Part shown: positions 1 through 64,000 of the stretch, piece after piece
Layout of the letters: every line of letters begins with the position of its first letter
Numbering within the stretch: the first letter of the stretch is position 1
IMG/VR virus record: IMGVR_UViG_3300042870_001850
Location: 1-64,000 of that record
Length of the DNA: 64,000 bases
Direction: 5' to 3' (one strand)
From: a virus
The notes under the pieces: model-generated
Told to the model about the DNA's origin: nothing
The model's database searches: none
Seen by the model: only the letters and a program-made list of their open reading frames with translations
Program-made: the position numbers and the translations under genes

Positions 1-57
1 ACCCTCGATAATTTCTACGAATTCAGCTGCCATTATTTCTATCTCTGTTTGTTCCAT
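1..57 (-). CDS. Partial small protein, unknown
   Basis: Start of a minus-strand gene cut by the window edge. It begins with ATG at 57 and reads MEQTEIEIMAAEFVEIIEG before the sequence ends. The ATG lies 6 nt after the TATAAT of the repeated promoter element at 63-79, with no room for a ribosome-binding site, so it is probably leaderless. Function cannot be judged. Confidence 0.6.
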   Translation of the reverse strand, partial: MEQTEIEIMAAEFVEIIEG

Positions 58-62
58 AAATA

Positions 63-79
63 CATTATAACAACTTTAG
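63..79 (-). promoter_or_regulatory. Repeated promoter element, copy 1
   Basis: On the minus strand reads CTAAAGTTGTTATAATG, the exact consensus of the left-arm element. It contains a perfect -10 hexamer and serves the gene starting at 57. Confidence 0.75.
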
Positions 80-97
80 ATTCTAATGCGCGCTGTT

Positions 98-120
98 GGC
101 GGCGCCGAAGTGGCGCCGCC
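98..120 (-). terminator. GC-rich hairpin downstream of the 105-aa gene
   Basis: Perfect 9-bp inverted repeat GGCGGCGCC/GGCGCCGCC with a 5-nt loop, 13 nt after the stop of the 133-450 gene (minus). No clear U-tract follows, so it may be a terminator or an mRNA-stabilising stem. Confidence 0.5.
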
Positions 121-132
121 GAAGCGGGAGGT

Positions 133-450
133 TTAGTAGTAGGTGATTGTGTTTGTTGGTCGTAGTGCGATGATTGCGTCGAAGATTTCGTTGCCGAAGT
201 ATTCGATGATTTCGTCGTTGTCGTTGAAGTGATCGTTGAAGGCGAGGTATGGGTTTTCGTTTTCGTAAAAATGAAGGAAGAGTTTGATGTTGCCGTTGTC
301 GTCGATGCTGTCGTTTTCGATGTCGTCGTCGTCGTTAGCGAAGTCGGTGATGTCGAAGCTGCAGTTTGCTTGCGCGTAAGCGGGCGTTATGAGTAGCGTA
401 AGTGTCTGTGTGTCGTCGTTTGTGTCTGATGTAATTGTAAATGTTTGCAT
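133..450 (-). CDS. Acidic hypothetical protein (105 aa)
   Basis: Not recognised. Very acidic, with a run of Asp/Glu around residues 35-52 and a C-terminal aromatic/acidic segment. The ATG is 6 nt after TATAAT (copy 2), so it is probably leaderless. With the genes at 507, 840 and 2671 it shares short size, acidity, EYFG/YF-rich C-terminal halves and a TCG/GAC-skewed codon use that differs from the genes around 4.6-8 kb. They may be a set of diverged paralogues, or anti-host or DNA-mimic-type proteins (speculative). Confidence 0.75.
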   Translation of the reverse strand: MQTFTITSDTNDDTQTLTLLITPAYAQANCSFDITDFANDDDDIENDSIDDNGNIKLFLHFYENENPYLAFNDHFNDNDEIIEYFGNEIFDAIIALRPTNTITYY

Positions 451-455
451 GATTA

Positions 456-472
456 TATTATAACAACTTTAG
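456..472 (-). promoter_or_regulatory. Repeated promoter element, copy 2
   Basis: CTAAAGTTGTTATAATA on the minus strand, followed after 5 nt by the ATG at 450. Confidence 0.75.
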
Positions 473-506
473 TTTTTAGGGCGGATGTTTGCGGAGTCGT
501 TGAGAG

Positions 507-782
507 TTAGATTTTGAATGATTTGAAGAAGGCGATTGCGTTGTCGTCGAAGTATTGAGAGTCGTCGATGCTGTCGATGTCGTCGCTGTGATGCTGTCCG
601 TCGATGTCGATATGAAATTGGTATTTGTCTGTTGGGCGGTAGATGATATTTAGGGTGTCGGTGGATGGATTGCCGTCGAAGTCGTTTTGATTGATGAAGT
701 CGGCGGTGAAGTGGTGCTGAATGCCGTAGTCGTCGTCGTGCGTCGTTTGGATGTATTTGAATGGAGTATTGAAAATAATCAT
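507..782 (-). CDS. Acidic hypothetical protein (91 aa)
   Basis: Not recognised. Rich in Asp, His, Phe and Tyr, with no Cys cluster or membrane segment. The leader from promoter copy 3 is about 30 nt and contains GAAAG as a weak ribosome-binding site. Composition resembles the 105-aa and 113-aa neighbours. Confidence 0.7.
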   Translation of the reverse strand: MIIFNTPFKYIQTTHDDDYGIQHHFTADFINQNDFDGNPSTDTLNIIYRPTDKYQFHIDIDGQHHSDDIDSIDDSQYFDDNAIAFFKSFKI

Positions 783-814
783 TTTTATAACTTTCTGAAT
801 TGAATTGATATAGT

Positions 815-831
815 TATTATAACAACTTTAG
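815..831 (-). promoter_or_regulatory. Repeated promoter element, copy 3
   Basis: CTAAAGTTGTTATAATA on the minus strand; drives the 507-782 gene. Confidence 0.75.
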
Positions 832-839
832 TTTTTGAG

Positions 840-1181
840 TTAGGCGATGAGGGCGTCGTTGGGAATTGTGAGATTGTCGATTTGTAAGTTGCGATTGATG
901 AGATCGGTTTTGATTGTGTTGGGAAGTTGCTGTCCGAAGAATTCGTAGAGTCTGTCGATTGATTCGAAGTGGTAGAGGTCGTCGCCGTAGTAAGAAGAAG
1001 TCGAAGTTCCGCAAAATGTTTTGTTTTCGATGTTGTAGATGAAGCGGTGGCCGGATTCGAAGTAGTCGTCGGAATCTGAAATGAATGTTGCGAAGTATTC
1101 GTCGGTAATCCAAATGTCGTAGGCGATATAGGTTTCGGTTTCGGTAATTTCAAAGGTGAATAAGTTTGTGTTTGTTTCCAT
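840..1181 (-). CDS. Acidic hypothetical protein (113 aa)
   Basis: Not recognised. N-terminal half is rich in Thr, Glu, Tyr and Asp, followed by an LYEFFG segment like the EYFG motif of the 105-aa neighbour. ATG at 1181 lies 6 nt after TATAAT of copy 4, so probably leaderless. Confidence 0.75.
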   Translation of the reverse strand: METNTNLFTFEITETETYIAYDIWITDEYFATFISDSDDYFESGHRFIYNIENKTFCGTSTSSYYGDDLYHFESIDRLYEFFGQQLPNTIKTDLINRNLQIDNLTIPNDALIA

Positions 1182-1186
1182 ATGGT

Positions 1187-1203
1187 TATTATAACAACTT
1201 TAG
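1187..1203 (-). promoter_or_regulatory. Repeated promoter element, copy 4
   Basis: CTAAAGTTGTTATAATA on the minus strand; the ATG of the 113-aa gene follows directly. Confidence 0.75.
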
Positions 1204-1216
1204 TTTTCAGACGGCA

Positions 1217-1357
1217 CTAATCCCACCGCCCCTTACGGCAGGCTTTGCGCGATGCGACCCGCTTTTTGTTCGGGATTGTCTGCGCCTTCAGGAAGTTCCT
1301 GTCCGCGAATGCTTGACGATCTTCGTCGTGCCATTTATTTTTCTGCTTTGTTGCCAT
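1217..1357 (-). CDS. Small basic protein (46 aa)
   Basis: Short reading frame filling the space between promoter copies 4 and 5. It starts MATKQKNKWHDEDRQAFADR and ends CRKGRWD. Strongly basic (Lys/Arg), with two Trp and one Cys. The ATG sits 6 nt after TATAAT of copy 5, as for other leaderless genes here, which supports the start. Nucleic-acid binding is possible from charge alone. Confidence 0.65.
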   Translation of the reverse strand: MATKQKNKWHDEDRQAFADRNFLKAQTIPNKKRVASRKACRKGRWD

Positions 1358-1362
1358 GTAAT

Positions 1363-1379
1363 CATTATAACAACTTTAG
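1363..1379 (-). promoter_or_regulatory. Repeated promoter element, copy 5
   Basis: CTAAAGTTGTTATAATG on the minus strand; leaderless arrangement with the ATG at 1357. Confidence 0.75.
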
Positions 1380-1381
1380 AA

Positions 1382-1738
1382 CTACACTCTTGCCGCAATT
1401 TCTTGTTGATACAGTTGCGCAACCGCACAGAGTTTTGCAAATGAATCATCATCAACTTCGTTTACTGGCCAGCCAAACCGCGTGTACGCACCGATGTAAG
1501 CAATCCCCCGCACTTCTCTGTCCTTATCGAGTGGAGTGCCGAGAGTTCTTAGCAATGCTTCCGCAAAGTAGTTGCGCATACCAGTTGAGTTCATGTTGCA
1601 CACAAGCATAAAGTCCGCAATTTGCAACTTTAATGTTTCAAAGTTCTTTTCATCAAGAGTATTTGGATGATGATCAAGAGTTGCCGCGCACCAGAATCCA
1701 GTTGCGTGAACTTGTAAGACTCGAACCGGAGTGTTCAC
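1382..1738 (-). CDS. Hypothetical protein (118 aa)
   Basis: Not recognised. Soluble, mixed alpha/beta by appearance. Starts with GTG at 1738 overlapping the TGA of the upstream gene (GTGA), so translational coupling is likely. Last gene of a four-gene operon (2440 to 1382) read from promoter copy 6. Confidence 0.7.
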   Translation of the reverse strand: MNTPVRVLQVHATGFWCAATLDHHPNTLDEKNFETLKLQIADFMLVCNMNSTGMRNYFAEALLRTLGTPLDKDREVRGIAYIGAYTRFGWPVNEVDDDSFAKLCAVAQLYQQEIAARV

Positions 1739-1947
1739 GTGTCCTTCTTTAGTGGATCAACAGGCCACTCAGATACTTCAGTACACCAGCCATGTGTGTA
1801 ATCTTGAATCGCTTCTGCTGTTCCGCAATCGGAGCAGATCTCTGTCTTGTTGTCCGCTCGAGAAAGAGCACCTGGATATTCAGCCGGCATCAAATTATTT
1901 GGAATCCAGTTGTACTGGCATCGCGGACACATGTGTGGAACTTTCAT
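1735..1947 (-). CDS. Small zinc-ribbon-like protein (70 aa)
   Basis: Start placed at the ATG at 1947 (MKVPHMCPRC...), which overlaps the upstream stop as ATGA, rather than at the longer in-frame start at 1992. Contains CPRC near the N-terminus and CSDC about 30 residues later, a typical four-Cys zinc-ribbon spacing. Likely a metal-binding nucleic-acid or protein-interaction module, with no specific assignment. Couples to the next gene through a GTGA overlap. Confidence 0.7.
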   Translation of the reverse strand: MKVPHMCPRCQYNWIPNNLMPAEYPGALSRADNKTEICSDCGTAEAIQDYTHGWCTEVSEWPVDPLKKDT

Positions 1948-2213
1948 ACCATCACTCGAGTCGTGTCTTCGGTGTAAGCGACTGCTCGGCAAAGAACTTC
2001 GAGTCGGTACTCACCCTCACGGATTGTTGGAAGATGATCTTTGTTTGTTTTGCCGTACGAGTATCCATTGTTAAACATCGCGTCGATTAGTTCTTGCTGA
2101 TCGATTTGGATTACCACAACGCCATCTTCAATCCGCAAGCAGTAGCCGCCGCGTACTCGGAGTCCGCCATCTCGGCCGGGTTGAACTGGTCGCATCTTCA
2201 TTAGCAAGTCCAT
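1944..2213 (-). CDS. Hypothetical protein (89 aa)
   Basis: Not recognised. Begins MDLLMKMRPVQPG and has an IQIDQQELIDAMFNNGY stretch. Overlaps the upstream gene by 13 nt and the downstream gene by 4 nt, so it belongs to the same operon. Confidence 0.7.
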   Translation of the reverse strand: MDLLMKMRPVQPGRDGGLRVRGGYCLRIEDGVVVIQIDQQELIDAMFNNGYSYGKTNKDHLPTIREGEYRLEVLCRAVAYTEDTTRVMV

Positions 2214-2440
2214 TCTACAAGAATGAATGTTGACTGCTCATCTTTTGAGAGAGTAAGTGAAGTGCTCACTAGTTCAAAGAACTCTTCAGAGCTGATCTTG
2301 TTACCTTCAATGTGAATGATCTCGTTCCCGAAGTAGCCCGCATCGGCTACGGCAGGTGTGAATGTGTATCCGGAGATTGCACCAGTAATCTCGTTGATTG
2401 TGGCTACCATGTAGCCTGGAATTTGAACTTGTGTGTCCAT
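2201..2440 (-). CDS. Hypothetical protein (79 aa)
   Basis: Not recognised. First gene of the four-gene operon. ATG at 2440 is preceded by AAAGGACAAAACGAC, the standard left-arm ribosome-binding site, about 30 nt downstream of promoter copy 6. Confidence 0.75.
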   Translation of the reverse strand: MDTQVQIPGYMVATINEITGAISGYTFTPAVADAGYFGNEIIHIEGNKISSEEFFELVSTSLTLSKDEQSTFILVEWTC

Positions 2441-2473
2441 GTCGTTTTGTCCTTTTGTTTAGGTTGATAAGAT

Positions 2474-2490
2474 TATTATATCAACTTTAG
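2474..2490 (-). promoter_or_regulatory. Repeated promoter element, copy 6
   Basis: CTAAAGTTGATATAATA on the minus strand. Its TAA (2487-2489) is also the stop codon of the upstream gene. Confidence 0.75.
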
Positions 2491-2681
2491 ATTGTAATCC
2501 TAGCTCCGCACTCGCACTCGCCGATCTCACCTGGAGCGTCTGAAGGAACTTTTTTGTGTTCGTGTAGACTGCCCACTCGCTGAAGAGCTTCCTCATGAGT
2601 TAGCTCCGCATCATAGTGCATCAGCCGCGCGTACTCTCTACGCTCGCGTGTGATCACTGACTTTTCTACTTTAGTTTTCAA
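2487..2681 (-). CDS. Small protein with C-terminal CxC motif (64 aa)
   Basis: Basic N-terminal half (ITRERREYARLMHYDAELTH) and an ECECGARITI C-terminus. The longest frame starts with TTG at 2681 inside the 3' end of the preceding gene; a GTG at about 2654 is an alternative. The DNA at 2661-2676 keeps the CTAAAGT half of the promoter element but has lost TATAAT, so this gene may have lost its own promoter or be read from copy 7. Stop TAA is embedded in promoter copy 6. Confidence 0.55.
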   Translation of the reverse strand: MKTKVEKSVITRERREYARLMHYDAELTHEEALQRVGSLHEHKKVPSDAPGEIGECECGARITI

Positions 2682-2904
2682 TGCGTTCGTAAGAGTATTG
2701 GCCGTTTATGAAGCCGATGGGGTCGTTGCAGTAGAAGTCGCCGAGGAGGTGCTCGTCGGAAGCTGGAATTGTTATTTCACATTCGTAATCGTGATTTGTA
2801 ATGTTAGGTTCAGAAAGAATTTTCAATTGAGCTGTCGGGACGAATTTTTGTAGGTTTTGGATTGATTCGTGATTTAAGTCGGTGAAGTGTGTAATTGTTT
2901 TCAT
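2671..2904 (-). CDS. Acidic hypothetical protein (77 aa)
   Basis: Not recognised; acidic, with an LLGDFYCNDPIGF stretch. ATG at 2904 follows TATAAT of copy 7 by 6 nt (leaderless). Similar in character to the 105-, 91- and 113-aa proteins at the window start. Confidence 0.7.
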   Translation of the reverse strand: MKTITHFTDLNHESIQNLQKFVPTAQLKILSEPNITNHDYECEITIPASDEHLLGDFYCNDPIGFINGQYSYERIEN

Positions 2905-2909
2905 AAATA

Positions 2910-2926
2910 CATTATAACAACTTTAG
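2910..2926 (-). promoter_or_regulatory. Repeated promoter element, copy 7
   Basis: CTAAAGTTGTTATAATG on the minus strand; leaderless start follows. Confidence 0.75.
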
Positions 2927-2948
2927 TTTTTACAGCGAGATGCTGCGC

Positions 2949-3000
2949 GCCGGATCCCCGTTAGCAATTCGCCTTTTTGTGTGGTGAATTAGGATCCGGC
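2949..3000 (-). terminator. Long-stem hairpin after the WGR-like gene
   Basis: Perfect 9-bp inverted repeat GCCGGATCC/GGATCCGGC enclosing a second stem (AATTCGCC/GGTGAATT, 7 of 8 bases) with a T-rich loop. Lies in the 96-nt space between promoter copy 7 and the stop of the 3023 gene; probably transcript-end structure. Confidence 0.5.
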
Positions 3001-3022
3001 CCGCAAGCCTCGTTGCGATTAC

Positions 3023-3277
3023 TTAGACGCGGTAGGCGACTGAGTAACCGCGATCTTGCTTCGCGTACACTTTCGTGTAAGCGGCGCTGAGGGCGGCTTG
3101 GCCAGTGCTGAACACTTGCCGGCTGGTCTGGCGGCGTGGCAATTCTGCCATTCCCCACGAGCACACCAGGACGTTATCCTGAACTGTGACCTCGTAGACC
3201 TTCTTCTTGCCGCTTTGTCCGCGACCCATAGGTCCGATATCGCTCCCCTTAAGGAGACACCATTTTGATGTTGCCAT
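3023..3277 (-). CDS. WGR-domain-like protein (84 aa)
   Basis: Start set at ATG 3277, which has AAAGGACAAC 8 nt upstream; the longer frame from 3307 would place the ribosome-binding site inside the gene. The pattern KKKVYEVTVQDNVLVCSWG followed by a region ending AKQDRGYSVAY resembles the WGR domain (conserved W-G, then a helix, then a glycine-tyrosine end). WGR domains occur in PARPs and bacterial MmcB/YehF-type proteins and are thought to bind nucleic acids. The family call is by eye only. Confidence 0.5.
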   Translation of the reverse strand: MATSKWCLLKGSDIGPMGRGQSGKKKVYEVTVQDNVLVCSWGMAELPRRQTSRQVFSTGQAALSAAYTKVYAKQDRGYSVAYRV

Positions 3278-3304
3278 GACGTTGTTGTCCTTTCGTCGTT
3301 TTAC

Positions 3305-3320
3305 CAAGCAGGTTTGCTTG
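3305..3320 (-). promoter_or_regulatory. 5'-leader hairpin of the WGR-like gene
   Basis: CAAGCA/TGCTTG 6-bp stem with a 4-nt loop between promoter copy 8 and the ribosome-binding site. One of five similarly placed leader hairpins. Confidence 0.5.
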
Positions 3321-3327
3321 ATAAGTC

Positions 3328-3344
3328 CATTATATCATCTTTAG
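3328..3344 (-). promoter_or_regulatory. Repeated promoter element, copy 8
   Basis: CTAAAGATGATATAATG on the minus strand. Confidence 0.7.
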
Positions 3345-3393
3345 ATTCGGCAGGCGGCCATGATGACCGCCCACCGGATCAGAAGTTTTATTC

Positions 3394-3597
3394 TTAGATC
3401 AGCTCGAGATCCGATGGCTTTATAAAGACACCCAAAACCCCGCCGAAGATTTTCACCACGGCTGTCTGATGTTCTGCTGGGACGCTCAAGTCGAATCCCT
3501 GTCCTTTAAGTTCGGCTTTTGGAAGTTCAGAAATGATTCCTTCCTCGCCGAAAAAAGCACCCTCTTCGCGGATGATGATTTTATCTCCAATTTTCAT
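3394..3597 (-). CDS. Small SH3/KOW-like protein (67 aa)
   Basis: Starts MKIGDKIIIREEGAFFGEEG and ends VFIKPSDLELI. The GD-K-I-I opening, central glycines and C-terminal I-K-P-S-D-L-E-L are typical of small SH3-like beta barrels (KOW/DUF1918-like), but no exact family is claimed. Led by AAAAGGAAAAAT ribosome-binding site. Confidence 0.6.
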   Translation of the reverse strand: MKIGDKIIIREEGAFFGEEGIISELPKAELKGQGFDLSVPAEHQTAVVKIFGGVLGVFIKPSDLELI

Positions 3598-3615
3598 ATT
3601 TTTCCTTTTCGTCGT

Positions 3616-3634
3616 TATCAGCTGCTTGCTGATA
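3616..3634 (-). promoter_or_regulatory. 5'-leader hairpin of the 67-aa gene
   Basis: TATCAGC/GCTGATA 7-bp stem with a 5-nt loop, directly after promoter copy 9 and before the ribosome-binding site. Confidence 0.5.
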
Positions 3635-3638
3635 AATA

Positions 3639-3655
3639 CATTATAACAACTTTGG
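3639..3655 (-). promoter_or_regulatory. Repeated promoter element, copy 9
   Basis: CCAAAGTTGTTATAATG on the minus strand; differs from consensus only at the second base. Confidence 0.7.
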
Positions 3656-3660
3656 ATTTT

Positions 3661-3906
3661 TTAGCCAAAATACGAATCAGTGAAATCTTGAATTTCCATT
3701 TCGTAATACGCGGCCATCAGCTCGATCTCATCTTCGTCAAACTCAATATCGAATATCGGCCAACCACCTGAGTGCATCGGCTTCGCCTCGAAAATACTAA
3801 ACTTTACTGAGGGAACAGCTTCATTCATTTTTGCCAATACATCTAATAGAGTTTCATTTTCAATTGACCCTGCCCATGCTATTGATTCACGAATCGTAAT
3901 TTTCAT
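3661..3906 (-). CDS. Acidic hypothetical protein (81 aa)
   Basis: Not recognised. Acidic C-terminal half (FDIEFDEDEIELMAAYYEME). Led gene with GAGAAAGAC upstream of the ATG at 3906, transcribed from copy 10. Confidence 0.7.
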   Translation of the reverse strand: MKITIRESIAWAGSIENETLLDVLAKMNEAVPSVKFSIFEAKPMHSGGWPIFDIEFDEDEIELMAAYYEMEIQDFTDSYFG

Positions 3907-3937
3907 ATTTTGTCTTTCTCGTCGTTGTTGATATGAT

Positions 3938-3954
3938 CATTATAACAACTTTGG
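3938..3954 (-). promoter_or_regulatory. Repeated promoter element, copy 10
   Basis: CCAAAGTTGTTATAATG on the minus strand. Confidence 0.7.
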
Positions 3955-3957
3955 ATT

Positions 3958-4146
3958 TTACTCTTCAAAGAGAGAAAGCTGATTTTCGTTTTGACCTTGT
4001 GAAAGTTGCTGTGCAATTTTTGTGCGATCATTTTCGGGCGATTGGTCAATAATGTCCCATTCGTCTTCTGTCCAATCAGTTGTGTCGATAATTATCAGAT
4101 TCTCTGCGTTTCCGTAATTGCCATCAGTTGCAAAATAGTGGTTCAT
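3958..4146 (-). CDS. Small protein with C-terminal clamp-binding-like peptide (62 aa)
   Basis: Start set at ATG 4146 (MNHYFATDGNYGNAENLIII...), which has AAAGGACAACAC directly upstream. The frame extends to 4179, but that start would lie inside the promoter element. The extreme C-terminus is NQLSLFEE, matching the bacterial beta-sliding-clamp-binding consensus QLxLF. This suggests, without proof, an interaction with the host or phage DNA clamp. Otherwise unrecognised and acidic. Confidence 0.6.
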   Translation of the reverse strand: MNHYFATDGNYGNAENLIIIDTTDWTEDEWDIIDQSPENDRTKIAQQLSQGQNENQLSLFEE

Positions 4147-4176
4147 GTGTTGTCCTTTGTTGTCGTTGGTATTAGT

Positions 4177-4193
4177 CATTGTATCTTCTTTAG
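4177..4193 (-). promoter_or_regulatory. Repeated promoter element, copy 11 (diverged)
   Basis: CTAAAGAAGATACAATG on the minus strand; -10 is TACAAT instead of TATAAT. Confidence 0.6.
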
Positions 4194-4200
4194 AAAAGCC

Positions 4201-4233
4201 ACCGTCTCATAGTCGGGCTCTATACCAGGCCGG
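4201..4233. repeat. Dispersed ACCGTC/AGGCCKG element, copy a
   Basis: ACCGTC at 4201-4206 and AGGCCGG at 4227-4233, 20 nt apart; preceded by AAAAGCC. Lies in the 102-nt gene-free space downstream of the 78-aa gene, together with copy b. Apart from these two boxes nothing else is evident in that space. Confidence 0.55.
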
Positions 4234-4247
4234 GACTTCAAAAAGCC

Positions 4248-4280
4248 ACCGTCAACGTATTCAGTTGCCTACTAGGCCGG
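4248..4280. repeat. Dispersed ACCGTC/AGGCCKG element, copy b
   Basis: ACCGTC at 4248-4253 and AGGCCGG at 4274-4280, again 20 nt apart and preceded by AAAAGCC. With copy a it forms a direct repeat of period 47. Confidence 0.55.
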
Positions 4281-4295
4281 GTTTTTGTTTTTGTG

Positions 4296-4532
4296 CTAGA
4301 TCAGCACCTTTACTGTAGACTCTACAAATATGTGGCCTGAGTCGTTGCCTTCAGGGTCTGACGATGGGATCAAAGCAGTACCGTCATCAAGAATGATGAC
4401 CATAGGTACGCCTGAGAAGCTACCGTCCCAGCCGAAGTCTTCGCACTCACCGTTAGTCAGTGGTCGGACCGTCTTGATCTTGCGACCGACTAGTGCGCCG
4501 TATTCTCGTTTGATATATGCATCACGGTCCAT
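4296..4532 (-). CDS. Conserved phage-type hypothetical protein (78 aa)
   Basis: Contains a DDGTALIPSSDPEGN segment that I recognise from small proteins common in actinobacteriophages, where a DGT-x-L-x-P-x-xD-PEGN core follows a W-D-G stretch. Function unknown. ATG 4532 has AAAGGATACAC upstream and promoter copy 12 beyond it. Confidence 0.7.
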   Translation of the reverse strand: MDRDAYIKREYGALVGRKIKTVRPLTNGECEDFGWDGSFSGVPMVIILDDGTALIPSSDPEGNDSGHIFVESTVKVLI

Positions 4533-4564
4533 TGTGTATCCTTTTGTCGTTGTGTTGATATGTT

Positions 4565-4581
4565 CATTATAACAACTTTAG
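4565..4581 (-). promoter_or_regulatory. Repeated promoter element, copy 12
   Basis: CTAAAGTTGTTATAATG on the minus strand. Confidence 0.75.
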
Positions 4582-4593
4582 AAAGAGAAGGGC

Positions 4594-4642
4594 CAGCACG
4601 GAGGAGGACGTAAAGGACAAGTAAACTACTCACCCCGTGCTG
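4594..4642 (-). terminator. Hairpin downstream of the VWA gene
   Basis: CAGCACGG/CCGTGCTG 8-bp perfect inverted repeat starting 6 nt after the VWA gene stop, with a 33-nt loop. Candidate terminator or 3' stability element. Confidence 0.4.
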
Positions 4643-4648
4643 ACGATC

Positions 4649-6457
4649 TTAGGCAGCCTTGCTGGATACCGTGGTCATTGCTTTCGCCGCAGCAGCGCCG
4701 ATCTCAGTGGCCACTGCAGCCGGGTCACGAACTCCCTTTAGAACAACCGCTGATGAACCTTTGCAGATTGCTGACGCGTACATACCGCCGCGACTATCAA
4801 ACGGAAGCCAAAGAACTCCGACACCAGCTTTGTCGCACTCATTCACCCAGCGGCGTGCTGCTTGTAGTTCTTGCTCTGTGTAGCAACCATCACTTACAAC
4901 TACCAGCATGCGAGCTCCTGAGCCATTCAACAAGTTGAGCGAACCATTCAATGCCTTGAACGCTTTGTCAAACTTCTCAGTCCCATCAGACGCGGTGTAC
5001 ACGTTGACTTTGTCAAGGTGCTGACCGGGCTTCAGAGTTGGGAAGACACCTTCGCCGTAGTACACCATCGCTGCGCGTGCTTGTATTCGGCGTGCTGCTT
5101 CGCTCATCACCCAAGCAGTAACTGCCATCGGGTTCATCGCTTCACTCATTGAACCGCTGATGTCAACCATCACGCCAATGTTAAGCGTTGGCTCGTCAGT
5201 GTGCTTGCGCACTGAGCGACGCCATGGCTCAACTTGAGTCATGATGCCCTTGCTCTTGAGTGCCGCACCTTGAACCATTGCACGAGTGCGAAGGCGTCCG
5301 GGAGGAACGATTGATGCAATCTCAACAACATCGCGCTCGCGATACTTTGCCTTCTCGAGAAGTCGTGCGACTGTGACAGCCGCTGCTCGTTCTTCCGCAG
5401 ACGGAGTACGCTCTTCAATGAGTCGGCTGCTGCTCTTGCCATCGGCCATTGGACCGGTGCCCTGGCCAAAGACTTCATTCGCAACACTCTCGTGTTCCTT
5501 CTGAGTCTTCGCTGAACTGCCGCGTTCCTTCGCGATCTCACTCCACTCTTCAGTGGTCTGTTGATCATCAAGATCTCCGCTAGCATTGATTGCTGCAGTG
5601 CCTGCTGCTTCTTCGAGTGCCTCGAGCATCTCGCCCATGATTCCGCCGGAACCTTCAGCGCCATTCTCATCAGGAGTGCCTTCGCCTGGATCAGGCTCGC
5701 CATTCTCTTCTGCTTGCTCGTTAACAATCTCAACCCACTTGCGTGCAAGCGGATACATTGCTGTTGCGTCAAGATGATTGTTGTGGTCCTGCGCCGCAAT
5801 CCAGATCTCGCGAAGCTTTGCAAGTGTCGCTGCGCCGAGCTTAGACTCAATGAGTGGAGTGATTGCTTCAATGTCTTCGTCTTGAAGAACACCCGCAGAG
5901 ACTCGTGCCATTGTGAGAGCAGCAATAGCTGCAGCAACTCGTGTGTCGCTTTCTTTGATTGCTTCTTCTTTAAGATCAGCAACTACAATCTCGAGCGCGC
6001 TTGCGCGAAGAAACGCTCTGTTCTCTGGCATGATAGTCACGCCATTGTATTCGATGCGTCCTTCTTCAAGATAGATAAGAGCTTTGAATTCAGCCGGCGA
6101 CAACGCATTGAACGCGGCTTCGATATCCCAGTTAGAGAAGCGAGCGTGAAGCGCTTCGTGAAAGATTGCGCCTGTAGCTTTTGGCCACTCGAATTGGTTT
6201 GAGCGAACTCGCAAGTCGCCGATTGTCTCGGGAGAGATATTGCCGCCGAAGGCAACTTCAACATTGACTTCAACTTCAGCAGTTGCTGGAGTGTAGCACG
6301 CTGGAGCAACTCCGCCGGCACCAGGTCCTACGTATCCCACGAGGTCGTGGCGATCTGCCCACTTGTTAGCGAGCTCTCCGACTGCAGCTCCGATGCCAAG
6401 CCACTCAACTGGCGTGGACTCTGCGCGAGTCTTTTTGTCGTATTTTAGATGTCCCAT
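4649..6457 (-). CDS. VWA-domain protein with N-terminal HExxH motif (CobT/MoxR-partner type)
   Basis: 602 aa. The N-terminal third holds HEALHARFSNW near residue 100, an HExxH zinc-peptidase-like signature. The middle is Gly/Glu-rich and low-complexity. The C-terminal third is a von Willebrand A domain with an intact MIDAS motif DISGSMS and a later VVVSDG strand. Such proteins pair with MoxR/CobS-type AAA+ ATPases as metal-insertion or chaperone systems, and the ATPase gene lies directly upstream (6554-7549). Similar pairs are known in actinophages, but their role there is unproven. ATG 6457 has AAAGGACAAAAC upstream and promoter copy 13. Confidence 0.85.
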   Translation of the reverse strand: MGHLKYDKKTRAESTPVEWLGIGAAVGELANKWADRHDLVGYVGPGAGGVAPACYTPATAEVEVNVEVAFGGNISPETIGDLRVRSNQFEWPKATGAIFHEALHARFSNWDIEAAFNALSPAEFKALIYLEEGRIEYNGVTIMPENRAFLRASALEIVVADLKEEAIKESDTRVAAAIAALTMARVSAGVLQDEDIEAITPLIESKLGAATLAKLREIWIAAQDHNNHLDATAMYPLARKWVEIVNEQAEENGEPDPGEGTPDENGAEGSGGIMGEMLEALEEAAGTAAINASGDLDDQQTTEEWSEIAKERGSSAKTQKEHESVANEVFGQGTGPMADGKSSSRLIEERTPSAEERAAAVTVARLLEKAKYRERDVVEIASIVPPGRLRTRAMVQGAALKSKGIMTQVEPWRRSVRKHTDEPTLNIGVMVDISGSMSEAMNPMAVTAWVMSEAARRIQARAAMVYYGEGVFPTLKPGQHLDKVNVYTASDGTEKFDKAFKALNGSLNLLNGSGARMLVVVSDGCYTEQELQAARRWVNECDKAGVGVLWLPFDSRGGMYASAICKGSSAVVLKGVRDPAAVATEIGAAAAKAMTTVSSKAA

Positions 6458-6489
6458 GTTTTGTCCTTTAGGTTTGTCCTTGTATAGAT

Positions 6490-6506
6490 CATTATACCAA
6501 CTTTAG
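6490..6506 (-). promoter_or_regulatory. Repeated promoter element, copy 13
   Basis: CTAAAGTTGGTATAATG on the minus strand. Confidence 0.7.
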
Positions 6507-6512
6507 AAAATC

Positions 6513-6542
6513 AGCTGGCCGGCTCCCACCTACAGGAGCCAG
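6513..6542 (-). terminator. GC-rich hairpin after the AAA+ gene
   Basis: GGCCGGCTCC/GGAGCCAGCC inverted repeat (9 of 10 paired) between the AAA+ stop at 6554 and promoter copy 13; likely end of the AAA+ transcript. Confidence 0.55.
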
Positions 6543-6553
6543 CCGCTGAAGAC

Positions 6554-7549
6554 CTAGATCTTGGCTGGTCGGCACTCTTCACCGAAGACTCGGGTCAAGA
6601 CATCCGCCACAACTGGGCGATCAATCTCGGGAGCCGCGGCCAATAAGTTCGAGATCGCGAACTTGCTACCGAATGTCTTAGACAGTTCTCTGAATGCCAG
6701 GAGTTCGCGCATCTGCGGAGCCCATGACACTTCGTTTGACTGCTGCTTCTTGCTCAGGTTCTGCGCTGCTGTCACAATTGGAGTTGGGCAACCGAGCTTG
6801 CGAGCAAGACCCCAGTCAGTTGTCATCTCTGCGTGAACAGTGAATCGTGAAAGAAGAGCTTCAGAGAGACGAACTCCAGGTGCATTGGGGTTTGTCGCTG
6901 CGACTACGTAGAAGCCAGGCTTTGCCTTGACAGTTCCGCGTTCTGGGTTTGCTGTGACTGTGTACTCACGGCGTCCATCCATCAAGCCGTAGATGATTGA
7001 AAGAACTTTAGGATCAATCAATCCGACTTCGTCGATCAGCAACACGCCGCCTGACTCTGCTGCTTTGAGCAATGGGCCATCTTCCCAGACGAAGCCACCA
7101 CTTGGTGTCTGAACATATCCGCCAACTAAGTCGGACACTTCAGTGTCACCTGAGCCGAGCACTGTTTGTATTCCGCCAGCTTCAGTGTGGAACGCTGCTT
7201 CAATGAGTGCAGTCTTTCCACAACCAGGTGCTCCGTAGAGGAGTGCGTACTGTGAACCTTCACGCGCCTTACGCAGAACTTGCACGTCATTGTGCTCGCC
7301 CCATGCTCGGGTGTAGTAGTCTTCGCCATTAGGGCGTGAGTACTTTGTTTCTCCTTCGAGTGAATCTGTTGAGACCATCTTGACTTTCTTCTTTACTGCT
7401 GCTGTTCTGCTAGCGGCTCTTCCGGCGTCAAGGATCTTCTTATCTAGTTCATGTGCTGCGTCAGGGGAGAATGCCTGAGCCGCTGCTGTCATGAGAAGCT
7501 CAGTGATCCCTGCTCCCATAACATCATAAGTTGTTGCTGTCGTTGTCAT
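6554..7549 (-). CDS. MoxR/CobS-like AAA+ ATPase
   Basis: 331 aa. Walker A GAPGCGKTALIE near residue 106, Walker B GVLLIDEVGLI near 166, and a sensor-1 segment VVAATNPNAPG followed by LSEALLSRF. These are hallmarks of the MoxR/dynein-related AAA+ clade. It probably remodels or activates a target together with the VWA protein encoded just downstream. The two genes have separate promoters (copies 14 and 13), so they need not be expressed at equal levels. AAAGGACAAATA precedes the ATG at 7549. Confidence 0.9.
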   Translation of the reverse strand: MTTTATTYDVMGAGITELLMTAAAQAFSPDAAHELDKKILDAGRAASRTAAVKKKVKMVSTDSLEGETKYSRPNGEDYYTRAWGEHNDVQVLRKAREGSQYALLYGAPGCGKTALIEAAFHTEAGGIQTVLGSGDTEVSDLVGGYVQTPSGGFVWEDGPLLKAAESGGVLLIDEVGLIDPKVLSIIYGLMDGRREYTVTANPERGTVKAKPGFYVVAATNPNAPGVRLSEALLSRFTVHAEMTTDWGLARKLGCPTPIVTAAQNLSKKQQSNEVSWAPQMRELLAFRELSKTFGSKFAISNLLAAAPEIDRPVVADVLTRVFGEECRPAKI

Positions 7550-7580
7550 TATTTGTCCTTTTGTTTGTAGGTGTTGAGAT

Positions 7581-7597
7581 TATTATATAATCTTTAG
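7581..7597 (-). promoter_or_regulatory. Repeated promoter element, copy 14
   Basis: CTAAAGATTATATAATA on the minus strand. Confidence 0.7.
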
Positions 7598-7599
7598 AT

Positions 7600-8079
7600 T
7601 CAGACCGCCCCAAAGATCTCTTTGGGGAAGCCGAGGAACTTGCGAGCCTTGAGAATTCGTCCGAGAGTTTTGTATGGAGTGCGACCCATACGAGCATCAT
7701 CAAGGTCTGTCGGCAGTACTTCGACTACGATAGCTTCCTTGTAGAGCTTCCAGTCGTTATTCTTCAAGCTGTCGAAGAGAGTGTATGAGAATGACAGACG
7801 CCTTGTTGCTTCAGCGCGCAGATCTACTGGAATTGGCAATGAGCCAGTTGCTGTTGTCGATACGCCTGCTGTAACTGCTCCACTCACTGCGGATGAAACC
7901 ATGCGCCATGTTTTGCGTGGCGCTGCTGGCGATACTCGCCGGCGGTACATTGTCATCGGAACTGTGTGTCCTGATGTGCAGCGTCCTTCCGGCATGAGAA
8001 GAACTTGAGTCGTTGAAGGTCCCTTGCGGAACTCCATATAGACTGCTCGTCCTGCGATTGTTGTTGTAGGTGTTTCCAT
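7600..8079 (-). CDS. Hypothetical protein (159 aa)
   Basis: Not recognised. Basic, with MTMYRRRVSPAAPRKTWRMV in the first half, a Ser/Thr/Gly/Ala-rich centre and an LFDSLKNNDWKLYKEAIVVEV segment. It follows the AAA+/VWA pair in gene order and could be functionally linked, but nothing proves this. AAAGGACAAAC precedes ATG 8079. Confidence 0.7.
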   Translation of the reverse strand: METPTTTIAGRAVYMEFRKGPSTTQVLLMPEGRCTSGHTVPMTMYRRRVSPAAPRKTWRMVSSAVSGAVTAGVSTTATGSLPIPVDLRAEATRRLSFSYTLFDSLKNNDWKLYKEAIVVEVLPTDLDDARMGRTPYKTLGRILKARKFLGFPKEIFGAV

Positions 8080-8097
8080 GTTTGTCCTTTTGTCTGG

Positions 8098-8112
8098 TCA
8101 GCGTTGTGCTGA
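8098..8112 (-). promoter_or_regulatory. 5'-leader hairpin of the 159-aa gene
   Basis: TCAGC/GCTGA 5-bp stem, 5-nt loop, between promoter copy 15 and the ribosome-binding site. Confidence 0.4.
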
Positions 8113-8118
8113 TGTAAT

Positions 8119-8135
8119 CATTATATCAACTTTAG
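8119..8135 (-). promoter_or_regulatory. Repeated promoter element, copy 15
   Basis: CTAAAGTTGATATAATG on the minus strand. Confidence 0.7.
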
Positions 8136-8143
8136 TTTTCCAG

Positions 8144-8509
8144 TCAGACAAGCTGACTGGAGAACTCATCGAATGTCATTGTTTGTGAAACCTTAGTGGA
8201 GTCACTCGCACTTACAATCTCGACTAACTTGTCTTCCCATGTAATGAGAATCACGTCATCGTAGTCGGGCGTGCTGAATGAGTTGTGACCGGCACTGACG
8301 CCGAACCCAGTTTCTTCTGCCCAGTAGTTCTCAACGATTTGTGAGATGCCGATGCGTGTCGCATAAGCGTGGTCATTCCATCGAGGACGTGCTGCCTCGA
8401 TTGCGCGTTGCGCGTCTTTGTATCTGTCGCTTCCGCCCCAGTGGGCGTATAGGAATACTGGCACTGCTGCCACGTCCGCCTTGAATCCGATTACTGCTCT
8501 GTCTCCCAT
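8144..8509 (-). CDS. Conserved phage-type hypothetical protein (121 aa)
   Basis: Begins MGDRAVIGFKAD and contains FLYAHWGGSDRY, a combination I associate with small actinophage proteins of unknown function. Rich in aromatic residues. AAAGGACAACTAAC precedes the ATG; transcribed from copy 16. Confidence 0.7.
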   Translation of the reverse strand: MGDRAVIGFKADVAAVPVFLYAHWGGSDRYKDAQRAIEAARPRWNDHAYATRIGISQIVENYWAEETGFGVSAGHNSFSTPDYDDVILITWEDKLVEIVSASDSTKVSQTMTFDEFSSQLV

Positions 8510-8540
8510 GTTAGTTGTCCTTTCGTATTGGGTATAAGAT

Positions 8541-8557
8541 TATTATAACAACTTTAG
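8541..8557 (-). promoter_or_regulatory. Repeated promoter element, copy 16
   Basis: CTAAAGTTGTTATAATA on the minus strand; its TAA (8554-8556) is the stop codon of the upstream 133-aa gene. Confidence 0.75.
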
Positions 8558-8955
8558 TTCTTCACCAAGGCGAAGCTATTTGCCTTGCGAAGAAGATCCG
8601 CAGCTGGTCCTGTGGCGAGATCGCCAGCGACAATGACGTTACACATCGCCTGAACTTCTGTGCAAAAGACTTCAAACTTATTCTCGTTGAAGCGCGCGGC
8701 TGGCGCAGTTGCGAACTCAACGAAAGGATCAGTAAAGATCGCAGACTGCTCGACTTGAAAGCCATTGCGCTCAGACGCCTTGCACCAAGAGATATACGCT
8801 TCGTAGCGCTTCTTGTCTTTGTTGTGTGACATTGTAACCTTGACACGCTCGTGCCAAACTTCTACACCATCTTCTGGAGTTGACTCGAGAATCGGGCCAT
8901 CGAAAGCCGCTGTTGTTCTGCGATCTCGGTAAGTAATTTTTGCGTGTTGAAACAT
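8554..8955 (-). CDS. Hypothetical protein (133 aa)
   Basis: Not recognised. Begins MFQHAKITYRDRRTTAAFDG and carries three Cys. Stop codon is embedded in promoter copy 16. AAAGGACAACC precedes the ATG at 8955. Confidence 0.7.
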   Translation of the reverse strand: MFQHAKITYRDRRTTAAFDGPILESTPEDGVEVWHERVKVTMSHNKDKKRYEAYISWCKASERNGFQVEQSAIFTDPFVEFATAPAARFNENKFEVFCTEVQAMCNVIVAGDLATGPAADLLRKANSFALVKN

Positions 8956-8977
8956 TGTGGTTGTCCTTTTGTCTTAC

Positions 8978-8993
8978 CAGCCGGTGTTGGCTG
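8978..8993 (-). promoter_or_regulatory. 5'-leader hairpin of the 133-aa gene
   Basis: CAGCC/GGCTG 5-bp stem, 6-nt loop, between promoter copy 17 and the ribosome-binding site. Confidence 0.4.
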
Positions 8994-9000
8994 ATATGTT

Positions 9001-9017
9001 CATTATATCTTCTTTAG
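9001..9017 (-). promoter_or_regulatory. Repeated promoter element, copy 17
   Basis: CTAAAGAAGATATAATG on the minus strand. Confidence 0.7.
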
Positions 9018-9248
9018 AATTTGATGGCCGCGTGCTTACCGCTGTTACTATCCGACTCTGCAGTCGTTGTCATTGCCCGAAGGCGTGACTTGACTGCACC
9101 TGCGTTTTCACTGCTGCTGCCTACTTAGCTGGGTGGAGACCCAGAACCATCAGGCTCCCTACTATTGAGCTTTCGCCCTTGGGCACCTAAACCTTGAGGA
9201 GTTGCCAGCCAGGAGAGGGGGGGTCTCCCGGCCGGCGCTTCCTCGATC
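9018..9248 (-). other. 231-nt gap with GC-rich hairpins and a possible orphan 3' gene fragment
   Basis: No convincing gene. On the minus strand a frame ends at about 9015 with SRLRAMTTTAESDSNSGKHA followed by AIKF and a stop inside promoter copy 17. It has no start except an internal ATG (19 aa), so it looks like the tail of a lost gene. Upstream of it is a G/C-rich stretch with GGGAGA-C7-TCTCC (about 9209-9227) able to fold as a hairpin. Transcript-end structure plus gene debris is the simplest reading. Confidence 0.4.
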
Positions 9249-9575
9249 TTACTTAGCCTGGAGGACTGTGTAAGACGATTCGCTGAGCACTGCGGCGTAC
9301 GCCTCAGGGAACGCTGTCTTGAGAGACTCGCGATCAATCTTGCTCAGGTTGCGATGCTGAACGCGAACTCGTTCGACGCCATTGATAAGGCCAACGTCGT
9401 TGCCCTTTAGCGCTTCGCGGATTGCATTTTCAGCCGCTGACTTCTTTGCCTCAAGAGCCTTGATGGCTGCCTTGGCTTCGTTAAACTCAACGATGATTGC
9501 TTCCATCGCTGGATCCAACTGGGTCACATCTTCGGAGATGATGACCTCTGTTTTAGTGGTTGTAATTGTACTCAT
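9249..9575 (-). CDS. Coiled-coil protein resembling the C-terminal part of YqaJ-type recombinases (108 aa)
   Basis: Start set at ATG 9575 (MSTITTTKTEVIISEDVTQL), with AAAGGACAAACC upstream; longer frames run through promoter copy 18. The layout is an Ala/Glu/Lys coiled coil, then GLINGVERVRVQHRNLSKID, then LKTAFPEAYAAVL and a short C-terminal strand. It matches, by eye, the module found at the C-terminus of YqaJ/lambda-exonuclease-like phage recombinases, here free-standing. A role in recombination is therefore possible but no nuclease domain is seen nearby. Confidence 0.6.
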   Translation of the reverse strand: MSTITTTKTEVIISEDVTQLDPAMEAIIVEFNEAKAAIKALEAKKSAAENAIREALKGNDVGLINGVERVRVQHRNLSKIDRESLKTAFPEAYAAVLSESSYTVLQAK

Positions 9576-9605
9576 GGTTTGTCCTTTTGTATTGGTTGAT
9601 AAAGT

Positions 9606-9622
9606 CATTATAACAACTTTAG
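9606..9622 (-). promoter_or_regulatory. Repeated promoter element, copy 18
   Basis: CTAAAGTTGTTATAATG on the minus strand; contains the TAA stop (9619-9621) of the upstream gene. Confidence 0.75.
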
Positions 9623-9813
9623 TTTTGCTCTTCTTCACTCCACGAGTCTTCGCCCGAGATGAGAGAAAGACTTGAGCCTGAGTCCCAGTTGACTGAGATG
9701 ACTCTGTCACCCCAAGGATCGACTCTGCTGCTTTTGAGAGTTCCCTTGTCGCCCGGCTTGAGCTTTGTGTGTGGATCACTTGTGCGATTAAGTGTGATTC
9801 GTGTGATTGTCAT
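9619..9813 (-). CDS. DUF4314-like protein (64 aa)
   Basis: Pattern ITRITLNRTSDPHTKLKPGD, then a G-T-L strand, then ISVNWDSGSSLSLISGED matches DUF4314: small SH3-like proteins common in actinobacterial phages and mobile elements, function unknown. Ends EEEQN with the stop inside promoter copy 18. AAGGACAAAAC precedes the start. Confidence 0.75.
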   Translation of the reverse strand: MTITRITLNRTSDPHTKLKPGDKGTLKSSRVDPWGDRVISVNWDSGSSLSLISGEDSWSEEEQN

Positions 9814-9845
9814 TTTGTTTTGTCCTTGTTTGTAGGTGATAAGAG

Positions 9846-9862
9846 TATTATAACAACTTTAG
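9846..9862 (-). promoter_or_regulatory. Repeated promoter element, copy 19
   Basis: CTAAAGTTGTTATAATA on the minus strand. Confidence 0.75.
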
Positions 9863-9865
9863 TTT

Positions 9866-10384
9866 TTAGTCTTTTACTTCTGTGTAGTCTTGAGTCCCGT
9901 GGCAGAACCTGCAAAATATTAAGTCTAATGCTGAGTTTACTTTGAGTTCCATATCCATCAGAGGACCGTGCTCTTCTTCATTGTGGCGGCCCAGATCAAG
10001 GCAGTAGTCGCATATGTAGTCTTCTTCTGTTACTTTTATAGTAGTAGTGAATGGGACAAGGTTGTTATTAAATGTTTTATGGGTAGTTTTCTTTTTATAC
10101 GTCCCGATGACTTTCCCGTTTTCATCAAGATTATAAACTTTAAGATAGAGATTTGAAGCATCTGGCTTTCCGACAAACCCTTCAATCTTTTTCATCAGCT
10201 CCGTAGCTTTTCTAATAGATCCTGGAAAAACTCCCGGACACCACTTTGGATTACTTAGATCCCGATCAAAGAATAGATACGCAAGTTCATTATGAAGAGG
10301 ATTAGAAAGATCTATCTCTACATAACTGCTATACTCTCTTTGATAGAAGAACGCTTTTGTTTTTGTTTTTTTGTTTGTTTCCAT
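9866..10384 (-). CDS. Hypothetical protein with C-terminal zinc-binding cysteines (172 aa)
   Basis: Start set at ATG 10384 (METNKKTKTKAFFYQREYSS), 7 nt after TATAAT of copy 20, so probably leaderless; the longer frame from 10462 would run through the promoter. CDYC and CRFCHG pairs about 35 residues apart near the C-terminus suggest a zinc-binding knuckle. More AT-rich than its neighbours, which may indicate separate acquisition. Confidence 0.7.
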   Translation of the reverse strand: METNKKTKTKAFFYQREYSSYVEIDLSNPLHNELAYLFFDRDLSNPKWCPGVFPGSIRKATELMKKIEGFVGKPDASNLYLKVYNLDENGKVIGTYKKKTTHKTFNNNLVPFTTTIKVTEEDYICDYCLDLGRHNEEEHGPLMDMELKVNSALDLIFCRFCHGTQDYTEVKD

Positions 10385-10390
10385 AAAGAT

Positions 10391-10407
10391 CATTATAACA
10401 ACTTTAG
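10391..10407 (-). promoter_or_regulatory. Repeated promoter element, copy 20
   Basis: CTAAAGTTGTTATAATG on the minus strand; leaderless start follows. Confidence 0.75.
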
Positions 10408-10409
10408 TT

Positions 10410-10820
10410 TTAGAGACCAACCAGCACGCGGGCTGGCTTGGTCTCATCAACTGAAGGAGCATTCTCGAGAGTCACCCAGATATCGAAGTGACTGAGATAG
10501 TTTCCATCCTCGTCTTTGACGGACTGCACGCTGTTTAGGATGAATCCTGGCGAGCAGTTGCATGTGCAACCGGCGTGCTGTGACCAGCGTAGTCCGCTAA
10601 GGTTGAGAACACTTGCGATATCGCTTGAGTGGATCAGCGTCTTGTAGACATTGTATGGGCGGCGCTTGCGATTCGCAAGGTTATCCATGATCGACTCATC
10701 GGCAACGCTCACATACATGCGTGGTGCTTGGTAGTACTCTTTCTTATAGCTGTATTTATAGCTACGAGGGATGACTGTGATAGTCGCTCCAGCCACTTTG
10801 ATTTCGAATCGCTTTGTCAT
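10410..10820 (-). CDS. Conserved-looking hypothetical protein with CTCNC motif (136 aa)
   Basis: Contains SGLRWSQHAGCTCNCSPGF, a dense Cys motif that may bind metal, between a basic N-terminal part (SYKYSYKKEYYQAPRMYV) and an FDIWVTLENAP segment. Family not recognised with certainty. AAAGGACAAAACA precedes the ATG. Confidence 0.7.
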   Translation of the reverse strand: MTKRFEIKVAGATITVIPRSYKYSYKKEYYQAPRMYVSVADESIMDNLANRKRRPYNVYKTLIHSSDIASVLNLSGLRWSQHAGCTCNCSPGFILNSVQSVKDEDGNYLSHFDIWVTLENAPSVDETKPARVLVGL

Positions 10821-10839
10821 TGTTTTGTCCTTTTCGTTA

Positions 10840-10857
10840 TATCAGCGCTTGCTGATA
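10840..10857 (-). promoter_or_regulatory. 5'-leader hairpin of the 136-aa gene
   Basis: TATCAGC/GCTGATA 7-bp stem with a 4-nt loop; the same stem sequence as the leader hairpin at 3616-3634 but a different loop. Confidence 0.5.
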
Positions 10858-10861
10858 AGTT

Positions 10862-10878
10862 CATTATAACATCTTTAG
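10862..10878 (-). promoter_or_regulatory. Repeated promoter element, copy 21
   Basis: CTAAAGATGTTATAATG on the minus strand; contains the TAA stop (10875-10877) of the 53-aa gene. Confidence 0.75.
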
Positions 10879-11036
10879 AAACTTGGGCAGCTCATTTGAT
10901 CGTCGTCTGCATGCTGACGAAGTTTGTAGCCGCAGTTGTCACAAATGATTTCCATTTGCTCTTCAGAGAGTTGACAATTCTTTTCGGCTTTGTTCTTGCC
11001 ATACTTGTAAATCAAGTAAGCAGATAGAAGTCCCAT
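10875..11036 (-). CDS. Small protein with CxxC zinc-ribbon remnant (53 aa)
   Basis: Starts MGLLSAYLIYKYGKNKAEKN, then CDNCGYKLRQ and a C-terminal CPSF, so it offers a CxxC pair plus single Cys residues. The hydrophobic start could be a short membrane or packing helix. ATG overlaps the stop of the preceding gene as TAATG, so the pair is translationally coupled. Its own stop lies in promoter copy 21. Confidence 0.7.
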   Translation of the reverse strand: MGLLSAYLIYKYGKNKAEKNCQLSEEQMEIICDNCGYKLRQHADDDQMSCPSF

Positions 11037-11188
11037 TACTTGGTTTCCTTCTTTTGCTTTTCCTCAAGAAACCTGATGCAGTCCTCTGCTATTTCTCTCT
11101 GCTTGAAGTAGCGAACACCTGTCGGGGTCACTACGTTCCAGGCAAATGAGCCGCGTTCTAGTTTGAAGTTTTTCGTCGTTGTTTCCAT
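11036..11188 (-). CDS. Small hypothetical protein (50 aa)
   Basis: Starts METTTKNFKLERGSFAWNVV and ends in a charged helix (EEKQKKETK). The N-terminal part, with VVTPTGVRYFKQREIAEDCI, looks like a short beta hairpin plus helix as in small conserved phage proteins. ATG is 6 nt after TATAAT of copy 22 (leaderless). Overlaps the next gene by one base. Confidence 0.7.
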   Translation of the reverse strand: METTTKNFKLERGSFAWNVVTPTGVRYFKQREIAEDCIRFLEEKQKKETK

Positions 11189-11193
11189 GTAGT

Positions 11194-11210
11194 CATTATA
11201 ACAACTTTAG
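11194..11210 (-). promoter_or_regulatory. Repeated promoter element, copy 22
   Basis: CTAAAGTTGTTATAATG on the minus strand. It sits in an 18-nt intergenic space: upstream stop TAA is part of the element and the next ATG follows 6 nt after TATAAT. Confidence 0.8.
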
Positions 11211-11467
11211 AATTCGTCAGAGTCCATCCCGATCATCCACTCTCGCGGATAAATCAAAGGGAACGCGCAGTCAATGCAAATTGGCCATTTGACATCTTCA
11301 TTGTCGGAAACAATTGCGCAGGGAAAAAATTCATCAGCAATTGGGCCAATAACCATTCCACAGTTTTCACACTCGCCGGCGTCAATAATGAAATCGAAAA
11401 TCCCTTGTTGAGCCGCGATAATCGCGTCAACAGCATTTTCAACGACAATGATGTCAAACGAGACCAT
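11207..11467 (-). CDS. Zinc-ribbon-like protein (86 aa)
   Basis: CENCGMVIGP and ICIDCAFPL supply two CxxC pairs about 32 residues apart, a zinc-ribbon arrangement, after an FDIIVVENAVDAIIAAQQGI segment. No copy of the left-arm promoter precedes it. Its ATG lies inside an 8-bp hairpin (11465-11488), and it may be read through from the winged-helix gene upstream. Confidence 0.7.
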   Translation of the reverse strand: MVSFDIIVVENAVDAIIAAQQGIFDFIIDAGECENCGMVIGPIADEFFPCAIVSDNEDVKWPICIDCAFPLIYPREWMIGMDSDEF

Positions 11468-11488
11468 GACCTAATCTACCAGGTCATG
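11465..11488 (-). promoter_or_regulatory. Hairpin covering the start codon of the 86-aa gene
   Basis: Perfect inverted repeat CATGACCT/AGGTCATG, 8-nt loop; the ATG of the next gene is in the 3' arm. Could end the winged-helix transcript or hide the start codon. Confidence 0.45.
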
Positions 11489-11502
11489 ACTCGTTTGCGA
11501 AG

Positions 11503-12093
11503 TTACGCCAGCGTTATTTTAATTGCTGCAAGCTTTGTCTCGAGAATTGAGATCTGCGCTTGTAACTCGAGAGTGCGTAATCTGACGATCTCGTCGATGA
11601 GAGATGAAACTTCCACCGTCACACCTTTTGAAGTCGCTACTAGGCCTGAAGTTTTTTTCGGCTTGTTTTTCGATCCCTTAGGACGACCAACTTTGCCGCT
11701 AGCTCTTTTAGCCGTCTTTGATCGGTGCTCAAGCGATACGCCTGGAATTGCTTCAGCTACCGTTCGTGCTGGTACACGCTTACCGTGAGTCCAGTAGAAA
11801 GTTGCAAGATATCCGCGTGATGCTTTTCCGTTTGCGCGAAGTAGTCGTTCTTCCACCGTCTCAACTCTGGTGCTTACCAGGCCTGAAGTTTGAAGTTCTT
11901 GCAGAACAAGTCGGATGTGGCTCTGGTCAATACGTCGTTCGAGCAGTTGCTCGGTCGATCGGTTGATCTCGAGAACCGTCAGCGGCTGCTTCGCGTCGTC
12001 AAGAACCATCTTGACTCCTTGTCGCACCGAGCTACCGATCATACGGCGGGCCTCGATGAAAGGCTGAAGCTGGGTTGGTATTTGTTTATTCAT
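11503..12093 (-). CDS. Winged-helix DNA-binding protein with AT-hook and C-terminal coiled coil
   Basis: 196 aa. Residues about 15-80 look like a winged helix (LTVLEINRSTEQLLERRIDQ, then HIRLVLQELQTSGLVSTRV). Residues about 136-147 form a textbook AT-hook (GRPKGSKNKPKK) after a basic Lys/Arg stretch. The last 35 residues form a coiled coil (LRTLELQAQISILETKLAAI). A DNA-binding regulator or nucleoid-organising protein is likely. Its gene contains two copies of the dispersed ACCGTC/AGGCCKG element. ATG 12093 has AGGAGAAATA, the strongest ribosome-binding site in the left arm, downstream of copy 23. Confidence 0.75.
   Translation of the reverse strand: MNKQIPTQLQPFIEARRMIGSSVRQGVKMVLDDAKQPLTVLEINRSTEQLLERRIDQSHIRLVLQELQTSGLVSTRVETVEERLLRANGKASRGYLATFYWTHGKRVPARTVAEAIPGVSLEHRSKTAKRASGKVGRPKGSKNKPKKTSGLVATSKGVTVEVSSLIDEIVRLRTLELQAQISILETKLAAIKITLA
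11615..11648. repeat. Dispersed ACCGTC/AGGCCKG element, copy c
   Basis: ACCGTC 11615-11620, AGGCCTG 11642-11648, 21 nt between; inside the winged-helix gene. Flanks TTCC- and -AAGTTT are shared with copy d. Confidence 0.55.
11855..11885. repeat. Dispersed ACCGTC/AGGCCKG element, copy d
   Basis: ACCGTC 11855-11860, AGGCCTG 11879-11885, 18 nt between; inside the winged-helix gene. Confidence 0.55.
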
Positions 12094-12122
12094 TATTTCT
12101 CCTGTGTCGTTAGGTATGTGAT

Positions 12123-12139
12123 CATTATATCATCTTTAG
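12123..12139 (-). promoter_or_regulatory. Repeated promoter element, copy 23
   Basis: CTAAAGATGATATAATG on the minus strand; contains the TAA stop (12136-12138) of the 22-aa frame. Confidence 0.75.
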
Positions 12140-12204
12140 ATTCTCGATGTAGGCAGTTCGGACTTTTTTATCCAGCCGCCTTTGCCATCGTCTCTCCAGC
12201 TCAT
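12136..12204 (-). CDS. Candidate 22-aa microprotein between two promoter elements
   Basis: Frame begins MSWRDDGKGGWIKKSELPTS and ends RI. It fits exactly between copy 24 (ATG 7 nt after TATAGT, leaderless pattern) and copy 23 (stop TAA inside the element). That gives it the same stop-promoter-start punctuation as the larger genes, which is the main argument that it is real. Charged, with two Trp; function unknown. Confidence 0.5.
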   Translation of the reverse strand: MSWRDDGKGGWIKKSELPTSRI

Positions 12205-12210
12205 GGAGAT

Positions 12211-12227
12211 AACTATAACATCTTTAG
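12211..12227 (-). promoter_or_regulatory. Repeated promoter element, copy 24 (diverged)
   Basis: CTAAAGATGTTATAGTT on the minus strand; -10 TATAGT. Last (most upstream) copy recognised. Confidence 0.65.
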
Positions 12228-12247
12228 ATTCTAATTTTCAATGATTG

Positions 12248-13024
12248 TTAATTAGCAACGATTGTAAATAAGCCAGAATCTCGCCCGAGTTTTTCAAGGC
12301 TCGATAAATCGGGAATTCCTGTTGCACTTGTCATGACGTATCCCGACATTCGTTGCCAACGTGCGTAAGCGTCTTTAGTTGCAGAATCGAAAACGCCGGC
12401 TGTAAATCCACGAAGGTCAGTAAACTGCTCAAGCGCAAGTTGTACCGTCGCAATATCCCGACCCTTCCTTCCAGGCCTGACGTTTGAAAACTTTAGCTCA
12501 ATAGCCACCGTCTCACTTATAGCCTTACTACTAGGCCGGGCTTTGAAATCTGGTCGTCCAAATCCAATGACATCGTAAATCCAACGTTCACGTAAATGTA
12601 CACCGTCACGGTCCTGAGATCCTTTAGGTAGGCCTGAACTTACGTTACCTTCCACCGTCATGAATCTGTCGGTCATACGTACGCCTGTAGTGTCTACAAC
12701 TATGCCACAATGCGGAGTACCGAAATCTTTGTCCGTCGCAAATCCGAAGAAGACAATGTCTCCAGGCCGCGGTCTAAACTTCAACCGTCCCTGTTGAGAG
12801 AACTCCGCTAGGCCTGTCGGTGTGTAAACGCATGAGGGGATCTTTAATCCGGCGTCCCTAGCAACAATGTCAACGAAAGCGCCAGCCCACGGTGTGTCGT
12901 GAGATGTGTAGCCAATCTGCGCGGAGAAATCACTTTGACCGCCGGGTCGGGTTCGGTAACCAAGATGAGACTTGGCGCCGGCGATAAATAGATCTAAATT
13001 GCTATGCTGCACTAATCTCGTCAT
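12248..13024 (-). CDS. CHAP/NlpC-like lysin with peptidoglycan-binding-like C-terminus
   Basis: 258 aa. N-terminal CHAP-type fold: PWAGAFVDIVARDAG, YTPTGLAEF, RPRPGDIVFFGF, PHCGIVV and TVEGN motifs in the usual order. The C-terminal part (about 180-258), with IATVQLALEQFTDLRGFTAG and DAYARWQRMSGY, resembles a peptidoglycan-binding domain 1. The position where CHAP enzymes normally carry the catalytic Cys (PWCA) reads PWAG, so activity is doubtful unless another Cys substitutes. Five copies of the dispersed ACCGTC/AGGCCKG element lie inside this gene. Overlaps the upstream small gene by 23 nt. Confidence 0.75.
   Translation of the reverse strand: MTRLVQHSNLDLFIAGAKSHLGYRTRPGGQSDFSAQIGYTSHDTPWAGAFVDIVARDAGLKIPSCVYTPTGLAEFSQQGRLKFRPRPGDIVFFGFATDKDFGTPHCGIVVDTTGVRMTDRFMTVEGNVSSGLPKGSQDRDGVHLRERWIYDVIGFGRPDFKARPSSKAISETVAIELKFSNVRPGRKGRDIATVQLALEQFTDLRGFTAGVFDSATKDAYARWQRMSGYVMTSATGIPDLSSLEKLGRDSGLFTIVAN
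12444..12479. repeat. Dispersed ACCGTC/AGGCCKG element, copy i
   Basis: ACCGTC 12444-12449, AGGCCTG 12473-12479, 23 nt between; within the CHAP-like gene. Confidence 0.5.
12507..12539. repeat. Dispersed ACCGTC/AGGCCKG element, copy e
   Basis: ACCGTC 12507-12512, AGGCCGG 12533-12539, 20 nt between; shares GCCACCGTCTCA with intergenic copy a. Confidence 0.55.
12602..12636. repeat. Dispersed ACCGTC/AGGCCKG element, copy f
   Basis: ACCGTC 12602-12607, AGGCCTG 12630-12636, 22 nt between; within the CHAP-like gene. Confidence 0.5.
12654..12687. repeat. Dispersed ACCGTC/AGGCCKG element, copy g (diverged)
   Basis: ACCGTC 12654-12659 preceded by TTCC; right box ACGCCTG 12681-12687, one mismatch; 21 nt between. 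Confidence 0.4.
12784..12816. repeat. Dispersed ACCGTC/AGGCCKG element, copy h
   Basis: ACCGTC 12784-12789, AGGCCTG 12810-12816, 20 nt between; within the CHAP-like gene. Confidence 0.5.
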
Positions 13025-13175
13025 ACAAGCTATTTATACCAGCAAGAACGGCTAAAGCCTCAGCGGCCCTCGCAGTTGTGCGGATGTGAGCTTCTCGTGT
13101 TGAGCATTTGTCGATGTCACTTTGGAGATTCTCAACAAGCGCTACTGCAAGTTGACGTAGGGTTTCAGTCGTCAT
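13002..13175 (-). CDS. Small helical protein (57 aa)
   Basis: Start set at ATG 13175 (MTTETLRQLAVALVENLQSD), overlapping the upstream gene by 11 nt. All-helical by composition with one Cys. Its place between a small-terminase-like gene and a lysin suggests a late-gene cluster. Function unknown. Confidence 0.65.
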   Translation of the reverse strand: MTTETLRQLAVALVENLQSDIDKCSTREAHIRTTARAAEALAVLAGINSLYDEISAA

Positions 13176-14109
13176 TTGACGTATCCTCTGGGTTTTCTGA
13201 TGAAACGGTGTCGTCAACAATTTCTGCATCTATGATTCCGGGAAGGTTGATCCCAGCTTCTGCTAATCTTGCTGCAACTTGAATTGCACCGTCAGCTAAT
13301 CTCTGGAGACGTTCAGCTACAATTTGAGCTGGAGCGCGTCCGTCAGTAACTTCAAGGCGTGCATCGAATTCTACACCACCACGCACGCCCGCGCGGTCCA
13401 AAATCTCAGTTGATGCTTTTAATCTCACAGGCTCTGATGCGGCATTTTGCATGAGATCTTCTAGAATGTCTACGGCGTACGGCGCAGCTTGAGTAAGCTT
13501 GGCTCTTGCGCGTTCAATGTCTTCGCCAGGTTTGCGCGACATGCTGCGAAGATGCACACGGCACAAGCCGTCATCCTTCGGGCGTCCCGAGGACCAGAGC
13601 ATGCAACGAATGCCGTCATCTTTAACGGCTCGGCAACGGTGAGGTTGCGCGTTGGGTTGTTTCTTTGAGGACTTAGGGCCCTCTTCCTGCTCTTTAAGGT
13701 ATGCGCGGGTAGAACCCATGACCCAGGGTGGAACTAAGTAGTCTGCGGCGCTTTCGGCGAGGAGATCATAGCCAGTGATATAGTCCGAGTTAATGATCGA
13801 TGGATCTGTCAAAATCGGCTTTTTCTCCGAAAGTGACATAATCCGGCGTTGTTTCGCCATTTCGTCGGATCGAGCCTGGATTAGGCCTGTAGGCACACCG
13901 TTCGAGGCGTATACGGTATCCCAACCCATCCGAGCTCCACGGAGGATAGCGCGGTTCTCGTAGGTATCTTGGCAAACACCACGCTCTACTTCATCAATGC
14001 CGATATCAGAGAGGTTAGGTCGAATATTGACTGGCTCGTCAATTTGGACTTCAGGCCGCTCTCCCTTGGGCTCGTCATCTTGGAATGAAGTTAGAACAAT
14101 GTCTGGCAT
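13165..14109 (-). CDS. Small-terminase-like / HTH protein (314 aa)
   Basis: The C-terminal third contains AAPYAVDILEDLMQNAASEP followed by VRLKASTEILDRAGVRGG, the pattern typical of actinophage small-terminase or HTH-type proteins (helices sensing repeat units followed by ILDRAG). The middle holds HRCRAVKDDGIRC and LCRVHL, possible zinc ligands in a C..C..C..H arrangement also seen in DUF-type HNH-like or zinc-finger segments. The N-terminus is acidic and Pro-rich. DNA packaging recognition is plausible, but no large terminase is in view. Confidence 0.5.
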   Translation of the reverse strand: MPDIVLTSFQDDEPKGERPEVQIDEPVNIRPNLSDIGIDEVERGVCQDTYENRAILRGARMGWDTVYASNGVPTGLIQARSDEMAKQRRIMSLSEKKPILTDPSIINSDYITGYDLLAESAADYLVPPWVMGSTRAYLKEQEEGPKSSKKQPNAQPHRCRAVKDDGIRCMLWSSGRPKDDGLCRVHLRSMSRKPGEDIERARAKLTQAAPYAVDILEDLMQNAASEPVRLKASTEILDRAGVRGGVEFDARLEVTDGRAPAQIVAERLQRLADGAIQVAARLAEAGINLPGIIDAEIVDDTVSSENPEDTSNDD

Positions 14110-14191
14110 TTTTTACCTTCGTGAGTGGAGGTGAGGGATCTCCACTGGGGAGAGGGCGAAACTTACGTGGAGACCCCTCGAGTTTTGCAGC

Positions 14192-14467
14192 TTACTTGCG
14201 GCTGAAAAGTCTCTTGAAAAATGACTTCTTCTTCGGAGCTGGAGCTTTTGGCGCTGGCGTCGTAGAAATGGTTACTTTCGGAGCTTCTGCTGCAGTGTGC
14301 GTATGCGTCGTGTACTTCACGGTCGCATTAGTTGCGGTGCTCGTAGCTGATGTAGCTGGAGCCGCTGCTTTCTTAGCGGGTGCTGCAGCTTTTTTGGCAG
14401 GTGCTTTTTTAGCTGCTGCTTTCTTCGCTGGAGCTTTCTTAGCTGGTGCTTTCTTTTCTGCTGACAT
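14192..14467 (-). CDS. Histone-H1-like KKAPAKKA-repeat protein (91 aa)
   Basis: The first 40 residues are Lys/Ala/Pro repeats (KKAPAKKAPAKKAAAKKAPA), as in the C-terminal tail of actinobacterial HupB and eukaryotic H1. Then comes a Thr/Ala-rich stretch, and the protein ends with an amphipathic basic peptide KKKSFFKRLFSRK that could touch membrane or DNA. It may condense DNA or bind nucleic acid or polyanion. ATG 14467 has AGAAAGCGACAC upstream. Confidence 0.7.
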   Translation of the reverse strand: MSAEKKAPAKKAPAKKAAAKKAPAKKAAAPAKKAAAPATSATSTATNATVKYTTHTHTAAEAPKVTISTTPAPKAPAPKKKSFFKRLFSRK

Positions 14468-14493
14468 GTGTCGCTTTCTGTTTGTAACTCGGT

Positions 14494-14688
14494 CTACTTT
14501 GCAGTACGGCCGAATGCAATGTCTTTAGGGTTCAAGTAACGAACGAGCATCGGGGCTACCGCTGCTACGCCTGCTGCAAGAAGGTCACTTGGATCGGTGT
14601 TGCCTGTCATATACAATGCTAGGGCAGCTCCGCCGAATGATCTCGCATACGACGCTATCATAGCTTTGATTGCTGGGGATAGATTCAT
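14494..14688 (-). CDS. Small membrane protein, candidate holin (64 aa)
   Basis: Start set at ATG 14688 (MNLSPAIKAMIASYARSFGG), preceded by AGAAGATAATC. Two hydrophobic segments, SFGGAALALYMTG and LLAAGVAAVAPMLVRYL, separated by a short polar turn, look like a small holin. It neighbours a lysin gene, which supports but does not prove a lysis role. Confidence 0.55.
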   Translation of the reverse strand: MNLSPAIKAMIASYARSFGGAALALYMTGNTDPSDLLAAGVAAVAPMLVRYLNPKDIAFGRTAK

Positions 14689-14862
14689 GATGATTATCTT
14701 CTTTCTAGAGTCACAGAGATCTCTATTCACCACTATGGCACACGAAGTGTTGAGAGATTTTTTGTGAGTGTGAGGTCAAAAGGCAGCCTCCTGGGCTATC
14801 GCTTTTAGAAACAGGGATTTTGTGGACACTTTTATAATAGAAAAAAGTGCTTTTGAAATCTG

Positions 14863-14935
14863 CGCCGAGAGCAGGAATCGAACCTGCGACCAAGAGATTA
14901 GAAGGCTCTTGCTCTATCCACTGAGCTACCTCGGC
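14863..14935 (-). tRNA. tRNA-Arg (anticodon UCU)
   Basis: On the minus strand the acceptor GCCGAGG pairs with TCTCGGC, the D-arm is GCTC-AGTGGATA-GAGC, the anticodon loop is CTTCTAA (U33, anticodon UCU, A37) and the T-arm is GCAGG-TTCGATT-CCTGC. The last anticodon-stem pair (31-39) is a C-U mismatch. No encoded CCA. It reads the rare Arg codons AGA/AGG, which the phage uses often in its right-arm genes. Confidence 0.9.
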
Positions 14936-15168
14936 TTGTGCTGCTCTCTACGCCATTTTGTCATGTTGTAGGCGTGAGAGATCCACCACATTGCTGACAT
15001 CGCAATGAAGCCTGGCTTGTTGTGACTGATGGAATAAATGAACCATGGGATGCTGTGGAGCAGGACAATAAGCCAACCCCACCAGATCTTTCTTCCGACG
15101 ACAAGCATTCCCGCTACGCCAATAATCTCCATTGCGAAAAGGACCCAGGTCCAGGTTGCATCATTCAT
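14926..15168 (-). CDS. Small multi-pass membrane protein (80 aa)
   Basis: Three hydrophobic segments (WVLFAMEIIGVAGMLVV, WGWLIVLLHSIPWFIY, GFIAMSAMWWISHAY) and a basic C-terminus, resembling small PnuC-like or phage membrane proteins. The gene lies between the two tRNAs and its 3' end overlaps the tRNA-Arg gene by 10 bp, which is unusual. Confidence 0.6.
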   Translation of the reverse strand: MNDATWTWVLFAMEIIGVAGMLVVGRKIWWGWLIVLLHSIPWFIYSISHNKPGFIAMSAMWWISHAYNMTKWRREQHKPR

Positions 15169-15170
15169 TG

Positions 15171-15242
15171 AGCCCTCGGTCAGGATTGAACTGACGACCT
15201 ACGCATTACAAGTGCGTTGCTCTACCACTGAGCTACAAGGGC
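15171..15242 (-). tRNA. tRNA-Thr (anticodon UGU)
   Basis: Minus strand: acceptor GCCCTTG/CGAGGGC, D-arm GCTC-AGTGGTA-GAGC, anticodon stem ACGCA/TGCGT with loop CTTGTAA (anticodon UGU), T-arm GTCAG-TTCAATC-CTGAC. Fully paired stems apart from a wobble; no encoded CCA. ACA codons are abundant in the right-arm fibre genes. Confidence 0.93.
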
Positions 15243-15251
15243 GGGTTAGAT

Positions 15252-15518
15252 CTATTGAGTCTGTGTTAGATCTGGAAAATCTGGGTCGTTTCCTTTTACA
15301 ACATCAAGAGCTCTACGAAGACCGAGAGAATAAAAAGTACCGTCATCGGGCATTCTCTCTTCCCAGTCGCGAATCATCTCTGTGAGTTTCATCTCAATCG
15401 TGTCAATCCAGTCCATTGTCGCATCGGAGACAATTGCTGCAATCTTCTCTACTGGCACGTTGGGTTGAACCACTGCTAGTTCTTTTATGATCGTTTTCAC
15501 AACATCCTGCTTGTTCAT
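15252..15518 (-). CDS. Hypothetical protein (88 aa)
   Basis: Helical, acidic; contains IRDWEERMPDDGTFYSLGLR, similar in feel to short phage proteins of unknown function. ATG 15518 lies 2 nt from the glycosyltransferase stop, so the two are co-transcribed. Confidence 0.65.
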   Translation of the reverse strand: MNKQDVVKTIIKELAVVQPNVPVEKIAAIVSDATMDWIDTIEMKLTEMIRDWEERMPDDGTFYSLGLRRALDVVKGNDPDFPDLTQTQ

Positions 15519-15519
15519 G

Positions 15520-16179
15520 TCATACCTCGTAAACTGTTTCTTTGTGATGCTTCACTTTGACAAGAGGATCAATCATAATCTTGAATCCAGCAAGTTGAGC
15601 GGCACCACACCAAGAATAGTCTTCTCCGACATTGACTCGCATCTCTGAATCATCAGACCACTTAACTTTGCCGATCAAGAACCACGGTCTTGGCATGGTC
15701 TCGAATATACCAGATTTTACGCATAGGAATCCGAAACCAACACCGCCGACTTCGACTGGCTCGTAGTGAAGAAGAAACTCTACTTTGTTAATTCTTGTCG
15801 GAGCTCCTCGCTCATTAGGAAACTGAGCAGCGATAGTTCCAGCAGGATCAATTGTGTAGAGTCCAGAGATCACATCGTGTTCTGACTCGTAGAGTTTCAT
15901 AAAATCTTCCACCGTCCACTCGATATCTGAGTCAATCCAGAAGATCTTGTCATACGTGAACTCTCCACGACCAATCTCTCTTGAAGAGTAGTCATGACTC
16001 CAGGAGTCAATAGCAGTCAATTCTCGAGCTGTTGGCACAAAAGACGTGTACTTATTGAGAAACTTGACCTGAAGCCCTTTGTTTGCAAGGGTTTGCGTAG
16101 TTTCTACTAGGCTTTTCACATACTCTGCATGGAACATTCGTCCAGGAGTCGCGATTACGACATGATAGTGAGGCTTCAT
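15520..16179 (-). CDS. GT-A-type glycosyltransferase (219 aa)
   Basis: Start set at MKPHYHVVIATPGRMFHAEY (ATG 16179), overlapping the upstream 26-aa frame as ATGA and with GGAAGG as ribosome-binding site. FWIDSDIEW supplies the DxD-like metal/nucleotide motif about residue 85, with a preceding LTAIDSWSHDY region and a C-terminal GEDYSWCGAA...VKVKHH tail as in GT2-like phage glycosyltransferases. Probably transfers a sugar to DNA, protein or surface polymer; acceptor unknown. Goes with the nucleotidyltransferases at 21.6 and 36.1 kb as sugar-modification capacity. Confidence 0.75.
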   Translation of the reverse strand: MKPHYHVVIATPGRMFHAEYVKSLVETTQTLANKGLQVKFLNKYTSFVPTARELTAIDSWSHDYSSREIGRGEFTYDKIFWIDSDIEWTVEDFMKLYESEHDVISGLYTIDPAGTIAAQFPNERGAPTRINKVEFLLHYEPVEVGGVGFGFLCVKSGIFETMPRPWFLIGKVKWSDDSEMRVNVGEDYSWCGAAQLAGFKIMIDPLVKVKHHKETVYEV

Positions 16180-16256
16180 TTCGCCTTCCAATCGTTGAAT
16201 GCCATCATAGCCATACCAAGAATAGCAAGAACAACGACAATAATGATCGTTTCCAC
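16176..16256 (-). CDS. 26-aa single-pass membrane peptide
   Basis: GTG start at 16254-16256 with a near-perfect ribosome-binding site (TAAGGAGGAAC). The frame opens METIIIVVVLAILGMAMMAF and ends NDWKAK: one transmembrane helix and a short charged tail. Its TGA overlaps the glycosyltransferase ATG (ATGA). The strong ribosome-binding site and coupling make it likely to be translated. Confidence 0.6.
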   Translation of the reverse strand: METIIIVVVLAILGMAMMAFNDWKAK

Positions 16257-16283
16257 TGTTTGTTCCTCCTTACTTTAATTAGT

Positions 16284-16826
16284 TTAGACTTGATCACGGC
16301 AACTCGGGCAGAGAAGAGCGTCATAGCCAGTTGCATAGTTTACAGAAATCCCGTTAGGAGTCACAGGTGTAGGTGAAATACTGTCTGCTGAGTTTCCACA
16401 TCTGTCGCAGACAGGATCTACGAGCCAAGTCACTGACTTACCCTTTTTGATAGATGCGACCATTCCGCGAGTAAGAGCATGCATAGATCCTCCACCAGTA
16501 GTTTTGCGCAAGAAAGATCTTAGATCCTCTACTTCAAGAACTGGCTTGACATGCTTACAAGGACATTCCATTCTTGTCGGTTTGCAGTAGACAAGACCGT
16601 TAGTAGAAGTATGACGAGAAACTGGATGACCACAGACGCAGACATGAGGATCTCTCATTCCTGACGCGATCTTCCCAAGGAGCATCTCGTCCATCTCGAT
16701 AGCTTCTTCTACGTCAATGCCCATCATCTCGAGAGCCTCTCGTGCAGAAGTAGTTCGTCTTTCATTTTGTACAGTTTTATCCAATGGATCCTGTACAAGT
16801 TTTATTGCGTGTGCATCATTTGTCAT
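16284..16826 (-). CDS. Cysteine-rich zinc-finger-like phage protein (180 aa)
   Basis: Start set at MTNDAHAIKLVQDPLDKTVQ (ATG 16826), 7 nt after TATAGT, consistent with a leaderless start. Two Cys/His clusters: CVCGHPVSRH with CKPTRMECPCKHV, then CDRCG with CPSC near the C-terminus. The central VLEVEDLRSFLRKTTGGG region is familiar from actinophage zinc-finger proteins of unknown function. First gene of the leftward arm next to the divergent region. Confidence 0.65.
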   Translation of the reverse strand: MTNDAHAIKLVQDPLDKTVQNERRTTSAREALEMMGIDVEEAIEMDEMLLGKIASGMRDPHVCVCGHPVSRHTSTNGLVYCKPTRMECPCKHVKPVLEVEDLRSFLRKTTGGGSMHALTRGMVASIKKGKSVTWLVDPVCDRCGNSADSISPTPVTPNGISVNYATGYDALLCPSCRDQV

Positions 16827-17293
16827 GTGTGAAACTATACCATACAAACTAGTAACTATTGTTGACTATCTTTGATTCTTATTGAAACTGTTTAGAAGTC
16901 TCTGTAACTCCGTAACTGAACTATTTTTTAGGTTAGCCACTCACGTACACGTATACGCGTATACCAAAAATAGTTCAGTAACAGAGTATCAATATATAGT
17001 ATTTATAGTAGTACTTAGAAGAATTGTTTTTGCACTCACATCATTTTCAAGTAGTACACTGCACTATAGCCACACACTCACATCCCAAACTCAACACTCT
17101 CTCTCCCATTTTCATAGTCGCCCTCTTCTCATTATCTTCTTAACTGCAGCTCAAAATTCGTATTCACAACCGCCTTCTGCATCGTCATCCGAGTCACATT
17201 AGTACAAGCAACGCCCTTCCGCTCCCGCCGATTAGTACAATGCAAAGCAGGTAATTTCACATTGAGATACAAACAAGATATGATTACAGAGTC
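16827..17293. promoter_or_regulatory. Divergent intergenic region with nested palindromes
   Basis: 467 bp without a convincing gene between the leftward and rightward arms. A 14-bp perfect inverted repeat (ACTGAACTATTTTT at 16915-16928 and its complement at 16966-16979) encloses a perfect 14-bp palindrome GTATACGCGTATAC (16951-16964). Farther right are AT-rich runs and TTCACA-N17-TATGAT (about 17253-17281), a likely promoter for the 84-aa gene. Candidate operator or replication origin. Confidence 0.55.
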
Positions 17294-17548
17294 ATGTATT
17301 TTCTAAATGAAGACCCACACAAAAGAATCTTGAGAAGGCTTTCAGCCTGCACTCACACTCTCTATGCGGTGGCAGAAGAGCTTGATGACTTCGAAGACGA
17401 AGAGCTTGAAGACGTAGAAAAGCGAGGAGATCTACTCATATCAGTAGAGAACCTTATTGATGTAGCAATGCATCTCACAGATGAAATTCGCGCCATAGCC
17501 TGGCAACACACACTGACACCACAACAACTCGAAGATGAAGACTACTAA
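17294..17548 (+). CDS. Acidic helical protein (84 aa)
   Basis: Basic start (DPHKRILRRLS), then a Glu/Asp-rich stretch (EELDDFEDEELEDVEKRGD) and a helical end. No family recognised. First gene of the rightward arm. ATG is 9 nt after TATGAT, close to a leaderless arrangement. Confidence 0.6.
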   Translation: MYFLNEDPHKRILRRLSACTHTLYAVAEELDDFEDEELEDVEKRGDLLISVENLIDVAMHLTDEIRAIAWQHTLTPQQLEDEDY

Positions 17549-17565
17549 TTAACAAGTAAGGATAT

Positions 17566-20500
17566 ATGAACCACCGCGGTACACGCGGGGGAGAGCGTTT
17601 CGGGCGAAACAAAATCATAAGAGTTCGTAAAGGCTCTTGGGTAATTATTCCATCTATACTTATAGCACTAGCTTCGGCTTTTACTCCGTTAGGTCTTGTG
17701 GCCAACGCTACAGGTAATACCGTCTCAATACCAAACGCTGGTTTTGAAGATGGCACACTGACTGGTTGGGATAAGGGTTCACAGACTGGAACGCTTGGCG
17801 CTTCCATAACTGGCAGCGGAACTGGTGTAACCGTCTTTACTGGTTCACGCACTTTTACTTATGGTGCAAGTAGCTGGACATTTTCGCCAAACAATGCTAC
17901 ATACGCAGCACTGCTGCAGCCAAAGGGTGAACAGACGTTTACTCAATCTACTGCAGCCCTCGGACTTTCTGGAAATCAAACTTCAGAAATAACACAAACA
18001 CTATCGAGCCAAGCAACTACAACAGGCTTAGGAAATGGCAACCCTACAGATGCTGCATGGATTACCCGTGAAGTAGAGCTGACAGCTGGTGTTACATACA
18101 CGATGTCTTGGAACTATATGGCAACTGACTATGTTCCATTTAATGATGGTTCAATTACGTCTTTGGTTCCAGTCACAGTTGCATCAACTCCAGCAATTAC
18201 TGTCAATAACTTTAATAAGTCATATGCTCTTCTTGGTTTTACTAACCCAGGAACTGGCGATTACTCTACTGGTTCATATGGTTCAACCGGCTGGCAGATA
18301 TCAACTTATGAAGTTTCTGTTAGCGGGACTTACAAGCTTGGATTTGCAGTATTCAACCTTGATGATACTTCTCTATCACCAGTTCTGATGATTGACAGCG
18401 AAATTGGCACAACACAACAGTGCAGTCAAAACGGATCTTGTCAAACATTTGGTGGAGTTGAAGCAAATAATGATACAGCGCCGACACTTCCTCCAACTAC
18501 AACAACGGAGCCAGTACCTACAACAACTACAACAACACTTCCTCCAGCAACATCACTTGAAGTAACAAGTCTCGATGACACTACTTCCGATGGAACATTG
18601 CGTTGGGCAATCACACAAGCAAACGCGCAAAGCGGTGGAATCTATGACAGCATTACTTTTGCAAGTGGACTTGTGGGAACAATTACTCTTACGTCAGATC
18701 TTCCAGCAATTACTGCAAGTGTGTCAATTACTGGTAACGGTATAACGAGCACTATCATTGACGGAAATGGCTTGTACCGTCCTATCTATAATAATGGTCA
18801 AAGAACAATAGCTATTAGCAATATGACACTAAAAAATGGAAAGGTTGCGACTGGAGGTCTTGCTTGGACAAACCAAGGAACATTCACAGTAACAAGTGTC
18901 AAGTTCTCGAACACTCAACAGTACGCGTGGCACCAGCAGAATCAAACAGTCACAACATTCAACTCTTGTATCTTTGCAAATAACTACGCAGGTATTCGTT
19001 CTGACTATGGAAGTACTCCAACGACAAAGAGTCTCACAGACTCTGACTACCAAAACCGAGTCTATGTTAATAACTCACAGTTCTTAAACAATACCTACGG
19101 TCTCGCAACAGAACGCTTTACAAAGATCGAGAACTCCACGTTCACAAACAACACTGTCTCCGCTGCGCAACTACAGGGTCTCAACCGTCATCAAGTCTAC
19201 AATTCCACGTTCACAAACAACGGCACTGGAGTTTCGCTATTCTCATACATTCCAGCAGGATGGACACCTGGCGCAGATAACCAATTAGTAGAAGGAAACA
19301 CGTTCACTGAAAACGGCATTGCGATCAACGTCAATAACTACTTCAATAACGGAGCAAAATCCTACAACGGAGTATACGCAAACTCGTGGTCAACTTCTAC
19401 TAACAACACTTTTGATAACAACACGAACATCTACGCAGGCTCTGACTTCGTTATTGGAAACAACACAGTTGTAACTACTACCACTACTACTACCACTACG
19501 ACAACAACAAGCACTACTACTACTACTACTACTACAGTCCCAGAAGTGCCAACTGGCACGACAACAACTACCGAACCAGCGGTTGTCCCTCCTCCTGTTG
19601 AGACGATTCCAACAGAAAACACCACTGTCTCAATTCCTGAGTTAGACCCAAATCCAGTCGCAACTCCAGAACCAGAGACAACAGTTACAACAATTTCCCC
19701 AACTACTACAACCCTTATTGAAACAATATTTAACCCAGTGGAGGTAACCCCCGTTGAGACACCCACGAGCGAAGGTAACACCGAAGGTGATGGACCCGCC
19801 ACCTCGATACCACAATATGCCCCAGAACAAGAGACAACAACACAAACGGATGAACCGCCGTTAGTTGTGCCAGAAGCTATACAAGATGCTGCCGACACTG
19901 CAGTTGCAGATATTTTTGATGGACCCATGTCTAACGCAGGACTTGCAAACGCTGTTGATGATTTAGTTGCAGATGCGGAAACGCCTGAAGCACTAACCGC
20001 CGTGGTTAACTCATTGCTTGACCAAGAACTAACAGACACGCAGTTCTCTACAGTAATTGATTCAGTGTTTGATGGACCTATGTCTGACGAAAACTTCTCT
20101 GCTGCAGTTGATGCTGTCTTTGCAGATACTTCAACGCTGAGCGACGAACAGTTTGACACTGCAGTGCAAGCAGTTTTTGATGGGCCTTTGTCAACCGAAC
20201 AGTTTGGTGACGCTCTCGAGGCTGTCTTTAGCGAGCCAATCTCTGATGAGAAGTTTGATGCAATCATTGACGCCGTTTTGGATGAGCCACTTTCAGACGA
20301 ACAGTTTGCAGAAGTTGTTGGGGTCCTTGAGTCCGACGCTGTCTCTGAAGAACAAGTAGCCGCAGCTGTTGATAGCATCTTGGAAAACGAAGTCACCGCT
20401 GAACAAGCAACAGATCTTGCTACAAGCGAAAAAGTTTTGGAAAGCATTGATGCAGACCAAGCAGCAGAGATCTTCGATGCTGTTGCAGTTGATGAGCTGA

Positions 20501-20916
20501 CTTCAGCAGAAGAAGCAGCACTTGTTGCAGCAGTAACAGACGCGCCAGATGAAGTAAAGAATGCATTCGAAGAAACAATTGACATCTTTGCTGAAGGCCT
20601 CGATGAGTACGTAGCTATTGGTTCTCAGGTTGACGTAGGAACACGTAGAAGCCTTATCGCAGCCTCTGCCGCAGTATCAACCCTGACAGCAGCCGGCGCG
20701 GCTGGAGCAGCATCTGGAGGCTCTGGAGGACCATCTTCGAACGGTGGTGGCGGTAACGGCGGCGGCAATGGCGGCGGTAATGGAAACACCGAAGGCCGCA
20801 GTAAAAAAGAAGAAGAAGGCGAGCAAGAAGCCTCTGGTGAAATTGCTGGCCCAGAAGAAGACGAAAAGAAGAAACCCTTTACCCGTAATAGTATTTTCAA
20901 GTATCAGGAGAACTAA
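17566..20916 (+). CDS. Large secreted/surface beta-helix protein with Thr-run linker
   Basis: 1116 aa. A basic N-terminus and hydrophobic segment (about 25-46, GSWVIIPSILIALASAF) look like a signal peptide or anchor. Then come a beta-sandwich-like region (FEDGTLTGWDKGSQ), a CSLREA-like segment (LDDTTSDGTLRWAITQAN, about 330), and a right-handed beta-helix of NSTFTNN-type rungs (about 440-620). These are followed by a Thr-run linker (about 635-660) and a Pro/Thr/Glu-rich linker. Residues 775-1000 are helical repeats with the core VFDGPLSxEQFxxA. A Gly/Asn linker and charged tail end the protein. Known members of these folds are adhesins or tail spikes; this one may be a virion spike or a protein displayed on the host. 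Translationally close to the membrane protein downstream. Confidence 0.7.
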   Translation: MNHRGTRGGERFGRNKIIRVRKGSWVIIPSILIALASAFTPLGLVANATGNTVSIPNAGFEDGTLTGWDKGSQTGTLGASITGSGTGVTVFTGSRTFTYGASSWTFSPNNATYAALLQPKGEQTFTQSTAALGLSGNQTSEITQTLSSQATTTGLGNGNPTDAAWITREVELTAGVTYTMSWNYMATDYVPFNDGSITSLVPVTVASTPAITVNNFNKSYALLGFTNPGTGDYSTGSYGSTGWQISTYEVSVSGTYKLGFAVFNLDDTSLSPVLMIDSEIGTTQQCSQNGSCQTFGGVEANNDTAPTLPPTTTTEPVPTTTTTTLPPATSLEVTSLDDTTSDGTLRWAITQANAQSGGIYDSITFASGLVGTITLTSDLPAITASVSITGNGITSTIIDGNGLYRPIYNNGQRTIAISNMTLKNGKVATGGLAWTNQGTFTVTSVKFSNTQQYAWHQQNQTVTTFNSCIFANNYAGIRSDYGSTPTTKSLTDSDYQNRVYVNNSQFLNNTYGLATERFTKIENSTFTNNTVSAAQLQGLNRHQVYNSTFTNNGTGVSLFSYIPAGWTPGADNQLVEGNTFTENGIAINVNNYFNNGAKSYNGVYANSWSTSTNNTFDNNTNIYAGSDFVIGNNTVVTTTTTTTTTTTTSTTTTTTTTVPEVPTGTTTTTEPAVVPPPVETIPTENTTVSIPELDPNPVATPEPETTVTTISPTTTTLIETIFNPVEVTPVETPTSEGNTEGDGPATSIPQYAPEQETTTQTDEPPLVVPEAIQDAADTAVADIFDGPMSNAGLANAVDDLVADAETPEALTAVVNSLLDQELTDTQFSTVIDSVFDGPMSDENFSAAVDAVFADTSTLSDEQFDTAVQAVFDGPLSTEQFGDALEAVFSEPISDEKFDAIIDAVLDEPLSDEQFAEVVGVLESDAVSEEQVAAAVDSILENEVTAEQATDLATSEKVLESIDADQAAEIFDAVAVDELTSAEEAALVAAVTDAPDEVKNAFEETIDIFAEGLDEYVAIGSQVDVGTRRSLIAASAAVSTLTAAGAAGAASGGSGGPSSNGGGGNGGGNGGGNGNTEGRSKKEEEGEQEASGEIAGPEEDEKKKPFTRNSIFKYQEN

Positions 20917-20918
20917 CC

Positions 20919-21116
20919 ATGAAAAGAAAATTCAGCCCCATTGGATTCATCAAGAAGTTTGCAGACGAGACAGCCGCTTTGGCTTTCACGCTTGCAGGAA
21001 GCACCGTTGTGTTTGTCACCCTCTCGGGTCAAACACGCAAGATTGCTATCATTGCAACAGGAGTAGCTCTTCTTGTTCATTACATCCGTGTAATGGCCAA
21101 GAACGATATGGACTAA
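20919..21116 (+). CDS. Small membrane protein (65 aa)
   Basis: Basic N-terminus (MKRKFSPIGFIKKF) and two hydrophobic segments (ALAFTLAGSTVVFVTL and IAIIATGVALLVHYI). Starts 2 nt after the surface-protein stop with AGGAGAACTAACC as ribosome-binding site, so it is probably made together with it, perhaps as a membrane partner. Family not recognised. Confidence 0.7.
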   Translation: MKRKFSPIGFIKKFADETAALAFTLAGSTVVFVTLSGQTRKIAIIATGVALLVHYIRVMAKNDMD

Positions 21117-21125
21117 AATACAGCC

Positions 21126-21536
21126 ATGTATGAATACCATGTAAAGAAAGTCACCAAGATCGTTGACGGTGACACCATCGATGTTGAAATAGATCTTGGA
21201 TTTGACATTTCATTCTCGTCTCGAGTTCGCCTTGCTGGTATTGACACCCCTGAGTCACGCACAAAAGACTTAGCAGAAAAAACTCTTGGCCTTGAAGTAA
21301 AAGACAAGCTAAAGCATCTTATTGAAGGTGCTAAATCAATTGTAATTAAGACAGAAAAGATGGACAGCTCAGAGAAGTACGGCCGTATCCTCGGCTGGCT
21401 CTATCTTGACGGTGCAGAGACTTCTGTCAACGAAGCTCTTATCGCTGGAGGGTACGCATGGGGCTACATGGGCGATACCAAAGTAAAAGACTTTGAAGCT
21501 CTTCGCGCTCAGCGAATCAAAAGCGGCACAGCGTAA
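21126..21536 (+). CDS. Thermonuclease (SNase)-like protein
   Basis: 136 aa. VDGDTIDVEIDLGF, RVRLAGIDTPESR and KYGRILGWLYL contain the Asp, Arg, Glu and Arg catalytic positions of staphylococcal-nuclease-type enzymes; the protein is essentially the OB-fold domain alone with no signal peptide. Probably degrades DNA or RNA in the cell (host DNA breakdown or nucleotide recycling). ATG is 6 nt after TAAAAT, so likely leaderless. Confidence 0.85.
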   Translation: MYEYHVKKVTKIVDGDTIDVEIDLGFDISFSSRVRLAGIDTPESRTKDLAEKTLGLEVKDKLKHLIEGAKSIVIKTEKMDSSEKYGRILGWLYLDGAETSVNEALIAGGYAWGYMGDTKVKDFEALRAQRIKSGTA

Positions 21537-21611
21537 ATCGTTGTATTGACGCAGTTGAAGAATGCCCAAGAGAATGCATTTTTATAGAGCCCTGAGGCGT
21601 ATAATAAATGT

Positions 21612-22286
21612 ATGGCAAAACCACGCGTAATCATTCTAGCCGCTGGCGATGGCGAACGCTGGAAAAACTTTCGTGGCACGCCAAAGCACCTAACAAAGGT
21701 TGAAAACAAAGTTCTGCTAGAGCGCACATGTGAGCAGTTCTTAAAGTACACCGACGATGTCTGTGTTATCGGATTAGATAACAGGTACCAAGTTGAAGGT
21801 ACAAGTCTTTATGTCATCAAGGCGCAGAACACTCACTGGAAAGACGCATCAAAGTTCTTGTCATCTAAGAATCTGTGGCTGAGAGATGGCAGAACAATTC
21901 TTGTCTTTGGCGATGTCTACTTTACTAGCGAAGCTGTCAAGACAATCATGAAGAACAATGACCCATTCAAGTTCTTCTTACGCACTGGTCCAAATGAACA
22001 AACAGGCGCTCGCTGGAAAGAAATCTTTGCGCTGTCGTTTGATCAAACAATGGCGCCAAAGATCGGGCAGAACCTTTTGTATCTGACATCGAGGGGTCAG
22101 GTAGACATTCAAGCAGGCTGGGCACTGTACCGCTATATGATTGGCACAACAGCAAACGGTCTATTTAACAATCCTTATTTCATCGAGATCAACGACTGGA
22201 CAGAAGACTTTGACTTCCCAGAAGATCTTGAAATCTGGGAAGCGCATCGCGCTCGTCGGGCTGAAAACGCAGCTAAACTCGCGTAG
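21612..22286 (+). CDS. Nucleotidyltransferase (sugar-1-phosphate type)
   Basis: 224 aa. VIILAAGDGERWKNFRGTPK is the L-A-A-G-x-G-x-R signature of NTP-transferases that form NDP-sugars. ILVFGDVYFTS supplies the conserved G-D. ATG is 6 nt after TATAAT (21600-21605) with no ribosome-binding site, so likely leaderless. May provide activated sugar for the glycosyltransferase at 15.5 kb. Substrate unknown. Confidence 0.75.
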   Translation: MAKPRVIILAAGDGERWKNFRGTPKHLTKVENKVLLERTCEQFLKYTDDVCVIGLDNRYQVEGTSLYVIKAQNTHWKDASKFLSSKNLWLRDGRTILVFGDVYFTSEAVKTIMKNNDPFKFFLRTGPNEQTGARWKEIFALSFDQTMAPKIGQNLLYLTSRGQVDIQAGWALYRYMIGTTANGLFNNPYFIEINDWTEDFDFPEDLEIWEAHRARRAENAAKLA

Positions 22287-22333
22287 CCAACCAGTCTACG
22301 CTGGCCACGTTGCTAGCAGATATAGTTGCGTAC

Positions 22334-23014
22334 ATGAACTTAAACCTCAATACGTGGCAAAGCGACGGTGTAGTGATTGTTCGCGGTCTCGCAGAAGAAC
22401 ACCTTATGACTGCGTACGAGGATTTATTCTTGGCAGAGCACACAGATACCAGCGGAAACATTAACTATTTAGGGTGGCTTGAGCAAGATCCGCATCTTGG
22501 CCGAAAAGAAATACTTGATCTTTTTTGCACAGGCAGCATCGCAGAAAGTGCAAATCAAATAAGTAACACTGTAACTCTTCAGTCAGTTCTTACAACATGG
22601 ATTTCTCCTGAACTGCGATGGCACCAAGACATTAGAGTGTCTTTCCCTGACAAAAACCCACGGTACTTTGGCGCATGGGTTGCATTAGACAGAATAACAG
22701 TAGAATCAGGACCTTTTTCAGCAGTACCAGGATCTCATCTGTGGGATTTTGACATAGAAGAATTACACAAAAGCACAGCAAATTACTATGAAGAACGGTT
22801 CTTTGAAGAGCAGATTGTTGCAAGAGCAGCAGAACCGCTAGTCTGTCTTCTTGATCGAGGCGATGTTGTGTTCTGGGGCGGATACACTGTCCATTCCGCT
22901 ATGTGGGCAGCTCCTGGTGCAACGCGCAAGTGCGTGATTGGCCACTACGCTGAGCCAGAAGACAAGCCCGTTGTAAAACACGGAATCGGGTCATACTTAA
23001 GTTTCAACAGATAG
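22334..23014 (+). CDS. PhyH-like 2OG-Fe(II) dioxygenase
   Basis: 226 aa from ATG 22334, 7 nt after TATAGT (an upstream TTG is less likely). Phytanoyl-CoA dioxygenase layout: H97-Q-D99 iron ligands in RWHQDIRV, ESGPFSAVPGSHLW, then GDVVFWGGYTVHS with the distal His at about 187 and an Arg in TRKCVIGHY for 2-oxoglutarate. Hydroxylates a small molecule or side chain using O2 and 2-oxoglutarate. Related in type to the gene at 37.0-37.8 kb. Confidence 0.85.
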   Translation: MNLNLNTWQSDGVVIVRGLAEEHLMTAYEDLFLAEHTDTSGNINYLGWLEQDPHLGRKEILDLFCTGSIAESANQISNTVTLQSVLTTWISPELRWHQDIRVSFPDKNPRYFGAWVALDRITVESGPFSAVPGSHLWDFDIEELHKSTANYYEERFFEEQIVARAAEPLVCLLDRGDVVFWGGYTVHSAMWAAPGATRKCVIGHYAEPEDKPVVKHGIGSYLSFNR

Positions 23015-23044
23015 TTTTTTGCTGATCACACTTTTTAATTTATC

Positions 23045-23055
23045 GTTGTTATAAT
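23045..23055 (+). promoter_or_regulatory. Plus-strand promoter with half of the left-arm element
   Basis: GTTGTTATAAT reproduces the right half of the left-arm repeated element but lacks CTAAA, on the plus strand ahead of the 159-aa HTH gene. The gene itself has ACAGGAGCAAA as ribosome-binding site. Confidence 0.55.
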
Positions 23056-23100
23056 CGCAACTGTACATGTGTAACCACACATTAGATCTACAGGAGCAAA

Positions 23101-23580
23101 ATGACAAAGTCGGAATTAGTAACGCAGTACGCAGAGAAGATTAAACCGCTACTGCCACTTGCAAAGAAAGCCTATGGCTCAAGGACACAGGTAACGCCCG
23201 CGCACATAGCAAGCCAAGAGTACACGCAGTTACTTGTTGCGTTTGCAGAGCAAGGCGGAAGTCTATTACAGCTAGCAAAAGAACTTGATGTTGCGTACTC
23301 CGGTATGCGTCGTCGCATCTTCACGTCTGGCACAACACTTCCGTCAAACGCGCAGACAAAGCGCAGACTGACACCAGATCAAATCAATGAAGCAGTACTT
23401 CGCGTAGCTACTGCTAAGAGTAAAGGCACCCAAGAGTATCATGCGCAATTGTCGTATGAATACTACGAAACAGGTGTATCACTCGGTGCACTTGCTAAAG
23501 GTCTTGGCATCACAAATGCAGCACCGCTATATTACGGAATCAACCGACACTCAATGCGACAGGCGAATCAGCTGTCATGA
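23101..23580 (+). CDS. HTH-containing protein (159 aa)
   Basis: Two helix-turn-helix-like segments: LLQLAKELDVAYSGMRRRIF (about 57-76) and GVSLGALAKGLGITNAAPLY (about 129-148). Probably a DNA-binding protein or regulator. First of a tightly packed run of seven plus-strand genes linked by ATGA overlaps. Confidence 0.65.
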   Translation: MTKSELVTQYAEKIKPLLPLAKKAYGSRTQVTPAHIASQEYTQLLVAFAEQGGSLLQLAKELDVAYSGMRRRIFTSGTTLPSNAQTKRRLTPDQINEAVLRVATAKSKGTQEYHAQLSYEYYETGVSLGALAKGLGITNAAPLYYGINRHSMRQANQLS

Positions 23581-23744
23581 TGCCGCAGACAGCTCATGGA
23601 AATAAAGAAAGAGCAATAGTACGCGCACTAACAAGTCGTGGAGTTGTTCTATGGGACGGAATTCCCGAGCGTATTATTGAAGAACTACACAACAGCGGCT
23701 ATAAAATCAAAAAGCGTAAAAGAGTAAAAAGAAAACAAACATGA
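23577..23744 (+). CDS. Small basic protein (55 aa)
   Basis: Starts MMPQTAHGNKERAIVRALTS and ends in a Lys/Arg tail (KIKKRKRVKRKQT). The LWDGIPERIIEELHNSG centre looks like a short helix-turn-helix. Overlaps upstream and downstream frames as ATGA, which supports it as a gene. Confidence 0.6.
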   Translation: MMPQTAHGNKERAIVRALTSRGVVLWDGIPERIIEELHNSGYKIKKRKRVKRKQT

Positions 23745-23824
23745 GTACGCTCCTATACAACATCGCAGGCTGCGTCGTCCTTGTCGGAATCGTTTGGATG
23801 TTCTGGTGGACAAGACCAAAATGA
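23741..23824 (+). CDS. 27-aa membrane peptide
   Basis: Frame opens MSTLLYNIAGCVVLVGIVWM and ends FWWTRPK: a single transmembrane helix. Both ends overlap neighbours as ATGA, so translation by coupling is likely. Confidence 0.55.
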   Translation: MSTLLYNIAGCVVLVGIVWMFWWTRPK

Positions 23825-23964
23825 AAGACCAAGACCTCGTGCAGCGGCTGCTCTCCGCGTATGATGACATGCGCACAGGCTCTCGTAGCGATCTAAAAGA
23901 TGCCGCTGATGAAATAACTACACTTCGCAAGAAACTAAAAGAATGCGAGAATCGCAATGAATGA
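23821..23964 (+). CDS. Short coiled-coil protein (47 aa)
   Basis: Starts MKDQDLVQRLLSAYDDMRTG and continues as a charged amphipathic helix (EITTLRKKLKECENR). ATGA overlap upstream and an 8-nt overlap downstream. Function unknown. Confidence 0.6.
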   Translation: MKDQDLVQRLLSAYDDMRTGSRSDLKDAADEITTLRKKLKECENRNE

Positions 23965-24337
23965 ATACCAATCTCTAGCGCCATACATGCTCGAAAAGGA
24001 TCCTGGTTACAGGATTGACTGCGGCCCCGGCTGGAAAGCGATTGTGCTTGACTGCCATGAGAAACTTTTAGCAATAGACCCAGACTATAAGATTTTGCAA
24101 ATCAAGCAAAAGTTTAATGGACTGCGGTACTACTTTGCGTCAGACAGCGATAGGAAACAAGAGATGCTTGCAATCACTCAGAAGTATGAAACGCTGTCAT
24201 TTAGTATTGACGAACAGACAGGCGCACAGGTTGCACCAAAAGATCCTGACTCAGAAATAGAACGCTTAAACGTAGTAATCATAAATAAGACTGCCGACAA
24301 TCAGTACTACCAAGCACTGCAGCGGGAGACTTACTAA
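23957..24337 (+). CDS. Conserved-type hypothetical protein (126 aa)
   Basis: The core CGPGWKAIVLDCHEKLLAID followed by DYKILQIKQKFNGLRYYF resembles small proteins common in phages and plasmids (GW-x-x-L-x-x-x-H-x-x-L-x-x-x-DP with a K-FG-LRYY block); their function is unknown. Confidence 0.7.
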   Translation: MNEYQSLAPYMLEKDPGYRIDCGPGWKAIVLDCHEKLLAIDPDYKILQIKQKFNGLRYYFASDSDRKQEMLAITQKYETLSFSIDEQTGAQVAPKDPDSEIERLNVVIINKTADNQYYQALQRETY

Positions 24338-24540
24338 TGATGTACCCAATCGTTTACATTTTTGGACTTTTCTCCGGATACCTTTTCTACTATTGGTGGA
24401 TTAAGCCAGACATTAACGAACTAAAAGCAAAAGTAAGAAAGCACGAAGCACTTCGGGAAGCACGTCTACAGCGCGGAATAGATTTACTAAGAAAGACTAG
24501 AGCTCTGCAAGGAATAGATATAGATGGTGACGATGCCTGA
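24337..24540 (+). CDS. Membrane-anchored coiled-coil protein (67 aa)
   Basis: N-terminal transmembrane helix (YIFGLFSGYLFYYWWI) followed by a Lys/Glu/Arg coiled coil. Start overlaps the preceding stop (TAATGATG region). Spanin-like topology is possible but unproven. Confidence 0.6.
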   Translation: MMYPIVYIFGLFSGYLFYYWWIKPDINELKAKVRKHEALREARLQRGIDLLRKTRALQGIDIDGDDA

Positions 24541-24832
24541 TTTTTACGAAATGCGTAAAGCAGTGCTAAACGCAGACAAACGCTTTATCTTTGAAAATAA
24601 TGTCTCTGAACGTCTAAACAAAGAATACAAAGTTGAAATGAACTACACAAATATATACAGAACAGTCTATGAATCGCTAAAGCGTGATAGGTATAAGCAC
24701 GAAGAGTTACACTCGGCTTCAATAAGAATCACAGACGCTATATGGGAACTGCTCATTATGTGCAAAGAAGACAACGGCCTGCCTGAGACTGCAGGAACAA
24801 TTGTTGACTCAGTTCTGAAGATTCTTAACTGA
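24533..24832 (+). CDS. Hypothetical helical protein (99 aa)
   Basis: Start chosen at ATG 24533 (MPDFYEMRKAVLNADKRFIF); a GTG at 24524 would add three residues. Charged and helical, no motif recognised. Ends convergently with the WhiB gene, overlapping its 3' end by 24 nt. Confidence 0.6.
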   Translation: MPDFYEMRKAVLNADKRFIFENNVSERLNKEYKVEMNYTNIYRTVYESLKRDRYKHEELHSASIRITDAIWELLIMCKEDNGLPETAGTIVDSVLKILN

Positions 24833-25129
24833 CCTCTGCCGCCTAGCGCGGTCTCTACGATGCAGCACCGGATCTTTCAGATATCCAATAGCGTATCTTT
24901 GATCCTCGGACTCGCCACCCCAAAAACCGTGCTCACCGTTCCTACGCGCGTACTCTCTACATTCATATGCAACAGTGCACTTCGCGCATATAGCCGCGGC
25001 TTTCTTTTCTTTCAAACGTTTGTCTACTGGCTTGTCAGTTGTGTCCGCAAAGAACAACTTAGACTGTCCCTTGCAGTTAGCTTCTTCAAACCACTCAATG
25101 TCATTGTCCATCGTTCGTATGTTTTGCAT
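24809..25129 (-). CDS. WhiB-family Fe-S transcription factor
   Basis: 106 aa from the preferred ATG 25129 (in-frame alternatives at 25147 and 25111). Four Cys ligands: ANCKG, then ICAKCTVAYEC with C-x2-C-x5-C spacing, followed by GFWGGESEDQR, the G-[IVF]-W-G-G turn that defines the family. WhiB-like proteins are confined to Actinobacteria and their phages, bind a 4Fe-4S cluster and act with the principal sigma factor. Phage copies are known to downregulate host WhiB2 or block superinfection; the role here is inferred. The start overlaps a perfect palindrome. Confidence 0.9.
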   Translation of the reverse strand: MQNIRTMDNDIEWFEEANCKGQSKLFFADTTDKPVDKRLKEKKAAAICAKCTVAYECREYARRNGEHGFWGGESEDQRYAIGYLKDPVLHRRDRARRQRSVKNLQN

Positions 25130-25148
25130 GATACAAAATTGTATCATG
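25127..25148 (-). promoter_or_regulatory. Palindromic operator over WhiB -10 and start
   Basis: CATGATACAA/TTGTATCATG, a perfect 10-bp inverted repeat with 2-nt centre. It contains TACAAT on the minus strand as a possible -10 and the candidate start codons. A regulator bound here would block WhiB expression, possibly WhiB itself. Confidence 0.55.
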
Positions 25149-25177
25149 GTGACTTACTAAAATGAAGTTGAATGATC

Positions 25178-25333
25178 TTAATTATTAGTTAGTTTTTGTC
25201 TAACATCAAGAAGTAAGTCTGATATTTCAGATGCAGATACAAGAGTAGCATTTAACATATGAGAAAGCGCTTCGTCAATAATTAGTATAGCAGAGTTAAT
25301 GCACTCTTCAGCTTCAGCGCTAATTGTCATCAT
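25178..25333 (-). CDS. Small helical protein (51 aa)
   Basis: Frame opens MMTISAEAEECINSAILIID and continues as an amphipathic helix pair ending RQKLTNN. ATG 25333 lies 6 nt after TAGAAT (leaderless pattern). Function unknown. Confidence 0.5.
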   Translation of the reverse strand: MMTISAEAEECINSAILIIDEALSHMLNATLVSASEISDLLLDVRQKLTNN

Positions 25334-25349
25334 AGTAGCATTCTACTAC

Positions 25350-25589
25350 TTACGCTTGCTTTTTCTCTACCTTTGCAAAGACAGCATTGATTTCTGCAAC
25401 TGACAATTTGCCGTCATCCAAGAATGCGCGACTGAGTCCTTCGACAACAACTGCGACTCCTGCAATGCCTGCCATAAAGCACGCTTTATACAAAGGCACT
25501 CCTGCAATTGCACCAGCGCCAATGACGCCTAAACCACTTGCAGCGAATGTAGCAACAATTCGCAACACGATATTCTTAACTTGTTCCAT
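25350..25589 (-). CDS. Holin-like membrane protein (79 aa)
   Basis: Two hydrophobic helices (IVLRIVATFAASGLGVIGAG and ACFMAGIAGVAVVVE) followed by a soluble LDDGKLSVAEINAVF tail with an EF-hand-like DDGKLSVAEI loop. This layout is common in actinophage membrane proteins annotated as holins. AGGAGAGGTC precedes the ATG. No lysin is adjacent on this strand. Confidence 0.65.
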   Translation of the reverse strand: MEQVKNIVLRIVATFAASGLGVIGAGAIAGVPLYKACFMAGIAGVAVVVEGLSRAFLDDGKLSVAEINAVFAKVEKKQA

Positions 25590-25640
25590 GACCTCTCCTA
25601 GAGAATTCGCCCTCTCCAGGATATGGTCATTCTATCGCAT

Positions 25641-27686
25641 CTATTGGTTGTTCTTTATGAGCTTAATCTCACAAGCATCAGTTGTGCAGTACGCTTCTCC
25701 AATAGCATCGGCAGCCAGTCCACCATAGACTCCAGAGAAATCAATTGGGAAGAGTTTCATTGTCGCATCTGTGTATTCTTCTTCAGTGATCTGCGTGTAT
25801 GGCATTTGCGGATAAGTGAAGTTGCCCGAAGGTAAAAACGAAACAGTCTTAAGCTGGCCGTCATACATATGCAATACAGTCCCCACATGTTCTGACTCCG
25901 TCTCTGGATCAAATGAAATAGTTACCGATACAGAGTTGTCTGACCAGTACCGCTGAGCAACAGCAGCAAGTGACATCTTCTCAAAGATTGTTACATCGCG
26001 CTCTGCACGCTCTGCATCAGACTTAATTGGAAAGAACACAACGCTTGTTGTATCTGGCGACTCTGACGCCGGTTCAACTCGGTAGTTAGCCATCTTAAAT
26101 AGTGGCAACATTGGATCCTCGTTTGAAAAACGAATTGCACGGTTGAAGTACTTACCACCTGGAGTCCAGTGAACTCCTGGTGACTCACCAGCAAGAATTG
26201 AAACAGTACCTGATGGCTTGACTGTTGTCATCTTGATTGACTCACGAATACCTAACCACTCAGAATAGATGTTGTCATAATTCTTAATCGTGTTGTATCC
26301 AGTATCCATCCACTCGCGAAGAACTGGCAGACCGACACGGTCAGCAAAGTTAGCAACACCTGACATTGAAGTCCCAATGCGACGGTTTCGTTGCATGATT
26401 GCGTTTGTCTCTTCCCAGTGCGTCGGCAACAGCGTAACCGTCTTAGCATACAGATACGCAAACTTAAGTGTGCGCTTGTAGTCTTCAAGACTCTCATGAC
26501 GGTTTAGATACGTTTCAACAAGTGTGCAACACTCGTATGACTCAAGTGACTGCTCTGCACAAGGATTGTATCCAGCAACGCGCCAGTCCTTGTTGTTAGC
26601 AGGATCAGCAAGTCGTCCATACTCGCGTGACATGTCTAACCAAACAACACCAGGCTCACCATTGAGCGCGATGCCTTCAACAATTCCCGACAAATCTCTA
26701 CCAACACTTGTTTTGACAGAGTTGTTTGACATCCAACCCCACCCTTGCGAATCAGCATCATATGAGTTGCGCTCTGGAAACTTCTCTATGTTCTTAAGAT
26801 TCAAGAAGTCTTGATCGTCAAGGCGGCCAAGTAGCAACTCAGCAGAACGACGCACGTTACCAGATACTACGCACACTCCGATGAGGTTTCCAATATCAGC
26901 AATATCAACGCGGGTAAGTTTTTGTCCAGCACGTCCATTGAATGTACGGCGAATATGATTATGCAGTTTTTCAAGTGGCTCGTGTCCAGCAGCGGTTCCA
27001 CCAAATGTTGTAATAGGCGCTCCGAGCGGGCGAACCAGGCTGTAGTCAAACTTAATTGTATTCTGTTCAGGCTTTAAGTAAGAGTTAATTAGATGAGTCA
27101 TTGACTCAACCCAACCTTCACGAGTGTCAGGCACTTCGTAAACATAAACTGCAAGAGAGTTTGGCTCGTGAATCGTGAAGTCTTTATCTGCGCCAAGATC
27201 ATCAAAGCCAACACCAACACCAAGCATTGACGCTTCCATTAAAAAACCAAACGGCTTAGCAGGATTGTTCTTTGTCATCTCTGCAGTAGAAACAAATGCG
27301 CAGTTTTGCAATGCAGCAGAGTTTCTGTGTTTGTTAACGAGCTCTGTTCCCATAATCCAAAGTCCACGACCGGGCGGCGTCCACTTCAAATTAAACAAGC
27401 GATCAAAAGCTTCCTTTGCACTTGCTTGTGCCTTAGAGTCATTCCATGGAAGACGACTAGTTTTGCAATGATCTTTCTGCAAAGAATACATTCCATTGAT
27501 AACTCGCTCACAAACATCTGCCCAAGTTTCTTTTGTACCATCTTCTTTTAGACGAGAATACGTTCTTAAGAAAGTAATTTCTCCTACGGAGTTTCCTCCC
27601 GCGTCTCTGTATCCAAATGGCGCAAACTTATCTTTGTACCCGGAAACGAAGTCGTCAGTAAGACGGAAAGAGAATAAAGAAGACAC
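25641..27686 (-). CDS. Adenosylcobalamin-dependent (class II) ribonucleoside-triphosphate reductase
   Basis: 681 aa, the usual size of monomeric RTPR-type enzymes. Key segments are LQNCAFVSTAEM (first redox Cys), GNVRRSAELLLG, GYNPCAEQSLESYECC with the radical-site NPCAEQ motif, TTVKPSGTVSILAGESPGVH, and a C-terminal TTDAC pair for electron transfer. Makes dNTPs for phage replication and needs vitamin B12 but no small subunit. Starts with GTG 27686 behind AGGTGG. Confidence 0.92.
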   Translation of the reverse strand: MSSLFSFRLTDDFVSGYKDKFAPFGYRDAGGNSVGEITFLRTYSRLKEDGTKETWADVCERVINGMYSLQKDHCKTSRLPWNDSKAQASAKEAFDRLFNLKWTPPGRGLWIMGTELVNKHRNSAALQNCAFVSTAEMTKNNPAKPFGFLMEASMLGVGVGFDDLGADKDFTIHEPNSLAVYVYEVPDTREGWVESMTHLINSYLKPEQNTIKFDYSLVRPLGAPITTFGGTAAGHEPLEKLHNHIRRTFNGRAGQKLTRVDIADIGNLIGVCVVSGNVRRSAELLLGRLDDQDFLNLKNIEKFPERNSYDADSQGWGWMSNNSVKTSVGRDLSGIVEGIALNGEPGVVWLDMSREYGRLADPANNKDWRVAGYNPCAEQSLESYECCTLVETYLNRHESLEDYKRTLKFAYLYAKTVTLLPTHWEETNAIMQRNRRIGTSMSGVANFADRVGLPVLREWMDTGYNTIKNYDNIYSEWLGIRESIKMTTVKPSGTVSILAGESPGVHWTPGGKYFNRAIRFSNEDPMLPLFKMANYRVEPASESPDTTSVVFFPIKSDAERAERDVTIFEKMSLAAVAQRYWSDNSVSVTISFDPETESEHVGTVLHMYDGQLKTVSFLPSGNFTYPQMPYTQITEEEYTDATMKLFPIDFSGVYGGLAADAIGEAYCTTDACEIKLIKNNQ

Positions 27687-27724
27687 GGGCCCACCTAGCG
27701 TTTTATACGATTGTTGAAACCAAA

Positions 27725-27958
27725 TTATACTTGGTCATGGCCTGCTTCAGACAATCGAGAGTGTATCTCTCTGCATGAAGGACAGACTTGAAAATCATCT
27801 GGTGCACGACTTGGCACCCATATTTTTCCGCATAAAGCTATAACAGGTACACCTTCAACAAATGCTCTTGTTATTTCTTCTTTTTCAACATAGTGAGCAA
27901 ATCTGTCATGATCACCATTTATAGTAGAATGACCAGGTTTAAGAAAAGTGTCAGACAT
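27725..27958 (-). CDS. DUF3039-like zinc-ribbon protein (77 aa)
   Basis: Start set at MSDTFLKPGHSTINGDHDRF. The GDHDRFAHYVEKEEITRAFV, ALCGKIWVP, CPSCREIH sequence matches DUF3039, small zinc-binding proteins found widely in actinobacterial chromosomes. Possibly host-derived. Overlaps the upstream gene by 8 nt. Confidence 0.8.
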   Translation of the reverse strand: MSDTFLKPGHSTINGDHDRFAHYVEKEEITRAFVEGVPVIALCGKIWVPSRAPDDFQVCPSCREIHSRLSEAGHDQV

Positions 27959-28139
27959 CTTTTTCTTCAAGTTCTCTTTGTTTATTTTTTCTGTGGTGTC
28001 TTTCCATACTCATATAGTGCGTAGCCAAAACAAGCACAACTCCACCAGCAAATTGCAAGTGCCAGCGAAACGATGCCCAACCTTCCGGCGTATTAGGAAG
28101 ATATGTGTTGTCTGTTCTATATTCAAATCCACGCGACAT
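27951..28139 (-). CDS. Small single-pass membrane protein (62 aa)
   Basis: Hydrophobic helix FAGGVVLVLATHYM in the middle and a charged C-terminus (ERHHRKNKQRELEEKDV). Function unknown; co-transcribed with the DUF3039-like gene. Confidence 0.6.
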   Translation of the reverse strand: MSRGFEYRTDNTYLPNTPEGWASFRWHLQFAGGVVLVLATHYMSMERHHRKNKQRELEEKDV

Positions 28140-28153
28140 CTAAAGATTCCTAG

Positions 28154-28948
28154 CTACGCCTGGCAAGTTGGGCACCAATAGAGCTGCCGACCTGACAAAT
28201 CTTGTGTCTGTACGGACGTAGAACAGATACGGCACGGCGCTGCAGTGCGCTTATAGACATAGCTATTCTGCGAGTGGCCACGAGTCTCGAGCTCGTTACA
28301 CGTCATATGTTCTGGCTTCACAGTCTTAATTTTACCATCAACTGCGCCATCACTCAGAAGACGAACTGAATTGGCCCATATTTCATCAAACTTGCCTCTA
28401 GTAACTTGCATTCCAAGTGTGAATGGTGATAGATTAGAGAGAAATAGCAATTCCGCTCGGTACACATTTCCGATGCCAGCAATGACTGCTTGATCCATTA
28501 GTAACGCGCCAATAGTTTTAGAGCTCTTATGAATCTTTGCCCAAGCTTTTTCGGGATCAGCATCATCGCGCAGCGGGTCTGGTCCAAGTTTTGCTACTGT
28601 CTTTGCAAGATCGTCAAATGTGACCAGAGCGCACCTTGTGGGCCCTCGAAGACACGACAAGTACTCATCATTAGCAATTCGCAAACGAACTGAATCTTTA
28701 GGCACTTGCCCTTTGTTTTTGTAAAGGTCAAACCAACCATACAAACCAAGATGAATATGAATAGCTAATTCATCAAAGTGCAAAAACAAATGCTTGCCAT
28801 ATGCAGATGTATCAGTCATTAGTCTGCCGTCTAATAGTGTAGCCTCTTCAGAGAAACGACCCTGCGGGCTTGAAGCTTCTACAATAGTTCCAGCAAAAGC
28901 ATGATGATGTAAACTGGCAAAGTGTCGTATGGAGTGTCCTTCTGGCAT
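28154..28948 (-). CDS. Fpg/Nei-type DNA glycosylase
   Basis: 264 aa. MPEGHSIRHFA gives the catalytic Pro2-Glu3, AYGKHLFLHF the conserved Lys, GIGNVYRAELLF the H2TH hairpin, and CRICSTSVQTQ with WCPTC the C-terminal zinc finger. All essential parts are present, so an active base-excision glycosylase/AP lyase for oxidised bases is expected. PEGH rather than PELP points to the Nei side. ATG 6 nt after TATTAT (leaderless). Confidence 0.9.
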   Translation of the reverse strand: MPEGHSIRHFASLHHHAFAGTIVEASSPQGRFSEEATLLDGRLMTDTSAYGKHLFLHFDELAIHIHLGLYGWFDLYKNKGQVPKDSVRLRIANDEYLSCLRGPTRCALVTFDDLAKTVAKLGPDPLRDDADPEKAWAKIHKSSKTIGALLMDQAVIAGIGNVYRAELLFLSNLSPFTLGMQVTRGKFDEIWANSVRLLSDGAVDGKIKTVKPEHMTCNELETRGHSQNSYVYKRTAAPCRICSTSVQTQDLSGRQLYWCPTCQA

Positions 28949-28962
28949 AGCTATATAATAAC

Positions 28963-29910
28963 TTAGTCGTCAATTGTTTTCATGATCTTCAAGATCTTTT
29001 CAAAGTCAATAATTGCGAGATGCGAAGATATATCGTCTTTGCCAAAGCTAATTACAAGTTTGTCATTTTTCATAATCATCCCATTGGCAAACTCAATGCC
29101 TGGTGAGACAAACACAAAAGGCTCACTAATTTCTGTTGCCCAGCCTTCGTTGCTAAATCGCATTACATAGTGCTCATAATACTTTTCAACATACTCAACA
29201 ATGCCAAACGTTGATCCTGAAAACTTCTGTGTCTTTCGTACTCGCAATGAATGCATCATTCCTAAATATGTGCCGTCTGGCATTTCTATTAGATGCGCGT
29301 TGCCGCGAAGCTTTGCTAGCTCTTTAGCATCTCTCATACGGTGAATAATGCGATCACCAATAACAATTCCATTGCTGTCATAGACGTAGTCAAACTTCTT
29401 AGGCTTTTTAGACGCGGTCATCCAGTTCTTTTCTGGGCGTTTTGCATCGTAGCCTTGAAGTATCTCTATATGAGTAACTTCAGTAGCAGCAGCGTTTAAG
29501 TAGCAGACACAGTTCCGTGCAATAGGAGTATTCCTTTCAAGAAACACTGCAGTAAACACCCACTTCCCATCTCTCCATAAGAGCTTAGGGTCTTCGACTC
29601 CTCTTGGTACATCAATACCGGCGCCTGAAAAATCGATCTTTCGTAAGTTCTCAAGTCCCCACTCGCTATTTAGTTCAGCAAACCAAACTTGATTACGAAT
29701 AGGCCCGCCTGTTGTTACGCTTAACTCACCGTGTTCAAGAATCACATAATTGCTAGAGCGAAATGCAACAGCGCAGTTTCCTTTGTCATCTATTCCAATT
29801 GACGGATTAAACGCAGACCAAGTCTTTACATTTCTATCTACAAGTCTTCTGAGATACTTAATCTCTCCGCCAAGGTCCTCAAACGTAGATACCAACGGGG
29901 TGCCTTTCAA
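28963..29910 (-). CDS. GH130/GH43-like five-bladed propeller protein
   Basis: 315 aa. NPSIGIDDKGNCAVAFRSSN, VEDPKLLW, GNAHLIEMPDGTYLGMMHSL and IEFANGMIMKNDKLVISFG repeat the blades seen in mannoside-phosphorylase (GH130) and related families. Could trim or transfer sugars, or bind glycans. Overlaps the methyltransferase gene upstream by 32 nt, so the two are one unit. Confidence 0.65.
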   Translation of the reverse strand: MKGTPLVSTFEDLGGEIKYLRRLVDRNVKTWSAFNPSIGIDDKGNCAVAFRSSNYVILEHGELSVTTGGPIRNQVWFAELNSEWGLENLRKIDFSGAGIDVPRGVEDPKLLWRDGKWVFTAVFLERNTPIARNCVCYLNAAATEVTHIEILQGYDAKRPEKNWMTASKKPKKFDYVYDSNGIVIGDRIIHRMRDAKELAKLRGNAHLIEMPDGTYLGMMHSLRVRKTQKFSGSTFGIVEYVEKYYEHYVMRFSNEGWATEISEPFVFVSPGIEFANGMIMKNDKLVISFGKDDISSHLAIIDFEKILKIMKTIDD

Positions 29911-30700
29911 CTACTCCAGAAACCTTTGTGCCAATTGCCAAAAGATTATCTCCAACATTTTCAATGGTAAACCCGGCTTTTTGCAGACGATTAACTTCGT
30001 ATGTTAGACCGTCTTCAAATAAGTCTTCAGTCCAAACGTTTGCGTCAAATCCAGCGCTACGCAGAACGTGCAGCAAACTTCTGCACGAGTACTCATAGTT
30101 ATGACGATGGTACTCACGATTCTTATGATACTGCATGTAAAAATATGGCTCGGTGCCTTGGAGCATTTTAGTTATCCCACGAGAACTTACAACATTAGGA
30201 GTAGTAAGAATAACTTTTCCATTAGTTTTTAAGACTCTGTTGACTTCGCTAAGCATATACATTGGGTCAATCTCCATATGTTCAAGCACCTCACAGCAAA
30301 GAACAATGTCGTACGTCTCGTCTTCAGCCGGAATCACGTCATACTCAAGATCAATACCGAATGCAGTCACTGTCACAGACTGACCAGATAGCTCGTACGC
30401 AACCTGACTAACGTGATCTTTCACAAAGCTTTCTACAAGTGTCCACGCGTTGTCATAGTTAGTTACATCAATAGTGACGCCTGGAAAAAGCGACTTTAGC
30501 GCAATAGGAAAAAGTCCAGTCGTGCCAAGCTCAAGAATTCTGCATGTCCCGCCGTATTCCTGAATAGTGTCTTTTACCATTTGAAAGGTTCTAGCAAAAC
30601 GTGCAGCATGAGTACGATGATACTCATCACTATTGTCAATAAGTGGCTTAACGATACTCACTATTTCTTTGTCTATATCAAGATACGGGTGAGACTTCAT
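29879..30700 (-). CDS. SAM-dependent methyltransferase (class I)
   Basis: 273 aa. CRILELGTTGLFP (motif I), acidic DLEYDVIPAED region, CCEVLEHMEIDPM (motif IV/post) and VNRVLKTNGKVILTTPN are typical of Methyltransf_11/23 enzymes acting on small molecules or sugars. ATG 30700 is 6 nt after TAGAAT (leaderless). With the GH130-like partner it suggests glycan tailoring. Confidence 0.8.
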   Translation of the reverse strand: MKSHPYLDIDKEIVSIVKPLIDNSDEYHRTHAARFARTFQMVKDTIQEYGGTCRILELGTTGLFPIALKSLFPGVTIDVTNYDNAWTLVESFVKDHVSQVAYELSGQSVTVTAFGIDLEYDVIPAEDETYDIVLCCEVLEHMEIDPMYMLSEVNRVLKTNGKVILTTPNVVSSRGITKMLQGTEPYFYMQYHKNREYHRHNYEYSCRSLLHVLRSAGFDANVWTEDLFEDGLTYEVNRLQKAGFTIENVGDNLLAIGTKVSGVVERHPVGIYV

Positions 30701-30787
30701 TGTACTATTCTACACTGTAGACAAAAATGAAGGTCAAAGAAACAAGCTATAATTCCCTTTAGTCCCTAGCACACGGAGCGATCTATT

Positions 30788-31318
30788 ATGCCACGCAAGT
30801 ACCCTTACTACCCTTCATTTGACGGTAAAGGAGCCCAACCGGGAACTGAAAAGCTCGTTGAACTATGCGCAAAACGCTGGAAGACCAAGAACATGGGAAT
30901 CTATGTTGCTCGTCTTATGCGCAACTCTCATACTGAAGGCAAGAAAATGAGCGATCCTGGCATGGAAAAGTGGATGAGCGTTCATGCCACTGGCGCAGCC
31001 TGTGACATTGGCTACCCTGATCGTAAAACTGGCGTTGCTATGTGGGATTGGTTCCTTGCAAACACAGAAGCTCTTGGAATTGTTGAAATCCACGACTACG
31101 CGTATGACGCAACAGCAACAGACAAAAAGCCCGGCTATGGTCGGGGCTTCCGCTGCTCACGCGGTGAAGGCGCTAAAGGCGTCAAGATCTTTACTGCTGA
31201 CGACAACGCTGGCTCATTCGGCGGACAGTGGCTGCACATCGAGCTTGATCAAACAATGGCAAAAGATGCCGCAAAGTTTGAAGCTGCATGGCGGGCAATT
31301 CCTAAGCCTGGCGCATAA
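30788..31318 (+). CDS. M15-like peptidase endolysin
   Basis: 176 aa. SVHATGAACDIGY (His and Asp zinc ligands) and GGQWLHIELD (second His) form the VanY/M15 D-Ala-D-Ala or L-Ala-D-Glu peptidase signature, and NSHTEGKKMSD precedes them. No signal peptide and no cell-wall-binding domain. CACGGAGCGATCT precedes the ATG. Directly followed by a membrane protein, a typical lysis cassette. Confidence 0.8.
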   Translation: MPRKYPYYPSFDGKGAQPGTEKLVELCAKRWKTKNMGIYVARLMRNSHTEGKKMSDPGMEKWMSVHATGAACDIGYPDRKTGVAMWDWFLANTEALGIVEIHDYAYDATATDKKPGYGRGFRCSRGEGAKGVKIFTADDNAGSFGGQWLHIELDQTMAKDAAKFEAAWRAIPKPGA

Positions 31319-31569
31319 TGAACGAGGTAGTCGTCGCGCTAATCGGCGGACTTAGTCTTGTCATTGTTGCAATGATTCAAACAGGTAGAAAAACTGGAAA
31401 AGCCCGCTGGGAAGAAAACAAAGCAGACCATAACTTTGTAGTTGAAAAGATTGATCAACTAGGTAAGTCTCTCGGGCGTTCAGTTGATCGCATAGAAAAG
31501 ACTGCTGAACGAACAGAAGTAAAGCTTGACACGCACATAAATGACCATCTGACTGGAAAGCTAGATTAG
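31318..31569 (+). CDS. Membrane/coiled-coil protein, candidate holin (83 aa)
   Basis: One N-terminal hydrophobic helix (EVVVALIGGLSLVIVAMIQT), then a long charged coiled coil. Start overlaps the endolysin stop by one base (TAATG). Holin- or spanin-like by context. Confidence 0.65.
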   Translation: MNEVVVALIGGLSLVIVAMIQTGRKTGKARWEENKADHNFVVEKIDQLGKSLGRSVDRIEKTAERTEVKLDTHINDHLTGKLD

Positions 31570-31574
31570 TTCTT

Positions 31575-31799
31575 ATGGGCAAAAAGAAGAAGTCAAGCGG
31601 AGGTGGCGGCTCTACAGGTAGAGTTCGCATTAACCCAATCACTGGTCAAACTGAGACAGTTCCAGGAACTCGCTCGGGAAGAAAACGCAATCGCCTTCAG
31701 TTTGGCGATCCACTTCGCACACACGATCTTAAAGCGCCAGGCTCACGCAAAAAGCGTCACGAAGACCTGATGAAAAGAAACGACAAAGAAAAGCAGTAA
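31575..31799 (+). CDS. Small basic protein (74 aa)
   Basis: Starts MGKKKKSSGGGGSTGRVRIN and is rich in Lys, Arg and Gly throughout; likely disordered and nucleic-acid binding. Begins 5 nt after the candidate holin. Confidence 0.6.
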   Translation: MGKKKKSSGGGGSTGRVRINPITGQTETVPGTRSGRKRNRLQFGDPLRTHDLKAPGSRKKRHEDLMKRNDKEKQ

Positions 31800-31961
31800 C
31801 AGCAAACTCTAAATGACACACGAGCATCACAGTGCCGTCGATTAGAGAAAGGATTAACAATAGGGACGGCTGAAAAGTTACAACCCTAGCGTTTACAAAA
31901 CCTAAGCGCTACCTTAGGACGGGGCGGACCACCGGTGCGGAGGTGACGGTGGTCTCCCTTC
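31800..31961. terminator. Convergent terminator region
   Basis: Between convergent genes. GACCACCG/CGGTGGTC (31927-31954) is a perfect 8-bp inverted repeat, and CCTAAG/CTTAGG lies just before it. Probably ends the lysis operon (plus) and the Rpf-like gene (minus). Nothing else recognised. Confidence 0.55.
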
Positions 31962-32546
31962 CTAATCAGTTTCCCAAGGCTTGATCGGTTGATCGCCTGG
32001 TTCCCAGTCGTCAGGTACTGGCCAATCTTCTCCACGGTAGACGTGTGATCCAAATGGAATGTCATCGTGACATAAACTTTTCATTGGGCGCGTTGGTGGC
32101 TTGAATTCGCCAGTTGGTCTTATCCAACCAGTAGCATATGTTCTTATCCAAACGAGTGCTTGCTCTTTTGAAGTAGCGTCTTGCGGACGCTTAGCAAACT
32201 CTGCACCGCCCCACTGAAGCCATGTTGACTGTTTAGCAGAATAGTCTTTGTATACTTTGTTTGACTTGTGCATAAATCCAAAGCCACCGGCGTATTCACC
32301 ACGGTCACTCCAGCCTTGACGTGTCTCGCACCATGCAACGTATAGCAAGTGCTTAAAGCTTGGTATCTTTTTACCAAGAACCTCATCGAGGATATCCGGC
32401 TGTTTGTCCATGACCAGTAGTTTTTTACTGTAGTCAATAGCGACGGCCGGAACTTTTGATTCTGTTGTTACTTTATTGTCTAAAACTCTGGTTGACCCAG
32501 AGATAAGTAGAACGACGCTCGCCCAAATGACGAGCAAAGCCTTCAA
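31962..32546 (-). CDS. Secreted Rpf/lysozyme-like protein
   Basis: 194 aa. TTG start behind GGTGAAG. An N-terminal hydrophobic segment (ALLVIWASVVLLISGS) serves as signal or anchor. LLYVAWCETRQGW contains the catalytic-type Glu of Rpf/transglycosylase domains, followed by YAGGFGFMH and ATSKEQALVWI, which mirror the G-G-F and A-T-x-x-Q motifs of that family. Probably cleaves peptidoglycan outside the membrane. Confidence 0.65.
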   Translation of the reverse strand: MKALLVIWASVVLLISGSTRVLDNKVTTESKVPAVAIDYSKKLLVMDKQPDILDEVLGKKIPSFKHLLYVAWCETRQGWSDRGEYAGGFGFMHKSNKVYKDYSAKQSTWLQWGGAEFAKRPQDATSKEQALVWIRTYATGWIRPTGEFKPPTRPMKSLCHDDIPFGSHVYRGEDWPVPDDWEPGDQPIKPWETD

Positions 32547-32598
32547 GATACTTCACCTTGATAGACGGATATTACTGTACAAGTGTTCATGATACTTC

Positions 32599-33285
32599 CT
32601 AACGTGACTTGTATACTCGCCAATTACCTAGACCACCCTTAGAGTTGTCCATAATGTACTTAGCGACTTTAAGATTGCAATCGAGATCAAGCAGAACCTT
32701 GAGGTTGCCGCGCTCTGAATTGCATACTTGGGAAACAACTGTCTTCCAAGACGAGTTGATTTGTAAAAGGCCAGAGTCATACGATCCGTCTTTGTTTAGT
32801 GTCCAGACAATCTTGCCGTTTTTCCAAATAGCGTTAATTGCGCCGACTCTGCAGCGGCTTTCGCGATACGCAATGTACGAAAATACTTCAACAGGCTCAA
32901 GCCCTGCTGCACGAATTCTGTCTTCAAACTTTGGACATCTACGCTCTTTACTTTGCGGTATGCCATACTGCTTTGCCACTGACACAAACGGAAGCGCTGG
33001 AAGAACACTGAGTGACACTCCAGCGGCCTCCACGGCCTTCTTATGAGCCTTATAGGTCTGCTTGCCGTAGATACCGTCTTGGTACACTCCGTTGCCTAGC
33101 GCTTTTTGAAGTTTCAGAACGCGATTGCTTTTTTCGCCAAACTTATATTTTATAGTAAGAATGTCAGCAGCAGGAATAGTAACAACTGAAGCCTCAGTTG
33201 AGATTGTCGTTGCGTCTCTAGCCTGTACTTGATGAATACCAAGTACAGAACATAGAAAGAATAATAGTAAACCAGTAGTCTTCAT
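32599..33285 (-). CDS. Secreted peptidoglycan-binding/transglycosylase (SLT) protein
   Basis: 228 aa. Signal peptide (TTGLLLFFLCSVLGIHQVQA), then a PG-binding-1-like domain (RVLKLQKALGNGVYQDGIYG). The SLT-type lysozyme domain has YIAYRESRCRVGAIN (catalytic Glu) and SYDSGLLQINSSW. Preceded by an AGGAGG ribosome-binding site. Together with the Rpf-like gene it gives the phage secreted wall-degrading activity. Confidence 0.8.
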   Translation of the reverse strand: MKTTGLLLFFLCSVLGIHQVQARDATTISTEASVVTIPAADILTIKYKFGEKSNRVLKLQKALGNGVYQDGIYGKQTYKAHKKAVEAAGVSLSVLPALPFVSVAKQYGIPQSKERRCPKFEDRIRAAGLEPVEVFSYIAYRESRCRVGAINAIWKNGKIVWTLNKDGSYDSGLLQINSSWKTVVSQVCNSERGNLKVLLDLDCNLKVAKYIMDNSKGGLGNWRVYKSR

Positions 33286-33461
33286 GATGGGTGCAGTCCT
33301 CCTAGGAGAAAGGTGTCGGGCTGTTGCAGTAATTATACCCCGATAGATCTATTACACGGGTATTGTCAGCCACAATCGTGCTCTGGCCTATGGCCAGTAT
33401 GGAAAAAAACTTTGCGAAAAAGTGCTAAAAAACAGCAAGTTTACAGGAAATTACATCCAGA

Positions 33462-33785
33462 TTACGAAGATATTCTAGTTGTTGTCTCTATAAAAGAAAG
33501 ACCAGAAGCGGCCGTCGCTTCAAGTAAGTACGTTCGGCCTTTATACTTTTCGGCATCAATTATTCTGCCGGGCTTTATTTCTATACTGGTGTTAGAAAAA
33601 CGCACAACGCCACTAGAGAAACGCATAACGCCGTAACCACTTGTAATAGCAACAGCTGAAGAAAATCCTCCAGGAGCTTGGACAGTGTACGTCTTGCCTC
33701 GGTCAAGGTAAACGCGTTTCACAGAGACTCCAAAGTCAGTGTAAAGGTCTTCTAGGTGTCCCCAGTCATGATTCTCGTGTTCCAT
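33462..33785 (-). CDS. Cupin-like small beta protein (107 aa)
   Basis: His/Asp-rich start (EHENHDWGHLEDL) and a beta-strand-rich remainder with a YTVQAPGGF...GVMRFSSGVV pattern, resembling small cupin-like or baseplate wedge folds; no certain family. ATG 33785 is 6 nt after TAGAAT (leaderless). Confidence 0.55.
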   Translation of the reverse strand: MEHENHDWGHLEDLYTDFGVSVKRVYLDRGKTYTVQAPGGFSSAVAITSGYGVMRFSSGVVRFSNTSIEIKPGRIIDAEKYKGRTYLLEATAASGLSFIETTTRISS

Positions 33786-33863
33786 GATTCTATTCTACAA
33801 GATTATGCAACTAGAAGTGTAACATTGTATGAATTTGATCAAAACTCGTAGTATAGTCTGATT

Positions 33864-33965
33864 ATGAGAAAAAACACGGCAAAAACGTCATCTAACAAGA
33901 TGAAGCGGGCCATCAAAAACAAGAAAAGGATCGCCCAGAAGAAAAATAAGTATCAGCCAGTTTAG
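33864..33965 (+). CDS. 33-aa lysine-rich peptide
   Basis: Frame starts MRKNTAKTSSNKMKRAIKNK and ends KYQPV, with about 13 Lys/Arg. ATG lies 6 nt after TATAGT, the leaderless arrangement. A hairpin follows directly (33974-33994). The promoter-start-hairpin layout supports a real small gene. Confidence 0.5.
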   Translation: MRKNTAKTSSNKMKRAIKNKKRIAQKKNKYQPV

Positions 33966-33973
33966 GCTGATCA

Positions 33974-33994
33974 AACCCTTACTGGACAAGGGTT
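33974..33994 (+). terminator. Hairpin after the 33-aa gene
   Basis: AACCCTT/AAGGGTT 7-bp stem, 7-nt loop, followed by CTATTC; possible terminator. Confidence 0.45.
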
Positions 33995-34100
33995 CTATTC
34001 ATACAGCATTAACATTAAAGTTGTATGTTTGCTTTTGTACAGAAAGCCCGGAAACCCTTTGATACCAATGTATTCATCACGAGCCCCCAAGGAGCCAAAA

Positions 34101-34778
34101 ATGATCGTAATCGACAGCTTTTTAGATCAAAGCACATACGAAGAGGTTCTTCAAGATCCAATATTCTTTCCAGAATCAATGGGAGACGGAGAAAAGATTG
34201 CCGCAGAGCTAAACTCTTATCACTACGAGCAATCAAGCTGCTACGCTCCTTATATGTTCTGGGACGGCTGGTGGAGAAGTCCGGCGAATACTCTTAAGAA
34301 GAGAGTTGTTCAGTCAATCTGGGAAAATCATCTTAAAGCTCCTCAAGAAGACATTCTTGGCTTTGAGTACTGGACAAGAACATTTGCGGCTGGCCAGTAC
34401 TTAGATCTACATGTAGATGAAGATACTTTTATGTACGAGGAAACAAAAACATTTCAAGGACCATTTGACGGCTGCATCTTCTACGGGGCTGACAACCGTG
34501 AAGGCGGATTTGTAGAGATCCACTCTTCTAGTCCTCAACTGGTCAATGGGGCAGAGCTCGGGCTGGAACGAGAAACTCTTGACAAGGTCCAGTCACCTCT
34601 CGAGGATAGAGAAAGAATTGCCTACCGAGGCAATCGCCTAGTGATCTTTGACACCGGACATGTTCTTCACGCCACAACACCGGCCAAGTCTGGGATACGA
34701 CAAGTCATGGTTATAAATGTTTGGCACAGAGACAATCCGCCCACAGCTCTAAGCAAAGGGACTTTTTACTATGAATAG
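34101..34778 (+). CDS. 2OG-Fe(II) oxygenase (225 aa)
   Basis: Start at MIVIDSFLDQSTYEEVLQDP with AAGGAGCCAAAA upstream. Iron ligands H104-x-D106 in LDLHVDED, distal His190 in HVLHATTP and Arg200 exactly 10 residues on, the 2-oxoglutarate-binding spacing. Lacks the N-D-D-x-x-G-G-E block of the right-end array, so it is a separate lineage. Overlaps the next gene by 8 nt. Confidence 0.8.
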   Translation: MIVIDSFLDQSTYEEVLQDPIFFPESMGDGEKIAAELNSYHYEQSSCYAPYMFWDGWWRSPANTLKKRVVQSIWENHLKAPQEDILGFEYWTRTFAAGQYLDLHVDEDTFMYEETKTFQGPFDGCIFYGADNREGGFVEIHSSSPQLVNGAELGLERETLDKVQSPLEDRERIAYRGNRLVIFDTGHVLHATTPAKSGIRQVMVINVWHRDNPPTALSKGTFYYE

Positions 34779-35412
34779 AGAAATCAAGAACGTTTCGTTG
34801 GTCTCGCAATTAGTGCATGTCACAAAACTAGAAGACATCGATCACGACCAGGTTGCATCAGACATCGAGCTGTATGCTGTTGGGATCAAGCAAGAGTCAC
34901 CAGAATACGGTTGGATAAGCAGAGGATTTGTCCAGCACGAGGACCTCGTCATGCCAGTGACACCAGAGATAACAAAGCTCGAATCTGCAATTCTTGAAAC
35001 TGTCAAGCAAATGACAACTCGCGACTACAAAATTGACGACATGTGGGCGGTCAAGCTTGTGAAAAATCAAAGTGTAATCGCGCATAGCCATCATTCAAAT
35101 TCTCACGTCCATCCTGAAGAGTACTATTCAGTCGCGTACTACCCACAAGCACCACAAGGATCTGCTGAGCTTATTTTTTCTGCGAACTGGTGCGGAGTCA
35201 TGCAGACAAATGTGCCAGTGATACCCGAAAAAGGAAAGCTTGTCGTGTTTAATTCGTACATAACACACATGACGGCCCGGCATAGCATTGATGAACCGCG
35301 ACTAGTCGTAAGCATGAATTTAGCGCCTGTTGTTCCAAACATCGATCCCAACGCTGACTGGTCAGTTTACTGGAACAGACCCATCATTGACAATCCGAAA
35401 CTAGTTAAGTAA
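34771..35412 (+). CDS. Putative 2OG-Fe(II) oxygenase, HxH-type (213 aa)
   Basis: The core HSHHSNSHVHPEEYYSVAYY, PEKGKLVVFNSYITHMTARH and EPRLVVSMNL resembles the putative 2OG-Fe(II) oxygenase family frequent in cyanophages (HxH/HxD, distal His, Arg). Substrate unknown. Forms a co-translated pair with the oxygenase upstream and overlaps the recombinase start (TAATG). Confidence 0.7.
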   Translation: MNREIKNVSLVSQLVHVTKLEDIDHDQVASDIELYAVGIKQESPEYGWISRGFVQHEDLVMPVTPEITKLESAILETVKQMTTRDYKIDDMWAVKLVKNQSVIAHSHHSNSHVHPEEYYSVAYYPQAPQGSAELIFSANWCGVMQTNVPVIPEKGKLVVFNSYITHMTARHSIDEPRLVVSMNLAPVVPNIDPNADWSVYWNRPIIDNPKLVK

Positions 35413-36095
35413 TGAGCGCGAAAAGTGCACGTAAAGAAATCGCTCTTCTCTATGCAAGAGTGTCTACGCAGATGCAAGTCAATGATGGAATGTCACTCGA
35501 TGCGCAAGAAAGAGATCTTAAAAGAGCAGCAGAGCACGCAGGTTTTACTGAGTTTGAAATACTGCGCGAAGAAGGTCGATCAGGCAAATCAATCAAAGGA
35601 CGCCCCGTTTTAAGTGCGGCTTTAGCTAAACTCGACAAAGGTGAAGCAGCAGCTATCTTTGTTACTCGTATTGACAGACTCGCAAGATCGACTCAAGACT
35701 TTCTTAGCATTGTCGACAGAGCAAACAGCAACAACTGGCGTATTGTAATGCTCGATCTCAATTTAGATACAGCGTCGTACCAGGGAAGATTTGTTGTAAC
35801 AATCATGAGTGCACTTGCAGAAATGGAACGCGCTATCATTGCTGAACGTCAAAAAGACGTGCACAGAGACCGCAGAGAAAAAGGAAAGGTTTGGGGTGTT
35901 GACCTTGGCTTAAAGACAAAAGTATCTGCTGAAGTCAGACTGCAAATCTCAGAGTACAGAAGTCTTGGCATGTCGTATGGCAAGATAGCAGAAAAGCTCA
36001 ATGAAGAGAATATCCCACCGACGCGTGGAGCTAAGTGGTACGCATCGACTATTCACAGCTTGGTGAACAATCTAAAAGACAAAGGATCTATTTAG
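35412..36095 (+). CDS. Small serine recombinase (resolvase/invertase type)
   Basis: 227 aa. ALLYARVST carries the catalytic Ser (about residue 18); RIDRLARSTQDF and MSALAEMERAIIAERQ complete the resolvase domain. The C-terminal region is an HTH (SYGKIAEKLNEENIPPTRGA). Too short for a large serine integrase. Could be an invertase, resolvase or transposon-type recombinase; no flanking repeats were identified. Overlaps the convergent kinase gene by 8 nt. Confidence 0.88.
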   Translation: MSAKSARKEIALLYARVSTQMQVNDGMSLDAQERDLKRAAEHAGFTEFEILREEGRSGKSIKGRPVLSAALAKLDKGEAAAIFVTRIDRLARSTQDFLSIVDRANSNNWRIVMLDLNLDTASYQGRFVVTIMSALAEMERAIIAERQKDVHRDRREKGKVWGVDLGLKTKVSAEVRLQISEYRSLGMSYGKIAEKLNEENIPPTRGAKWYASTIHSLVNNLKDKGSI

Positions 36096-36846
36096 ATTCC
36101 ATTTTCTTGCGAATCTCTGTTGCAGAAATAGCTTCAATGTCGGCACCAAGCTCTACTTGCTCAATCTTGTAACCAACGTCGCGTCCATAAACAATGTTTG
36201 TAATGTTTGGCATCATTGTCACAAAAGCATCTGGAAGATCTTCTAAGATTAGCTCTTTCACTCTGGTATACTCAAATGGATCTTTATCGGACACTCCGCC
36301 AGTATCTCGTACGCCGATAACAACTTGATTGCCACGCTTCTTTGCTTCTTCGTAGAGTGCTCTGTGACCAGCGTGCCACGGCTGGTATCGGCCAAGCATA
36401 AGCGTTGTTGGCGCTTTCCAGCAATGTATCTTCATTAGATTAAAACAAAGATCGCCTTCTTGCTTTACAGTAAGGCCGTTGTTAATCTTTAAGTCGTACT
36501 CGTCTATAGAAAGATCTTGCCACATGCGGTTCGTGTCTTCATAGCGACCTTCGTCAATTCTGTTTACCCAGAACGTGAAGTCGGCTTTGCCAAACACCTT
36601 ACGAGTTTCTTTTGTCGGACATACAAAGTCTACAATACATAGCTTATCTTGAGAGCTAATCAAACGCGCAATTGCGCCAAGTCTGCGAGCCTGCTCTAAA
36701 CGGTCTGTTGTTGTAAAGCCTAGGTCGCTACTGAGATCAGCACGTACAACATCCGCGTTGAGATGAATTGCTCCGCTTCGAGCTACAAGTTCTTCCGCTA
36801 GTGCAGTTTTACCTGCGCCCGGCAGACCTACAATTAAAATGATCAC
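36088..36846 (-). CDS. P-loop kinase fused to cytidylyltransferase-like nucleotidyltransferase
   Basis: 252 aa. The N-terminal half is an APS-kinase/zeta-toxin-like kinase (IVGLPGAGKTALAEELV). The C-terminal half is a nucleotidyltransferase with LGRYQPWHAGHRAL (HxGH motif) and ISATEIRKKM near the end, as in NadM or CTP-glycerophosphate-type enzymes. GTG start. May phosphorylate and then activate a small molecule for surface or protein decoration, or work in NAD metabolism. Confidence 0.8.
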   Translation of the reverse strand: MIILIVGLPGAGKTALAEELVARSGAIHLNADVVRADLSSDLGFTTTDRLEQARRLGAIARLISSQDKLCIVDFVCPTKETRKVFGKADFTFWVNRIDEGRYEDTNRMWQDLSIDEYDLKINNGLTVKQEGDLCFNLMKIHCWKAPTTLMLGRYQPWHAGHRALYEEAKKRGNQVVIGVRDTGGVSDKDPFEYTRVKELILEDLPDAFVTMMPNITNIVYGRDVGYKIEQVELGADIEAISATEIRKKMESK

Positions 36847-36868
36847 TGCTGCTCCAAAGGGACAAGGT

Positions 36869-36939
36869 TGAGTTGGGCGGGCGAATCATTTGCCGTGCCT
36901 CGGCCCACCCAACTCTAAACGTCTCTCTCCCAAGACGTT
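36869..36939 (-). terminator. Two adjacent hairpins downstream of the PhyH-like gene
   Basis: GAGTTGGGCGGGC at 36869-36881 pairs with GCCCACCCAACTC at 36903-36915 (one G-T), and AACGTCT/AGACGTT (36918-36939) forms a second stem. They lie in the 201-nt gap between two minus-strand genes; no gene seen in the gap. Confidence 0.5.
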
Positions 36940-37047
36940 ACACCTATGATTAGAATAGTATCTTGACTTGGCGGCAGAAAGTGTAATTGCCAACAAGATT
37001 TATAAATAGACGACGGCGGCAGCAACATAGCGTGTCTTTGGTCCTGA

Positions 37048-37800
37048 CTACTTAAAGTAGTACCCACCGGACTCCCATTTGGCATAGCGTTTAGCGTCTT
37101 CATCCATGCTGGAGAAAATAGTAGACGCATCGGGTTGAAGATCTTCTTGATCCTTGTGAGCGTAGTTGTTACAGTAGTGCCCGATGATCGACATGCGAGT
37201 TGCGTCTTTCTTTTGAGGAATAGTTCCACGGTGGACAAGGCGACCGTGCCACACAAGAACATCGCCACGCTTTGCTAAGAAAGTAAAAGTCTCTCCTTTG
37301 CGCTTTTCAATTTCTTCAAGTAAGTACTCATAAGATCCATAGGTGCCTTCATAGACGTTATCGCCAATGGCATAGAGCTTTGCAAAATCAAGATCCCATA
37401 AATGAGATCCAATGATTAACTCGAACGGACCAGACTCTGGAGTCACGTCTTCAAGAGCAACCCAAACGCCAATATAGTTTTCTGCAGCGATCTCGTTATC
37501 CAGCGCTGAGTCGTGGTGCCACCCCATCGTCGTTGATGTCCCGTAAGTGCGACTCGAGTGAAGGGCCACTCCTCGGTTGATCTCAGCAAAGACTTCGTGA
37601 ATGCTTGAGTGACAAAGAATATCCATAATCTCCGTATGCTCAAGGTACGAGTCCCACTTATTCCACCCGACAAGAAGACCTTGTTCGTCACGAACATCGC
37701 CAACCTCGGCATGCCACTTGTCTTCGTACTTCTTTAGAAGCTCTTCAGGTATGGAGTTCTGTAAAACAAAAAATCCATTGTCTTCGTAAAACTTATTCAT
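37048..37800 (-). CDS. PhyH-like 2OG-Fe(II) dioxygenase (250 aa)
   Basis: MGWHHDSALD gives the H95-x-D97 iron pair. PESGPFELIIGSHLWDLDF and GDVLVWHGRLVHRG carry the loop and distal His, and TRMSIIGHYCNN the 2-oxoglutarate Arg. Very similar in layout to the enzyme at 22.3 kb (SGPF...GSHLWD; GHY), so the two are probably paralogues. Starts inside the last codons of the RHH-like gene upstream. Confidence 0.85.
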   Translation of the reverse strand: MNKFYEDNGFFVLQNSIPEELLKKYEDKWHAEVGDVRDEQGLLVGWNKWDSYLEHTEIMDILCHSSIHEVFAEINRGVALHSSRTYGTSTTMGWHHDSALDNEIAAENYIGVWVALEDVTPESGPFELIIGSHLWDLDFAKLYAIGDNVYEGTYGSYEYLLEEIEKRKGETFTFLAKRGDVLVWHGRLVHRGTIPQKKDATRMSIIGHYCNNYAHKDQEDLQPDASTIFSSMDEDAKRYAKWESGGYYFK

Positions 37801-37972
37801 TAGTTCTCGTTATCTCTGTAATAACTTTAATTATAAACTGTTCTACAGTAGTACCAGTGACTGCCGCGGCAGTTTCCATTAAACGGATCTCTTCAGATGT
37901 GAGACGAACTACAGCAAACTTTTTGCCAGTTTTAGCAGAGCGAAACACAAGGCGGTGTCGTCTAATCTTCAT
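37793..37972 (-). CDS. DUF1778/RHH-like small protein (59 aa)
   Basis: Frame opens MKIRRHRLVFRSAKTGKKFA, continues VVRLTSEEIRLMETAAAVTG and ends TTVEQFIIKVITEITRTNE. A beta strand plus two helices with F-x-V-R-L-T-x-EE-x-x-x-ME-x-AA is the ribbon-helix-helix antitoxin-like pattern; a toxin partner is not visible. Lies between the primase and PhyH genes with small overlaps. Confidence 0.6.
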   Translation of the reverse strand: MKIRRHRLVFRSAKTGKKFAVVRLTSEEIRLMETAAAVTGTTVEQFIIKVITEITRTNE

Positions 37973-37979
37973 TTAGAAC

Positions 37980-40622
37980 TCACGACCCTCTCGCAAATCT
38001 ATTTGCAATGCCCCAGTCGACTTCACCAGTTGGCACAGCTCTAGGCAGCAGCAGTCTGCCTTGAATCTGTGCTCGTGAACCAACACCGTCCACTTCAATA
38101 CCACGCTCTGAAATCTTGCGTTGAAACGCAATTTGAGTCATTGGTCGTTCACCACGCTCATCGCTCCACGCGCGATACACTGCGTATAGCGACTTAACAG
38201 GAGTGGCAGCGCCTTCTACTTCTTTAGTTTCTTCGCCCAAGAAGATACCAATGCGGTCTTCGTTTTTTCGATAGATGTCAGATGCTTCGCTAACTGCTTT
38301 GCACCAACCTAAACCATCGCGCGCGCTTGAACCAAGTAGCTTTATTGCACCTTCAACTGCCCATGAAAGTACTGCAGGCAGTCCACCTTCCGGATCAAAG
38401 ATGTAATGCTTGAGATCTGGATCTGGACTCTCAGGCACGCACGTAAGAGGAACTGGGCGGATACGACGCCACATAGCATCGTCAGTAATGATTGGTCTGT
38501 GGTTAGTTGTAATCCAAAGCTTAGCACGCGATTGAAATGTAAAAGGCTTTTCGCCTGGTGATCTTGCTGAGATTTCGCTCGAGCCTGTTAGCTTCTTAAT
38601 AGAGTTTTCTTTGATTCGTTCGCCGTCTGGTAATTCGTCAACCCAGACAAATCTACGACCGCGCAGCTCAGCCCAGTGATAAAGATCTGAGCCATGCGAT
38701 TGCCCATCATTTTGAGCAAGAATACTAGAATCAAGAGGCCATGCGTATTGCGATGTTCCCATTGCTTTTACGAGAGCTTCGACCAGTGTGTTCTTACCAG
38801 ATCCAGGAGGACCATAGACTAAAAACATCACGTCATAAGTACGTAAACCAGTTAGTGAGTATCCGGCAGCGCGTTGCAACCACTCTTGCAATTCTTTATC
38901 GCCGCCAGTTGCAAAGTCAATAAACTGTTCCCAACGCACATTACGAATTCCAGGATTGTATGCAACAGGCGCACGGCGAGTGATATAAAGATCAGGACGA
39001 CCTTTAAGTAGCTCACCTGTTCGCAAGTCAATTACACCATTTGATACGCCCATAAGCGTTTCGTCGCTGTCCCAAGTGTCAACACCTACAAGTACGCGTG
39101 GGTCAGATGTAGCACTTTCTATTGTGCCGTTTATCCGTGAGTTAGATTTTGCTTGCTGAGCCCACTTAATAACTTCTGATTGCTTATCGGCATCGTCAAG
39201 ATAGTGAACAACTTCACTTGCAATAACTGGAGCAACCTTTTTAGAAAGTTCACGCATCTCGAGATTTTCAACATCAGGTTTCCAGTATCCACCGTCCCAG
39301 TGAAACCAACCAAGCCCTGGTGTATATCTAATTGCTGGACCAAAAGAGTCAACCATTCGGCGACCATTGCCAGTGTCAGTAAGTGACCGCTTGCCCGGAT
39401 CTCCACCTTCATCTTCGCTAAGCGCGTCAGGGTCAAGAGGAACATCGATATTATTGAGCTTACTAGCCGCAGCAATAGAATCGCCGTCTTCAACCGACGA
39501 TTGAATTGTTCCACCGATTGTTCCAGGGAATGAAGTACTATGCGAAGGCGACTGTTGTTCTAGTTTTGGTTTAGAAGACAGAGATGATTTTGGTTTGCCT
39601 AGTGTAGCGCTTGAAGACCGAGACTCTTCTTGCGACTTGTTGGCCCACTCTTGAAGACCAGGCCAGAGACGTTCTGTTTTTGGATTATCAAGAACAAACT
39701 GAATTGCACGACGCACGTGCATCAGCAGACTGTTGGGTCCTTCTAGTTCCATTGGCGGACGAACTTTTTCAGCATTGAAACGAATCATCATTGTCTCAAC
39801 AGCAAGTCGTCCTGCTTCAGTGTTTACTGGAAACTTATTCGCAAGTGCACAAGCCATTGCGTAAATGTCGATTGCACGTGAACCTTCTTCAATGCCTTCT
39901 GAAAGAAGACGGTCGATATCGACGCGCTCGCCTCCCCACTCCATGCTATCGAGGAATCCCCAATCGCCTTCCGAGTGAGAAGTACCGAGGCGGGCATTTT
40001 TCTTGCGAAGAGAAACTAGTAGTTCTTCCGGCGCTTGAGCAATTTCAATTTCCCAAGGAGCTTTCCCAGGGACCCATTCGTAACAAAGACCAGAAAAGTG
40101 TCGTGATGGCGCAATAAGAACATATCCATTGTGCTTAATGTCAATACCGCCAAGACCAGCTTTCTTTAAGTTGCCAACCAGTTGCTCTGACTCATCGCAC
40201 TTATAGAATAGGTGACGGCCGCGCTGAATCTTTCCACCCATGTTGTATTCGCCGGTAATAGCTTCAACTGTCGGTGGCAGTGCGCCTTCAACTAGAGCTT
40301 CAAACTTTTCAAATGAATCAGGGCCACCAGCACGAGGATCAATGTCGATTACAAAGAATCCGCTAGGGCGGCAGAAAACGCTGACATTGCTTTCTGGCGC
40401 TACTTCCCACCAACGAGCTACAGCAGCAGGATCCGAAGTTGCTTGAGTGTTCCATTCGGCGATACTCGGGTGCTTGCCTACGTCTTTTGGTTCGGCATGG
40501 GTTCCACCGCACGTGCACCGTCCATTGATAATTCCGTAACATGGGAGAATCTGCCAACCCGTGGACGCATACCAGTCTGCTGCGGGGCCAAGTCTGCCTT
40601 GCGCTGAATCCCAAGCGGACAT
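37980..40622 (-). CDS. Primase-polymerase / SF3 (D5-like) helicase
   Basis: 880 aa. The N-terminal prim-pol domain (about 15-210) has VIDIDPRAGG as the metal-binding DxD, GRHLFY and GIDIKHNGYVLIAPS. A low-complexity Ser/Glu linker follows (about 330-400). The C-terminal P4/D5-type helicase has MFLVYGPPGSGKNTLVEAL (Walker A), RFVWVDELPDG (Walker B) and KLWITTNHRPIITDDAMWRR (sensor and Arg finger). Primes and unwinds DNA for phage replication. Start ATG follows directly after a TAG. Confidence 0.9.
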   Translation of the reverse strand: MSAWDSAQGRLGPAADWYASTGWQILPCYGIINGRCTCGGTHAEPKDVGKHPSIAEWNTQATSDPAAVARWWEVAPESNVSVFCRPSGFFVIDIDPRAGGPDSFEKFEALVEGALPPTVEAITGEYNMGGKIQRGRHLFYKCDESEQLVGNLKKAGLGGIDIKHNGYVLIAPSRHFSGLCYEWVPGKAPWEIEIAQAPEELLVSLRKKNARLGTSHSEGDWGFLDSMEWGGERVDIDRLLSEGIEEGSRAIDIYAMACALANKFPVNTEAGRLAVETMMIRFNAEKVRPPMELEGPNSLLMHVRRAIQFVLDNPKTERLWPGLQEWANKSQEESRSSSATLGKPKSSLSSKPKLEQQSPSHSTSFPGTIGGTIQSSVEDGDSIAAASKLNNIDVPLDPDALSEDEGGDPGKRSLTDTGNGRRMVDSFGPAIRYTPGLGWFHWDGGYWKPDVENLEMRELSKKVAPVIASEVVHYLDDADKQSEVIKWAQQAKSNSRINGTIESATSDPRVLVGVDTWDSDETLMGVSNGVIDLRTGELLKGRPDLYITRRAPVAYNPGIRNVRWEQFIDFATGGDKELQEWLQRAAGYSLTGLRTYDVMFLVYGPPGSGKNTLVEALVKAMGTSQYAWPLDSSILAQNDGQSHGSDLYHWAELRGRRFVWVDELPDGERIKENSIKKLTGSSEISARSPGEKPFTFQSRAKLWITTNHRPIITDDAMWRRIRPVPLTCVPESPDPDLKHYIFDPEGGLPAVLSWAVEGAIKLLGSSARDGLGWCKAVSEASDIYRKNEDRIGIFLGEETKEVEGAATPVKSLYAVYRAWSDERGERPMTQIAFQRKISERGIEVDGVGSRAQIQGRLLLPRAVPTGEVDWGIANRFARGS

Positions 40623-40917
40623 CTAAAGATAGCCTTTTTCAGTGATGTCTTCTACTATGCTTATGTCGTTCATGGCGTTACTTTCAGATGGAGAGAGATT
40701 GCAAAAAAGCGTAACGCTGTCAATATAACTTACGACCCTATTGAATGACGTGATGCAGTGCAACTTTTTGTTTTTTCTTACAAGATTTAGGTAGCAATAA
40801 TACCACAAGAGTCATGTACAAGGCATGCTGTATGGTGTACTATTTATATTTCAGTACACTGTATAGTTACAGGTACAAGTGACAAACATACTCACACCTA
40901 CACAGCAGGAGAATTCT
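40623..40917. promoter_or_regulatory. Divergent region between primase and rightward late genes
   Basis: 295 bp. GTGTACT/AGTACAC (40835-40859) is a 7-bp perfect inverted repeat next to TATAGT, a plausible operator-promoter for the rightward genes. A minus-strand frame of up to 61 aa ends directly at the primase start (TAG then ATG) but has no supported start codon, so it is not called as a gene. Confidence 0.45.
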
Positions 40918-41157
40918 ATGGGATCGTTGTTTGACGAAATAAAAGAACAAAAGTCAAAGCAAGGCAACAGATCAAGAATCGCAGAGATTCTAGATTCAAT
41001 GCCAGACCCAGATAGAAAAGATCTACTAAAAGCGCTCAATGATCATAGCATTCCTGCATCAAACATTTCCAAAGCTTTATTAAAGCATGGACATAAGCTA
41101 GCAATCAATGTTATTAGTCGCTATCGTCGTGGAGAATTGACGACGGAAATCAAATGA
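40918..41157 (+). CDS. Small helical DNA-binding-like protein (79 aa)
   Basis: Start at MGSLFDEIKEQKSKQGNRSR with AGGAGAATTCT upstream. Contains SRIAEILDSMPDPDRKDLLK and SISKALLKHG-like HTH spacing (ASNISKALLKHGHKLAINVI), as in small actinophage HTH proteins sometimes annotated as terminase small subunits. Ends with an ATGA overlap to the phosphatase. Confidence 0.55.
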   Translation: MGSLFDEIKEQKSKQGNRSRIAEILDSMPDPDRKDLLKALNDHSIPASNISKALLKHGHKLAINVISRYRRGELTTEIK

Positions 41158-42152
41158 GCCTTTCTGACGATATAAATAAGGAAGAAGAAATATCAGAGCT
41201 TAGAAGAGCTCTAAAAGCTTCTCAACAAGCGGAATACAAAGCCAAACGAAAAACAGAGGCTCTTGTAGATGCAGTATACACGGCCGCAAAAGAGTCCGTT
41301 CTTGCTTGCGGAAATGGAAAAGCGCAAAAAATAGCTATTCCACCTAAAGATCCTCGCAAAGCAAAGGCTGAAGTTGCACTAGTTCATGCGACGGACTGGC
41401 AGAATGGAAAGCTCACAACTACTTATAACATTCAAAAGTGCTCTGATCGCATGGAGCAACTTGCTGCCAAAGTTATAGAGCTTACAACTGTTCAAAGAAG
41501 CCACCACCCAGTTCGTGAATGCACCGTCATGTTTGGCGGTGACATGGTCGAAGGTATTTCAATTTTCCCTGGACAAGCTTGGGAAGTAGAAGCTCACATA
41601 TTTGAACAGCTTTTTGAGACTGTCCGCATTGAGGAATCAATGATTAGAACTTTTGCTGCATTCTTTGACAAAGTAAACGTTGTATGCGAGTTTGGTAACC
41701 ACGGACGACTAGGCCGTAAAGGTGAAATGCCAGCAAATGACAATATTGATGCAATCAGCTATCGCATCGCGCAGGATCGCACAAAAGATCTAAAAAATGT
41801 TACTTGGCAAATGTCCCCTGACTGGTATCAAATGGTGACAATTGGAAATTATAAAGCTATGCTCGTGCACGGTGACGAATGCCGAGGCATGTCAGGAATT
41901 CTTCGTAAGGCAAATGCATGGGCAACTGGCGTCGTTGAACCGTTTCAAGACGTGTACATGGGTCACTTCCACACGCCGACAACAATGACAATGGCTAATG
42001 CTGGACGAGTGTTCATCACTGGCTCTCCAGAATCTCACAATGAGTACGCTCGTGAAGTCATTGCAGCTGTCGGTAAGCCATCTCAGCGGTTGCATTTTAT
42101 TGACCCAATAAAAGGCAGAGTAACTGCAGAGTACACAATCTGGTTGGAATAG
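41154..42152 (+). CDS. Calcineurin-like metallophosphatase
   Basis: 332 aa. Metal-ligand motifs in order: HATDWQNGK, GGDMVEG, GNHGR, MLVHGDE and GHFHTPTT. A helical N-terminal extension (about 60 residues) precedes them. Likely DNA-processing nuclease or phosphatase of the SbcD-like type found next to replication genes; exact substrate unknown. Confidence 0.85.
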   Translation: MSLSDDINKEEEISELRRALKASQQAEYKAKRKTEALVDAVYTAAKESVLACGNGKAQKIAIPPKDPRKAKAEVALVHATDWQNGKLTTTYNIQKCSDRMEQLAAKVIELTTVQRSHHPVRECTVMFGGDMVEGISIFPGQAWEVEAHIFEQLFETVRIEESMIRTFAAFFDKVNVVCEFGNHGRLGRKGEMPANDNIDAISYRIAQDRTKDLKNVTWQMSPDWYQMVTIGNYKAMLVHGDECRGMSGILRKANAWATGVVEPFQDVYMGHFHTPTTMTMANAGRVFITGSPESHNEYAREVIAAVGKPSQRLHFIDPIKGRVTAEYTIWLE

Positions 42153-42190
42153 TAAACGCAGTAGATCCTAAATAGGTGTATGATAACTAA

Positions 42191-42556
42191 GTGGGAATCT
42201 TAAAGCCGCGTAATACGACTAAAAAGAAGACAGTGCTGAAGAACGCAGAAGCACTATTATCAGAAAAAATAGAGCAAGGTTACGACACAGATCTAGCAAG
42301 AATTGGTGTCTCATGGTCTGGTATTTTGGATCTAGAAGGACCAATTGCCGCATCTGAGGTAGCAGCAATGCTCGCAAGCGCTTCTCTAATTAGAGCAACA
42401 ACTCTTGTTGACTCAGAGGAGCATTGGACAAGCGCGGCGGCATTTTCTGCGCTTGGGCACACCGTTGAGCTTGACGTTCGACCGCCTCTAGATACTGAAA
42501 ATCCCGACGACGAAAAAATGTCTAATCCAATTGGCTTTGTACCGCAAAGTGAATAA
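42191..42556 (+). CDS. Hypothetical protein (121 aa)
   Basis: GTG start 6 nt after TATGAT (leaderless). Basic N-terminus (LKPRNTTKKKTVLKNAE) and an acidic/Ala-rich remainder. Not recognised; lies at the head of the tail-fibre run. Confidence 0.6.
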   Translation: MGILKPRNTTKKKTVLKNAEALLSEKIEQGYDTDLARIGVSWSGILDLEGPIAASEVAAMLASASLIRATTLVDSEEHWTSAAAFSALGHTVELDVRPPLDTENPDDEKMSNPIGFVPQSE

Positions 42557-42617
42557 GCACTACAATCACTTTTGCTTTTATTTGATAAAATCCAACCAGA
42601 TCTAGATTGGAGACTAC

Positions 42618-43355
42618 GTGCCTTGGCCTAATGACGTTGTCACAAGAACTGTAACGGGCACGTATTTGACGCCGCAAGGAAATGCTGCTGTCGGACGAGT
42701 CACTTTTACTCCAACAGCCAGAATTGTAGATATCAATGATGACGTTATTATTGAAGACACTATTACGGCAACTTTATCTGCATCAGGGGTATTTACAGTA
42801 AGTCTTCCGACAACTGATAATACTCTACTGAGCCCGCAAGGTTGGGCGTACCAAGTTAACGTCCGACTTCGCGGTGTCAAACCACAGAAGTTTTACGCGT
42901 TTCTTCCACTAGGTGACGGTTCTAGTGTAGATCTAAACCAAGAGCTAAGCGGATCTGCTACAGTCACAGACGCAACAGCGCCAACGTCTGTTAGAGGCCC
43001 TATCGGCCCTAGAGGACCGGGAACTGTCACCGGAATTGGCCTTCCAACATACGTGATTGGTCAAGATGGGGACATCTACATTGACACAGATACTGGCTAC
43101 TACTACGGACCAAAAACTGCCGGCGAGTGGCCTGGGGTTCCATTTTTTACCGCAGGTGCAACTCAAAGACACATTCATACGCAGGCTTCAGTTTCTGCAA
43201 CATGGACAATCACACATGTTCTTGGCGGAAAACCTTCTGTGTCAGTAGTAGACTCTTCTGGAACTGTAGTGGTTGGAGAAGTAAGATATGATAGCAATAC
43301 AGTAGTGACAGTTTTGTTCACTACTCCATTTTCAGGATACGCGTACCTTACGTAG
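42618..43355 (+). CDS. Tail-fibre/receptor-type protein with collagen-like patch (245 aa)
   Basis: GTG start behind TTGGAGACTAC. The N-terminal beta domain (about 1-115) resembles phage minor-tail domains. A short collagen-like stretch VRGPIGPRGPG sits near residue 126, then DGDIYIDTDTGYYYGPK and a small C-terminal beta domain. The Gly-Pro repeat is a potential hydroxylation target of the downstream oxygenases (inference). Confidence 0.65.
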   Translation: MPWPNDVVTRTVTGTYLTPQGNAAVGRVTFTPTARIVDINDDVIIEDTITATLSASGVFTVSLPTTDNTLLSPQGWAYQVNVRLRGVKPQKFYAFLPLGDGSSVDLNQELSGSATVTDATAPTSVRGPIGPRGPGTVTGIGLPTYVIGQDGDIYIDTDTGYYYGPKTAGEWPGVPFFTAGATQRHIHTQASVSATWTITHVLGGKPSVSVVDSSGTVVVGEVRYDSNTVVTVLFTTPFSGYAYLT

Positions 43356-43384
43356 CTTGAATAGACAATAAGGAGTCGCTCCCC

Positions 43385-44869
43385 GTGGCACAAAAATTTG
43401 TTACAAACTTAGATCTTAATCAAAATCAACTTCTTAATGCCACATTTGAAGTGCTGTCGTCAAACCCTGAGTCAGGCAACTTTGAAGGTCGAATGATTTA
43501 CAACAGCACCACGGATTCTATCCTGGTGTACGGCAATGGCGCATGGCGCAAAGTCGTAAATAGCATTTCGTCTGGTGGCGGTGCGGGTATTGCTGAAGCC
43601 CTTACTGTTTCGGAATCAAATGGCGCTGTAACCCTTACGCTCCATGTCGCGGATACAGATAGCGCTGGTCTTCTTCCAGCCGCGATGTGGAACATGCTTA
43701 CTGATGCAACTGCTGATGCGACTTCTTCTAAATTGGTTAAAAGAGACGGAAGCGGTAACGCAAAAGTTGCCACACCAACAGACGCCGCACATATTGCAAC
43801 TAAAGGCTACGTAGACGCTGCCCGTCAAGGTCTTGATGTCAAGGCTTCAGTAAGAGCAGCCACCACTGCCGCGATTAACATTTCAACCGATCTTAATAAC
43901 GGCGACGTCATTGACGGTGTAACGCTTGTTACTGGTGACCGTGTTCTTGTTAAGAACCAAGGAACAGCTTCTGAAAATGGCATCTATGTGGTCACCGCTA
44001 CTGGTGCGGGTGCTCGTTCATCTGACGCAAACGGAACCGCCGATACTGGCGAACTTACAAGTGGAACCTTCACCTTCGTAGAAGAAGGAACCGTTAACTT
44101 TGACTCTGGTTTTGTCGTTTCAACCAATGGGACAATCACCGTCGGCACAACAGGCATTACTTGGACACAGTTTTCTGGCGCTGGCTCATTTGAAGCAGGG
44201 GATGGACTCTCAAAGAGTGGCACGACAGTAAATGTCAATGTAACCTCTAACAGAACAGCGATTACCGCAGACGCGATCGACATTTCAGCTAACTACGTTG
44301 GTCAGTCTTCAATCACGACCCTCGGAACAATCACCACTGGTACGTGGGACGCCACAACTGTAGCGGTTACTGCTGGTGGTACTGGTGTTGAGTCGTTTAC
44401 TGACAACGGCGTTGTTTATGGTAACGGAACAAGCGCACTTGATGTAACTGGTGCTGGAACGGAACATCAGGTTCTCCGTGCAGGCTCTGGTGGGGTTCCC
44501 GCCTTTGGTGCTGTTGACCTTTCGCAGACCGCCGCGACAACCAATTCACTCTTAATCTCACGAGGCGGAACCAATGCTTCCACAGAAGCAACCGCACGAA
44601 CAAACCTTGCCGCTGGTGGAACTCAGGGCGCTGGAGTAAGCACACCGGCACTTGCGCGCAAAGTTACAAAGGCTGTCGGCAACGGAGTAGATACTTCATT
44701 TACACTTGTTCACGCATTTAACACACGTGAAGTAATGGTTCAAGTGTACGATTCAGCTACCTACGACACAGTCATTACAGACGTTGTTCGTACCGATGCT
44801 AATACAGTTACAGTTGCATTCTCAGTTGCACCGACATCTAGCGCGTACACTGTCGTTGTGATAGGTTAA
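43385..44869 (+). CDS. Tail-fibre protein (494 aa)
   Basis: GTG start. Contains YNSTTDSILVYGNGAWRKV, ATKGYVDAARQGLDVKASVR and repeated GTGV/TTGTW-type beta segments, as in T4 gp34/gp37-like and cyanophage fibre proteins, with a C-terminal small beta domain (REVMVQVYDSATYDTVITDV). Confidence 0.75.
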   Translation: MAQKFVTNLDLNQNQLLNATFEVLSSNPESGNFEGRMIYNSTTDSILVYGNGAWRKVVNSISSGGGAGIAEALTVSESNGAVTLTLHVADTDSAGLLPAAMWNMLTDATADATSSKLVKRDGSGNAKVATPTDAAHIATKGYVDAARQGLDVKASVRAATTAAINISTDLNNGDVIDGVTLVTGDRVLVKNQGTASENGIYVVTATGAGARSSDANGTADTGELTSGTFTFVEEGTVNFDSGFVVSTNGTITVGTTGITWTQFSGAGSFEAGDGLSKSGTTVNVNVTSNRTAITADAIDISANYVGQSSITTLGTITTGTWDATTVAVTAGGTGVESFTDNGVVYGNGTSALDVTGAGTEHQVLRAGSGGVPAFGAVDLSQTAATTNSLLISRGGTNASTEATARTNLAAGGTQGAGVSTPALARKVTKAVGNGVDTSFTLVHAFNTREVMVQVYDSATYDTVITDVVRTDANTVTVAFSVAPTSSAYTVVVIG

Positions 44870-44887
44870 TTCATAGCACCTCGCGGG

Positions 44888-45379
44888 GTGCGAACTATAA
44901 AGAAAGAAACAGTTGAGGCTGTATCAATGACAAGATTTGTTGGAACTCCGCTACGCGGAACTGAATTTGCTAACGCCGGTGATGAAGCTATCTCCGCCCG
45001 TGTTGGCACAGATTCGTATCCACGAGTACGCATTGATGCAGGCGGCAGGATTACATGGTCATCCGGAGCAGCAACTGGAGACACCACTTTATATAGAAGT
45101 GGCAGTGACACGTTAGTAACTGACGATGTCTTTAAGGCATTACAAGGCATAGTCACATTAGTAACAGACGGCGCGCCTACTCAAGCGCTGCCAAACGGTG
45201 CAATTGCAATTGACACTACCAACAGCATATTCTATTTTCGTTCAGAAAACACTTGGCAGCTAGTAAGCGGTGGTGGCTCTGTTACTGGAGACATAGACGG
45301 TGGAAATCATTTGAATGATATCCAAGAAGCAGAAGTAACTAACTACGTATTCGCGTCATTTGACGGAGAGGAGCTGTAA
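44888..45379 (+). CDS. Tail-fibre-associated protein (163 aa)
   Basis: GTG start. Repeats features of the neighbouring fibres: ISARVGTDSYPRVRIDAGGR (a repeated-strand tip motif) and PNGAIAIDTTNSIFYFRSEN. Stop overlaps the start of the long fibre gene (TAATG). Confidence 0.65.
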   Translation: MRTIKKETVEAVSMTRFVGTPLRGTEFANAGDEAISARVGTDSYPRVRIDAGGRITWSSGAATGDTTLYRSGSDTLVTDDVFKALQGIVTLVTDGAPTQALPNGAIAIDTTNSIFYFRSENTWQLVSGGGSVTGDIDGGNHLNDIQEAEVTNYVFASFDGEEL

Positions 45380-48300
45380 TGGCTGGAGCAAGAATTCAAC
45401 TAAAGAGGGCTACAGCATCTCAATGGACATCTGCAAACACTGTCCTATTTGCCGGTGAAATTGGATATGAAACAGACGCCAATAAGTTCAAAATTGGCGA
45501 CGGTACTACAGCGTGGACATCGCTTTCTTACTTCAATGGAAACTTGTCAGGATCAAACCTAAATGATCTTTTAGATGTAACTATCACGTCTGCAGCGAAC
45601 GGCGACTTCCTTCGTTGGAGCGGCACAGCATGGATCAATGACGCAGTTAATCTTGGAACTGATACAGCAGGCTCATTTGTTGAAAGTCTTATTGCTGGTA
45701 CAGGTGTAACACTCACAAACAATAGCGGTGAAAGCTCCACACCAACAATTGCAATTGGTCAATCTGTAGCAACAAACACAACTCCAACATTTGCTGGATT
45801 GACTCTCAATGGCAACATTACTTTTGAAGGTACAACTGCTGACGATTTCGAGACAGTACTCGCGATTACCGACCCAACAGCGGATAGAACAATCACAATC
45901 CCTGACGCGACTGGAACAGTTGCCTTAAATGGCTCAATTGCTCTAGGTACAGACACAACTGGTAACTATGTCAATGACGTAACTGCCGGCACGGGCGTAA
46001 CGGTAACTCATACACCTGGCGAAGGCTCATCTCCTACAGTGGCGATTGGGCAGAGCGTTGCAACGTCTGCTTCACCAACATTTGCTAACGTCACTATTAG
46101 CTCTGTCCCAACAAGTGACACACATGCTGCAACAAAAGCGTATGTCGACTACCACGCGGCAGGAATTGTATGGCATGACGCCGTTAAATTGGCAACAAAC
46201 GCCGTGCTTCCAGGAACACCTACGTATAGCAATGGAACATCGGGTGTAGGCGCAACATTAACCGCAACCGCGAATGCGCGTCTTAGCATTGATGGAGCTA
46301 ACGCAACAACAAATGACAGAGTTCTTGTCAAAGATCAAGCCGACGCAACACAAAACGGTGTGTACAAAGTAACAGCTCAAGGCAGCGTAAGCGTGCCGTA
46401 CGTCTTAACAAGAGCGACAGACTTTGATACAAGCACGCCGTACGAAATCATCGGCGTAACCGGAGACGCAGTTTATATTTCTAGCGGCTCGTATAACGCT
46501 AATCAAGGATACATCACGACTTCAACCGGCACAGGCACTGACGGCGCGCACGTTCTCGGGACTGACAATTTGACGTTTAGCCAATTTACTGGTACAGCAA
46601 CATTTAGTGCTGGAACAGGTATCGCAATTAGCGGTAACACAATTAACGTACAAACAGCAAATGCTGGTCGCATAGTTGTCAATGCTGATGACATTGATCT
46701 TGCAACTGTCACCCGCACAGACACAAGCGGTTCTGCCGGTAAGTCATTTGTTCAATCATTTACAACTGACTCATATGGCCGAGTAACCGGTGCTGTAACA
46801 GCAGACACTGCAATTACTCTTGGCACTGATACGTCTGGTAGCTATGTAGAAAGTCTTACCGCAGGCACCGGCATTACACTAAGTAATAACAGCGGCGAAG
46901 GCGCTAGCCCGACAGTAGCGGTAACCGCAAACACGTATGACGCGTACGGCGCGTCGTCGACTCATGCAGGTTTAACAGAAGCACATGGTGCGACAGGCGC
47001 AGTAGTGGGAACGACAAATACTCAGACCCTTACCAACAAAACTCTGACATCTCCAAAAGTAAATGAAGATGTTGTACTGACTTCTACAGCAACTGAACTT
47101 AACATTCTTGACGGTGCGACTCTTTCAACAACCGAACTTAACTATGTTGACGGTGTCACAAGTGCTATTCAGACTCAACTTGATGCAAAAGCACCTTTAG
47201 CGTCGCCAACATTTACCGGCTCGGTCACACTTCCTGACAACACGGTTGCTCTTGGAACCAAGACAACTGGTGACTATGTAGCAACAATAACGGGTGGAAC
47301 TGGTGTTAGTTCAACAGCCGCAACAACTGGTGAGGGAACAACCCACACACTGTCCATTGGTCAAGCGATCGCAACAACAGATTCACCAACCTTTGCAGGA
47401 CTTACCGTCAACGGAGCAAGCGTTGTCTTTGAAGGTGCAACTGCAAACGACTTTGAGACTACTCTTTCCGTAACAGATCCAACAGCGGATAGAACAATCA
47501 CAATCCCTGACGCGACTGGGACAGTTGCCCTTACCTCGGATGTTACGACTCACGCAAACCTGACAGAAGCACATGGTGCAACTGGTGCAGTAGTTGGGAC
47601 AACGAACACTCAAACACTTACTAATAAAACACTGACATCACCAAAAATCAACGAAGATGTTGTACTGACTTCTACGGCAACAGAATTAAACTATGTTGAT
47701 GGCGTTACAAGTGCCATTCAGACCCAACTTGATGCAAAGGCACCGCTCGCGTCGCCAACATTTACTGGTACACCAACACTGCCAACAGGCACTATTGCTA
47801 CAACACAGACTGCTGCAAATAGCACAACCGCAGTTGCTACTACTGCGTTTGTTACAACTGCAGACAACCTCAAAGCAAACATCGACTCACCGACATTTAC
47901 TGGAACAGTTGCTGGAATAACAAAGACAATGGTCGGTCTCGGCAATGTTGACAACACTGCAGACACTGCAAAGCCAGTGTCAACGGCACAGCAGACAGCT
48001 CTTGATCTTAAAGCAAATATTGCTTCACCAACTTTTACTGGTACGGTTACACTTGCTGCTGATCCAGGTTCTGCGCTTCAAGCAGCAACAAAGCAGTATG
48101 TTGACAACGTTGTCTCTGGAGTAAACTTCCATGAGTCAGTAGTTGCAGCGACAACTGGCAATCTCGCTGGAACATACAACAATGGAACCAGCGGTGTAGG
48201 CGCAACAATTACAAAAGCAACAAATGGTTCAATTGGAACTATTGACGGTGCAACAGTAATTGTTGGAAGCAGAATTCTTCTCAAGTCGCAGACTGATCCA

Positions 48301-49365
48301 AAAGAAAATGGTATTTATACCGTTACCGCAGTTGGAAGCGTCAGCGCTCCTTGGGTGGTAACCAGAGCAACTGATGCAGACAACAACCCATCAGGTGAAA
48401 TGGAAAATGGAGACTTCTGCTTCGTAACTGGTGGTTCAACTAACTCTGGCTACGGATACATCAATAACTCTACTGCAAGCCCAATTGTCATTGGAACTGA
48501 CGACATTACTTACGCAGTATTCAATGCGGCTCAAGTCGTCACTGGAGGCACTGGTCTAGCGTTTGATGGGAATATTCTCAATGTTGGAACTGCATCAACC
48601 AGCAGAATTGTTGTCAACGCAGACAACATTGATCTCGCCTCTGGAGTTGCCACAATCGGCACCTACAAGTCAGTAACAGTTGATACCTACGGCCGAGTAA
48701 CTGCTGGAACAAACCCAACAACGCTTTCTGGATACGGCATCACTGACGCAGCGCCAATCAATGACGCATCATTTACGGGAACATTCTCTGCTCCTTCTGG
48801 AACTATCACTAGCACGATGATTGCCGATGGAACTATCGTCAACGGCGACATCAATGCTTCTGCAGGCATCGCGCTTAGCAAACTTGCTACAAGCACCGCC
48901 GGTAACATTATTGTCTACAACTCGTCTGGTGTTCCGACAGCAGTAGCAGAAACAGGAGACGTCACAATCTCCGACACTGGCGTTACAGCAATTGGCACAG
49001 GAGTAATCGTCAACGCGGATGTTTCCACAACTGCAGCAATTGACCTTGGTAAACTGGCTGATATTTCAACTAACGCGCAAACAGCAAGCTACACACTCGT
49101 CTTGGCAGACAAGAATAAGCTAGTTGAAATGAGTGTCGCTTCTGGAAACACTTTAACAGTTCCGCCAAACGTAGATGTTGCATTCCCAGTAGGTTCTCAA
49201 ATTAGAGTTCTTCAAACAAACACTGGTCAATGCACACTTACTGCAGGCGCTGGTGTTACGATAAATGGTACGCCAGGTCTTAAGCTTAGAACTCAGTGGG
49301 CATCTGCTACACTGATTAAACGAGCAACAAATACTTGGGTAGCAGTAGGAGACCTTTCAGCATGA
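45379..49365 (+). CDS. Long tail-fibre protein (1328 aa)
   Basis: The N-terminus ARIQLKRATASQWTSANTVL with GEIGYETDANKFKIGDGTT is a common phage fibre attachment module. The body is built from internally repeated beta modules: LGTDTTGNYV..AGTGVT, TNTQTLTNKTLTSPKxNEDV and SPTFTGTV. The C-terminal region is smaller beta strands (VGSQIRVLQTNTGQCTLTAG). Likely trimeric receptor-binding fibre. Overlaps the next gene as ATGA. Confidence 0.8.
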   Translation: MAGARIQLKRATASQWTSANTVLFAGEIGYETDANKFKIGDGTTAWTSLSYFNGNLSGSNLNDLLDVTITSAANGDFLRWSGTAWINDAVNLGTDTAGSFVESLIAGTGVTLTNNSGESSTPTIAIGQSVATNTTPTFAGLTLNGNITFEGTTADDFETVLAITDPTADRTITIPDATGTVALNGSIALGTDTTGNYVNDVTAGTGVTVTHTPGEGSSPTVAIGQSVATSASPTFANVTISSVPTSDTHAATKAYVDYHAAGIVWHDAVKLATNAVLPGTPTYSNGTSGVGATLTATANARLSIDGANATTNDRVLVKDQADATQNGVYKVTAQGSVSVPYVLTRATDFDTSTPYEIIGVTGDAVYISSGSYNANQGYITTSTGTGTDGAHVLGTDNLTFSQFTGTATFSAGTGIAISGNTINVQTANAGRIVVNADDIDLATVTRTDTSGSAGKSFVQSFTTDSYGRVTGAVTADTAITLGTDTSGSYVESLTAGTGITLSNNSGEGASPTVAVTANTYDAYGASSTHAGLTEAHGATGAVVGTTNTQTLTNKTLTSPKVNEDVVLTSTATELNILDGATLSTTELNYVDGVTSAIQTQLDAKAPLASPTFTGSVTLPDNTVALGTKTTGDYVATITGGTGVSSTAATTGEGTTHTLSIGQAIATTDSPTFAGLTVNGASVVFEGATANDFETTLSVTDPTADRTITIPDATGTVALTSDVTTHANLTEAHGATGAVVGTTNTQTLTNKTLTSPKINEDVVLTSTATELNYVDGVTSAIQTQLDAKAPLASPTFTGTPTLPTGTIATTQTAANSTTAVATTAFVTTADNLKANIDSPTFTGTVAGITKTMVGLGNVDNTADTAKPVSTAQQTALDLKANIASPTFTGTVTLAADPGSALQAATKQYVDNVVSGVNFHESVVAATTGNLAGTYNNGTSGVGATITKATNGSIGTIDGATVIVGSRILLKSQTDPKENGIYTVTAVGSVSAPWVVTRATDADNNPSGEMENGDFCFVTGGSTNSGYGYINNSTASPIVIGTDDITYAVFNAAQVVTGGTGLAFDGNILNVGTASTSRIVVNADNIDLASGVATIGTYKSVTVDTYGRVTAGTNPTTLSGYGITDAAPINDASFTGTFSAPSGTITSTMIADGTIVNGDINASAGIALSKLATSTAGNIIVYNSSGVPTAVAETGDVTISDTGVTAIGTGVIVNADVSTTAAIDLGKLADISTNAQTASYTLVLADKNKLVEMSVASGNTLTVPPNVDVAFPVGSQIRVLQTNTGQCTLTAGAGVTINGTPGLKLRTQWASATLIKRATNTWVAVGDLSA
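45871..45924 (+). repeat. 54-bp direct repeat in the long fibre gene, copy 1
   Basis: Differs at about two positions from 47476-47529; encodes DPTADRTITIPDATGTVA. Evidence of module duplication or gene conversion inside the fibre. Confidence 0.7.
47476..47529 (+). repeat. 54-bp direct repeat in the long fibre gene, copy 2
   Basis: Partner of 45871-45924, 1605 bp apart and in frame; the larger NTQTLTNKTLTSPK module (around 47.0 and 47.6 kb) is duplicated too but more diverged. Confidence 0.7.
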
Positions 49366-50681
49366 GCATGACATCTGGTGACGTAGAGAGTGGTGGCAAA
49401 CAGCCGACTGCGCCCGTAATTGGCACACCAACTTGGGTATCGAGCACTGTCGCTTCAGTAGCTTTTACTCCGTCAACATATACTGGTAAAGGCACAATCT
49501 CTTACACAGTAACTGCAAGCTCTGGTCAAACTGGAACTGGATCTTCAAGTCCTATTCAAGTCACTGGGTTAACCGCTGGCTCAACAGTTACTTTCACTGT
49601 CACAGCTGTTTCAGTTACTGGCGTTCAGTCTAGTGCATCTGGCACAAGCGCATCGCTTGTCATGGGTATTGCTCCGTCTGCTCCAACAATCGGAACAGCA
49701 TCCATAGTCCAGAACGTCGATAGAAACATTGACGTCCCGTACACTGCAGGATCTACAGGAACCTCTGGCTCTGTAACATACACAGCCACTTCTTCTCCCG
49801 GCGGAATTACAGCAACTGGCGCGTCACCAATTCGCGTCTCTGGTCTTACAGCAGGCACTGCATACACATTTACAGTTACCGCGTCTACAATATACGGCAG
49901 CGCCGCATCTTCTGCATCTAACTCTGTGACTGCAGGAAACAGGCCATCAGGCCTAGCGGCTCCTACTGCTACAAACAACGGCCAGACCAGCGGCTACACT
50001 GTCAGTGTAGGTAGTTGGAGTGGAACAGGGTCAACTACAGGCTTCACTTTTACCGCTTCCACTGGTCAAACTATCAGTACAAGCGGCGGCAGCCCAAGCT
50101 ATTACGAATGGGCTATATCTCCTCTGGGCACCGCGCGAACATTTACGGCTACAGCGACAAACGCTTACGGTACATCGGCAGCATCTGCTGCGTCTGCTGC
50201 AGTGGCAAACGGGTTCAGGCCCGGAGGAAGCGGTGGCCAGTGGAGCAGTTTCTCCATCGCAGCAGGAAACGCCCTAGTAACAGTCACTTTTGCGATGAGT
50301 GCCGGTGGAACCGGAGCAGAAACGTATACTATTCGCGTACATAGAGTGAGTGACGGCGCTGTTATTTCCACTGTCAGTGGTGTCACTGCCTCACCGGTTA
50401 CTTTCACTGGTTTGACGAACGGCACTGCGTACTATGCCCGAGGAACTGCCGTAAACGCCTATGGCACTAGCCTAGACTTTCAGACAGGCAATGTCACCCC
50501 TGTTGCACCTCCGTATTTCCCTCCTTACTTTCCTCCGTATTTCCCTCCTTACTTTCCTCCGTACTTTCCTCCGTACTTTCCTCCGTATTTCCCTCCTTAC
50601 TTCCCACCTTACTTTCCTCCGTATTTCCCACCTTTCTTCCCACCGCACTTCCCACCTTTCTTCCCACCAGGATTTAAGTAA
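49362..50681 (+). CDS. Fn3-like fibre protein with C-terminal PPYF repeats (439 aa)
   Basis: Start set at ATG 49362, overlapping the fibre stop as ATGA. Three to four fibronectin-III-like or related beta domains (APSAPTIGTASI, SGLTAGTAYTFTVTAS, FTGLTNGTAYYARGTAVNAY). The protein ends in 14 tetrapeptides, ten PPYF then PPFF, PPHF, PPFF and PPGF, and a final Lys. A stiff polyproline-type tip or stalk is expected. The gene directly precedes the prolyl-hydroxylase-like array. Confidence 0.75.
   Translation: MSMTSGDVESGGKQPTAPVIGTPTWVSSTVASVAFTPSTYTGKGTISYTVTASSGQTGTGSSSPIQVTGLTAGSTVTFTVTAVSVTGVQSSASGTSASLVMGIAPSAPTIGTASIVQNVDRNIDVPYTAGSTGTSGSVTYTATSSPGGITATGASPIRVSGLTAGTAYTFTVTASTIYGSAASSASNSVTAGNRPSGLAAPTATNNGQTSGYTVSVGSWSGTGSTTGFTFTASTGQTISTSGGSPSYYEWAISPLGTARTFTATATNAYGTSAASAASAAVANGFRPGGSGGQWSSFSIAAGNALVTVTFAMSAGGTGAETYTIRVHRVSDGAVISTVSGVTASPVTFTGLTNGTAYYARGTAVNAYGTSLDFQTGNVTPVAPPYFPPYFPPYFPPYFPPYFPPYFPPYFPPYFPPYFPPYFPPFFPPHFPPFFPPGFK
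50508..50675 (+). repeat. 14-unit 12-nt tandem repeat encoding PPYF-type tetrapeptides
   Basis: 168 nt = 14 x 12. Units differ mostly at third codon positions (CCT/CCG/CCA, TAT/TAC, TTT/TTC), so the protein repeat is conserved while the DNA has drifted. Confidence 0.9.
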
Positions 50682-50708
50682 ATAGCAAATCACTTTCGCG
50701 AGTAGCAC

Positions 50709-51320
50709 ATGCACGACGACTACAAATTAGAAGCAGCAGATCCAGCTAACATTGTGATCATCGAAAACTTTATTTCTGCTGAACATCTTGATGCTATTTA
50801 TGACTATTGCTACAGCATCACTGAATGGGAATCTCAGTCTATTGCGCAAACTGATAAAATCAGCACGGGCGCAACGATGAAGAAGAATTCGCCAGAAGTC
50901 TATGACATAATGTCGTCATACCTAAATAAAGTGCAAAAGGCTGTTGAATATAAGTTCGGCAGAAAGCTAGAGCCAAGTGTGCCAGGTATTCGTCGCTGGG
51001 ATGCTGGAGAACGCCAAGGGCCGCATGCTGATGGAGAAACAGTGCACGGCGTCGCCACAGACACATATATTGTCGACTACGGTTCAATAATGTATATAAA
51101 TGACAACTACGACGGTGGAGAGCTTTACTTTCCAGCATATGGAATTGACTTTCAACCTAAAGCTGGAACACTTGCATTTTTTCCGTCAAGTACGTACTAC
51201 GTCCACGGCGTAAAAGAAGTGATTGCTGGCGTACGATACACTTCACCGCACTTTTGGGTCCCAACAAAACATAAACGACTAATTGAAATGACAAAAAATG
51301 AACAACAATCAGTCCATTAG
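50709..51320 (+). CDS. P4H-like 2OG-Fe(II) oxygenase, array gene 1 (203 aa)
   Basis: Prolyl-4-hydroxylase-type catalytic core: H106-A-D108 in GPHADG, a strand-loop MYINDNYDGGELYFP, distal H166 in YVHGV and R176 for 2-oxoglutarate. First enzyme after the PPYF-repeat gene, 27 nt downstream, with only a weak ribosome-binding site. No signal peptide, so it would act in the cytoplasm before virion assembly. Overlaps gene 2 by 23 nt. Confidence 0.88.
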   Translation: MHDDYKLEAADPANIVIIENFISAEHLDAIYDYCYSITEWESQSIAQTDKISTGATMKKNSPEVYDIMSSYLNKVQKAVEYKFGRKLEPSVPGIRRWDAGERQGPHADGETVHGVATDTYIVDYGSIMYINDNYDGGELYFPAYGIDFQPKAGTLAFFPSSTYYVHGVKEVIAGVRYTSPHFWVPTKHKRLIEMTKNEQQSVH

Positions 51321-52773
51321 ACCTATATACAATCTTCACATTCCTAGAACATCTGGCACTAATACGCTGTTTGCTCTGCAGCGAGAAATCGCGCGCATGC
51401 CAGAAGCTAATAAGAACAAACTAAATAAGCATAAAGAACCAGAGTACGCGGATCTTAATATGTATACTCCAGACGTCTTAGAGTTCATCTATGACCACGA
51501 CAAGATGAAGAATTATAACTACATCTCAGGACATTTTGCCACAAATCCAATACACGAAATCGACAACTTACTTACGTTTTCTATAGTGAGAAATCCAGTA
51601 GATCAGTTTGTAAGCACTATTGCGTACAGATGCATGACCGCGCGAGTGCCGTTTACTTCACACGAACTGGACCTGTACATAGATGGCATGTACAAAATAT
51701 GGGGAGAATTTGAAGGATTCTCTGGCATTGACAATCCGCAATCGCACTTTCTTTCACAAAAACTTGCCGCGTTCGAGCTAGAAAAAAGCAATAGGGGAAA
51801 CGGAAGCTTAAAAGGAATGGCATTTGTAGGCTCACCGCAAAGTCTTGCCGACGTTCGTCAATTTACAGATGACATGATCATTAGCACACTTGAGAATCGG
51901 CACATTACAATCGATAAAATAAATGTGGTACTGCAAAAACAATTCGGTATCACTATAGAAAACGATACAAGAAAAGTCAATAGCATTATGAAGCTTCGTT
52001 TTGAGATCTCTAAAGATCAAATGAAAAAGATGAAAGCCAAACTAGAACTTGACGAAGAAGTGTACCAGCACGTGAAACAGCAAGAGAAAAACGTGCCAAG
52101 TAGAATAAATAAAGCTAAAAAAGAGCCTCAACAAAAAGTCCAGTTGGCGCCACAAAAAGAGTCAATAGCGCAGATGTTTGGCACAGATTCTTCTATGATA
52201 CGCGTCATTGACAATTTTATTCCTAGCAACGATATCGAGAAGATCGTGGAAATGGCTTCTAAAATAACTGAATGGCGCCACGAAGAGCCTGGAACAGAGT
52301 GGCATGTACGGTTGTCGGATGCTGATAGCCTAGTTAAATTAAATTCAGATACTTACGGTATTCTTGAAACGTACGCAAGGGCAGCCAAGAATTGCGCAGA
52401 AGAACTGTTTAACTGCACTCTTAAGTTTAGAAAACCAGCGCTCGTAAGATGTATAGCAGGAATGCACCAACCGGAGCTGCACACTAACAAACAAAATCTA
52501 GACGGCTATCTTAAAGAAGGAATTGGCGACGGCGATCTGTCAGCTGTCATGTATCTCAATGACGACTTTGAAGGCGGCGAGCTCGTGTTCCCGCAGCACG
52601 ATGTGCGCGTAACACCCACAGCGGGGCGTATTGTAATCTATCCTGGGGACAACGCGTACCTCCACTACGTCGATCAGGTCACTGCCGGTGTTCGCTGGGC
52701 GTGTCCGCTATTCTTTTCAGTAGACGAAGAAGCATGTCAACACACAAAAGAACAAGAGAAAAAAGATGTCTAG
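51298..52773 (+). CDS. Sulfotransferase-like domain fused to P4H-like domain, array gene 2 (491 aa)
   Basis: Residues 1-240 resemble a PAPS-dependent sulfotransferase: LHIPRTSGTN (5' phosphosulfate loop, about 13-22), YISGHF, and FSIVRNPVDQFVS (3' phosphate loop, about 94-106). A charged linker (about 255-295) joins a P4H-like domain. There the first iron pair reads H395-T-N397 instead of HxD, while distal H456 and R466 remain. The Asp-to-Asn change could weaken iron binding or allow another chemistry. The fusion suggests hydroxylation and sulfation act on the same target. Confidence 0.7.
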   Translation: MNNNQSIRPIYNLHIPRTSGTNTLFALQREIARMPEANKNKLNKHKEPEYADLNMYTPDVLEFIYDHDKMKNYNYISGHFATNPIHEIDNLLTFSIVRNPVDQFVSTIAYRCMTARVPFTSHELDLYIDGMYKIWGEFEGFSGIDNPQSHFLSQKLAAFELEKSNRGNGSLKGMAFVGSPQSLADVRQFTDDMIISTLENRHITIDKINVVLQKQFGITIENDTRKVNSIMKLRFEISKDQMKKMKAKLELDEEVYQHVKQQEKNVPSRINKAKKEPQQKVQLAPQKESIAQMFGTDSSMIRVIDNFIPSNDIEKIVEMASKITEWRHEEPGTEWHVRLSDADSLVKLNSDTYGILETYARAAKNCAEELFNCTLKFRKPALVRCIAGMHQPELHTNKQNLDGYLKEGIGDGDLSAVMYLNDDFEGGELVFPQHDVRVTPTAGRIVIYPGDNAYLHYVDQVTAGVRWACPLFFSVDEEACQHTKEQEKKDV

Positions 52774-53389
52774 TCCATGGAAAATTGCACCAGGGCATTT
52801 TGGAGACTCTCCAGAAAACATTGTCACAATAGAGAACTTCGTTGAACTAGAAGATCTTAAAATTATTCAAGAGTTCTGCCCAACTATCAACGAGTGGAAT
52901 AACGAAAAAGAATCCGTGTATGCAGAAGATGGTACATGTCTTTACAATGCAGACTACTGGAATGATCGCCAGTGCAGCAATGATATTCTTGAAAGAATCA
53001 ATCCTCAGGTATGGAACATCATTGACAAATACATAACTAAAATGCAATTGGTCATTGAAGATAAGTTTAATTGCAAAGTAAGTTCTAGACCCCCAGTAAT
53101 CATGAAATGGCGGCCTGGAACTGAACAGCGCCCGCACGCAGACAAGCAATTAAACGATGGCCAACCGAACGCGTTCCCAGACTACGACCTCAACTCATTG
53201 ATTTACTACAATGACGACTTTGAAGGCGGTGATCTTTTCTATCCGCAACACGACATCGTAGTTCGCCCAAAACCTGGCCTCGCGGTGTTTCACCCAGGAG
53301 ATGTAAACTATCTTCACGGAGTGTCAATGGTAACGAGTGGATACCGATACACGACACCGTCTTTCTACACGATTGAAGAATTCATATGA
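52766..53389 (+). CDS. P4H-like 2OG-Fe(II) oxygenase, array gene 3 (207 aa)
   Basis: H124-A-D126, IYYNDDFEGGDLFYPQHDI, H184 and R194 are all in place. The closest-looking relatives are the second domains of genes 2 and 7: shared YxDDGxxLxNAxxW segment (YAEDGTCLYNADYWND) and HADKQ. Stop overlaps gene 4 as ATGA. Confidence 0.88.
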   Translation: MSSPWKIAPGHFGDSPENIVTIENFVELEDLKIIQEFCPTINEWNNEKESVYAEDGTCLYNADYWNDRQCSNDILERINPQVWNIIDKYITKMQLVIEDKFNCKVSSRPPVIMKWRPGTEQRPHADKQLNDGQPNAFPDYDLNSLIYYNDDFEGGDLFYPQHDIVVRPKPGLAVFHPGDVNYLHGVSMVTSGYRYTTPSFYTIEEFI

Positions 53390-53928
53390 TATTCGCAGTT
53401 ATATCAAATTTTATAGATAGAGAAACATGCAACAATCTTACTGATCTTTTATCTACTTGCGAGTGGGAATCAGTTGTAAGAAATGACGTTGACATTTTTA
53501 GCATAATGACAACTGATATTGACGAGATACACGCTATTGGATCAAAGCTGTGGAATGCGCTCGAGTCTCAGGTGTCTAAAGTAGCTAAACGTCAAATCGT
53601 AAAAGAAACGTCGGAGGCGGCACTAGCGTACACACGATATAGCACTGGCCAAGGACTAATGTGGCATTCTGATGGCGGTGACGGCGCGCAGACAAATACA
53701 TCAGGAAGAAAGATCGACGTCTCGGCTATTGTATACTTAAACGATGAGTATAGCGGTGGAGAGTTGTCTATGGCAAAAGCAAATAGCCGAGTAAACAACG
53801 TCTTTATGGTTAAGCCATCTACAGGGGACCTTGTCATAATTGATGGCGCAACGTGGCACGAGGCACTGCCAGTAGCTAGCGGAACAAAATACGTGATGTC
53901 TGCAAGATGGCAGCTAGATCAAGGATAG
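53386..53928 (+). CDS. P4H-like 2OG-Fe(II) oxygenase, array gene 4 (180 aa)
   Basis: Shortest member. H94-S-D96 in LMWHSDGGDG, VYLNDEYSGGELSMA, H158 and Lys168 (Lys instead of Arg for 2-oxoglutarate, as in collagen P4H). Its last codons are part of a 38-bp repeat that recurs before gene 6. Confidence 0.88.
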   Translation: MIFAVISNFIDRETCNNLTDLLSTCEWESVVRNDVDIFSIMTTDIDEIHAIGSKLWNALESQVSKVAKRQIVKETSEAALAYTRYSTGQGLMWHSDGGDGAQTNTSGRKIDVSAIVYLNDEYSGGELSMAKANSRVNNVFMVKPSTGDLVIIDGATWHEALPVASGTKYVMSARWQLDQG

Positions 53929-53940
53929 AACAGTTTTATG
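53903..53940 (+). repeat. 38-bp duplication scar, copy 1
   Basis: Covers the 3' end of array gene 4, the 9-nt gap and the ATG of gene 5; 36 of 38 bases match 54724-54761. Confidence 0.85.
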
Positions 53941-54702
53941 AGTACCCCAGCAAACCCTAACCACATAAAAATAATAGATAATTTCGTAGAACCAGAAGAT
54001 CTTGCAGTGCTCGACAACTTGTGTAGAAGCAATGCAGGCAACGTTTGGTGGAGTGAAAAAAGTATGCCAACGCAGGACTACGTGCATTTTGCACTCGGGG
54101 ATTACAAAGAGCATTGCGCTAAAGCCCGCAGCGAGGGGGCAAATGCAAATGTGCATCCGCTCTTGGGCAAGTACATGAACAAATTAAGAACAATTATTAG
54201 TTACGAAGCCGGGCATCAGCTTGTTCCGATATTTGATTTTTGTCGAATGGAGACACCTGTCGGTGGGTCTTGCCCTGGGCACACAGACTCAGAAGGCCAC
54301 GGTATAACTGGGACAGCGTTTCTTCCAGAGTACTCGCCGCTGCATGTCTATGAGCCAAACTTAATAGATATGTCGGCAAACATTTATGTTAATAACGATT
54401 TTGAAGGCGGTCAGCTCTACTTCGAGCAGTACGACCTCACTGTTAATCATACTCCCGGCCAACTCGTGTGGTTTCCCGGTTCGCATGAATACATGCATGG
54501 TGTTCATGAAATAAAGAGTGGCAGCCCTCGGTGGAATATTATTACTCATTTTGCACGGCCAAAATTGATAGAACTTCACAGTATGATCCACAACATGTAC
54601 GTAAAGCTCAATGAAGATCAAAAAGCCGAATTCCCAGTCTCCTGGGACATAAACACTCACATGCCACGTGGAATTCGTGGAGACAACAACTATGATTACT
54701 AG
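53938..54702 (+). CDS. P4H-like 2OG-Fe(II) oxygenase, array gene 5 (254 aa)
   Basis: H115-T-D117 in CPGHTDSEG, SANIYVNNDFEGGQLYFEQY, H187 in YMHGV and R198 (one residue farther than usual). Extended C-terminal helical tail (HSMIHNMYVKLNEDQKAEF). Clear tandem paralogue of gene 6 along its whole length: NFVEPEDL, NVHPLL, SYEAGH, ARPK. Confidence 0.88.
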   Translation: MSTPANPNHIKIIDNFVEPEDLAVLDNLCRSNAGNVWWSEKSMPTQDYVHFALGDYKEHCAKARSEGANANVHPLLGKYMNKLRTIISYEAGHQLVPIFDFCRMETPVGGSCPGHTDSEGHGITGTAFLPEYSPLHVYEPNLIDMSANIYVNNDFEGGQLYFEQYDLTVNHTPGQLVWFPGSHEYMHGVHEIKSGSPRWNIITHFARPKLIELHSMIHNMYVKLNEDQKAEFPVSWDINTHMPRGIRGDNNYDY

Positions 54703-54723
54703 TGCCATATTAAGCACAATCGT

Positions 54724-54761
54724 CAAGATGGCAGCTAGAACAAGGATAGAATAGTTTTATG
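54724..54761 (+). repeat. 38-bp duplication scar, copy 2
   Basis: Second copy of 53903-53940; here the gene-4 tail codons are non-coding debris between genes 5 and 6, showing the unit was duplicated in tandem. Confidence 0.85.
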
Positions 54762-55541
54762 GAAACAGCAAGCCCAGAGCATATAAAAGTAATTAACAAT
54801 TTTGTTGAGCCTGAAGACCTTAAAATTCTAGATGAACTATGCAGATCATCTGTAAATTATGACGACTTCAAAGATAATGACAAGTGGTGGTTCCATAAAA
54901 AGCCAGGTCCTGAGTACATTAAGCACGCGTCTGGCGCGTACAAGCAGCTGTGCCTTGACTCGATGGAACAGCCGTATGGAAAAAACGTGCACCCATTGCT
55001 TCTTAAATATATGAAGAAACTTGAAAAAGTAGCAAGCTATGAGACCGGCCATAAGCTTGTGCCAATGTTTGGCTTCAACAGGCATCAAACTTTAGAAGGT
55101 GGATTCTGCCCCGGACATCAGGACGCAGAAGCAGAGAAAAACGGTGAAGGCGAATATCTCCCAGAGTATGCGCCACATCACACATTTGAGCCGTGCTTAA
55201 TAGACACATCAGCAAATATCTACATCAATGCAGAGTATGAAGGTGGCCAGCTCGAGTTTGAGCATTACGGAATTAGAATTGAGCACACTCCAGGGCAGCT
55301 TGTTATTTTTCCCGGCGCTCTTGAATACATGCACGGAGTCACACCGATTACTAAAGGCACACGATGGAATCTAATTACACATCTTGCACGACCAAAAGTT
55401 GTTGAAATGCATAGTTTGATCTATAACCTTTACAATGAACTTGGCGAAGACAAGCAAAGTCTATTCCCAGAAGACTGGCGCAATCGCCAAGACCCGAGAG
55501 GAACATTAGGCGAACACGTTCACTGGGAACCAGAGCAGTAA
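54759..55541 (+). CDS. P4H-like 2OG-Fe(II) oxygenase, array gene 6 (260 aa)
   Basis: Tandem duplicate of gene 5. H120-Q-D122 in CPGHQDAE, ANIYINAEYEGGQLEFEHY, H192 and R202. The N-terminal part has insertions relative to gene 5 (DDFKDNDKWWFHKKP). Stop overlaps gene 7 start (TAATG). Confidence 0.88.
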   Translation: METASPEHIKVINNFVEPEDLKILDELCRSSVNYDDFKDNDKWWFHKKPGPEYIKHASGAYKQLCLDSMEQPYGKNVHPLLLKYMKKLEKVASYETGHKLVPMFGFNRHQTLEGGFCPGHQDAEAEKNGEGEYLPEYAPHHTFEPCLIDTSANIYINAEYEGGQLEFEHYGIRIEHTPGQLVIFPGALEYMHGVTPITKGTRWNLITHLARPKVVEMHSLIYNLYNELGEDKQSLFPEDWRNRQDPRGTLGEHVHWEPEQ

Positions 55542-56926
55542 TGAAAGCCACTCCTCTAAATATCGTAAGAATACCTAATTTTTTATCAGATAAAGAAATT
55601 GAATATTTCGTAAATCACTCGCGTTCCTTAGATATCTTAAATGATCCGAATGTTACGTCAAGAGCGATGCTGCGCATCGACGGCGATAAAGACGCTACTG
55701 ACGAAATGCGCGACTACATAGCAAAGGTACAGGAAGCAGTGACATTTCATTGCGGCATGCAAATCACTGATTTGTGCGGAATTGCGCTTAGGAAATGGCT
55801 ACCAGGAGAACTACAAGATCCGCACGCAGACTGTGAAGCAGTGTTTGTCGAAGACTACACTAATTGGCAAATGACCCCGCTTAATAATTTTTCTTCGTTA
55901 TTTATAGAGTACGCTGCGTTGGTGTACCTAAATGACGACTATGAAGGCGGAGAAATCTACTTTCCAGAGTACGACGTAGAAATTAAGCCAAACAAAGGTG
56001 ACTTAATATTCTTTCCCGGCACGCACTACTATATGCACGGCGTTCGCGAAGTACTAAGTGGCCATCGCCTCGCGCTGATGTCGTTTTTTACGACGCCTAA
56101 GCTTCAGTATATTTGGAAGTACTTCGTGCTAGACGATACGCCAATACGTTTTGTCGATCGCACGCAGGACGATGCAATGGCAGGTGTTGGACTATTTAGC
56201 AGAAGCCACATTCCACTTAGTTTAGCTACTTTTGGAGACAAACTGCCAAGTACACTAGACGTTAAAGTGGCGCACAGAGAATTAACTAGCTATAGTTATA
56301 CTAGAAGTCTTTTTGGAACTCATAGGTCTAATATCAACATAGTCCACAATTTTATAGACAAAGACAGCGTTGACGCGTTAATGTGTCTCGCGCATACGAT
56401 AACCGAGTGGAATGACTGCGGAAAAAATGTGTATGACGACGCGGGAGTGCTAATCCACAACGCAGAAGACTGGCGTGATAAGACCTGCGGCGCTGATATT
56501 CTTACGCGCACTGCGCCTGCGGAGTACGCGGTAATGGAAATCTATGCGCTTAAGGCAAAACTTGCTGCTGAAAAATTCTTTAAGTGCAGCCTTAGCTACA
56601 GAAAGCCAGCGCTTGTTAGGTGGAGAGCCGGCGGGCACACACCAGAGCCGCACGCTGACAAACAAAATATAGATGGAACACCTAAGCTCGGAATGGAAGA
56701 CCTAGATGTCTCAGCTGTAATGTATCTAAATGATGACTATGAAGGTGGAGAGCTTGTGTTTCCGCAGCACAACATGAGGTTTAAGCCTGGCCGTGGGTCA
56801 TTGATCTTTTTTCCAGGAGACGACGCGTACATACACTATGTTGATCATGTTAAGACAGGCACAAGATGGGCTATCCCGATGTTTTTTACGGTAGAAGCAA
56901 ATAAAAGTGAGCTGCGCAATGGTTAA
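55541..56926 (+). CDS. Double-domain P4H-like oxygenase, array gene 7 (461 aa)
   Basis: Two complete oxygenase domains in one chain. Domain 1: H95-A-D97, VYLNDDYEGGEIYFPEYDV, H166, R176. Domain 2: H371-A-D373 in EPHADKQNIDG, MYLNDDYEGGELVFPQHN, H432 in YIHYV, R442. Domain 2 is closest to the C-terminal domain of gene 2 (PALVRWRAGG/HxxKQN; HYVDxVxxGxRWA). Both domains keep all catalytic residues, unlike gene 2. Probably arose by fusion of adjacent array genes. Confidence 0.88.
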   Translation: MKATPLNIVRIPNFLSDKEIEYFVNHSRSLDILNDPNVTSRAMLRIDGDKDATDEMRDYIAKVQEAVTFHCGMQITDLCGIALRKWLPGELQDPHADCEAVFVEDYTNWQMTPLNNFSSLFIEYAALVYLNDDYEGGEIYFPEYDVEIKPNKGDLIFFPGTHYYMHGVREVLSGHRLALMSFFTTPKLQYIWKYFVLDDTPIRFVDRTQDDAMAGVGLFSRSHIPLSLATFGDKLPSTLDVKVAHRELTSYSYTRSLFGTHRSNINIVHNFIDKDSVDALMCLAHTITEWNDCGKNVYDDAGVLIHNAEDWRDKTCGADILTRTAPAEYAVMEIYALKAKLAAEKFFKCSLSYRKPALVRWRAGGHTPEPHADKQNIDGTPKLGMEDLDVSAVMYLNDDYEGGELVFPQHNMRFKPGRGSLIFFPGDDAYIHYVDHVKTGTRWAIPMFFTVEANKSELRNG

Positions 56927-57563
56927 TGATGCAAGAACTACAAACGTTGGTTCACAAAAAAACATACTAGTAGTAGAAGACTATCTTTCTAAGTCAATAT
57001 GCAAAGATCTTAGCGAAGCAATGGTGCGTACAGCATGGCGAAGGTGCCGGTCTGACTCAGAAGCCGAAAACTATAACAGCATGCAAAATATATCTTTTTT
57101 AGCAAATGACATGGAAGACGACATTGTAAAAATTGCCAGTTACGAATTCGGCGTAAATTTGTCAGTATTTGCGGGGAAAGGCAATTTCCATAAATGGGAC
57201 GTCGGAGACAGTCTTTCTCTCCACACAGACGCAGAAAAAGAAGACTGTACTGCGCCATTGGCAAGTTACATAGATATGTATCAACCGCCAACTGTTGTTT
57301 CATACACAGCTTTAGTATACATCAACGATGATTACCAAGGTGGCGAGCTTGTGTTTCCGCAGCACGGTCTAAAGATAAAACCTAAATCTGGGACATTAAT
57401 AATGTTCCCATCGACTTGCATGTACCCGCACGAAGTAGCAGAAGTCACCTCTGGAGTTAGGTACACATACTCTATGTTTATGGCTAGCGCTTCTGTAGTT
57501 CAAGCTTTTATGGAAATGTACGCTCTGGTGACGCTAAACGAAGACAGAAAAAACGGCAAATAA
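56919..57563 (+). CDS. P4H-like 2OG-Fe(II) oxygenase, array gene 8 (214 aa)
   Basis: Start set at MVNDARTTNVGSQKNILVVE, overlapping gene 7 by 8 nt. H102-T-D104 in SLHTDAEKEDC, VYINDDYQGGELVFPQHGL, H171 in YPHEVAEV and R181. The HEVAEVTSG version of the distal motif links it to the later members at 61.7-64 kb. Confidence 0.87.
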   Translation: MVNDARTTNVGSQKNILVVEDYLSKSICKDLSEAMVRTAWRRCRSDSEAENYNSMQNISFLANDMEDDIVKIASYEFGVNLSVFAGKGNFHKWDVGDSLSLHTDAEKEDCTAPLASYIDMYQPPTVVSYTALVYINDDYQGGELVFPQHGLKIKPKSGTLIMFPSTCMYPHEVAEVTSGVRYTYSMFMASASVVQAFMEMYALVTLNEDRKNGK

Positions 57564-57644
57564 AGTACGCTGTCAATTAGGAATTTGTACCGCTACTTAG
57601 GTATAGTAGTAAAGACAGCAGCTATACAGCAAAACGGAGTAAAA

Positions 57645-58364
57645 ATGGATTTTCAATACATAGGAGATCAAAAGTTTGGAATTATTCTTTATAAGAATGC
57701 TTTACCAAAAGAACTGCGACTTCCCGAAAGACTAGAAGAAACAATAGGTAATAGCACAACCGCACCGTTTATGTGGATGGAAGCTCTTGTCGGCGATGCG
57801 CAAAAAATGCCCGAGTACCGTGATTGCGTAGACTGCAAGATGGGTCCTACGCATATTCAACATCTTCCTCCGCAGTTTTCTGAAATGAAAAACATTTACA
57901 ATGACACAGTACTTCGCCTAACTGAGTGCTTGCGCGATTACGAGTCTCGGTACAACATAAAAATGGATTTTATGGAAGCGATTAACTACGTCCGCTACCA
58001 TACTGGGCAACATTTCGCTGTGCATACAGATCATGGATTTTCATATAACTGTACTGTTTCTTCAATAATGTATCTAAATGACGGCTATGAGGGTGGCGAA
58101 CTGTACTTCCCATTCTTAGACATCACGGTTGTGCCAGAGTACGGAGACATTGTGTTTTTCCCGTCAACTTACATTTACGCACATGCTGCAAAAGCAGTCA
58201 CTAGCGGTACAAAGTACGCCGCGGTGACTATGTTTGACTATAACGATAGAACGCATAAGCAGGGCTATGGAGAAAATATTGACGGCACTAAAGCCACGGA
58301 AGGCGCTGGACTGCCAACATATGGTAGCCAGCAAAACGCTGATGGAAGATTTTTAGCGCAATGA
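57645..58364 (+). CDS. P4H-like 2OG-Fe(II) oxygenase, array gene 9 (239 aa)
   Basis: Start at MDFQYIGDQKFGIILYKNAL, with CGGAGTAAAA upstream; the longer frame from 57585 is unlikely. H127-T-D129 in AVHTDHGF, MYLNDGYEGGELYFPFLDI, H180 in YAHAA and Lys190. A Gly-rich tail (GENIDGTKATEGAGLPTYGS) follows. ATGA overlap to the DUF6065-like gene. Confidence 0.88.
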   Translation: MDFQYIGDQKFGIILYKNALPKELRLPERLEETIGNSTTAPFMWMEALVGDAQKMPEYRDCVDCKMGPTHIQHLPPQFSEMKNIYNDTVLRLTECLRDYESRYNIKMDFMEAINYVRYHTGQHFAVHTDHGFSYNCTVSSIMYLNDGYEGGELYFPFLDITVVPEYGDIVFFPSTYIYAHAAKAVTSGTKYAAVTMFDYNDRTHKQGYGENIDGTKATEGAGLPTYGSQQNADGRFLAQ

Positions 58365-59062
58365 AAGTGCGCCTCACAAGAAACCACCAGTCTGCGCCAC
58401 GCATTGCGCAGTCTCGCGTTAAGCGCGATTGGATGGATGAAACGTACAACAAGCACGCGTACCAGTGCATGCCTATGACTGCCGCTAATACAAACGGCTG
58501 GGAGTTGATTCTTGAAGAAGATCTTGTTGTCCAATGGGACGGCGGCAACAACCCTGTCACAGTAGTTAGTGGAGGCGAACAAAACGGGCGTCAAGTAGCA
58601 TTTCCTTCTATTATTGGGATCATCTCAATTGGGATGGGTTGGACAGTCAATACTGAAGAAGGCTATGCAACGTGGCTTACCGGGTCTCCTAATTACTTCG
58701 TCGACGGCGCTGTTCCGCTTGCCGCGGCTATTCCCAGTTCATGGTGGCCAGATGAAGTGCAAATGAACTGGAAGATTACTAAAATAGGCGAACCAGTGAC
58801 CTTTCCAGCGGGGTCGCCATTTTGTTTTTTTACCATCTACAAAGAAGATCTACTGCCATCTGTTGAGTTTGAAGTGTCTAACCTATGGGATAAGCCAGAG
58901 CTTATTGAAGCCAGGGTCAAGTACAGCAACGTAAAAATGAAAAATAACGCTGACAACCCGTGGACATGGACTAAGGGAATTAAAACTGGCGTAGATGCTG
59001 ATGGCAATAAGATAGGTCCAGGATTTACTGGAATAAATAAGCTCAACTCTCCGCATATGTGA
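58361..59062 (+). CDS. DUF6065-like protein (233 aa)
   Basis: Segments YQCMPMTAANTNGWELILEE, GNNPVTVVSGGEQNGR, WLTGSPNYFVDGAVPLAAAI and MNWKITKIGEPVTFPAGSPF with FCFFTIYKEDLLPSVEFEV match my memory of DUF6065, a family of unknown function. Its place inside the oxygenase array, coupled by ATGA, suggests a role in the same process. Confidence 0.65.
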   Translation: MKVRLTRNHQSAPRIAQSRVKRDWMDETYNKHAYQCMPMTAANTNGWELILEEDLVVQWDGGNNPVTVVSGGEQNGRQVAFPSIIGIISIGMGWTVNTEEGYATWLTGSPNYFVDGAVPLAAAIPSSWWPDEVQMNWKITKIGEPVTFPAGSPFCFFTIYKEDLLPSVEFEVSNLWDKPELIEARVKYSNVKMKNNADNPWTWTKGIKTGVDADGNKIGPGFTGINKLNSPHM

Positions 59063-59105
59063 TAAGATAGCAAAGTACTAGCTCACCTCAACAAGAATTG
59101 GACAT

Positions 59106-59339
59106 ATGAATATGAAGTTTACTGTAACTCTAACTAATGAAGAAAAAAAGGCAATTTACAGTCGTGCCGTACTAGACTGTGAAAGACATCTCATTACTGC
59201 GCTTATCGCCGAAGGACATGATCCCGATACTTTCGATGAGGCAACATTTGTTCCGGCGGAGACTCTTGGTGATGAATTTATTGCAAGGAATCTAACGCAA
59301 CTTGCTCGCCTTAAAGCCAATGTCGCAGATCTAGGATAA
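59106..59339 (+). CDS. Small hypothetical protein (77 aa)
   Basis: Helical and acidic; MNMKFTVTLTNEEKKAIYSR at the start. Not recognised. First of four short genes interrupting the array. Confidence 0.6.
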   Translation: MNMKFTVTLTNEEKKAIYSRAVLDCERHLITALIAEGHDPDTFDEATFVPAETLGDEFIARNLTQLARLKANVADLG

Positions 59340-59350
59340 TAAGAACTGCC

Positions 59351-59569
59351 ATGGCACTTTCAACAGCCCAAATAGAAAAAGCTAAAGTAAAAGCGTTAGA
59401 CTACCTCGAGTTTTCAATATTCTCAATGGCTTTACTATTAAACGTCGATCTTGAGACTTTAGACGAGACATTTGTAAATCCAGCAGATAAAGACACACAA
59501 CTGGACCTATGGAGTGCATACGAGTCGCTCATTGTTCAAGTAAAGTCGCACGCAAAGTTAGTAGACTAA
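59351..59569 (+). CDS. Small hypothetical protein (72 aa)
   Basis: Helical; the LETLDETFVNPADKD segment resembles PDTFDEATFVPAETL of the preceding 77-aa protein, so the two may be diverged duplicates. Confidence 0.6.
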   Translation: MALSTAQIEKAKVKALDYLEFSIFSMALLLNVDLETLDETFVNPADKDTQLDLWSAYESLIVQVKSHAKLVD

Positions 59570-59571
59570 TT

Positions 59572-59856
59572 ATGAAAATTACTCCTAAGGTGCCTAAAAA
59601 AATTCCACTTCTCGAGGCCGCATTTAAGACTGGTAAGTATCAAATTTGTCCGGACGTCAGTTTTGCCCACCCGCGTATTGTTGAGCCAACGCACAACCCA
59701 GACCGTGACAATCAAGTTGCTCGTTGGGTGCCAGAGCAGTTTTCTTACCAAATGCCAGACGGTGGTACATTTTTTTGCGATCTCTTGCAAAATGGCGACC
59801 CAAAAACACCATGGGACACGACTCAAGCAGATGAGTTAACAGAAGAAGACTTTTAA
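59572..59856 (+). CDS. Hypothetical protein (94 aa)
   Basis: Start at MKITPKVPKKIPLLEAAFKT, 2 nt after the previous stop. Contains DRDNQVARWVPEQFSYQMPD and two Cys; not recognised. Stop overlaps the next ATG. Confidence 0.6.
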   Translation: MKITPKVPKKIPLLEAAFKTGKYQICPDVSFAHPRIVEPTHNPDRDNQVARWVPEQFSYQMPDGGTFFCDLLQNGDPKTPWDTTQADELTEEDF

Positions 59857-60164
59857 TGAAAAGAACAAGAATAACTGCGGGCGAAAACTTGTATGACGCG
59901 ACAAAAGATCTTGAGAGAACAGAAGGAAAACTTTTAGAGCTTATGTACATCGCAGGACTTGATAACACGGACGTCGACACTGTTACAATTGACGAACTTA
60001 TTGAAGCCCTTAGAAAAGGGTTTGTCTATACTTCTGCTGTTGGAAATTCTTATAACGTTGGAGCTACTGCCTTTCTTAGACAAGAAAACTTTCATTTAGT
60101 TATCCAAGCTCGTAAATATTGGTGGTACCGCCAACTTGCAAAAGGAGCACTAAGCCGTGGATAA
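59856..60164 (+). CDS. Hypothetical protein (102 aa)
   Basis: N-terminal helical, basic C-terminal end (VIQARKYWWYRQLAKGALSR). Possibly a small regulator; no family recognised. Confidence 0.6.
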   Translation: MKRTRITAGENLYDATKDLERTEGKLLELMYIAGLDNTDVDTVTIDELIEALRKGFVYTSAVGNSYNVGATAFLRQENFHLVIQARKYWWYRQLAKGALSRG

Positions 60165-60891
60165 CATAGTACTTAGAACAGCGACTGTTACGCGGCTGAT
60201 TAGCAACACGCTTGCCACAAGTACCTTTGAAGAAGGAAAAACGTACCGCGAAGATTCATCTGCACGCGCGTTGGCAGAATACGCTACTTTTAATATTGAC
60301 AGACGGACAGTTGCAATCGGTGGCAGTGAAGAAATCTGGCTATTTGATTTGATGAAAGAAATGGACCCTTCGTGGTACGAAATGATCAACTCAGTGCAGA
60401 CAATAACTGAAATGGCCTTTTTAATGAAAAATCCTCGTAAAATTCTTTCATTTTGTGCATGCATTCCGTCTACTATGTGTTTATGGCTATCAAATATGGC
60501 CGATCCAGAAACTGAATTGACATTTGTCAATAACCCGATGCTTGACGCGTACGAGCAGCACATGATACCTGTCAGTGACACTCACACATATTCAAAGTAT
60601 TCAGTAATTGATTATGATGACTTGGAAAATGGTATTGAAGACAAGTATGATTTTATTGCAGCTATGGCGTGGGACATTGTAAGCGATCCAGATTTGCAAC
60701 GCCAAGCTGTCGATGCACTTGCGCCGGGTGGTATTTTATGTGTTGCTCTTACAAATAATGGAGGCAAGCTGTACACAGACTCGTATCATGCGCATCCATA
60801 CACTGAATTTCATGAGAATCTTGGGAAGATGGACGGGCATACATACCATATTCCGGCCTTGTACGCGCACACACTATTCATAAAGAACTAA
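60157..60891 (+). CDS. Rossmann-fold methyltransferase-like protein (244 aa)
   Basis: GTG start overlapping the previous gene. The C-terminal half has the order of a class I methyltransferase: LTFVNNPMLDAYEQH, KYDFIAAMAWDIVSDPDLQR, QAVDALAPGGILCVALTNNG. The Gly-rich motif I is degenerate (FCACIPSTMCLWLSN), so SAM binding is uncertain. Confidence 0.5.
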   Translation: MDNIVLRTATVTRLISNTLATSTFEEGKTYREDSSARALAEYATFNIDRRTVAIGGSEEIWLFDLMKEMDPSWYEMINSVQTITEMAFLMKNPRKILSFCACIPSTMCLWLSNMADPETELTFVNNPMLDAYEQHMIPVSDTHTYSKYSVIDYDDLENGIEDKYDFIAAMAWDIVSDPDLQRQAVDALAPGGILCVALTNNGGKLYTDSYHAHPYTEFHENLGKMDGHTYHIPALYAHTLFIKN

Positions 60892-61014
60892 TACTTATCG
60901 GCAGCAATGCCGTTGACTGGTTAACGAGTGCCGCAAAAAAACTATCTTCAACGTCTGACATTAGTGCGCCAGTTGCGTTCTTTGATGCTGTTTTAATGTA
61001 TAATTTGCATTGGC
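60892..61014 (+). promoter_or_regulatory. Gap with near-consensus promoter for array gene 10
   Basis: TGTATAAT (extended -10 style) ends 10 nt before the ATG at 61015. The remaining 100 nt hold no gene. Confidence 0.45.
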
Positions 61015-61680
61015 ATGGACACTAAGACGCTTCTTTCTAATTTACAAGTAGTAGATGAATACATACCGAAGAATGATGTCAAAGTTCTTCTTGATTTCTG
61101 TGAATCATTTCACGAGTGGGACAACGGGTATGATAGATGTCCTGATCTTTCAAGCGTTGACATTGATGGCAAATACCGATACGATATTGAAGAAATGCAT
61201 ATAGCGCAAAACCATAGCTATTTGCACCCTCTTGTTCTTAAGTACCAAAAAAAGATAGAAGAGTACGCGAGTGCTGTATACGGAAGATCTCTTACTACGT
61301 ACCACAATATGCATCTTCGCAAGTATTTTGAAGGCGACAAGTTCGACGAGCACTTTGACTCTGAAGGAAAAGACGAAGGCAAGATTCAACGACTGCCAGG
61401 ATACAGCTCTTCTGACAAAGTTCCGGCAGCGCTAATAGAAATTGCAGTTAACATGTATCTAAACGATGATTATTCTGGTGGAGAAATCTACTTTCCAGAT
61501 CACGATGTGTCAATAAAACCAAAACCAGGGCAACTTATAATGTTTCCAGGTGGGCACGAGTTTAAGCACGGAGTCCGCACAGTAACTAGCGGCAGCAGGT
61601 ACACTATGGCTTCGTTTTTGACAACACCTAAGCTACTAATGCTGCACGCGGCAGCGTACAACGGAGCAGCCAGTGAGTAG
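61015..61680 (+). CDS. P4H-like 2OG-Fe(II) oxygenase, array gene 10 (221 aa)
   Basis: H113-F-D115 in DEHFDSEGKDEG, MYLNDDYSGGEIYFPDHDV, H185 in FKHGV and R195. The SYLHPLVLKY and SGSRYTMASFLTTPKLLMLH parts relate it to genes 5-7. Starts a second sub-cluster after the DUF6065 and small-gene interruption. Confidence 0.88.
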   Translation: MDTKTLLSNLQVVDEYIPKNDVKVLLDFCESFHEWDNGYDRCPDLSSVDIDGKYRYDIEEMHIAQNHSYLHPLVLKYQKKIEEYASAVYGRSLTTYHNMHLRKYFEGDKFDEHFDSEGKDEGKIQRLPGYSSSDKVPAALIEIAVNMYLNDDYSGGEIYFPDHDVSIKPKPGQLIMFPGGHEFKHGVRTVTSGSRYTMASFLTTPKLLMLHAAAYNGAASE

Positions 61681-62527
61681 CGCACATCATCTAGGCGGAG
61701 GGACTGTAGTATTCCGCAACGCAATCACAGTTCCGCAAAATACAATTATCCCGTATCTTGAAGAACTAAAAGAACAGTCACGCAGCGAAATGTTTACTAT
61801 CGTCAAAGATGAAGACGGCAATCCACTGCATGCTCTTAATCAAGGTGGGTTTATCTACGATCTTGAAAAGATCAATCGCGCTCCGGTTCGAATGATGAAC
61901 CTTACGCATCCGTTTTTCCAAGAGTGTGAGAATGCTTTGTATGACGCGCTTTTGCAGTACATTGAAATGTTTCCTGCAGTTCTTCAGTCTCTGTGGTGGA
62001 GAAGTGAGGGCCACATTCTTGCGTATGACAAAGGCGCTGCTCTAGGATTTCATTCAGACAACGACGTCAACTACCGCTACGGTGCAGTTCCGCCTACAGA
62101 GCACGCAACACGGAATGTGCTAAGCGCGTTGATCTATTTCAATGACTGCATTGATGAAGGCGAAGAAGAGACTCAGTATTCTTTTTCTGGCGGCCACATG
62201 AGTGTTCCGTACTTTAATGCGGACATCAAACCGCGCACGGGGGACATTTGCATGATGCCAGCAAACTACATCGGTGCTCACGAGATTGCAGAAGTCACGC
62301 GAGGCACTAGATACTCATATCTTGGGTGGTTTGCGCAGGGATCAGAAGACGCCAATAAAGGAGTAAATCCTCAGCATGAGAAAATGTCTGAATCGATTGG
62401 CGGACAATACTGGATGAAAACAATTATTGAAGACTATGAAAAGTATATCTATGACAAATATCCGGACAATGCTACTAGGCCTTCGCATCTTCTTGCAGTG
62501 TCTAATAGACAGAAGGACCACGTGTGA
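61673..62527 (+). CDS. P4H-like 2OG-Fe(II) oxygenase, array gene 11 (284 aa)
   Basis: GTG start overlapping gene 10. HLGGGTVVFRNAI at the N-terminus, H127-S-D129 in GFHSDNDVNYRYG, IYFND with an acidic insertion (CIDEGEEETQYSF) before the usual G-G, H203 in GAHEIAEV and R213. With genes 12 and 13 it forms a distinct subfamily marked by an HLGxGxVxFxNAL opening and an EMFP segment. Confidence 0.86.
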   Translation: MSSAHHLGGGTVVFRNAITVPQNTIIPYLEELKEQSRSEMFTIVKDEDGNPLHALNQGGFIYDLEKINRAPVRMMNLTHPFFQECENALYDALLQYIEMFPAVLQSLWWRSEGHILAYDKGAALGFHSDNDVNYRYGAVPPTEHATRNVLSALIYFNDCIDEGEEETQYSFSGGHMSVPYFNADIKPRTGDICMMPANYIGAHEIAEVTRGTRYSYLGWFAQGSEDANKGVNPQHEKMSESIGGQYWMKTIIEDYEKYIYDKYPDNATRPSHLLAVSNRQKDHV

Positions 62528-63408
62528 TGCAAAATAACAACGTAGAAGCTCAACATCTTGGCGGCGGAGTTGTCTTATTTAAGAACGCTCTTAAGTGGGA
62601 CTGGGACAAAGTAATAGATCTCGCTGAAGAAATATGTGCAAGAGAGCACAGCAGTATGTATACTGAGTCTGTCGATCCCGAAACTGGAGAATTTGCTTAT
62701 CTTAATCGAAGTGGTTTTTACTTTAGACCGGAGTCTGTTGATGAAATGCCGCGCCGTGGGTCTCGTATTCATCAAGACGATAGACCAGAGGTTGTTGAAT
62801 TTTTGACTTTTCTAGAAGAAGCTAGAGATTCTTATTTGATGAAGTACATGGAAATGTTTCCTATTGCGTTCAAAACGATTTGGTGGAAAATTAAAGGTCA
62901 TATAGTTTCATACAAACCTGGCGGGTATCTAGGCCCACATTCAGACACCAGCTCTGACTGGGCTTACGGAGTTCACGAGCCTAAGGATCAGCTCGCAACT
63001 CGGACAACTGTAGCTTCGCTTATTTACTTTAATAGCTCAGTTGACACTGAAAAAGAATTAGACGGATCAAACTTCACAGCTGGGCATCATTACTTTAACT
63101 ACCTTGATATTTTAGTCAAACCAGAACGTGGCGATCTTTTAATGTTCCCGTCAAACTATATGGGAGCGCACGAAGTGCAGCCTGTCGGCGCAGGAATTAG
63201 GTACTCATATCTTGGTTGGTACTCGCACGGCACGCCAAATCCAGCAGTAAGTGAAAGTGTTACAGACCCTCTTACTGAGCCAGAGCTTGCGAAAATCGCA
63301 ACTAACGTGTACATGCCGTATCTTAAGCGTGACTTCGTGGCACACTTAAAGAGCAAAGGTATGACTAGCGTAGACATCCCTGGCTTTACTTTTGGAGATG
63401 AGCAATGA
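62527..63408 (+). CDS. P4H-like 2OG-Fe(II) oxygenase, array gene 12 (293 aa)
   Basis: ATG 62527 (or GTG 62524). Same subfamily as gene 11: HLGGGVVLFKNAL, YMEMFPIAFKTIWW, H138-S-D140, H215 in GAHEVQPV and R225, RYSYLGWY. ATGA overlap to gene 13. Confidence 0.86.
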   Translation: MQNNNVEAQHLGGGVVLFKNALKWDWDKVIDLAEEICAREHSSMYTESVDPETGEFAYLNRSGFYFRPESVDEMPRRGSRIHQDDRPEVVEFLTFLEEARDSYLMKYMEMFPIAFKTIWWKIKGHIVSYKPGGYLGPHSDTSSDWAYGVHEPKDQLATRTTVASLIYFNSSVDTEKELDGSNFTAGHHYFNYLDILVKPERGDLLMFPSNYMGAHEVQPVGAGIRYSYLGWYSHGTPNPAVSESVTDPLTEPELAKIATNVYMPYLKRDFVAHLKSKGMTSVDIPGFTFGDEQ

Positions 63409-64000
63409 ACATCAACCACTTAGGCAACGGCATTGTTCTTTTTGAGAATGCGTTAGACGTTGACGACGATTTAGTGTCTTCATATATGTCGTACTTGCAA
63501 TCAACAAACAAAGAAGTGCACTTTTTTAACACAGACGATTCTTCTGAAGTTGTAAATACTTCAGGCTACAAGTTTGACAAGAATGAAGTAAATCTAGCAC
63601 CTGACAGATTTATAAGAACTGTGACGAACAGTACTCCAAAAGAATTCGTTGATCTTGTACAGCGCTACGAGGATGTTCTATACTTATGCTTAGTTGAGTA
63701 CTGCAAGATTTTTCCTGTCGCTGTTGAGGCGATAACATGGAGATCGCGTGGAAGTATAGCAACGTACAAGAATGGCCAGCATATTGGGTGCCACTCAGAC
63801 TCGTCCGTTCCGTGCGTGATTGGCGAAATGCCGTCTAATCAAATTGCGTTACACACGACACTCACTGCAAGCCTTGTCATGAACAGCGATTTTGTAGGTG
63901 GAGAAATTGGATTTAGAGCTTGGGGAACGGTGGTTGACGTAGGAGCTGGAAGCATTCTGTATTACCCGTCTACGTACGTTGGCGCTCACGAGGTTCTTCC
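63405..64000 (+). CDS. P4H-like 2OG-Fe(II) oxygenase, array gene 13 (partial)
   Basis: Runs off the window after 198 codons. Opens MNINHLGNGIVLFENALDVD, has H130-S-D132 in IGCHSDSS, MNSDFVGGEIGF and distal His195 in GAHEVL before the cut; the 2-oxoglutarate Arg lies beyond the edge. Shows that the array continues past 64 kb. Confidence 0.83.
   Translation, partial: MNINHLGNGIVLFENALDVDDDLVSSYMSYLQSTNKEVHFFNTDDSSEVVNTSGYKFDKNEVNLAPDRFIRTVTNSTPKEFVDLVQRYEDVLYLCLVEYCKIFPVAVEAITWRSRGSIATYKNGQHIGCHSDSSVPCVIGEMPSNQIALHTTLTASLVMNSDFVGGEIGFRAWGTVVDVGAGSILYYPSTYVGAHEVL

What the first reader, a model, noticed from the sequence alone, without database searches (positions are those of the whole stretch)
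50709..64000. Array of at least 13 tandem prolyl-4-hydroxylase-like 2OG-Fe(II) oxygenase genes in a phage genome
Seen: 13 genes (14 domains) in one direction, most overlapping, each with an HxD...H-x(10)-R/K core and an N-D-x-x-x-G-G-E/D/Q-L strand. Four more 2OG-Fe(II) enzymes lie at 22.3, 34.1, 34.8 and 37.0 kb. Known: phages, especially cyanophages, carry single or a few such genes. Inference: this degree of amplification and divergence looks like a specialised modification or diversification system, perhaps with one enzyme per substrate site or alternative enzymes under host-driven selection. The array is open at the right edge.
Basis: partly seen in the sequence, partly recalled or inferred. 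Interest (0 to 1): 0.92.

Follow-up and report, generated by a model that had tools for sequence, protein, structure and literature searches.

The report
Phage prolyl-hydroxylase array beside tail repeats
A phage carries a row of 13 prolyl-hydroxylase-like genes directly behind a tail-fibre-like gene that ends in a string of Tyr/Phe-Phe-Pro-Pro repeats, and many other uncultivated phages show the same pairing, so these enzymes most likely hydroxylate the phage's own tail repeats.

Summary
There are 13 same-strand genes (14 domains) of the 2OG-FeII_Oxy_3/prolyl-hydroxylase type at 50709-64184. The last gene ends 184 bases past the window and closes the array. Thirteen of the 14 domains keep HxD...H...R/K.

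The array is not unique. Sets of 5-15 such genes occur in many uncultivated viral contigs. They combine a conserved core (A3, A9, A11-A13) with lineage-specific local duplicates.

The key finding is upstream. The gene 27 bases before the array has an fn3 match and ends in 13 (Y/F/H)-F-P-P units. Searching viral contigs for four ([YF]FPP) units, blind to oxygenases, gave 118 loci. Of their contigs, 105 carry PF13640 genes, usually within 2 kb. For a collagen-like (GPT)4 control the figure is 7 of 40. Within the window's own phage clade, the only one of 16 contigs with the repeat carries 11 oxygenases; the other 15 carry 0-2. The core enzyme A3 models as a peptidyl prolyl hydroxylase; its closest solved fold is chlorella-virus vCPH.

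Best reading: a tail-repeat hydroxylation module, with a sulfotransferase-like domain fused to one enzyme. Substrate, products and purpose are inferred, not shown. I found no description of the repeats or of such arrays in the open papers searched.

The parts
49335..50681 (+). Candidate substrate: fn3-containing, tail-fibre-like protein; C-terminus (about 50514-50681) is APPYFPPYF...PPFFPPHFPPFFPPGFK, 13 [YFH]F-PP units
   Evidence: fn3 by Pfam; repeat and synonymously varied DNA; conserved position upstream of arrays in related loci
50709..51320 (+). A1, 2OG-FeII_Oxy_3; orthologous group shared with 3 of 12 compared phages
   Evidence: PF13640 E 7.5e-8; tree
51298..52773 (+). A2, N-terminal sulfotransferase-like domain fused to a 2OG oxygenase domain whose HxD motif is HTN
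   Evidence: PF13640 E 2.9e-9 for residues 405-473; family profile matches heparan-sulfate 6-O-sulfotransferase E 4.9e-8; motif
52766..53389 (+). A3, most widely conserved core prolyl-hydroxylase-like enzyme
   Evidence: in 13 of 13 compared phages; model pLDDT 94.6; Foldseek best match PBCV-1 vCPH, then P3H1, Bacillus and Chlamydomonas P4H, PHD2
53386..53928 (+). A4, 2OG-FeII_Oxy_3
   Evidence: PF13640 E 1.9e-12
53938..54702 (+). A5, 2OG-FeII_Oxy_3; 52% identical to A6 (local duplicate)
   Evidence: PF13640 E 9e-5, under cut-off
54759..55541 (+). A6, 2OG-FeII_Oxy_3
   Evidence: PF13640 E 1.3e-6
55541..56926 (+). A7, two 2OG-FeII_Oxy_3 domains
   Evidence: PF13640 E 1.2e-21, two stretches
56907..57563 (+). 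A8, 2OG-FeII_Oxy_3
   Evidence: PF13640 E 1.2e-11
57585..58364 (+). A9, second core enzyme, found with A3 in most loci
   Evidence: PF13640 E 5.1e-12
58361..59062 (+). DUF6065 protein, co-occurs with the array
   Evidence: PF19541 E 8.8e-43; in 109 of 146 loci with repeat and oxygenase
59509..60891 (+). three ORFs of unknown family inside the array (59509-59856, 59856-60164, 60157-60891)
   Evidence: no Pfam match
61015..61680 (+). A10, 2OG-FeII_Oxy_3
   Evidence: PF13640 E 1.5e-10
61673..62527 (+). A11, core enzyme
   Evidence: PF13640 E 4.9e-9; conserved order A11-A12-A13
62524..63408 (+). A12, core enzyme
   Evidence: PF13640 E 6.9e-11; tree clade with support 1.0
63405..64000 (+). A13, core enzyme; completes at base 64184 of the record, followed by a glutathione-peroxidase-like gene
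   Evidence: PF13640 over cut-off with full frame; L009; GSHPx

Best explanation
The array is a protein-modification module for the phage's own tail. The upstream gene makes a tail-fibre-like protein ending in (Y/F/H)-F-P-P repeats. The array enzymes, using Fe(II), O2 and 2-oxoglutarate, hydroxylate prolines of those repeats (possibly at different positions, 3- or 4-hydroxylation, with some members acting on other residues or tail proteins). The fused sulfotransferase-like domain may then sulfate hydroxyl groups. The modified stretch would be a stiff or more soluble, hydroxyproline-rich tip of the virion that touches the host or environment. Shown: enzyme family, intact active sites, prolyl-hydroxylase-like fold of the core enzyme, purifying selection, operon-like spacing, and reciprocal co-occurrence with the repeats. 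Inferred: that the repeat is the substrate, the chemistry of each enzyme, that the protein is in the virion, and the benefit.
For: (1) 13/13 proteins match PF13640; 627 of 639 non-redundant domains keep HxD/E...H...R/K, and those inspected among the 12 exceptions are mostly cut by contig ends. (2) A3 model, pLDDT 94.6: best PDB folds are PBCV-1 viral collagen prolyl hydroxylase, P3H1, Bacillus P4H, Chlamydomonas P4H, PHD2; its profile finds P3H1 and Bacillus P4H. (3) Repeat tract 27 bases upstream, in one tightly packed gene run. (4) Forward: 81 of 95 oxygenase-seeded loci show the repeat or a close variant; of the 14 without, most begin at a contig end inside or just before the array. (5) Reverse: 85 of 118 repeat-seeded stretches contain these enzymes versus 15 of 119 for (GPT)4 (p 1.5e-21); 73 versus 9 within 2 kb; whole contigs 105 of 118 versus 7 of 40. 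(6) Within-clade: of 16 primase-related contigs only G001 has the repeat and it has 11 enzymes; 15 others have 0-2. (7) dN far below dS where dS is measurable. (8) In some other phages the tract precedes Peptidase_S74 or a weak Hint/intein-like match. (9) The four-unit repeat is nearly absent from 257 Gb of prokaryotic genomes: 4 stretches, 2 of them with such enzymes alongside on small MAG contigs.
Against: No biochemical or proteomic evidence. Number of repeat units does not track number of enzymes, so why 5-15 enzymes are needed is unexplained. 13 of 118 repeat contigs show no PF13640 match, some of them over 30 kb (G024, G049, G064, G076, G078). Several repeat contigs have only one copy. 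Co-occurrence could reflect shared descent of a late-gene block; the within-clade test rests on a single repeat-positive contig (p 0.06), and the 118 loci were not corrected for relatedness. A prolyl-hydroxylase-like fold does not prove proline as target; lysyl hydroxylase LH3 and PiuC also match.
Confidence: 0.62

Rival explanations
1. The enzymes modify other phage or host proteins (other tail-fibre sites, or host factors such as EF-Tu); the FPP repeat is an unrelated neighbour in the same late-gene block.
For: The array has many divergent members, each possibly with its own target; a conserved tail-fibre gene cluster also neighbours the arrays in 104 of 146 loci; PDB entry 5v7y among the fold matches is titled 'Prolyl 4-Hydroxylase Interacts with and Modifies Elongation Factor Tu'.
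Against: Repeat and array find each other in both directions and far more than with another proline-rich tail repeat; contigs with the repeat next to a single P4H-like gene also exist.
Confidence: 0.2
2. The oxygenases are metabolic: they consume 2-oxoglutarate to shift host nitrogen signalling, as proposed for cyanophage 2OG-Fe(II) genes (PMC3037559), or scavenge oxygen.
For: Cyanophages carry several such genes and this role was proposed.
Against: Does not need 13 divergent, individually conserved enzymes, nor placement behind a proline-repeat tail gene; core enzyme resembles peptidyl hydroxylases.
Confidence: 0.05
3. Nucleic-acid modification (TET/JBP-like base hydroxylation or AlkB-like repair).
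For: Weak Tet_JBP matches for A1, A6, A7, A8.
Against: All Tet_JBP scores are under Pfam's cut-off; PF13640 fits better for nearly all; fold matches of A3 are protein hydroxylases; location is with tail genes.
Confidence: 0.04
4. Biosynthetic oxygenases making a small-molecule or glycan decoration (for example PhyH- or halogenase-type chemistry).
For: PhyH-type enzymes elsewhere in the genome and weak WelO5 matches.
Against: WelO5 matches are under cut-off and cover only a C-terminal stretch; no biosynthetic scaffold genes seen in the array; HxD carboxylate intact in 13 of 14 domains, unlike halogenases (halogenase motif from general knowledge).
Confidence: 0.05

Closest known systems
PBCV-1 (chlorella virus) viral collagen prolyl hydroxylase vCPH (PDB 5c5t/5c5u)
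   Same: Virus-encoded peptidyl prolyl hydroxylase; best fold match of A3. Eriksson 1999, cited in PMC9301287, is titled evidence for 4-hydroxyproline in viral proteins, with peptide substrates; from memory the peptides are proline-rich viral repeats.
   Different: Single enzyme of an algal virus; here 5-15 paralogues in phages, beside a [YFH]F-PP tail repeat; only about 15% sequence identity.
Cyanophage 2OG-Fe(II) oxygenase genes
   Same: Same superfamily; up to 5 copies per genome (PMC3037559); PHROG 61 proteins resemble EGLN3 (PMC12774648).
   Different: In the four marine phage regions read, no such repeat was seen near the gene and only one or two such genes were present; only distant similarity to the array.
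Viral P4HA (K00472) 'auxiliary metabolic gene'
   Same: Abundant in Baltic Sea viral contigs; collagen in viral tail fibres is mentioned (PMC9301287).
   Different: That paper calls the use 'cryptic' and describes neither arrays nor the FPP repeat in the passages read.
Plant and algal extensin-type hydroxyproline-rich proteins with P4H
   Same: Would work alike in principle: proline-rich repeats hydroxylated by several P4Hs; a Chlamydomonas P4H is among the fold matches.
   Different: No membership tested; eukaryotic cell-wall system (from general knowledge).

Membership tests
2OG-FeII_Oxy_3 (PF13640) | Profile match over Pfam's gathering score | tested here: met
   11 of 13 genes over cut-off, A3 and A5 just under
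2OG-FeII_Oxy_3 (PF13640) | Fe-binding HxD...H and 2OG-binding R/K | tested here: met
   13 of 14 domains in the window; 627 of 639 in related loci; A2 domain HTN fails
Peptidyl prolyl hydroxylase (P4H/P3H-like) | Fold closest to solved prolyl hydroxylases | tested here: met
   A3 only: top Foldseek matches vCPH, P3H1, P4H, PHD2
Peptidyl prolyl hydroxylase (P4H/P3H-like) | Hydroxylates peptidyl proline | not testable with these tools
   needs enzyme assay or virion proteomics
Sulfotransferase (A2 N-terminal domain) | Profile similarity to solved sulfotransferases and PAPS-site-like motifs (HIPRTSG, VREPV) | tested here: met
   HS6ST3 E 4.9e-8 and sulfotransferase 5x2b E 1e-4; invariant P16, G20, R98, S106; no Pfam match to the single sequence
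Collagen-like phage tail proteins | G-X-Y repeats | tested here: not met
   Repeat is [YFH]F-PP without glycine
TET/JBP DNA oxygenases (PF12851) | Profile match over cut-off | tested here: not met
   best 30.8 bits against 34.9

The most novel reading that the evidence does not exclude
A large, uncultivated group of tailed phages builds hydroxyproline-rich (possibly hydroxylated at several positions and sulfated) tail tips by means of a dedicated multi-enzyme module, a multi-enzyme tail-maturation system not described in prokaryotic viruses as far as I could find.
Probability: 0.5. Interest if true: 0.9.

Novelty: new variant of a known kind. Interest (0 to 1): 0.78.

Why it matters
Viral P4H genes are among the commonest 'auxiliary metabolic genes' reported from the Baltic water column, and their use is described as cryptic (PMC9301287). 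This gives at least one large group of them a concrete, testable substrate inside the virus, which would move them from host metabolism to virion maturation. It would also be a source of many prolyl hydroxylases with a simple repeat peptide substrate, and would make tail maturation in these phages depend on oxygen and 2-oxoglutarate.

Tried and rejected
Recent in-place amplification as the whole story: rejected, since A3, A9, A11, A12 and A13 have orthologues in distant phages; only A5/A6, A2c/A7b and A8-type members look like local duplicates. One enzyme per repeat unit: no correlation. Sulfotransferase acting on repeat tyrosines: no association of tyrosine share with the domain (p 0.20). Glycosyltransferase partners as in plant extensins: none of the recurrent neighbour clusters scanned matched a glycosyltransferase family in Pfam. 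DUF6065 as another oxygenase: its model (pLDDT 92.6) gives only weak dUTPase-like matches, TM 0.4 by query length, so its role stays open. Primase-flank loci as a base-rate control (1 of 80) are weak because in the window the array lies 10 kb from the primase; replaced by whole-contig searches. The apparent exception L088 (14 enzymes in its contig, no exact repeat) has a PYFP/PYFPP variant. Cultured phages: no hit for DUF6065 or the fn3 part of the repeat protein, only distant cyanophage/marine oxygenases. Text search for the repeat motif and DUF6065 found no paper.
Full report
OBSERVATION. The window is bases 1-64000 of an 83,311-base viral record; the record completes the 13th gene at 64184 and holds no PF13640 match beyond it. 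The count of 13 genes and 14 domains is therefore final for this record. Iron-binding HxD...H and the distal R/K are present in 13 of 14 domains; the oxygenase half of A2 has H-T-N. That gene also carries an N-terminal domain whose family profile finds solved sulfotransferases. The four additional enzymes are PhyH, PF13640, PF13759 and PhyH types.

HOST AND CONTEXT. The same record encodes a WhiB protein, taken in the freshwater-phage literature as a mark of actinobacterial hosts (PMC6802176). Its primase is 83% identical to that of a lake-metagenome phage assigned to Actinomycetia, DSL-LC01, and about 52% to Microbacterium phages (PMC10611076). Upstream of the array lie tail-fibre-like genes, one with an Mtd_N domain. 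A freshwater actinobacterial host is thus likely, by inference. The habitats of the other contigs were not checked.

THE NEIGHBOUR THAT EXPLAINS MOST. The gene ending 27 bases before the array (49335-50681) has fn3 similarity and ends in PPYF x10, PPFF, PPHF, PPFF, PPGFK. The units are written with varied synonymous codons, so the protein sequence, not the DNA, appears to be kept. The repeat gene, A1-A9 and a DUF6065 gene are packed with gaps of at most 56 bases.

RECIPROCAL TEST. Loci fetched by an oxygenase query show the repeat, or a close variant, in 81 of 95 cases. Most of the 14 exceptions begin at a contig end in or just before the array, as expected if assemblies break in the repeat. 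Of these, 85 contain the enzymes, 73 within 2 kb of the repeat. A collagen-like (GPT)4 pattern scanned in the same collection gave 15 of 119 and 9 of 119 (p 1.5e-21 and 7.6e-20). Searching whole contigs of the 33 negatives added 20, giving 105 of 118; the control gave 7 of 40. The same pattern in 257 Gb of bacterial and archaeal genomes gave 4 stretches. In the Verrucomicrobiales MAG all 8 oxygenase matches lie on the one 25-kb repeat-bearing contig, and in the Gammaproteobacteria MAG 6 lie on a 14-kb repeat-bearing contig, so both look like binned phage.

WITHIN-CLADE TEST. To ask whether this is only shared descent, I searched 16 contigs (30-136 kb) carrying a primase related to that of the window. 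Fifteen have no repeat and carry 0-2 PF13640 genes; the one with the repeat, G001, carries 11. One positive contig is thin evidence (p 0.06) but the direction is right. The array-bearing contigs outside this set nearly all have the repeat (10 of 11), and the exception has a PYFP/PYFPP mixture.

EVOLUTION. Gene order with orthology is shared with contig G001: A1, A3, A5, A7a, A7b, A8, A9, A11, A12, A13. In a tree of 116 domains from 13 phages, the A3 clade includes all 13 phages (support 0.96). A12 groups 8 phages (1.0) and A13 7 (0.94). A11 and A9 groups are wide but with low support at their base (0.53, 0.48). A5/A6, the A2c/A7b group and A8 show lineage-specific duplication. Between close variants dN is far below dS for array genes wherever dS is measurable. 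The array is thus old, functional and partly expanded in place.

ENZYME IDENTITY. The A3 family profile finds prolyl 3-hydroxylase 1 and Bacillus P4H by sequence. The A3 model (pLDDT 94.6) matches chlorella-virus prolyl hydroxylase vCPH best, then P3H1, Bacillus and Chlamydomonas P4H and PHD2. Lysyl hydroxylase LH3 and PiuC are also in the list, so proline is the likely but not the only possible target. Only A3 was modelled.

MODULE CONTENT. Within 146 loci having both repeat and enzymes, recurrent neighbours are DUF6065 (109 loci), the repeat protein (105), tail-fibre-like proteins (104), a glutathione-peroxidase-like protein (56), an unidentified protein (56) and the sulfotransferase-like domain (37). 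Among 103 distinct tracts the unit is mostly FF, YF, HF or WF followed by PP, median 12 units. Some tracts lie before Peptidase_S74 (L217, E 3.7e-11) or a weak Hint/intein-like region (L246, L264; below cut-off). In 147 of 200 tract ORFs the tract is within 60 residues of the C-terminus. This fits a tract that ends the mature tail protein; that step is inference.

MECHANISM PROPOSED. Hydroxylation of the tail repeat by the array, in trans, before or during tail assembly. Hydroxyproline would stiffen the proline-rich tip or change its solubility or adhesion; A2 may add sulfate. Steps shown: enzyme family, fold of the core enzyme, linkage, selection. Steps inferred: substrate, products, virion location, benefit. 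The enzyme number is not explained by repeat number. Different prolines, different ring carbons, or other tail sites are possible reasons.

KNOWN WORK. Cyanophages carry up to five 2OG-Fe(II) genes, interpreted as nitrogen signalling or DNA repair (PMC3037559). Viral P4HA is abundant in the Baltic with use called cryptic, and collagen in viral tail fibres mentioned (PMC9301287). Phage 2OG enzymes resemble EGLN3 (PMC12774648). None of the passages read describes arrays or the FPP repeat, and a text search for the motif found nothing. Subscription papers and preprints were not searchable, so absence of a description is provisional.

Noticed in passing
window 58361-59062; 109 related loci: DUF6065 (PF19541) is a near-constant partner of the array; model is confident (pLDDT 92.6) but gives only weak dUTPase-like fold matches, so its role is open.
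   Followed up: partly
record 64213-64833 (L009:902-1522): A glutathione-peroxidase-like gene follows the array and occurs near it in 56 of 146 related loci; perhaps protection against peroxide from uncoupled oxygenase turnover.
   Followed up: partly
window 51298-52773: The oxygenase half of A2 has HTN instead of HxD while related domains in other contigs keep HAD; possibly an inactive binding module fused to the sulfotransferase-like domain.
   Followed up: partly
L190:3762-5012, L246:8066-9304, L264:3560-6478, L217:1085-1771: In other phages the FPP tract is followed by Hint/intein-like (weak) or Peptidase_S74 domains, suggesting self-processing that leaves the repeat as the mature C-terminus.
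   Followed up: partly
L308, L310, L342, L373 and others in the (GPT)4 control set: 15 of 119 collagen-like stretches also hold a P4H-like gene, above the primase-region set (1 of 80, though that set is a weak base rate); collagen-like tails may have their own hydroxylases.
   Followed up: no
L303 (DUCD01000215.1), L304 (PBNR01000074.1): Contigs in Verrucomicrobiales and Gammaproteobacteria MAGs carry the enzymes plus repeats and look like phage contigs binned into bacterial genomes.
   Followed up: partly
window 45379-49365: Long tail-fibre-like protein with an Mtd_N (major tropism determinant N-terminal) domain; no search for a diversity-generating retroelement was made.
   Followed up: no
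window 17566-20916 and 4649-6457: Large ORFs of 1116 and 602 aa without any PHROG match.
   Followed up: no
window 60157-60891: ORF inside the array without Pfam match; by eye its C-terminal half resembles a SAM-methyltransferase.
   Followed up: partly
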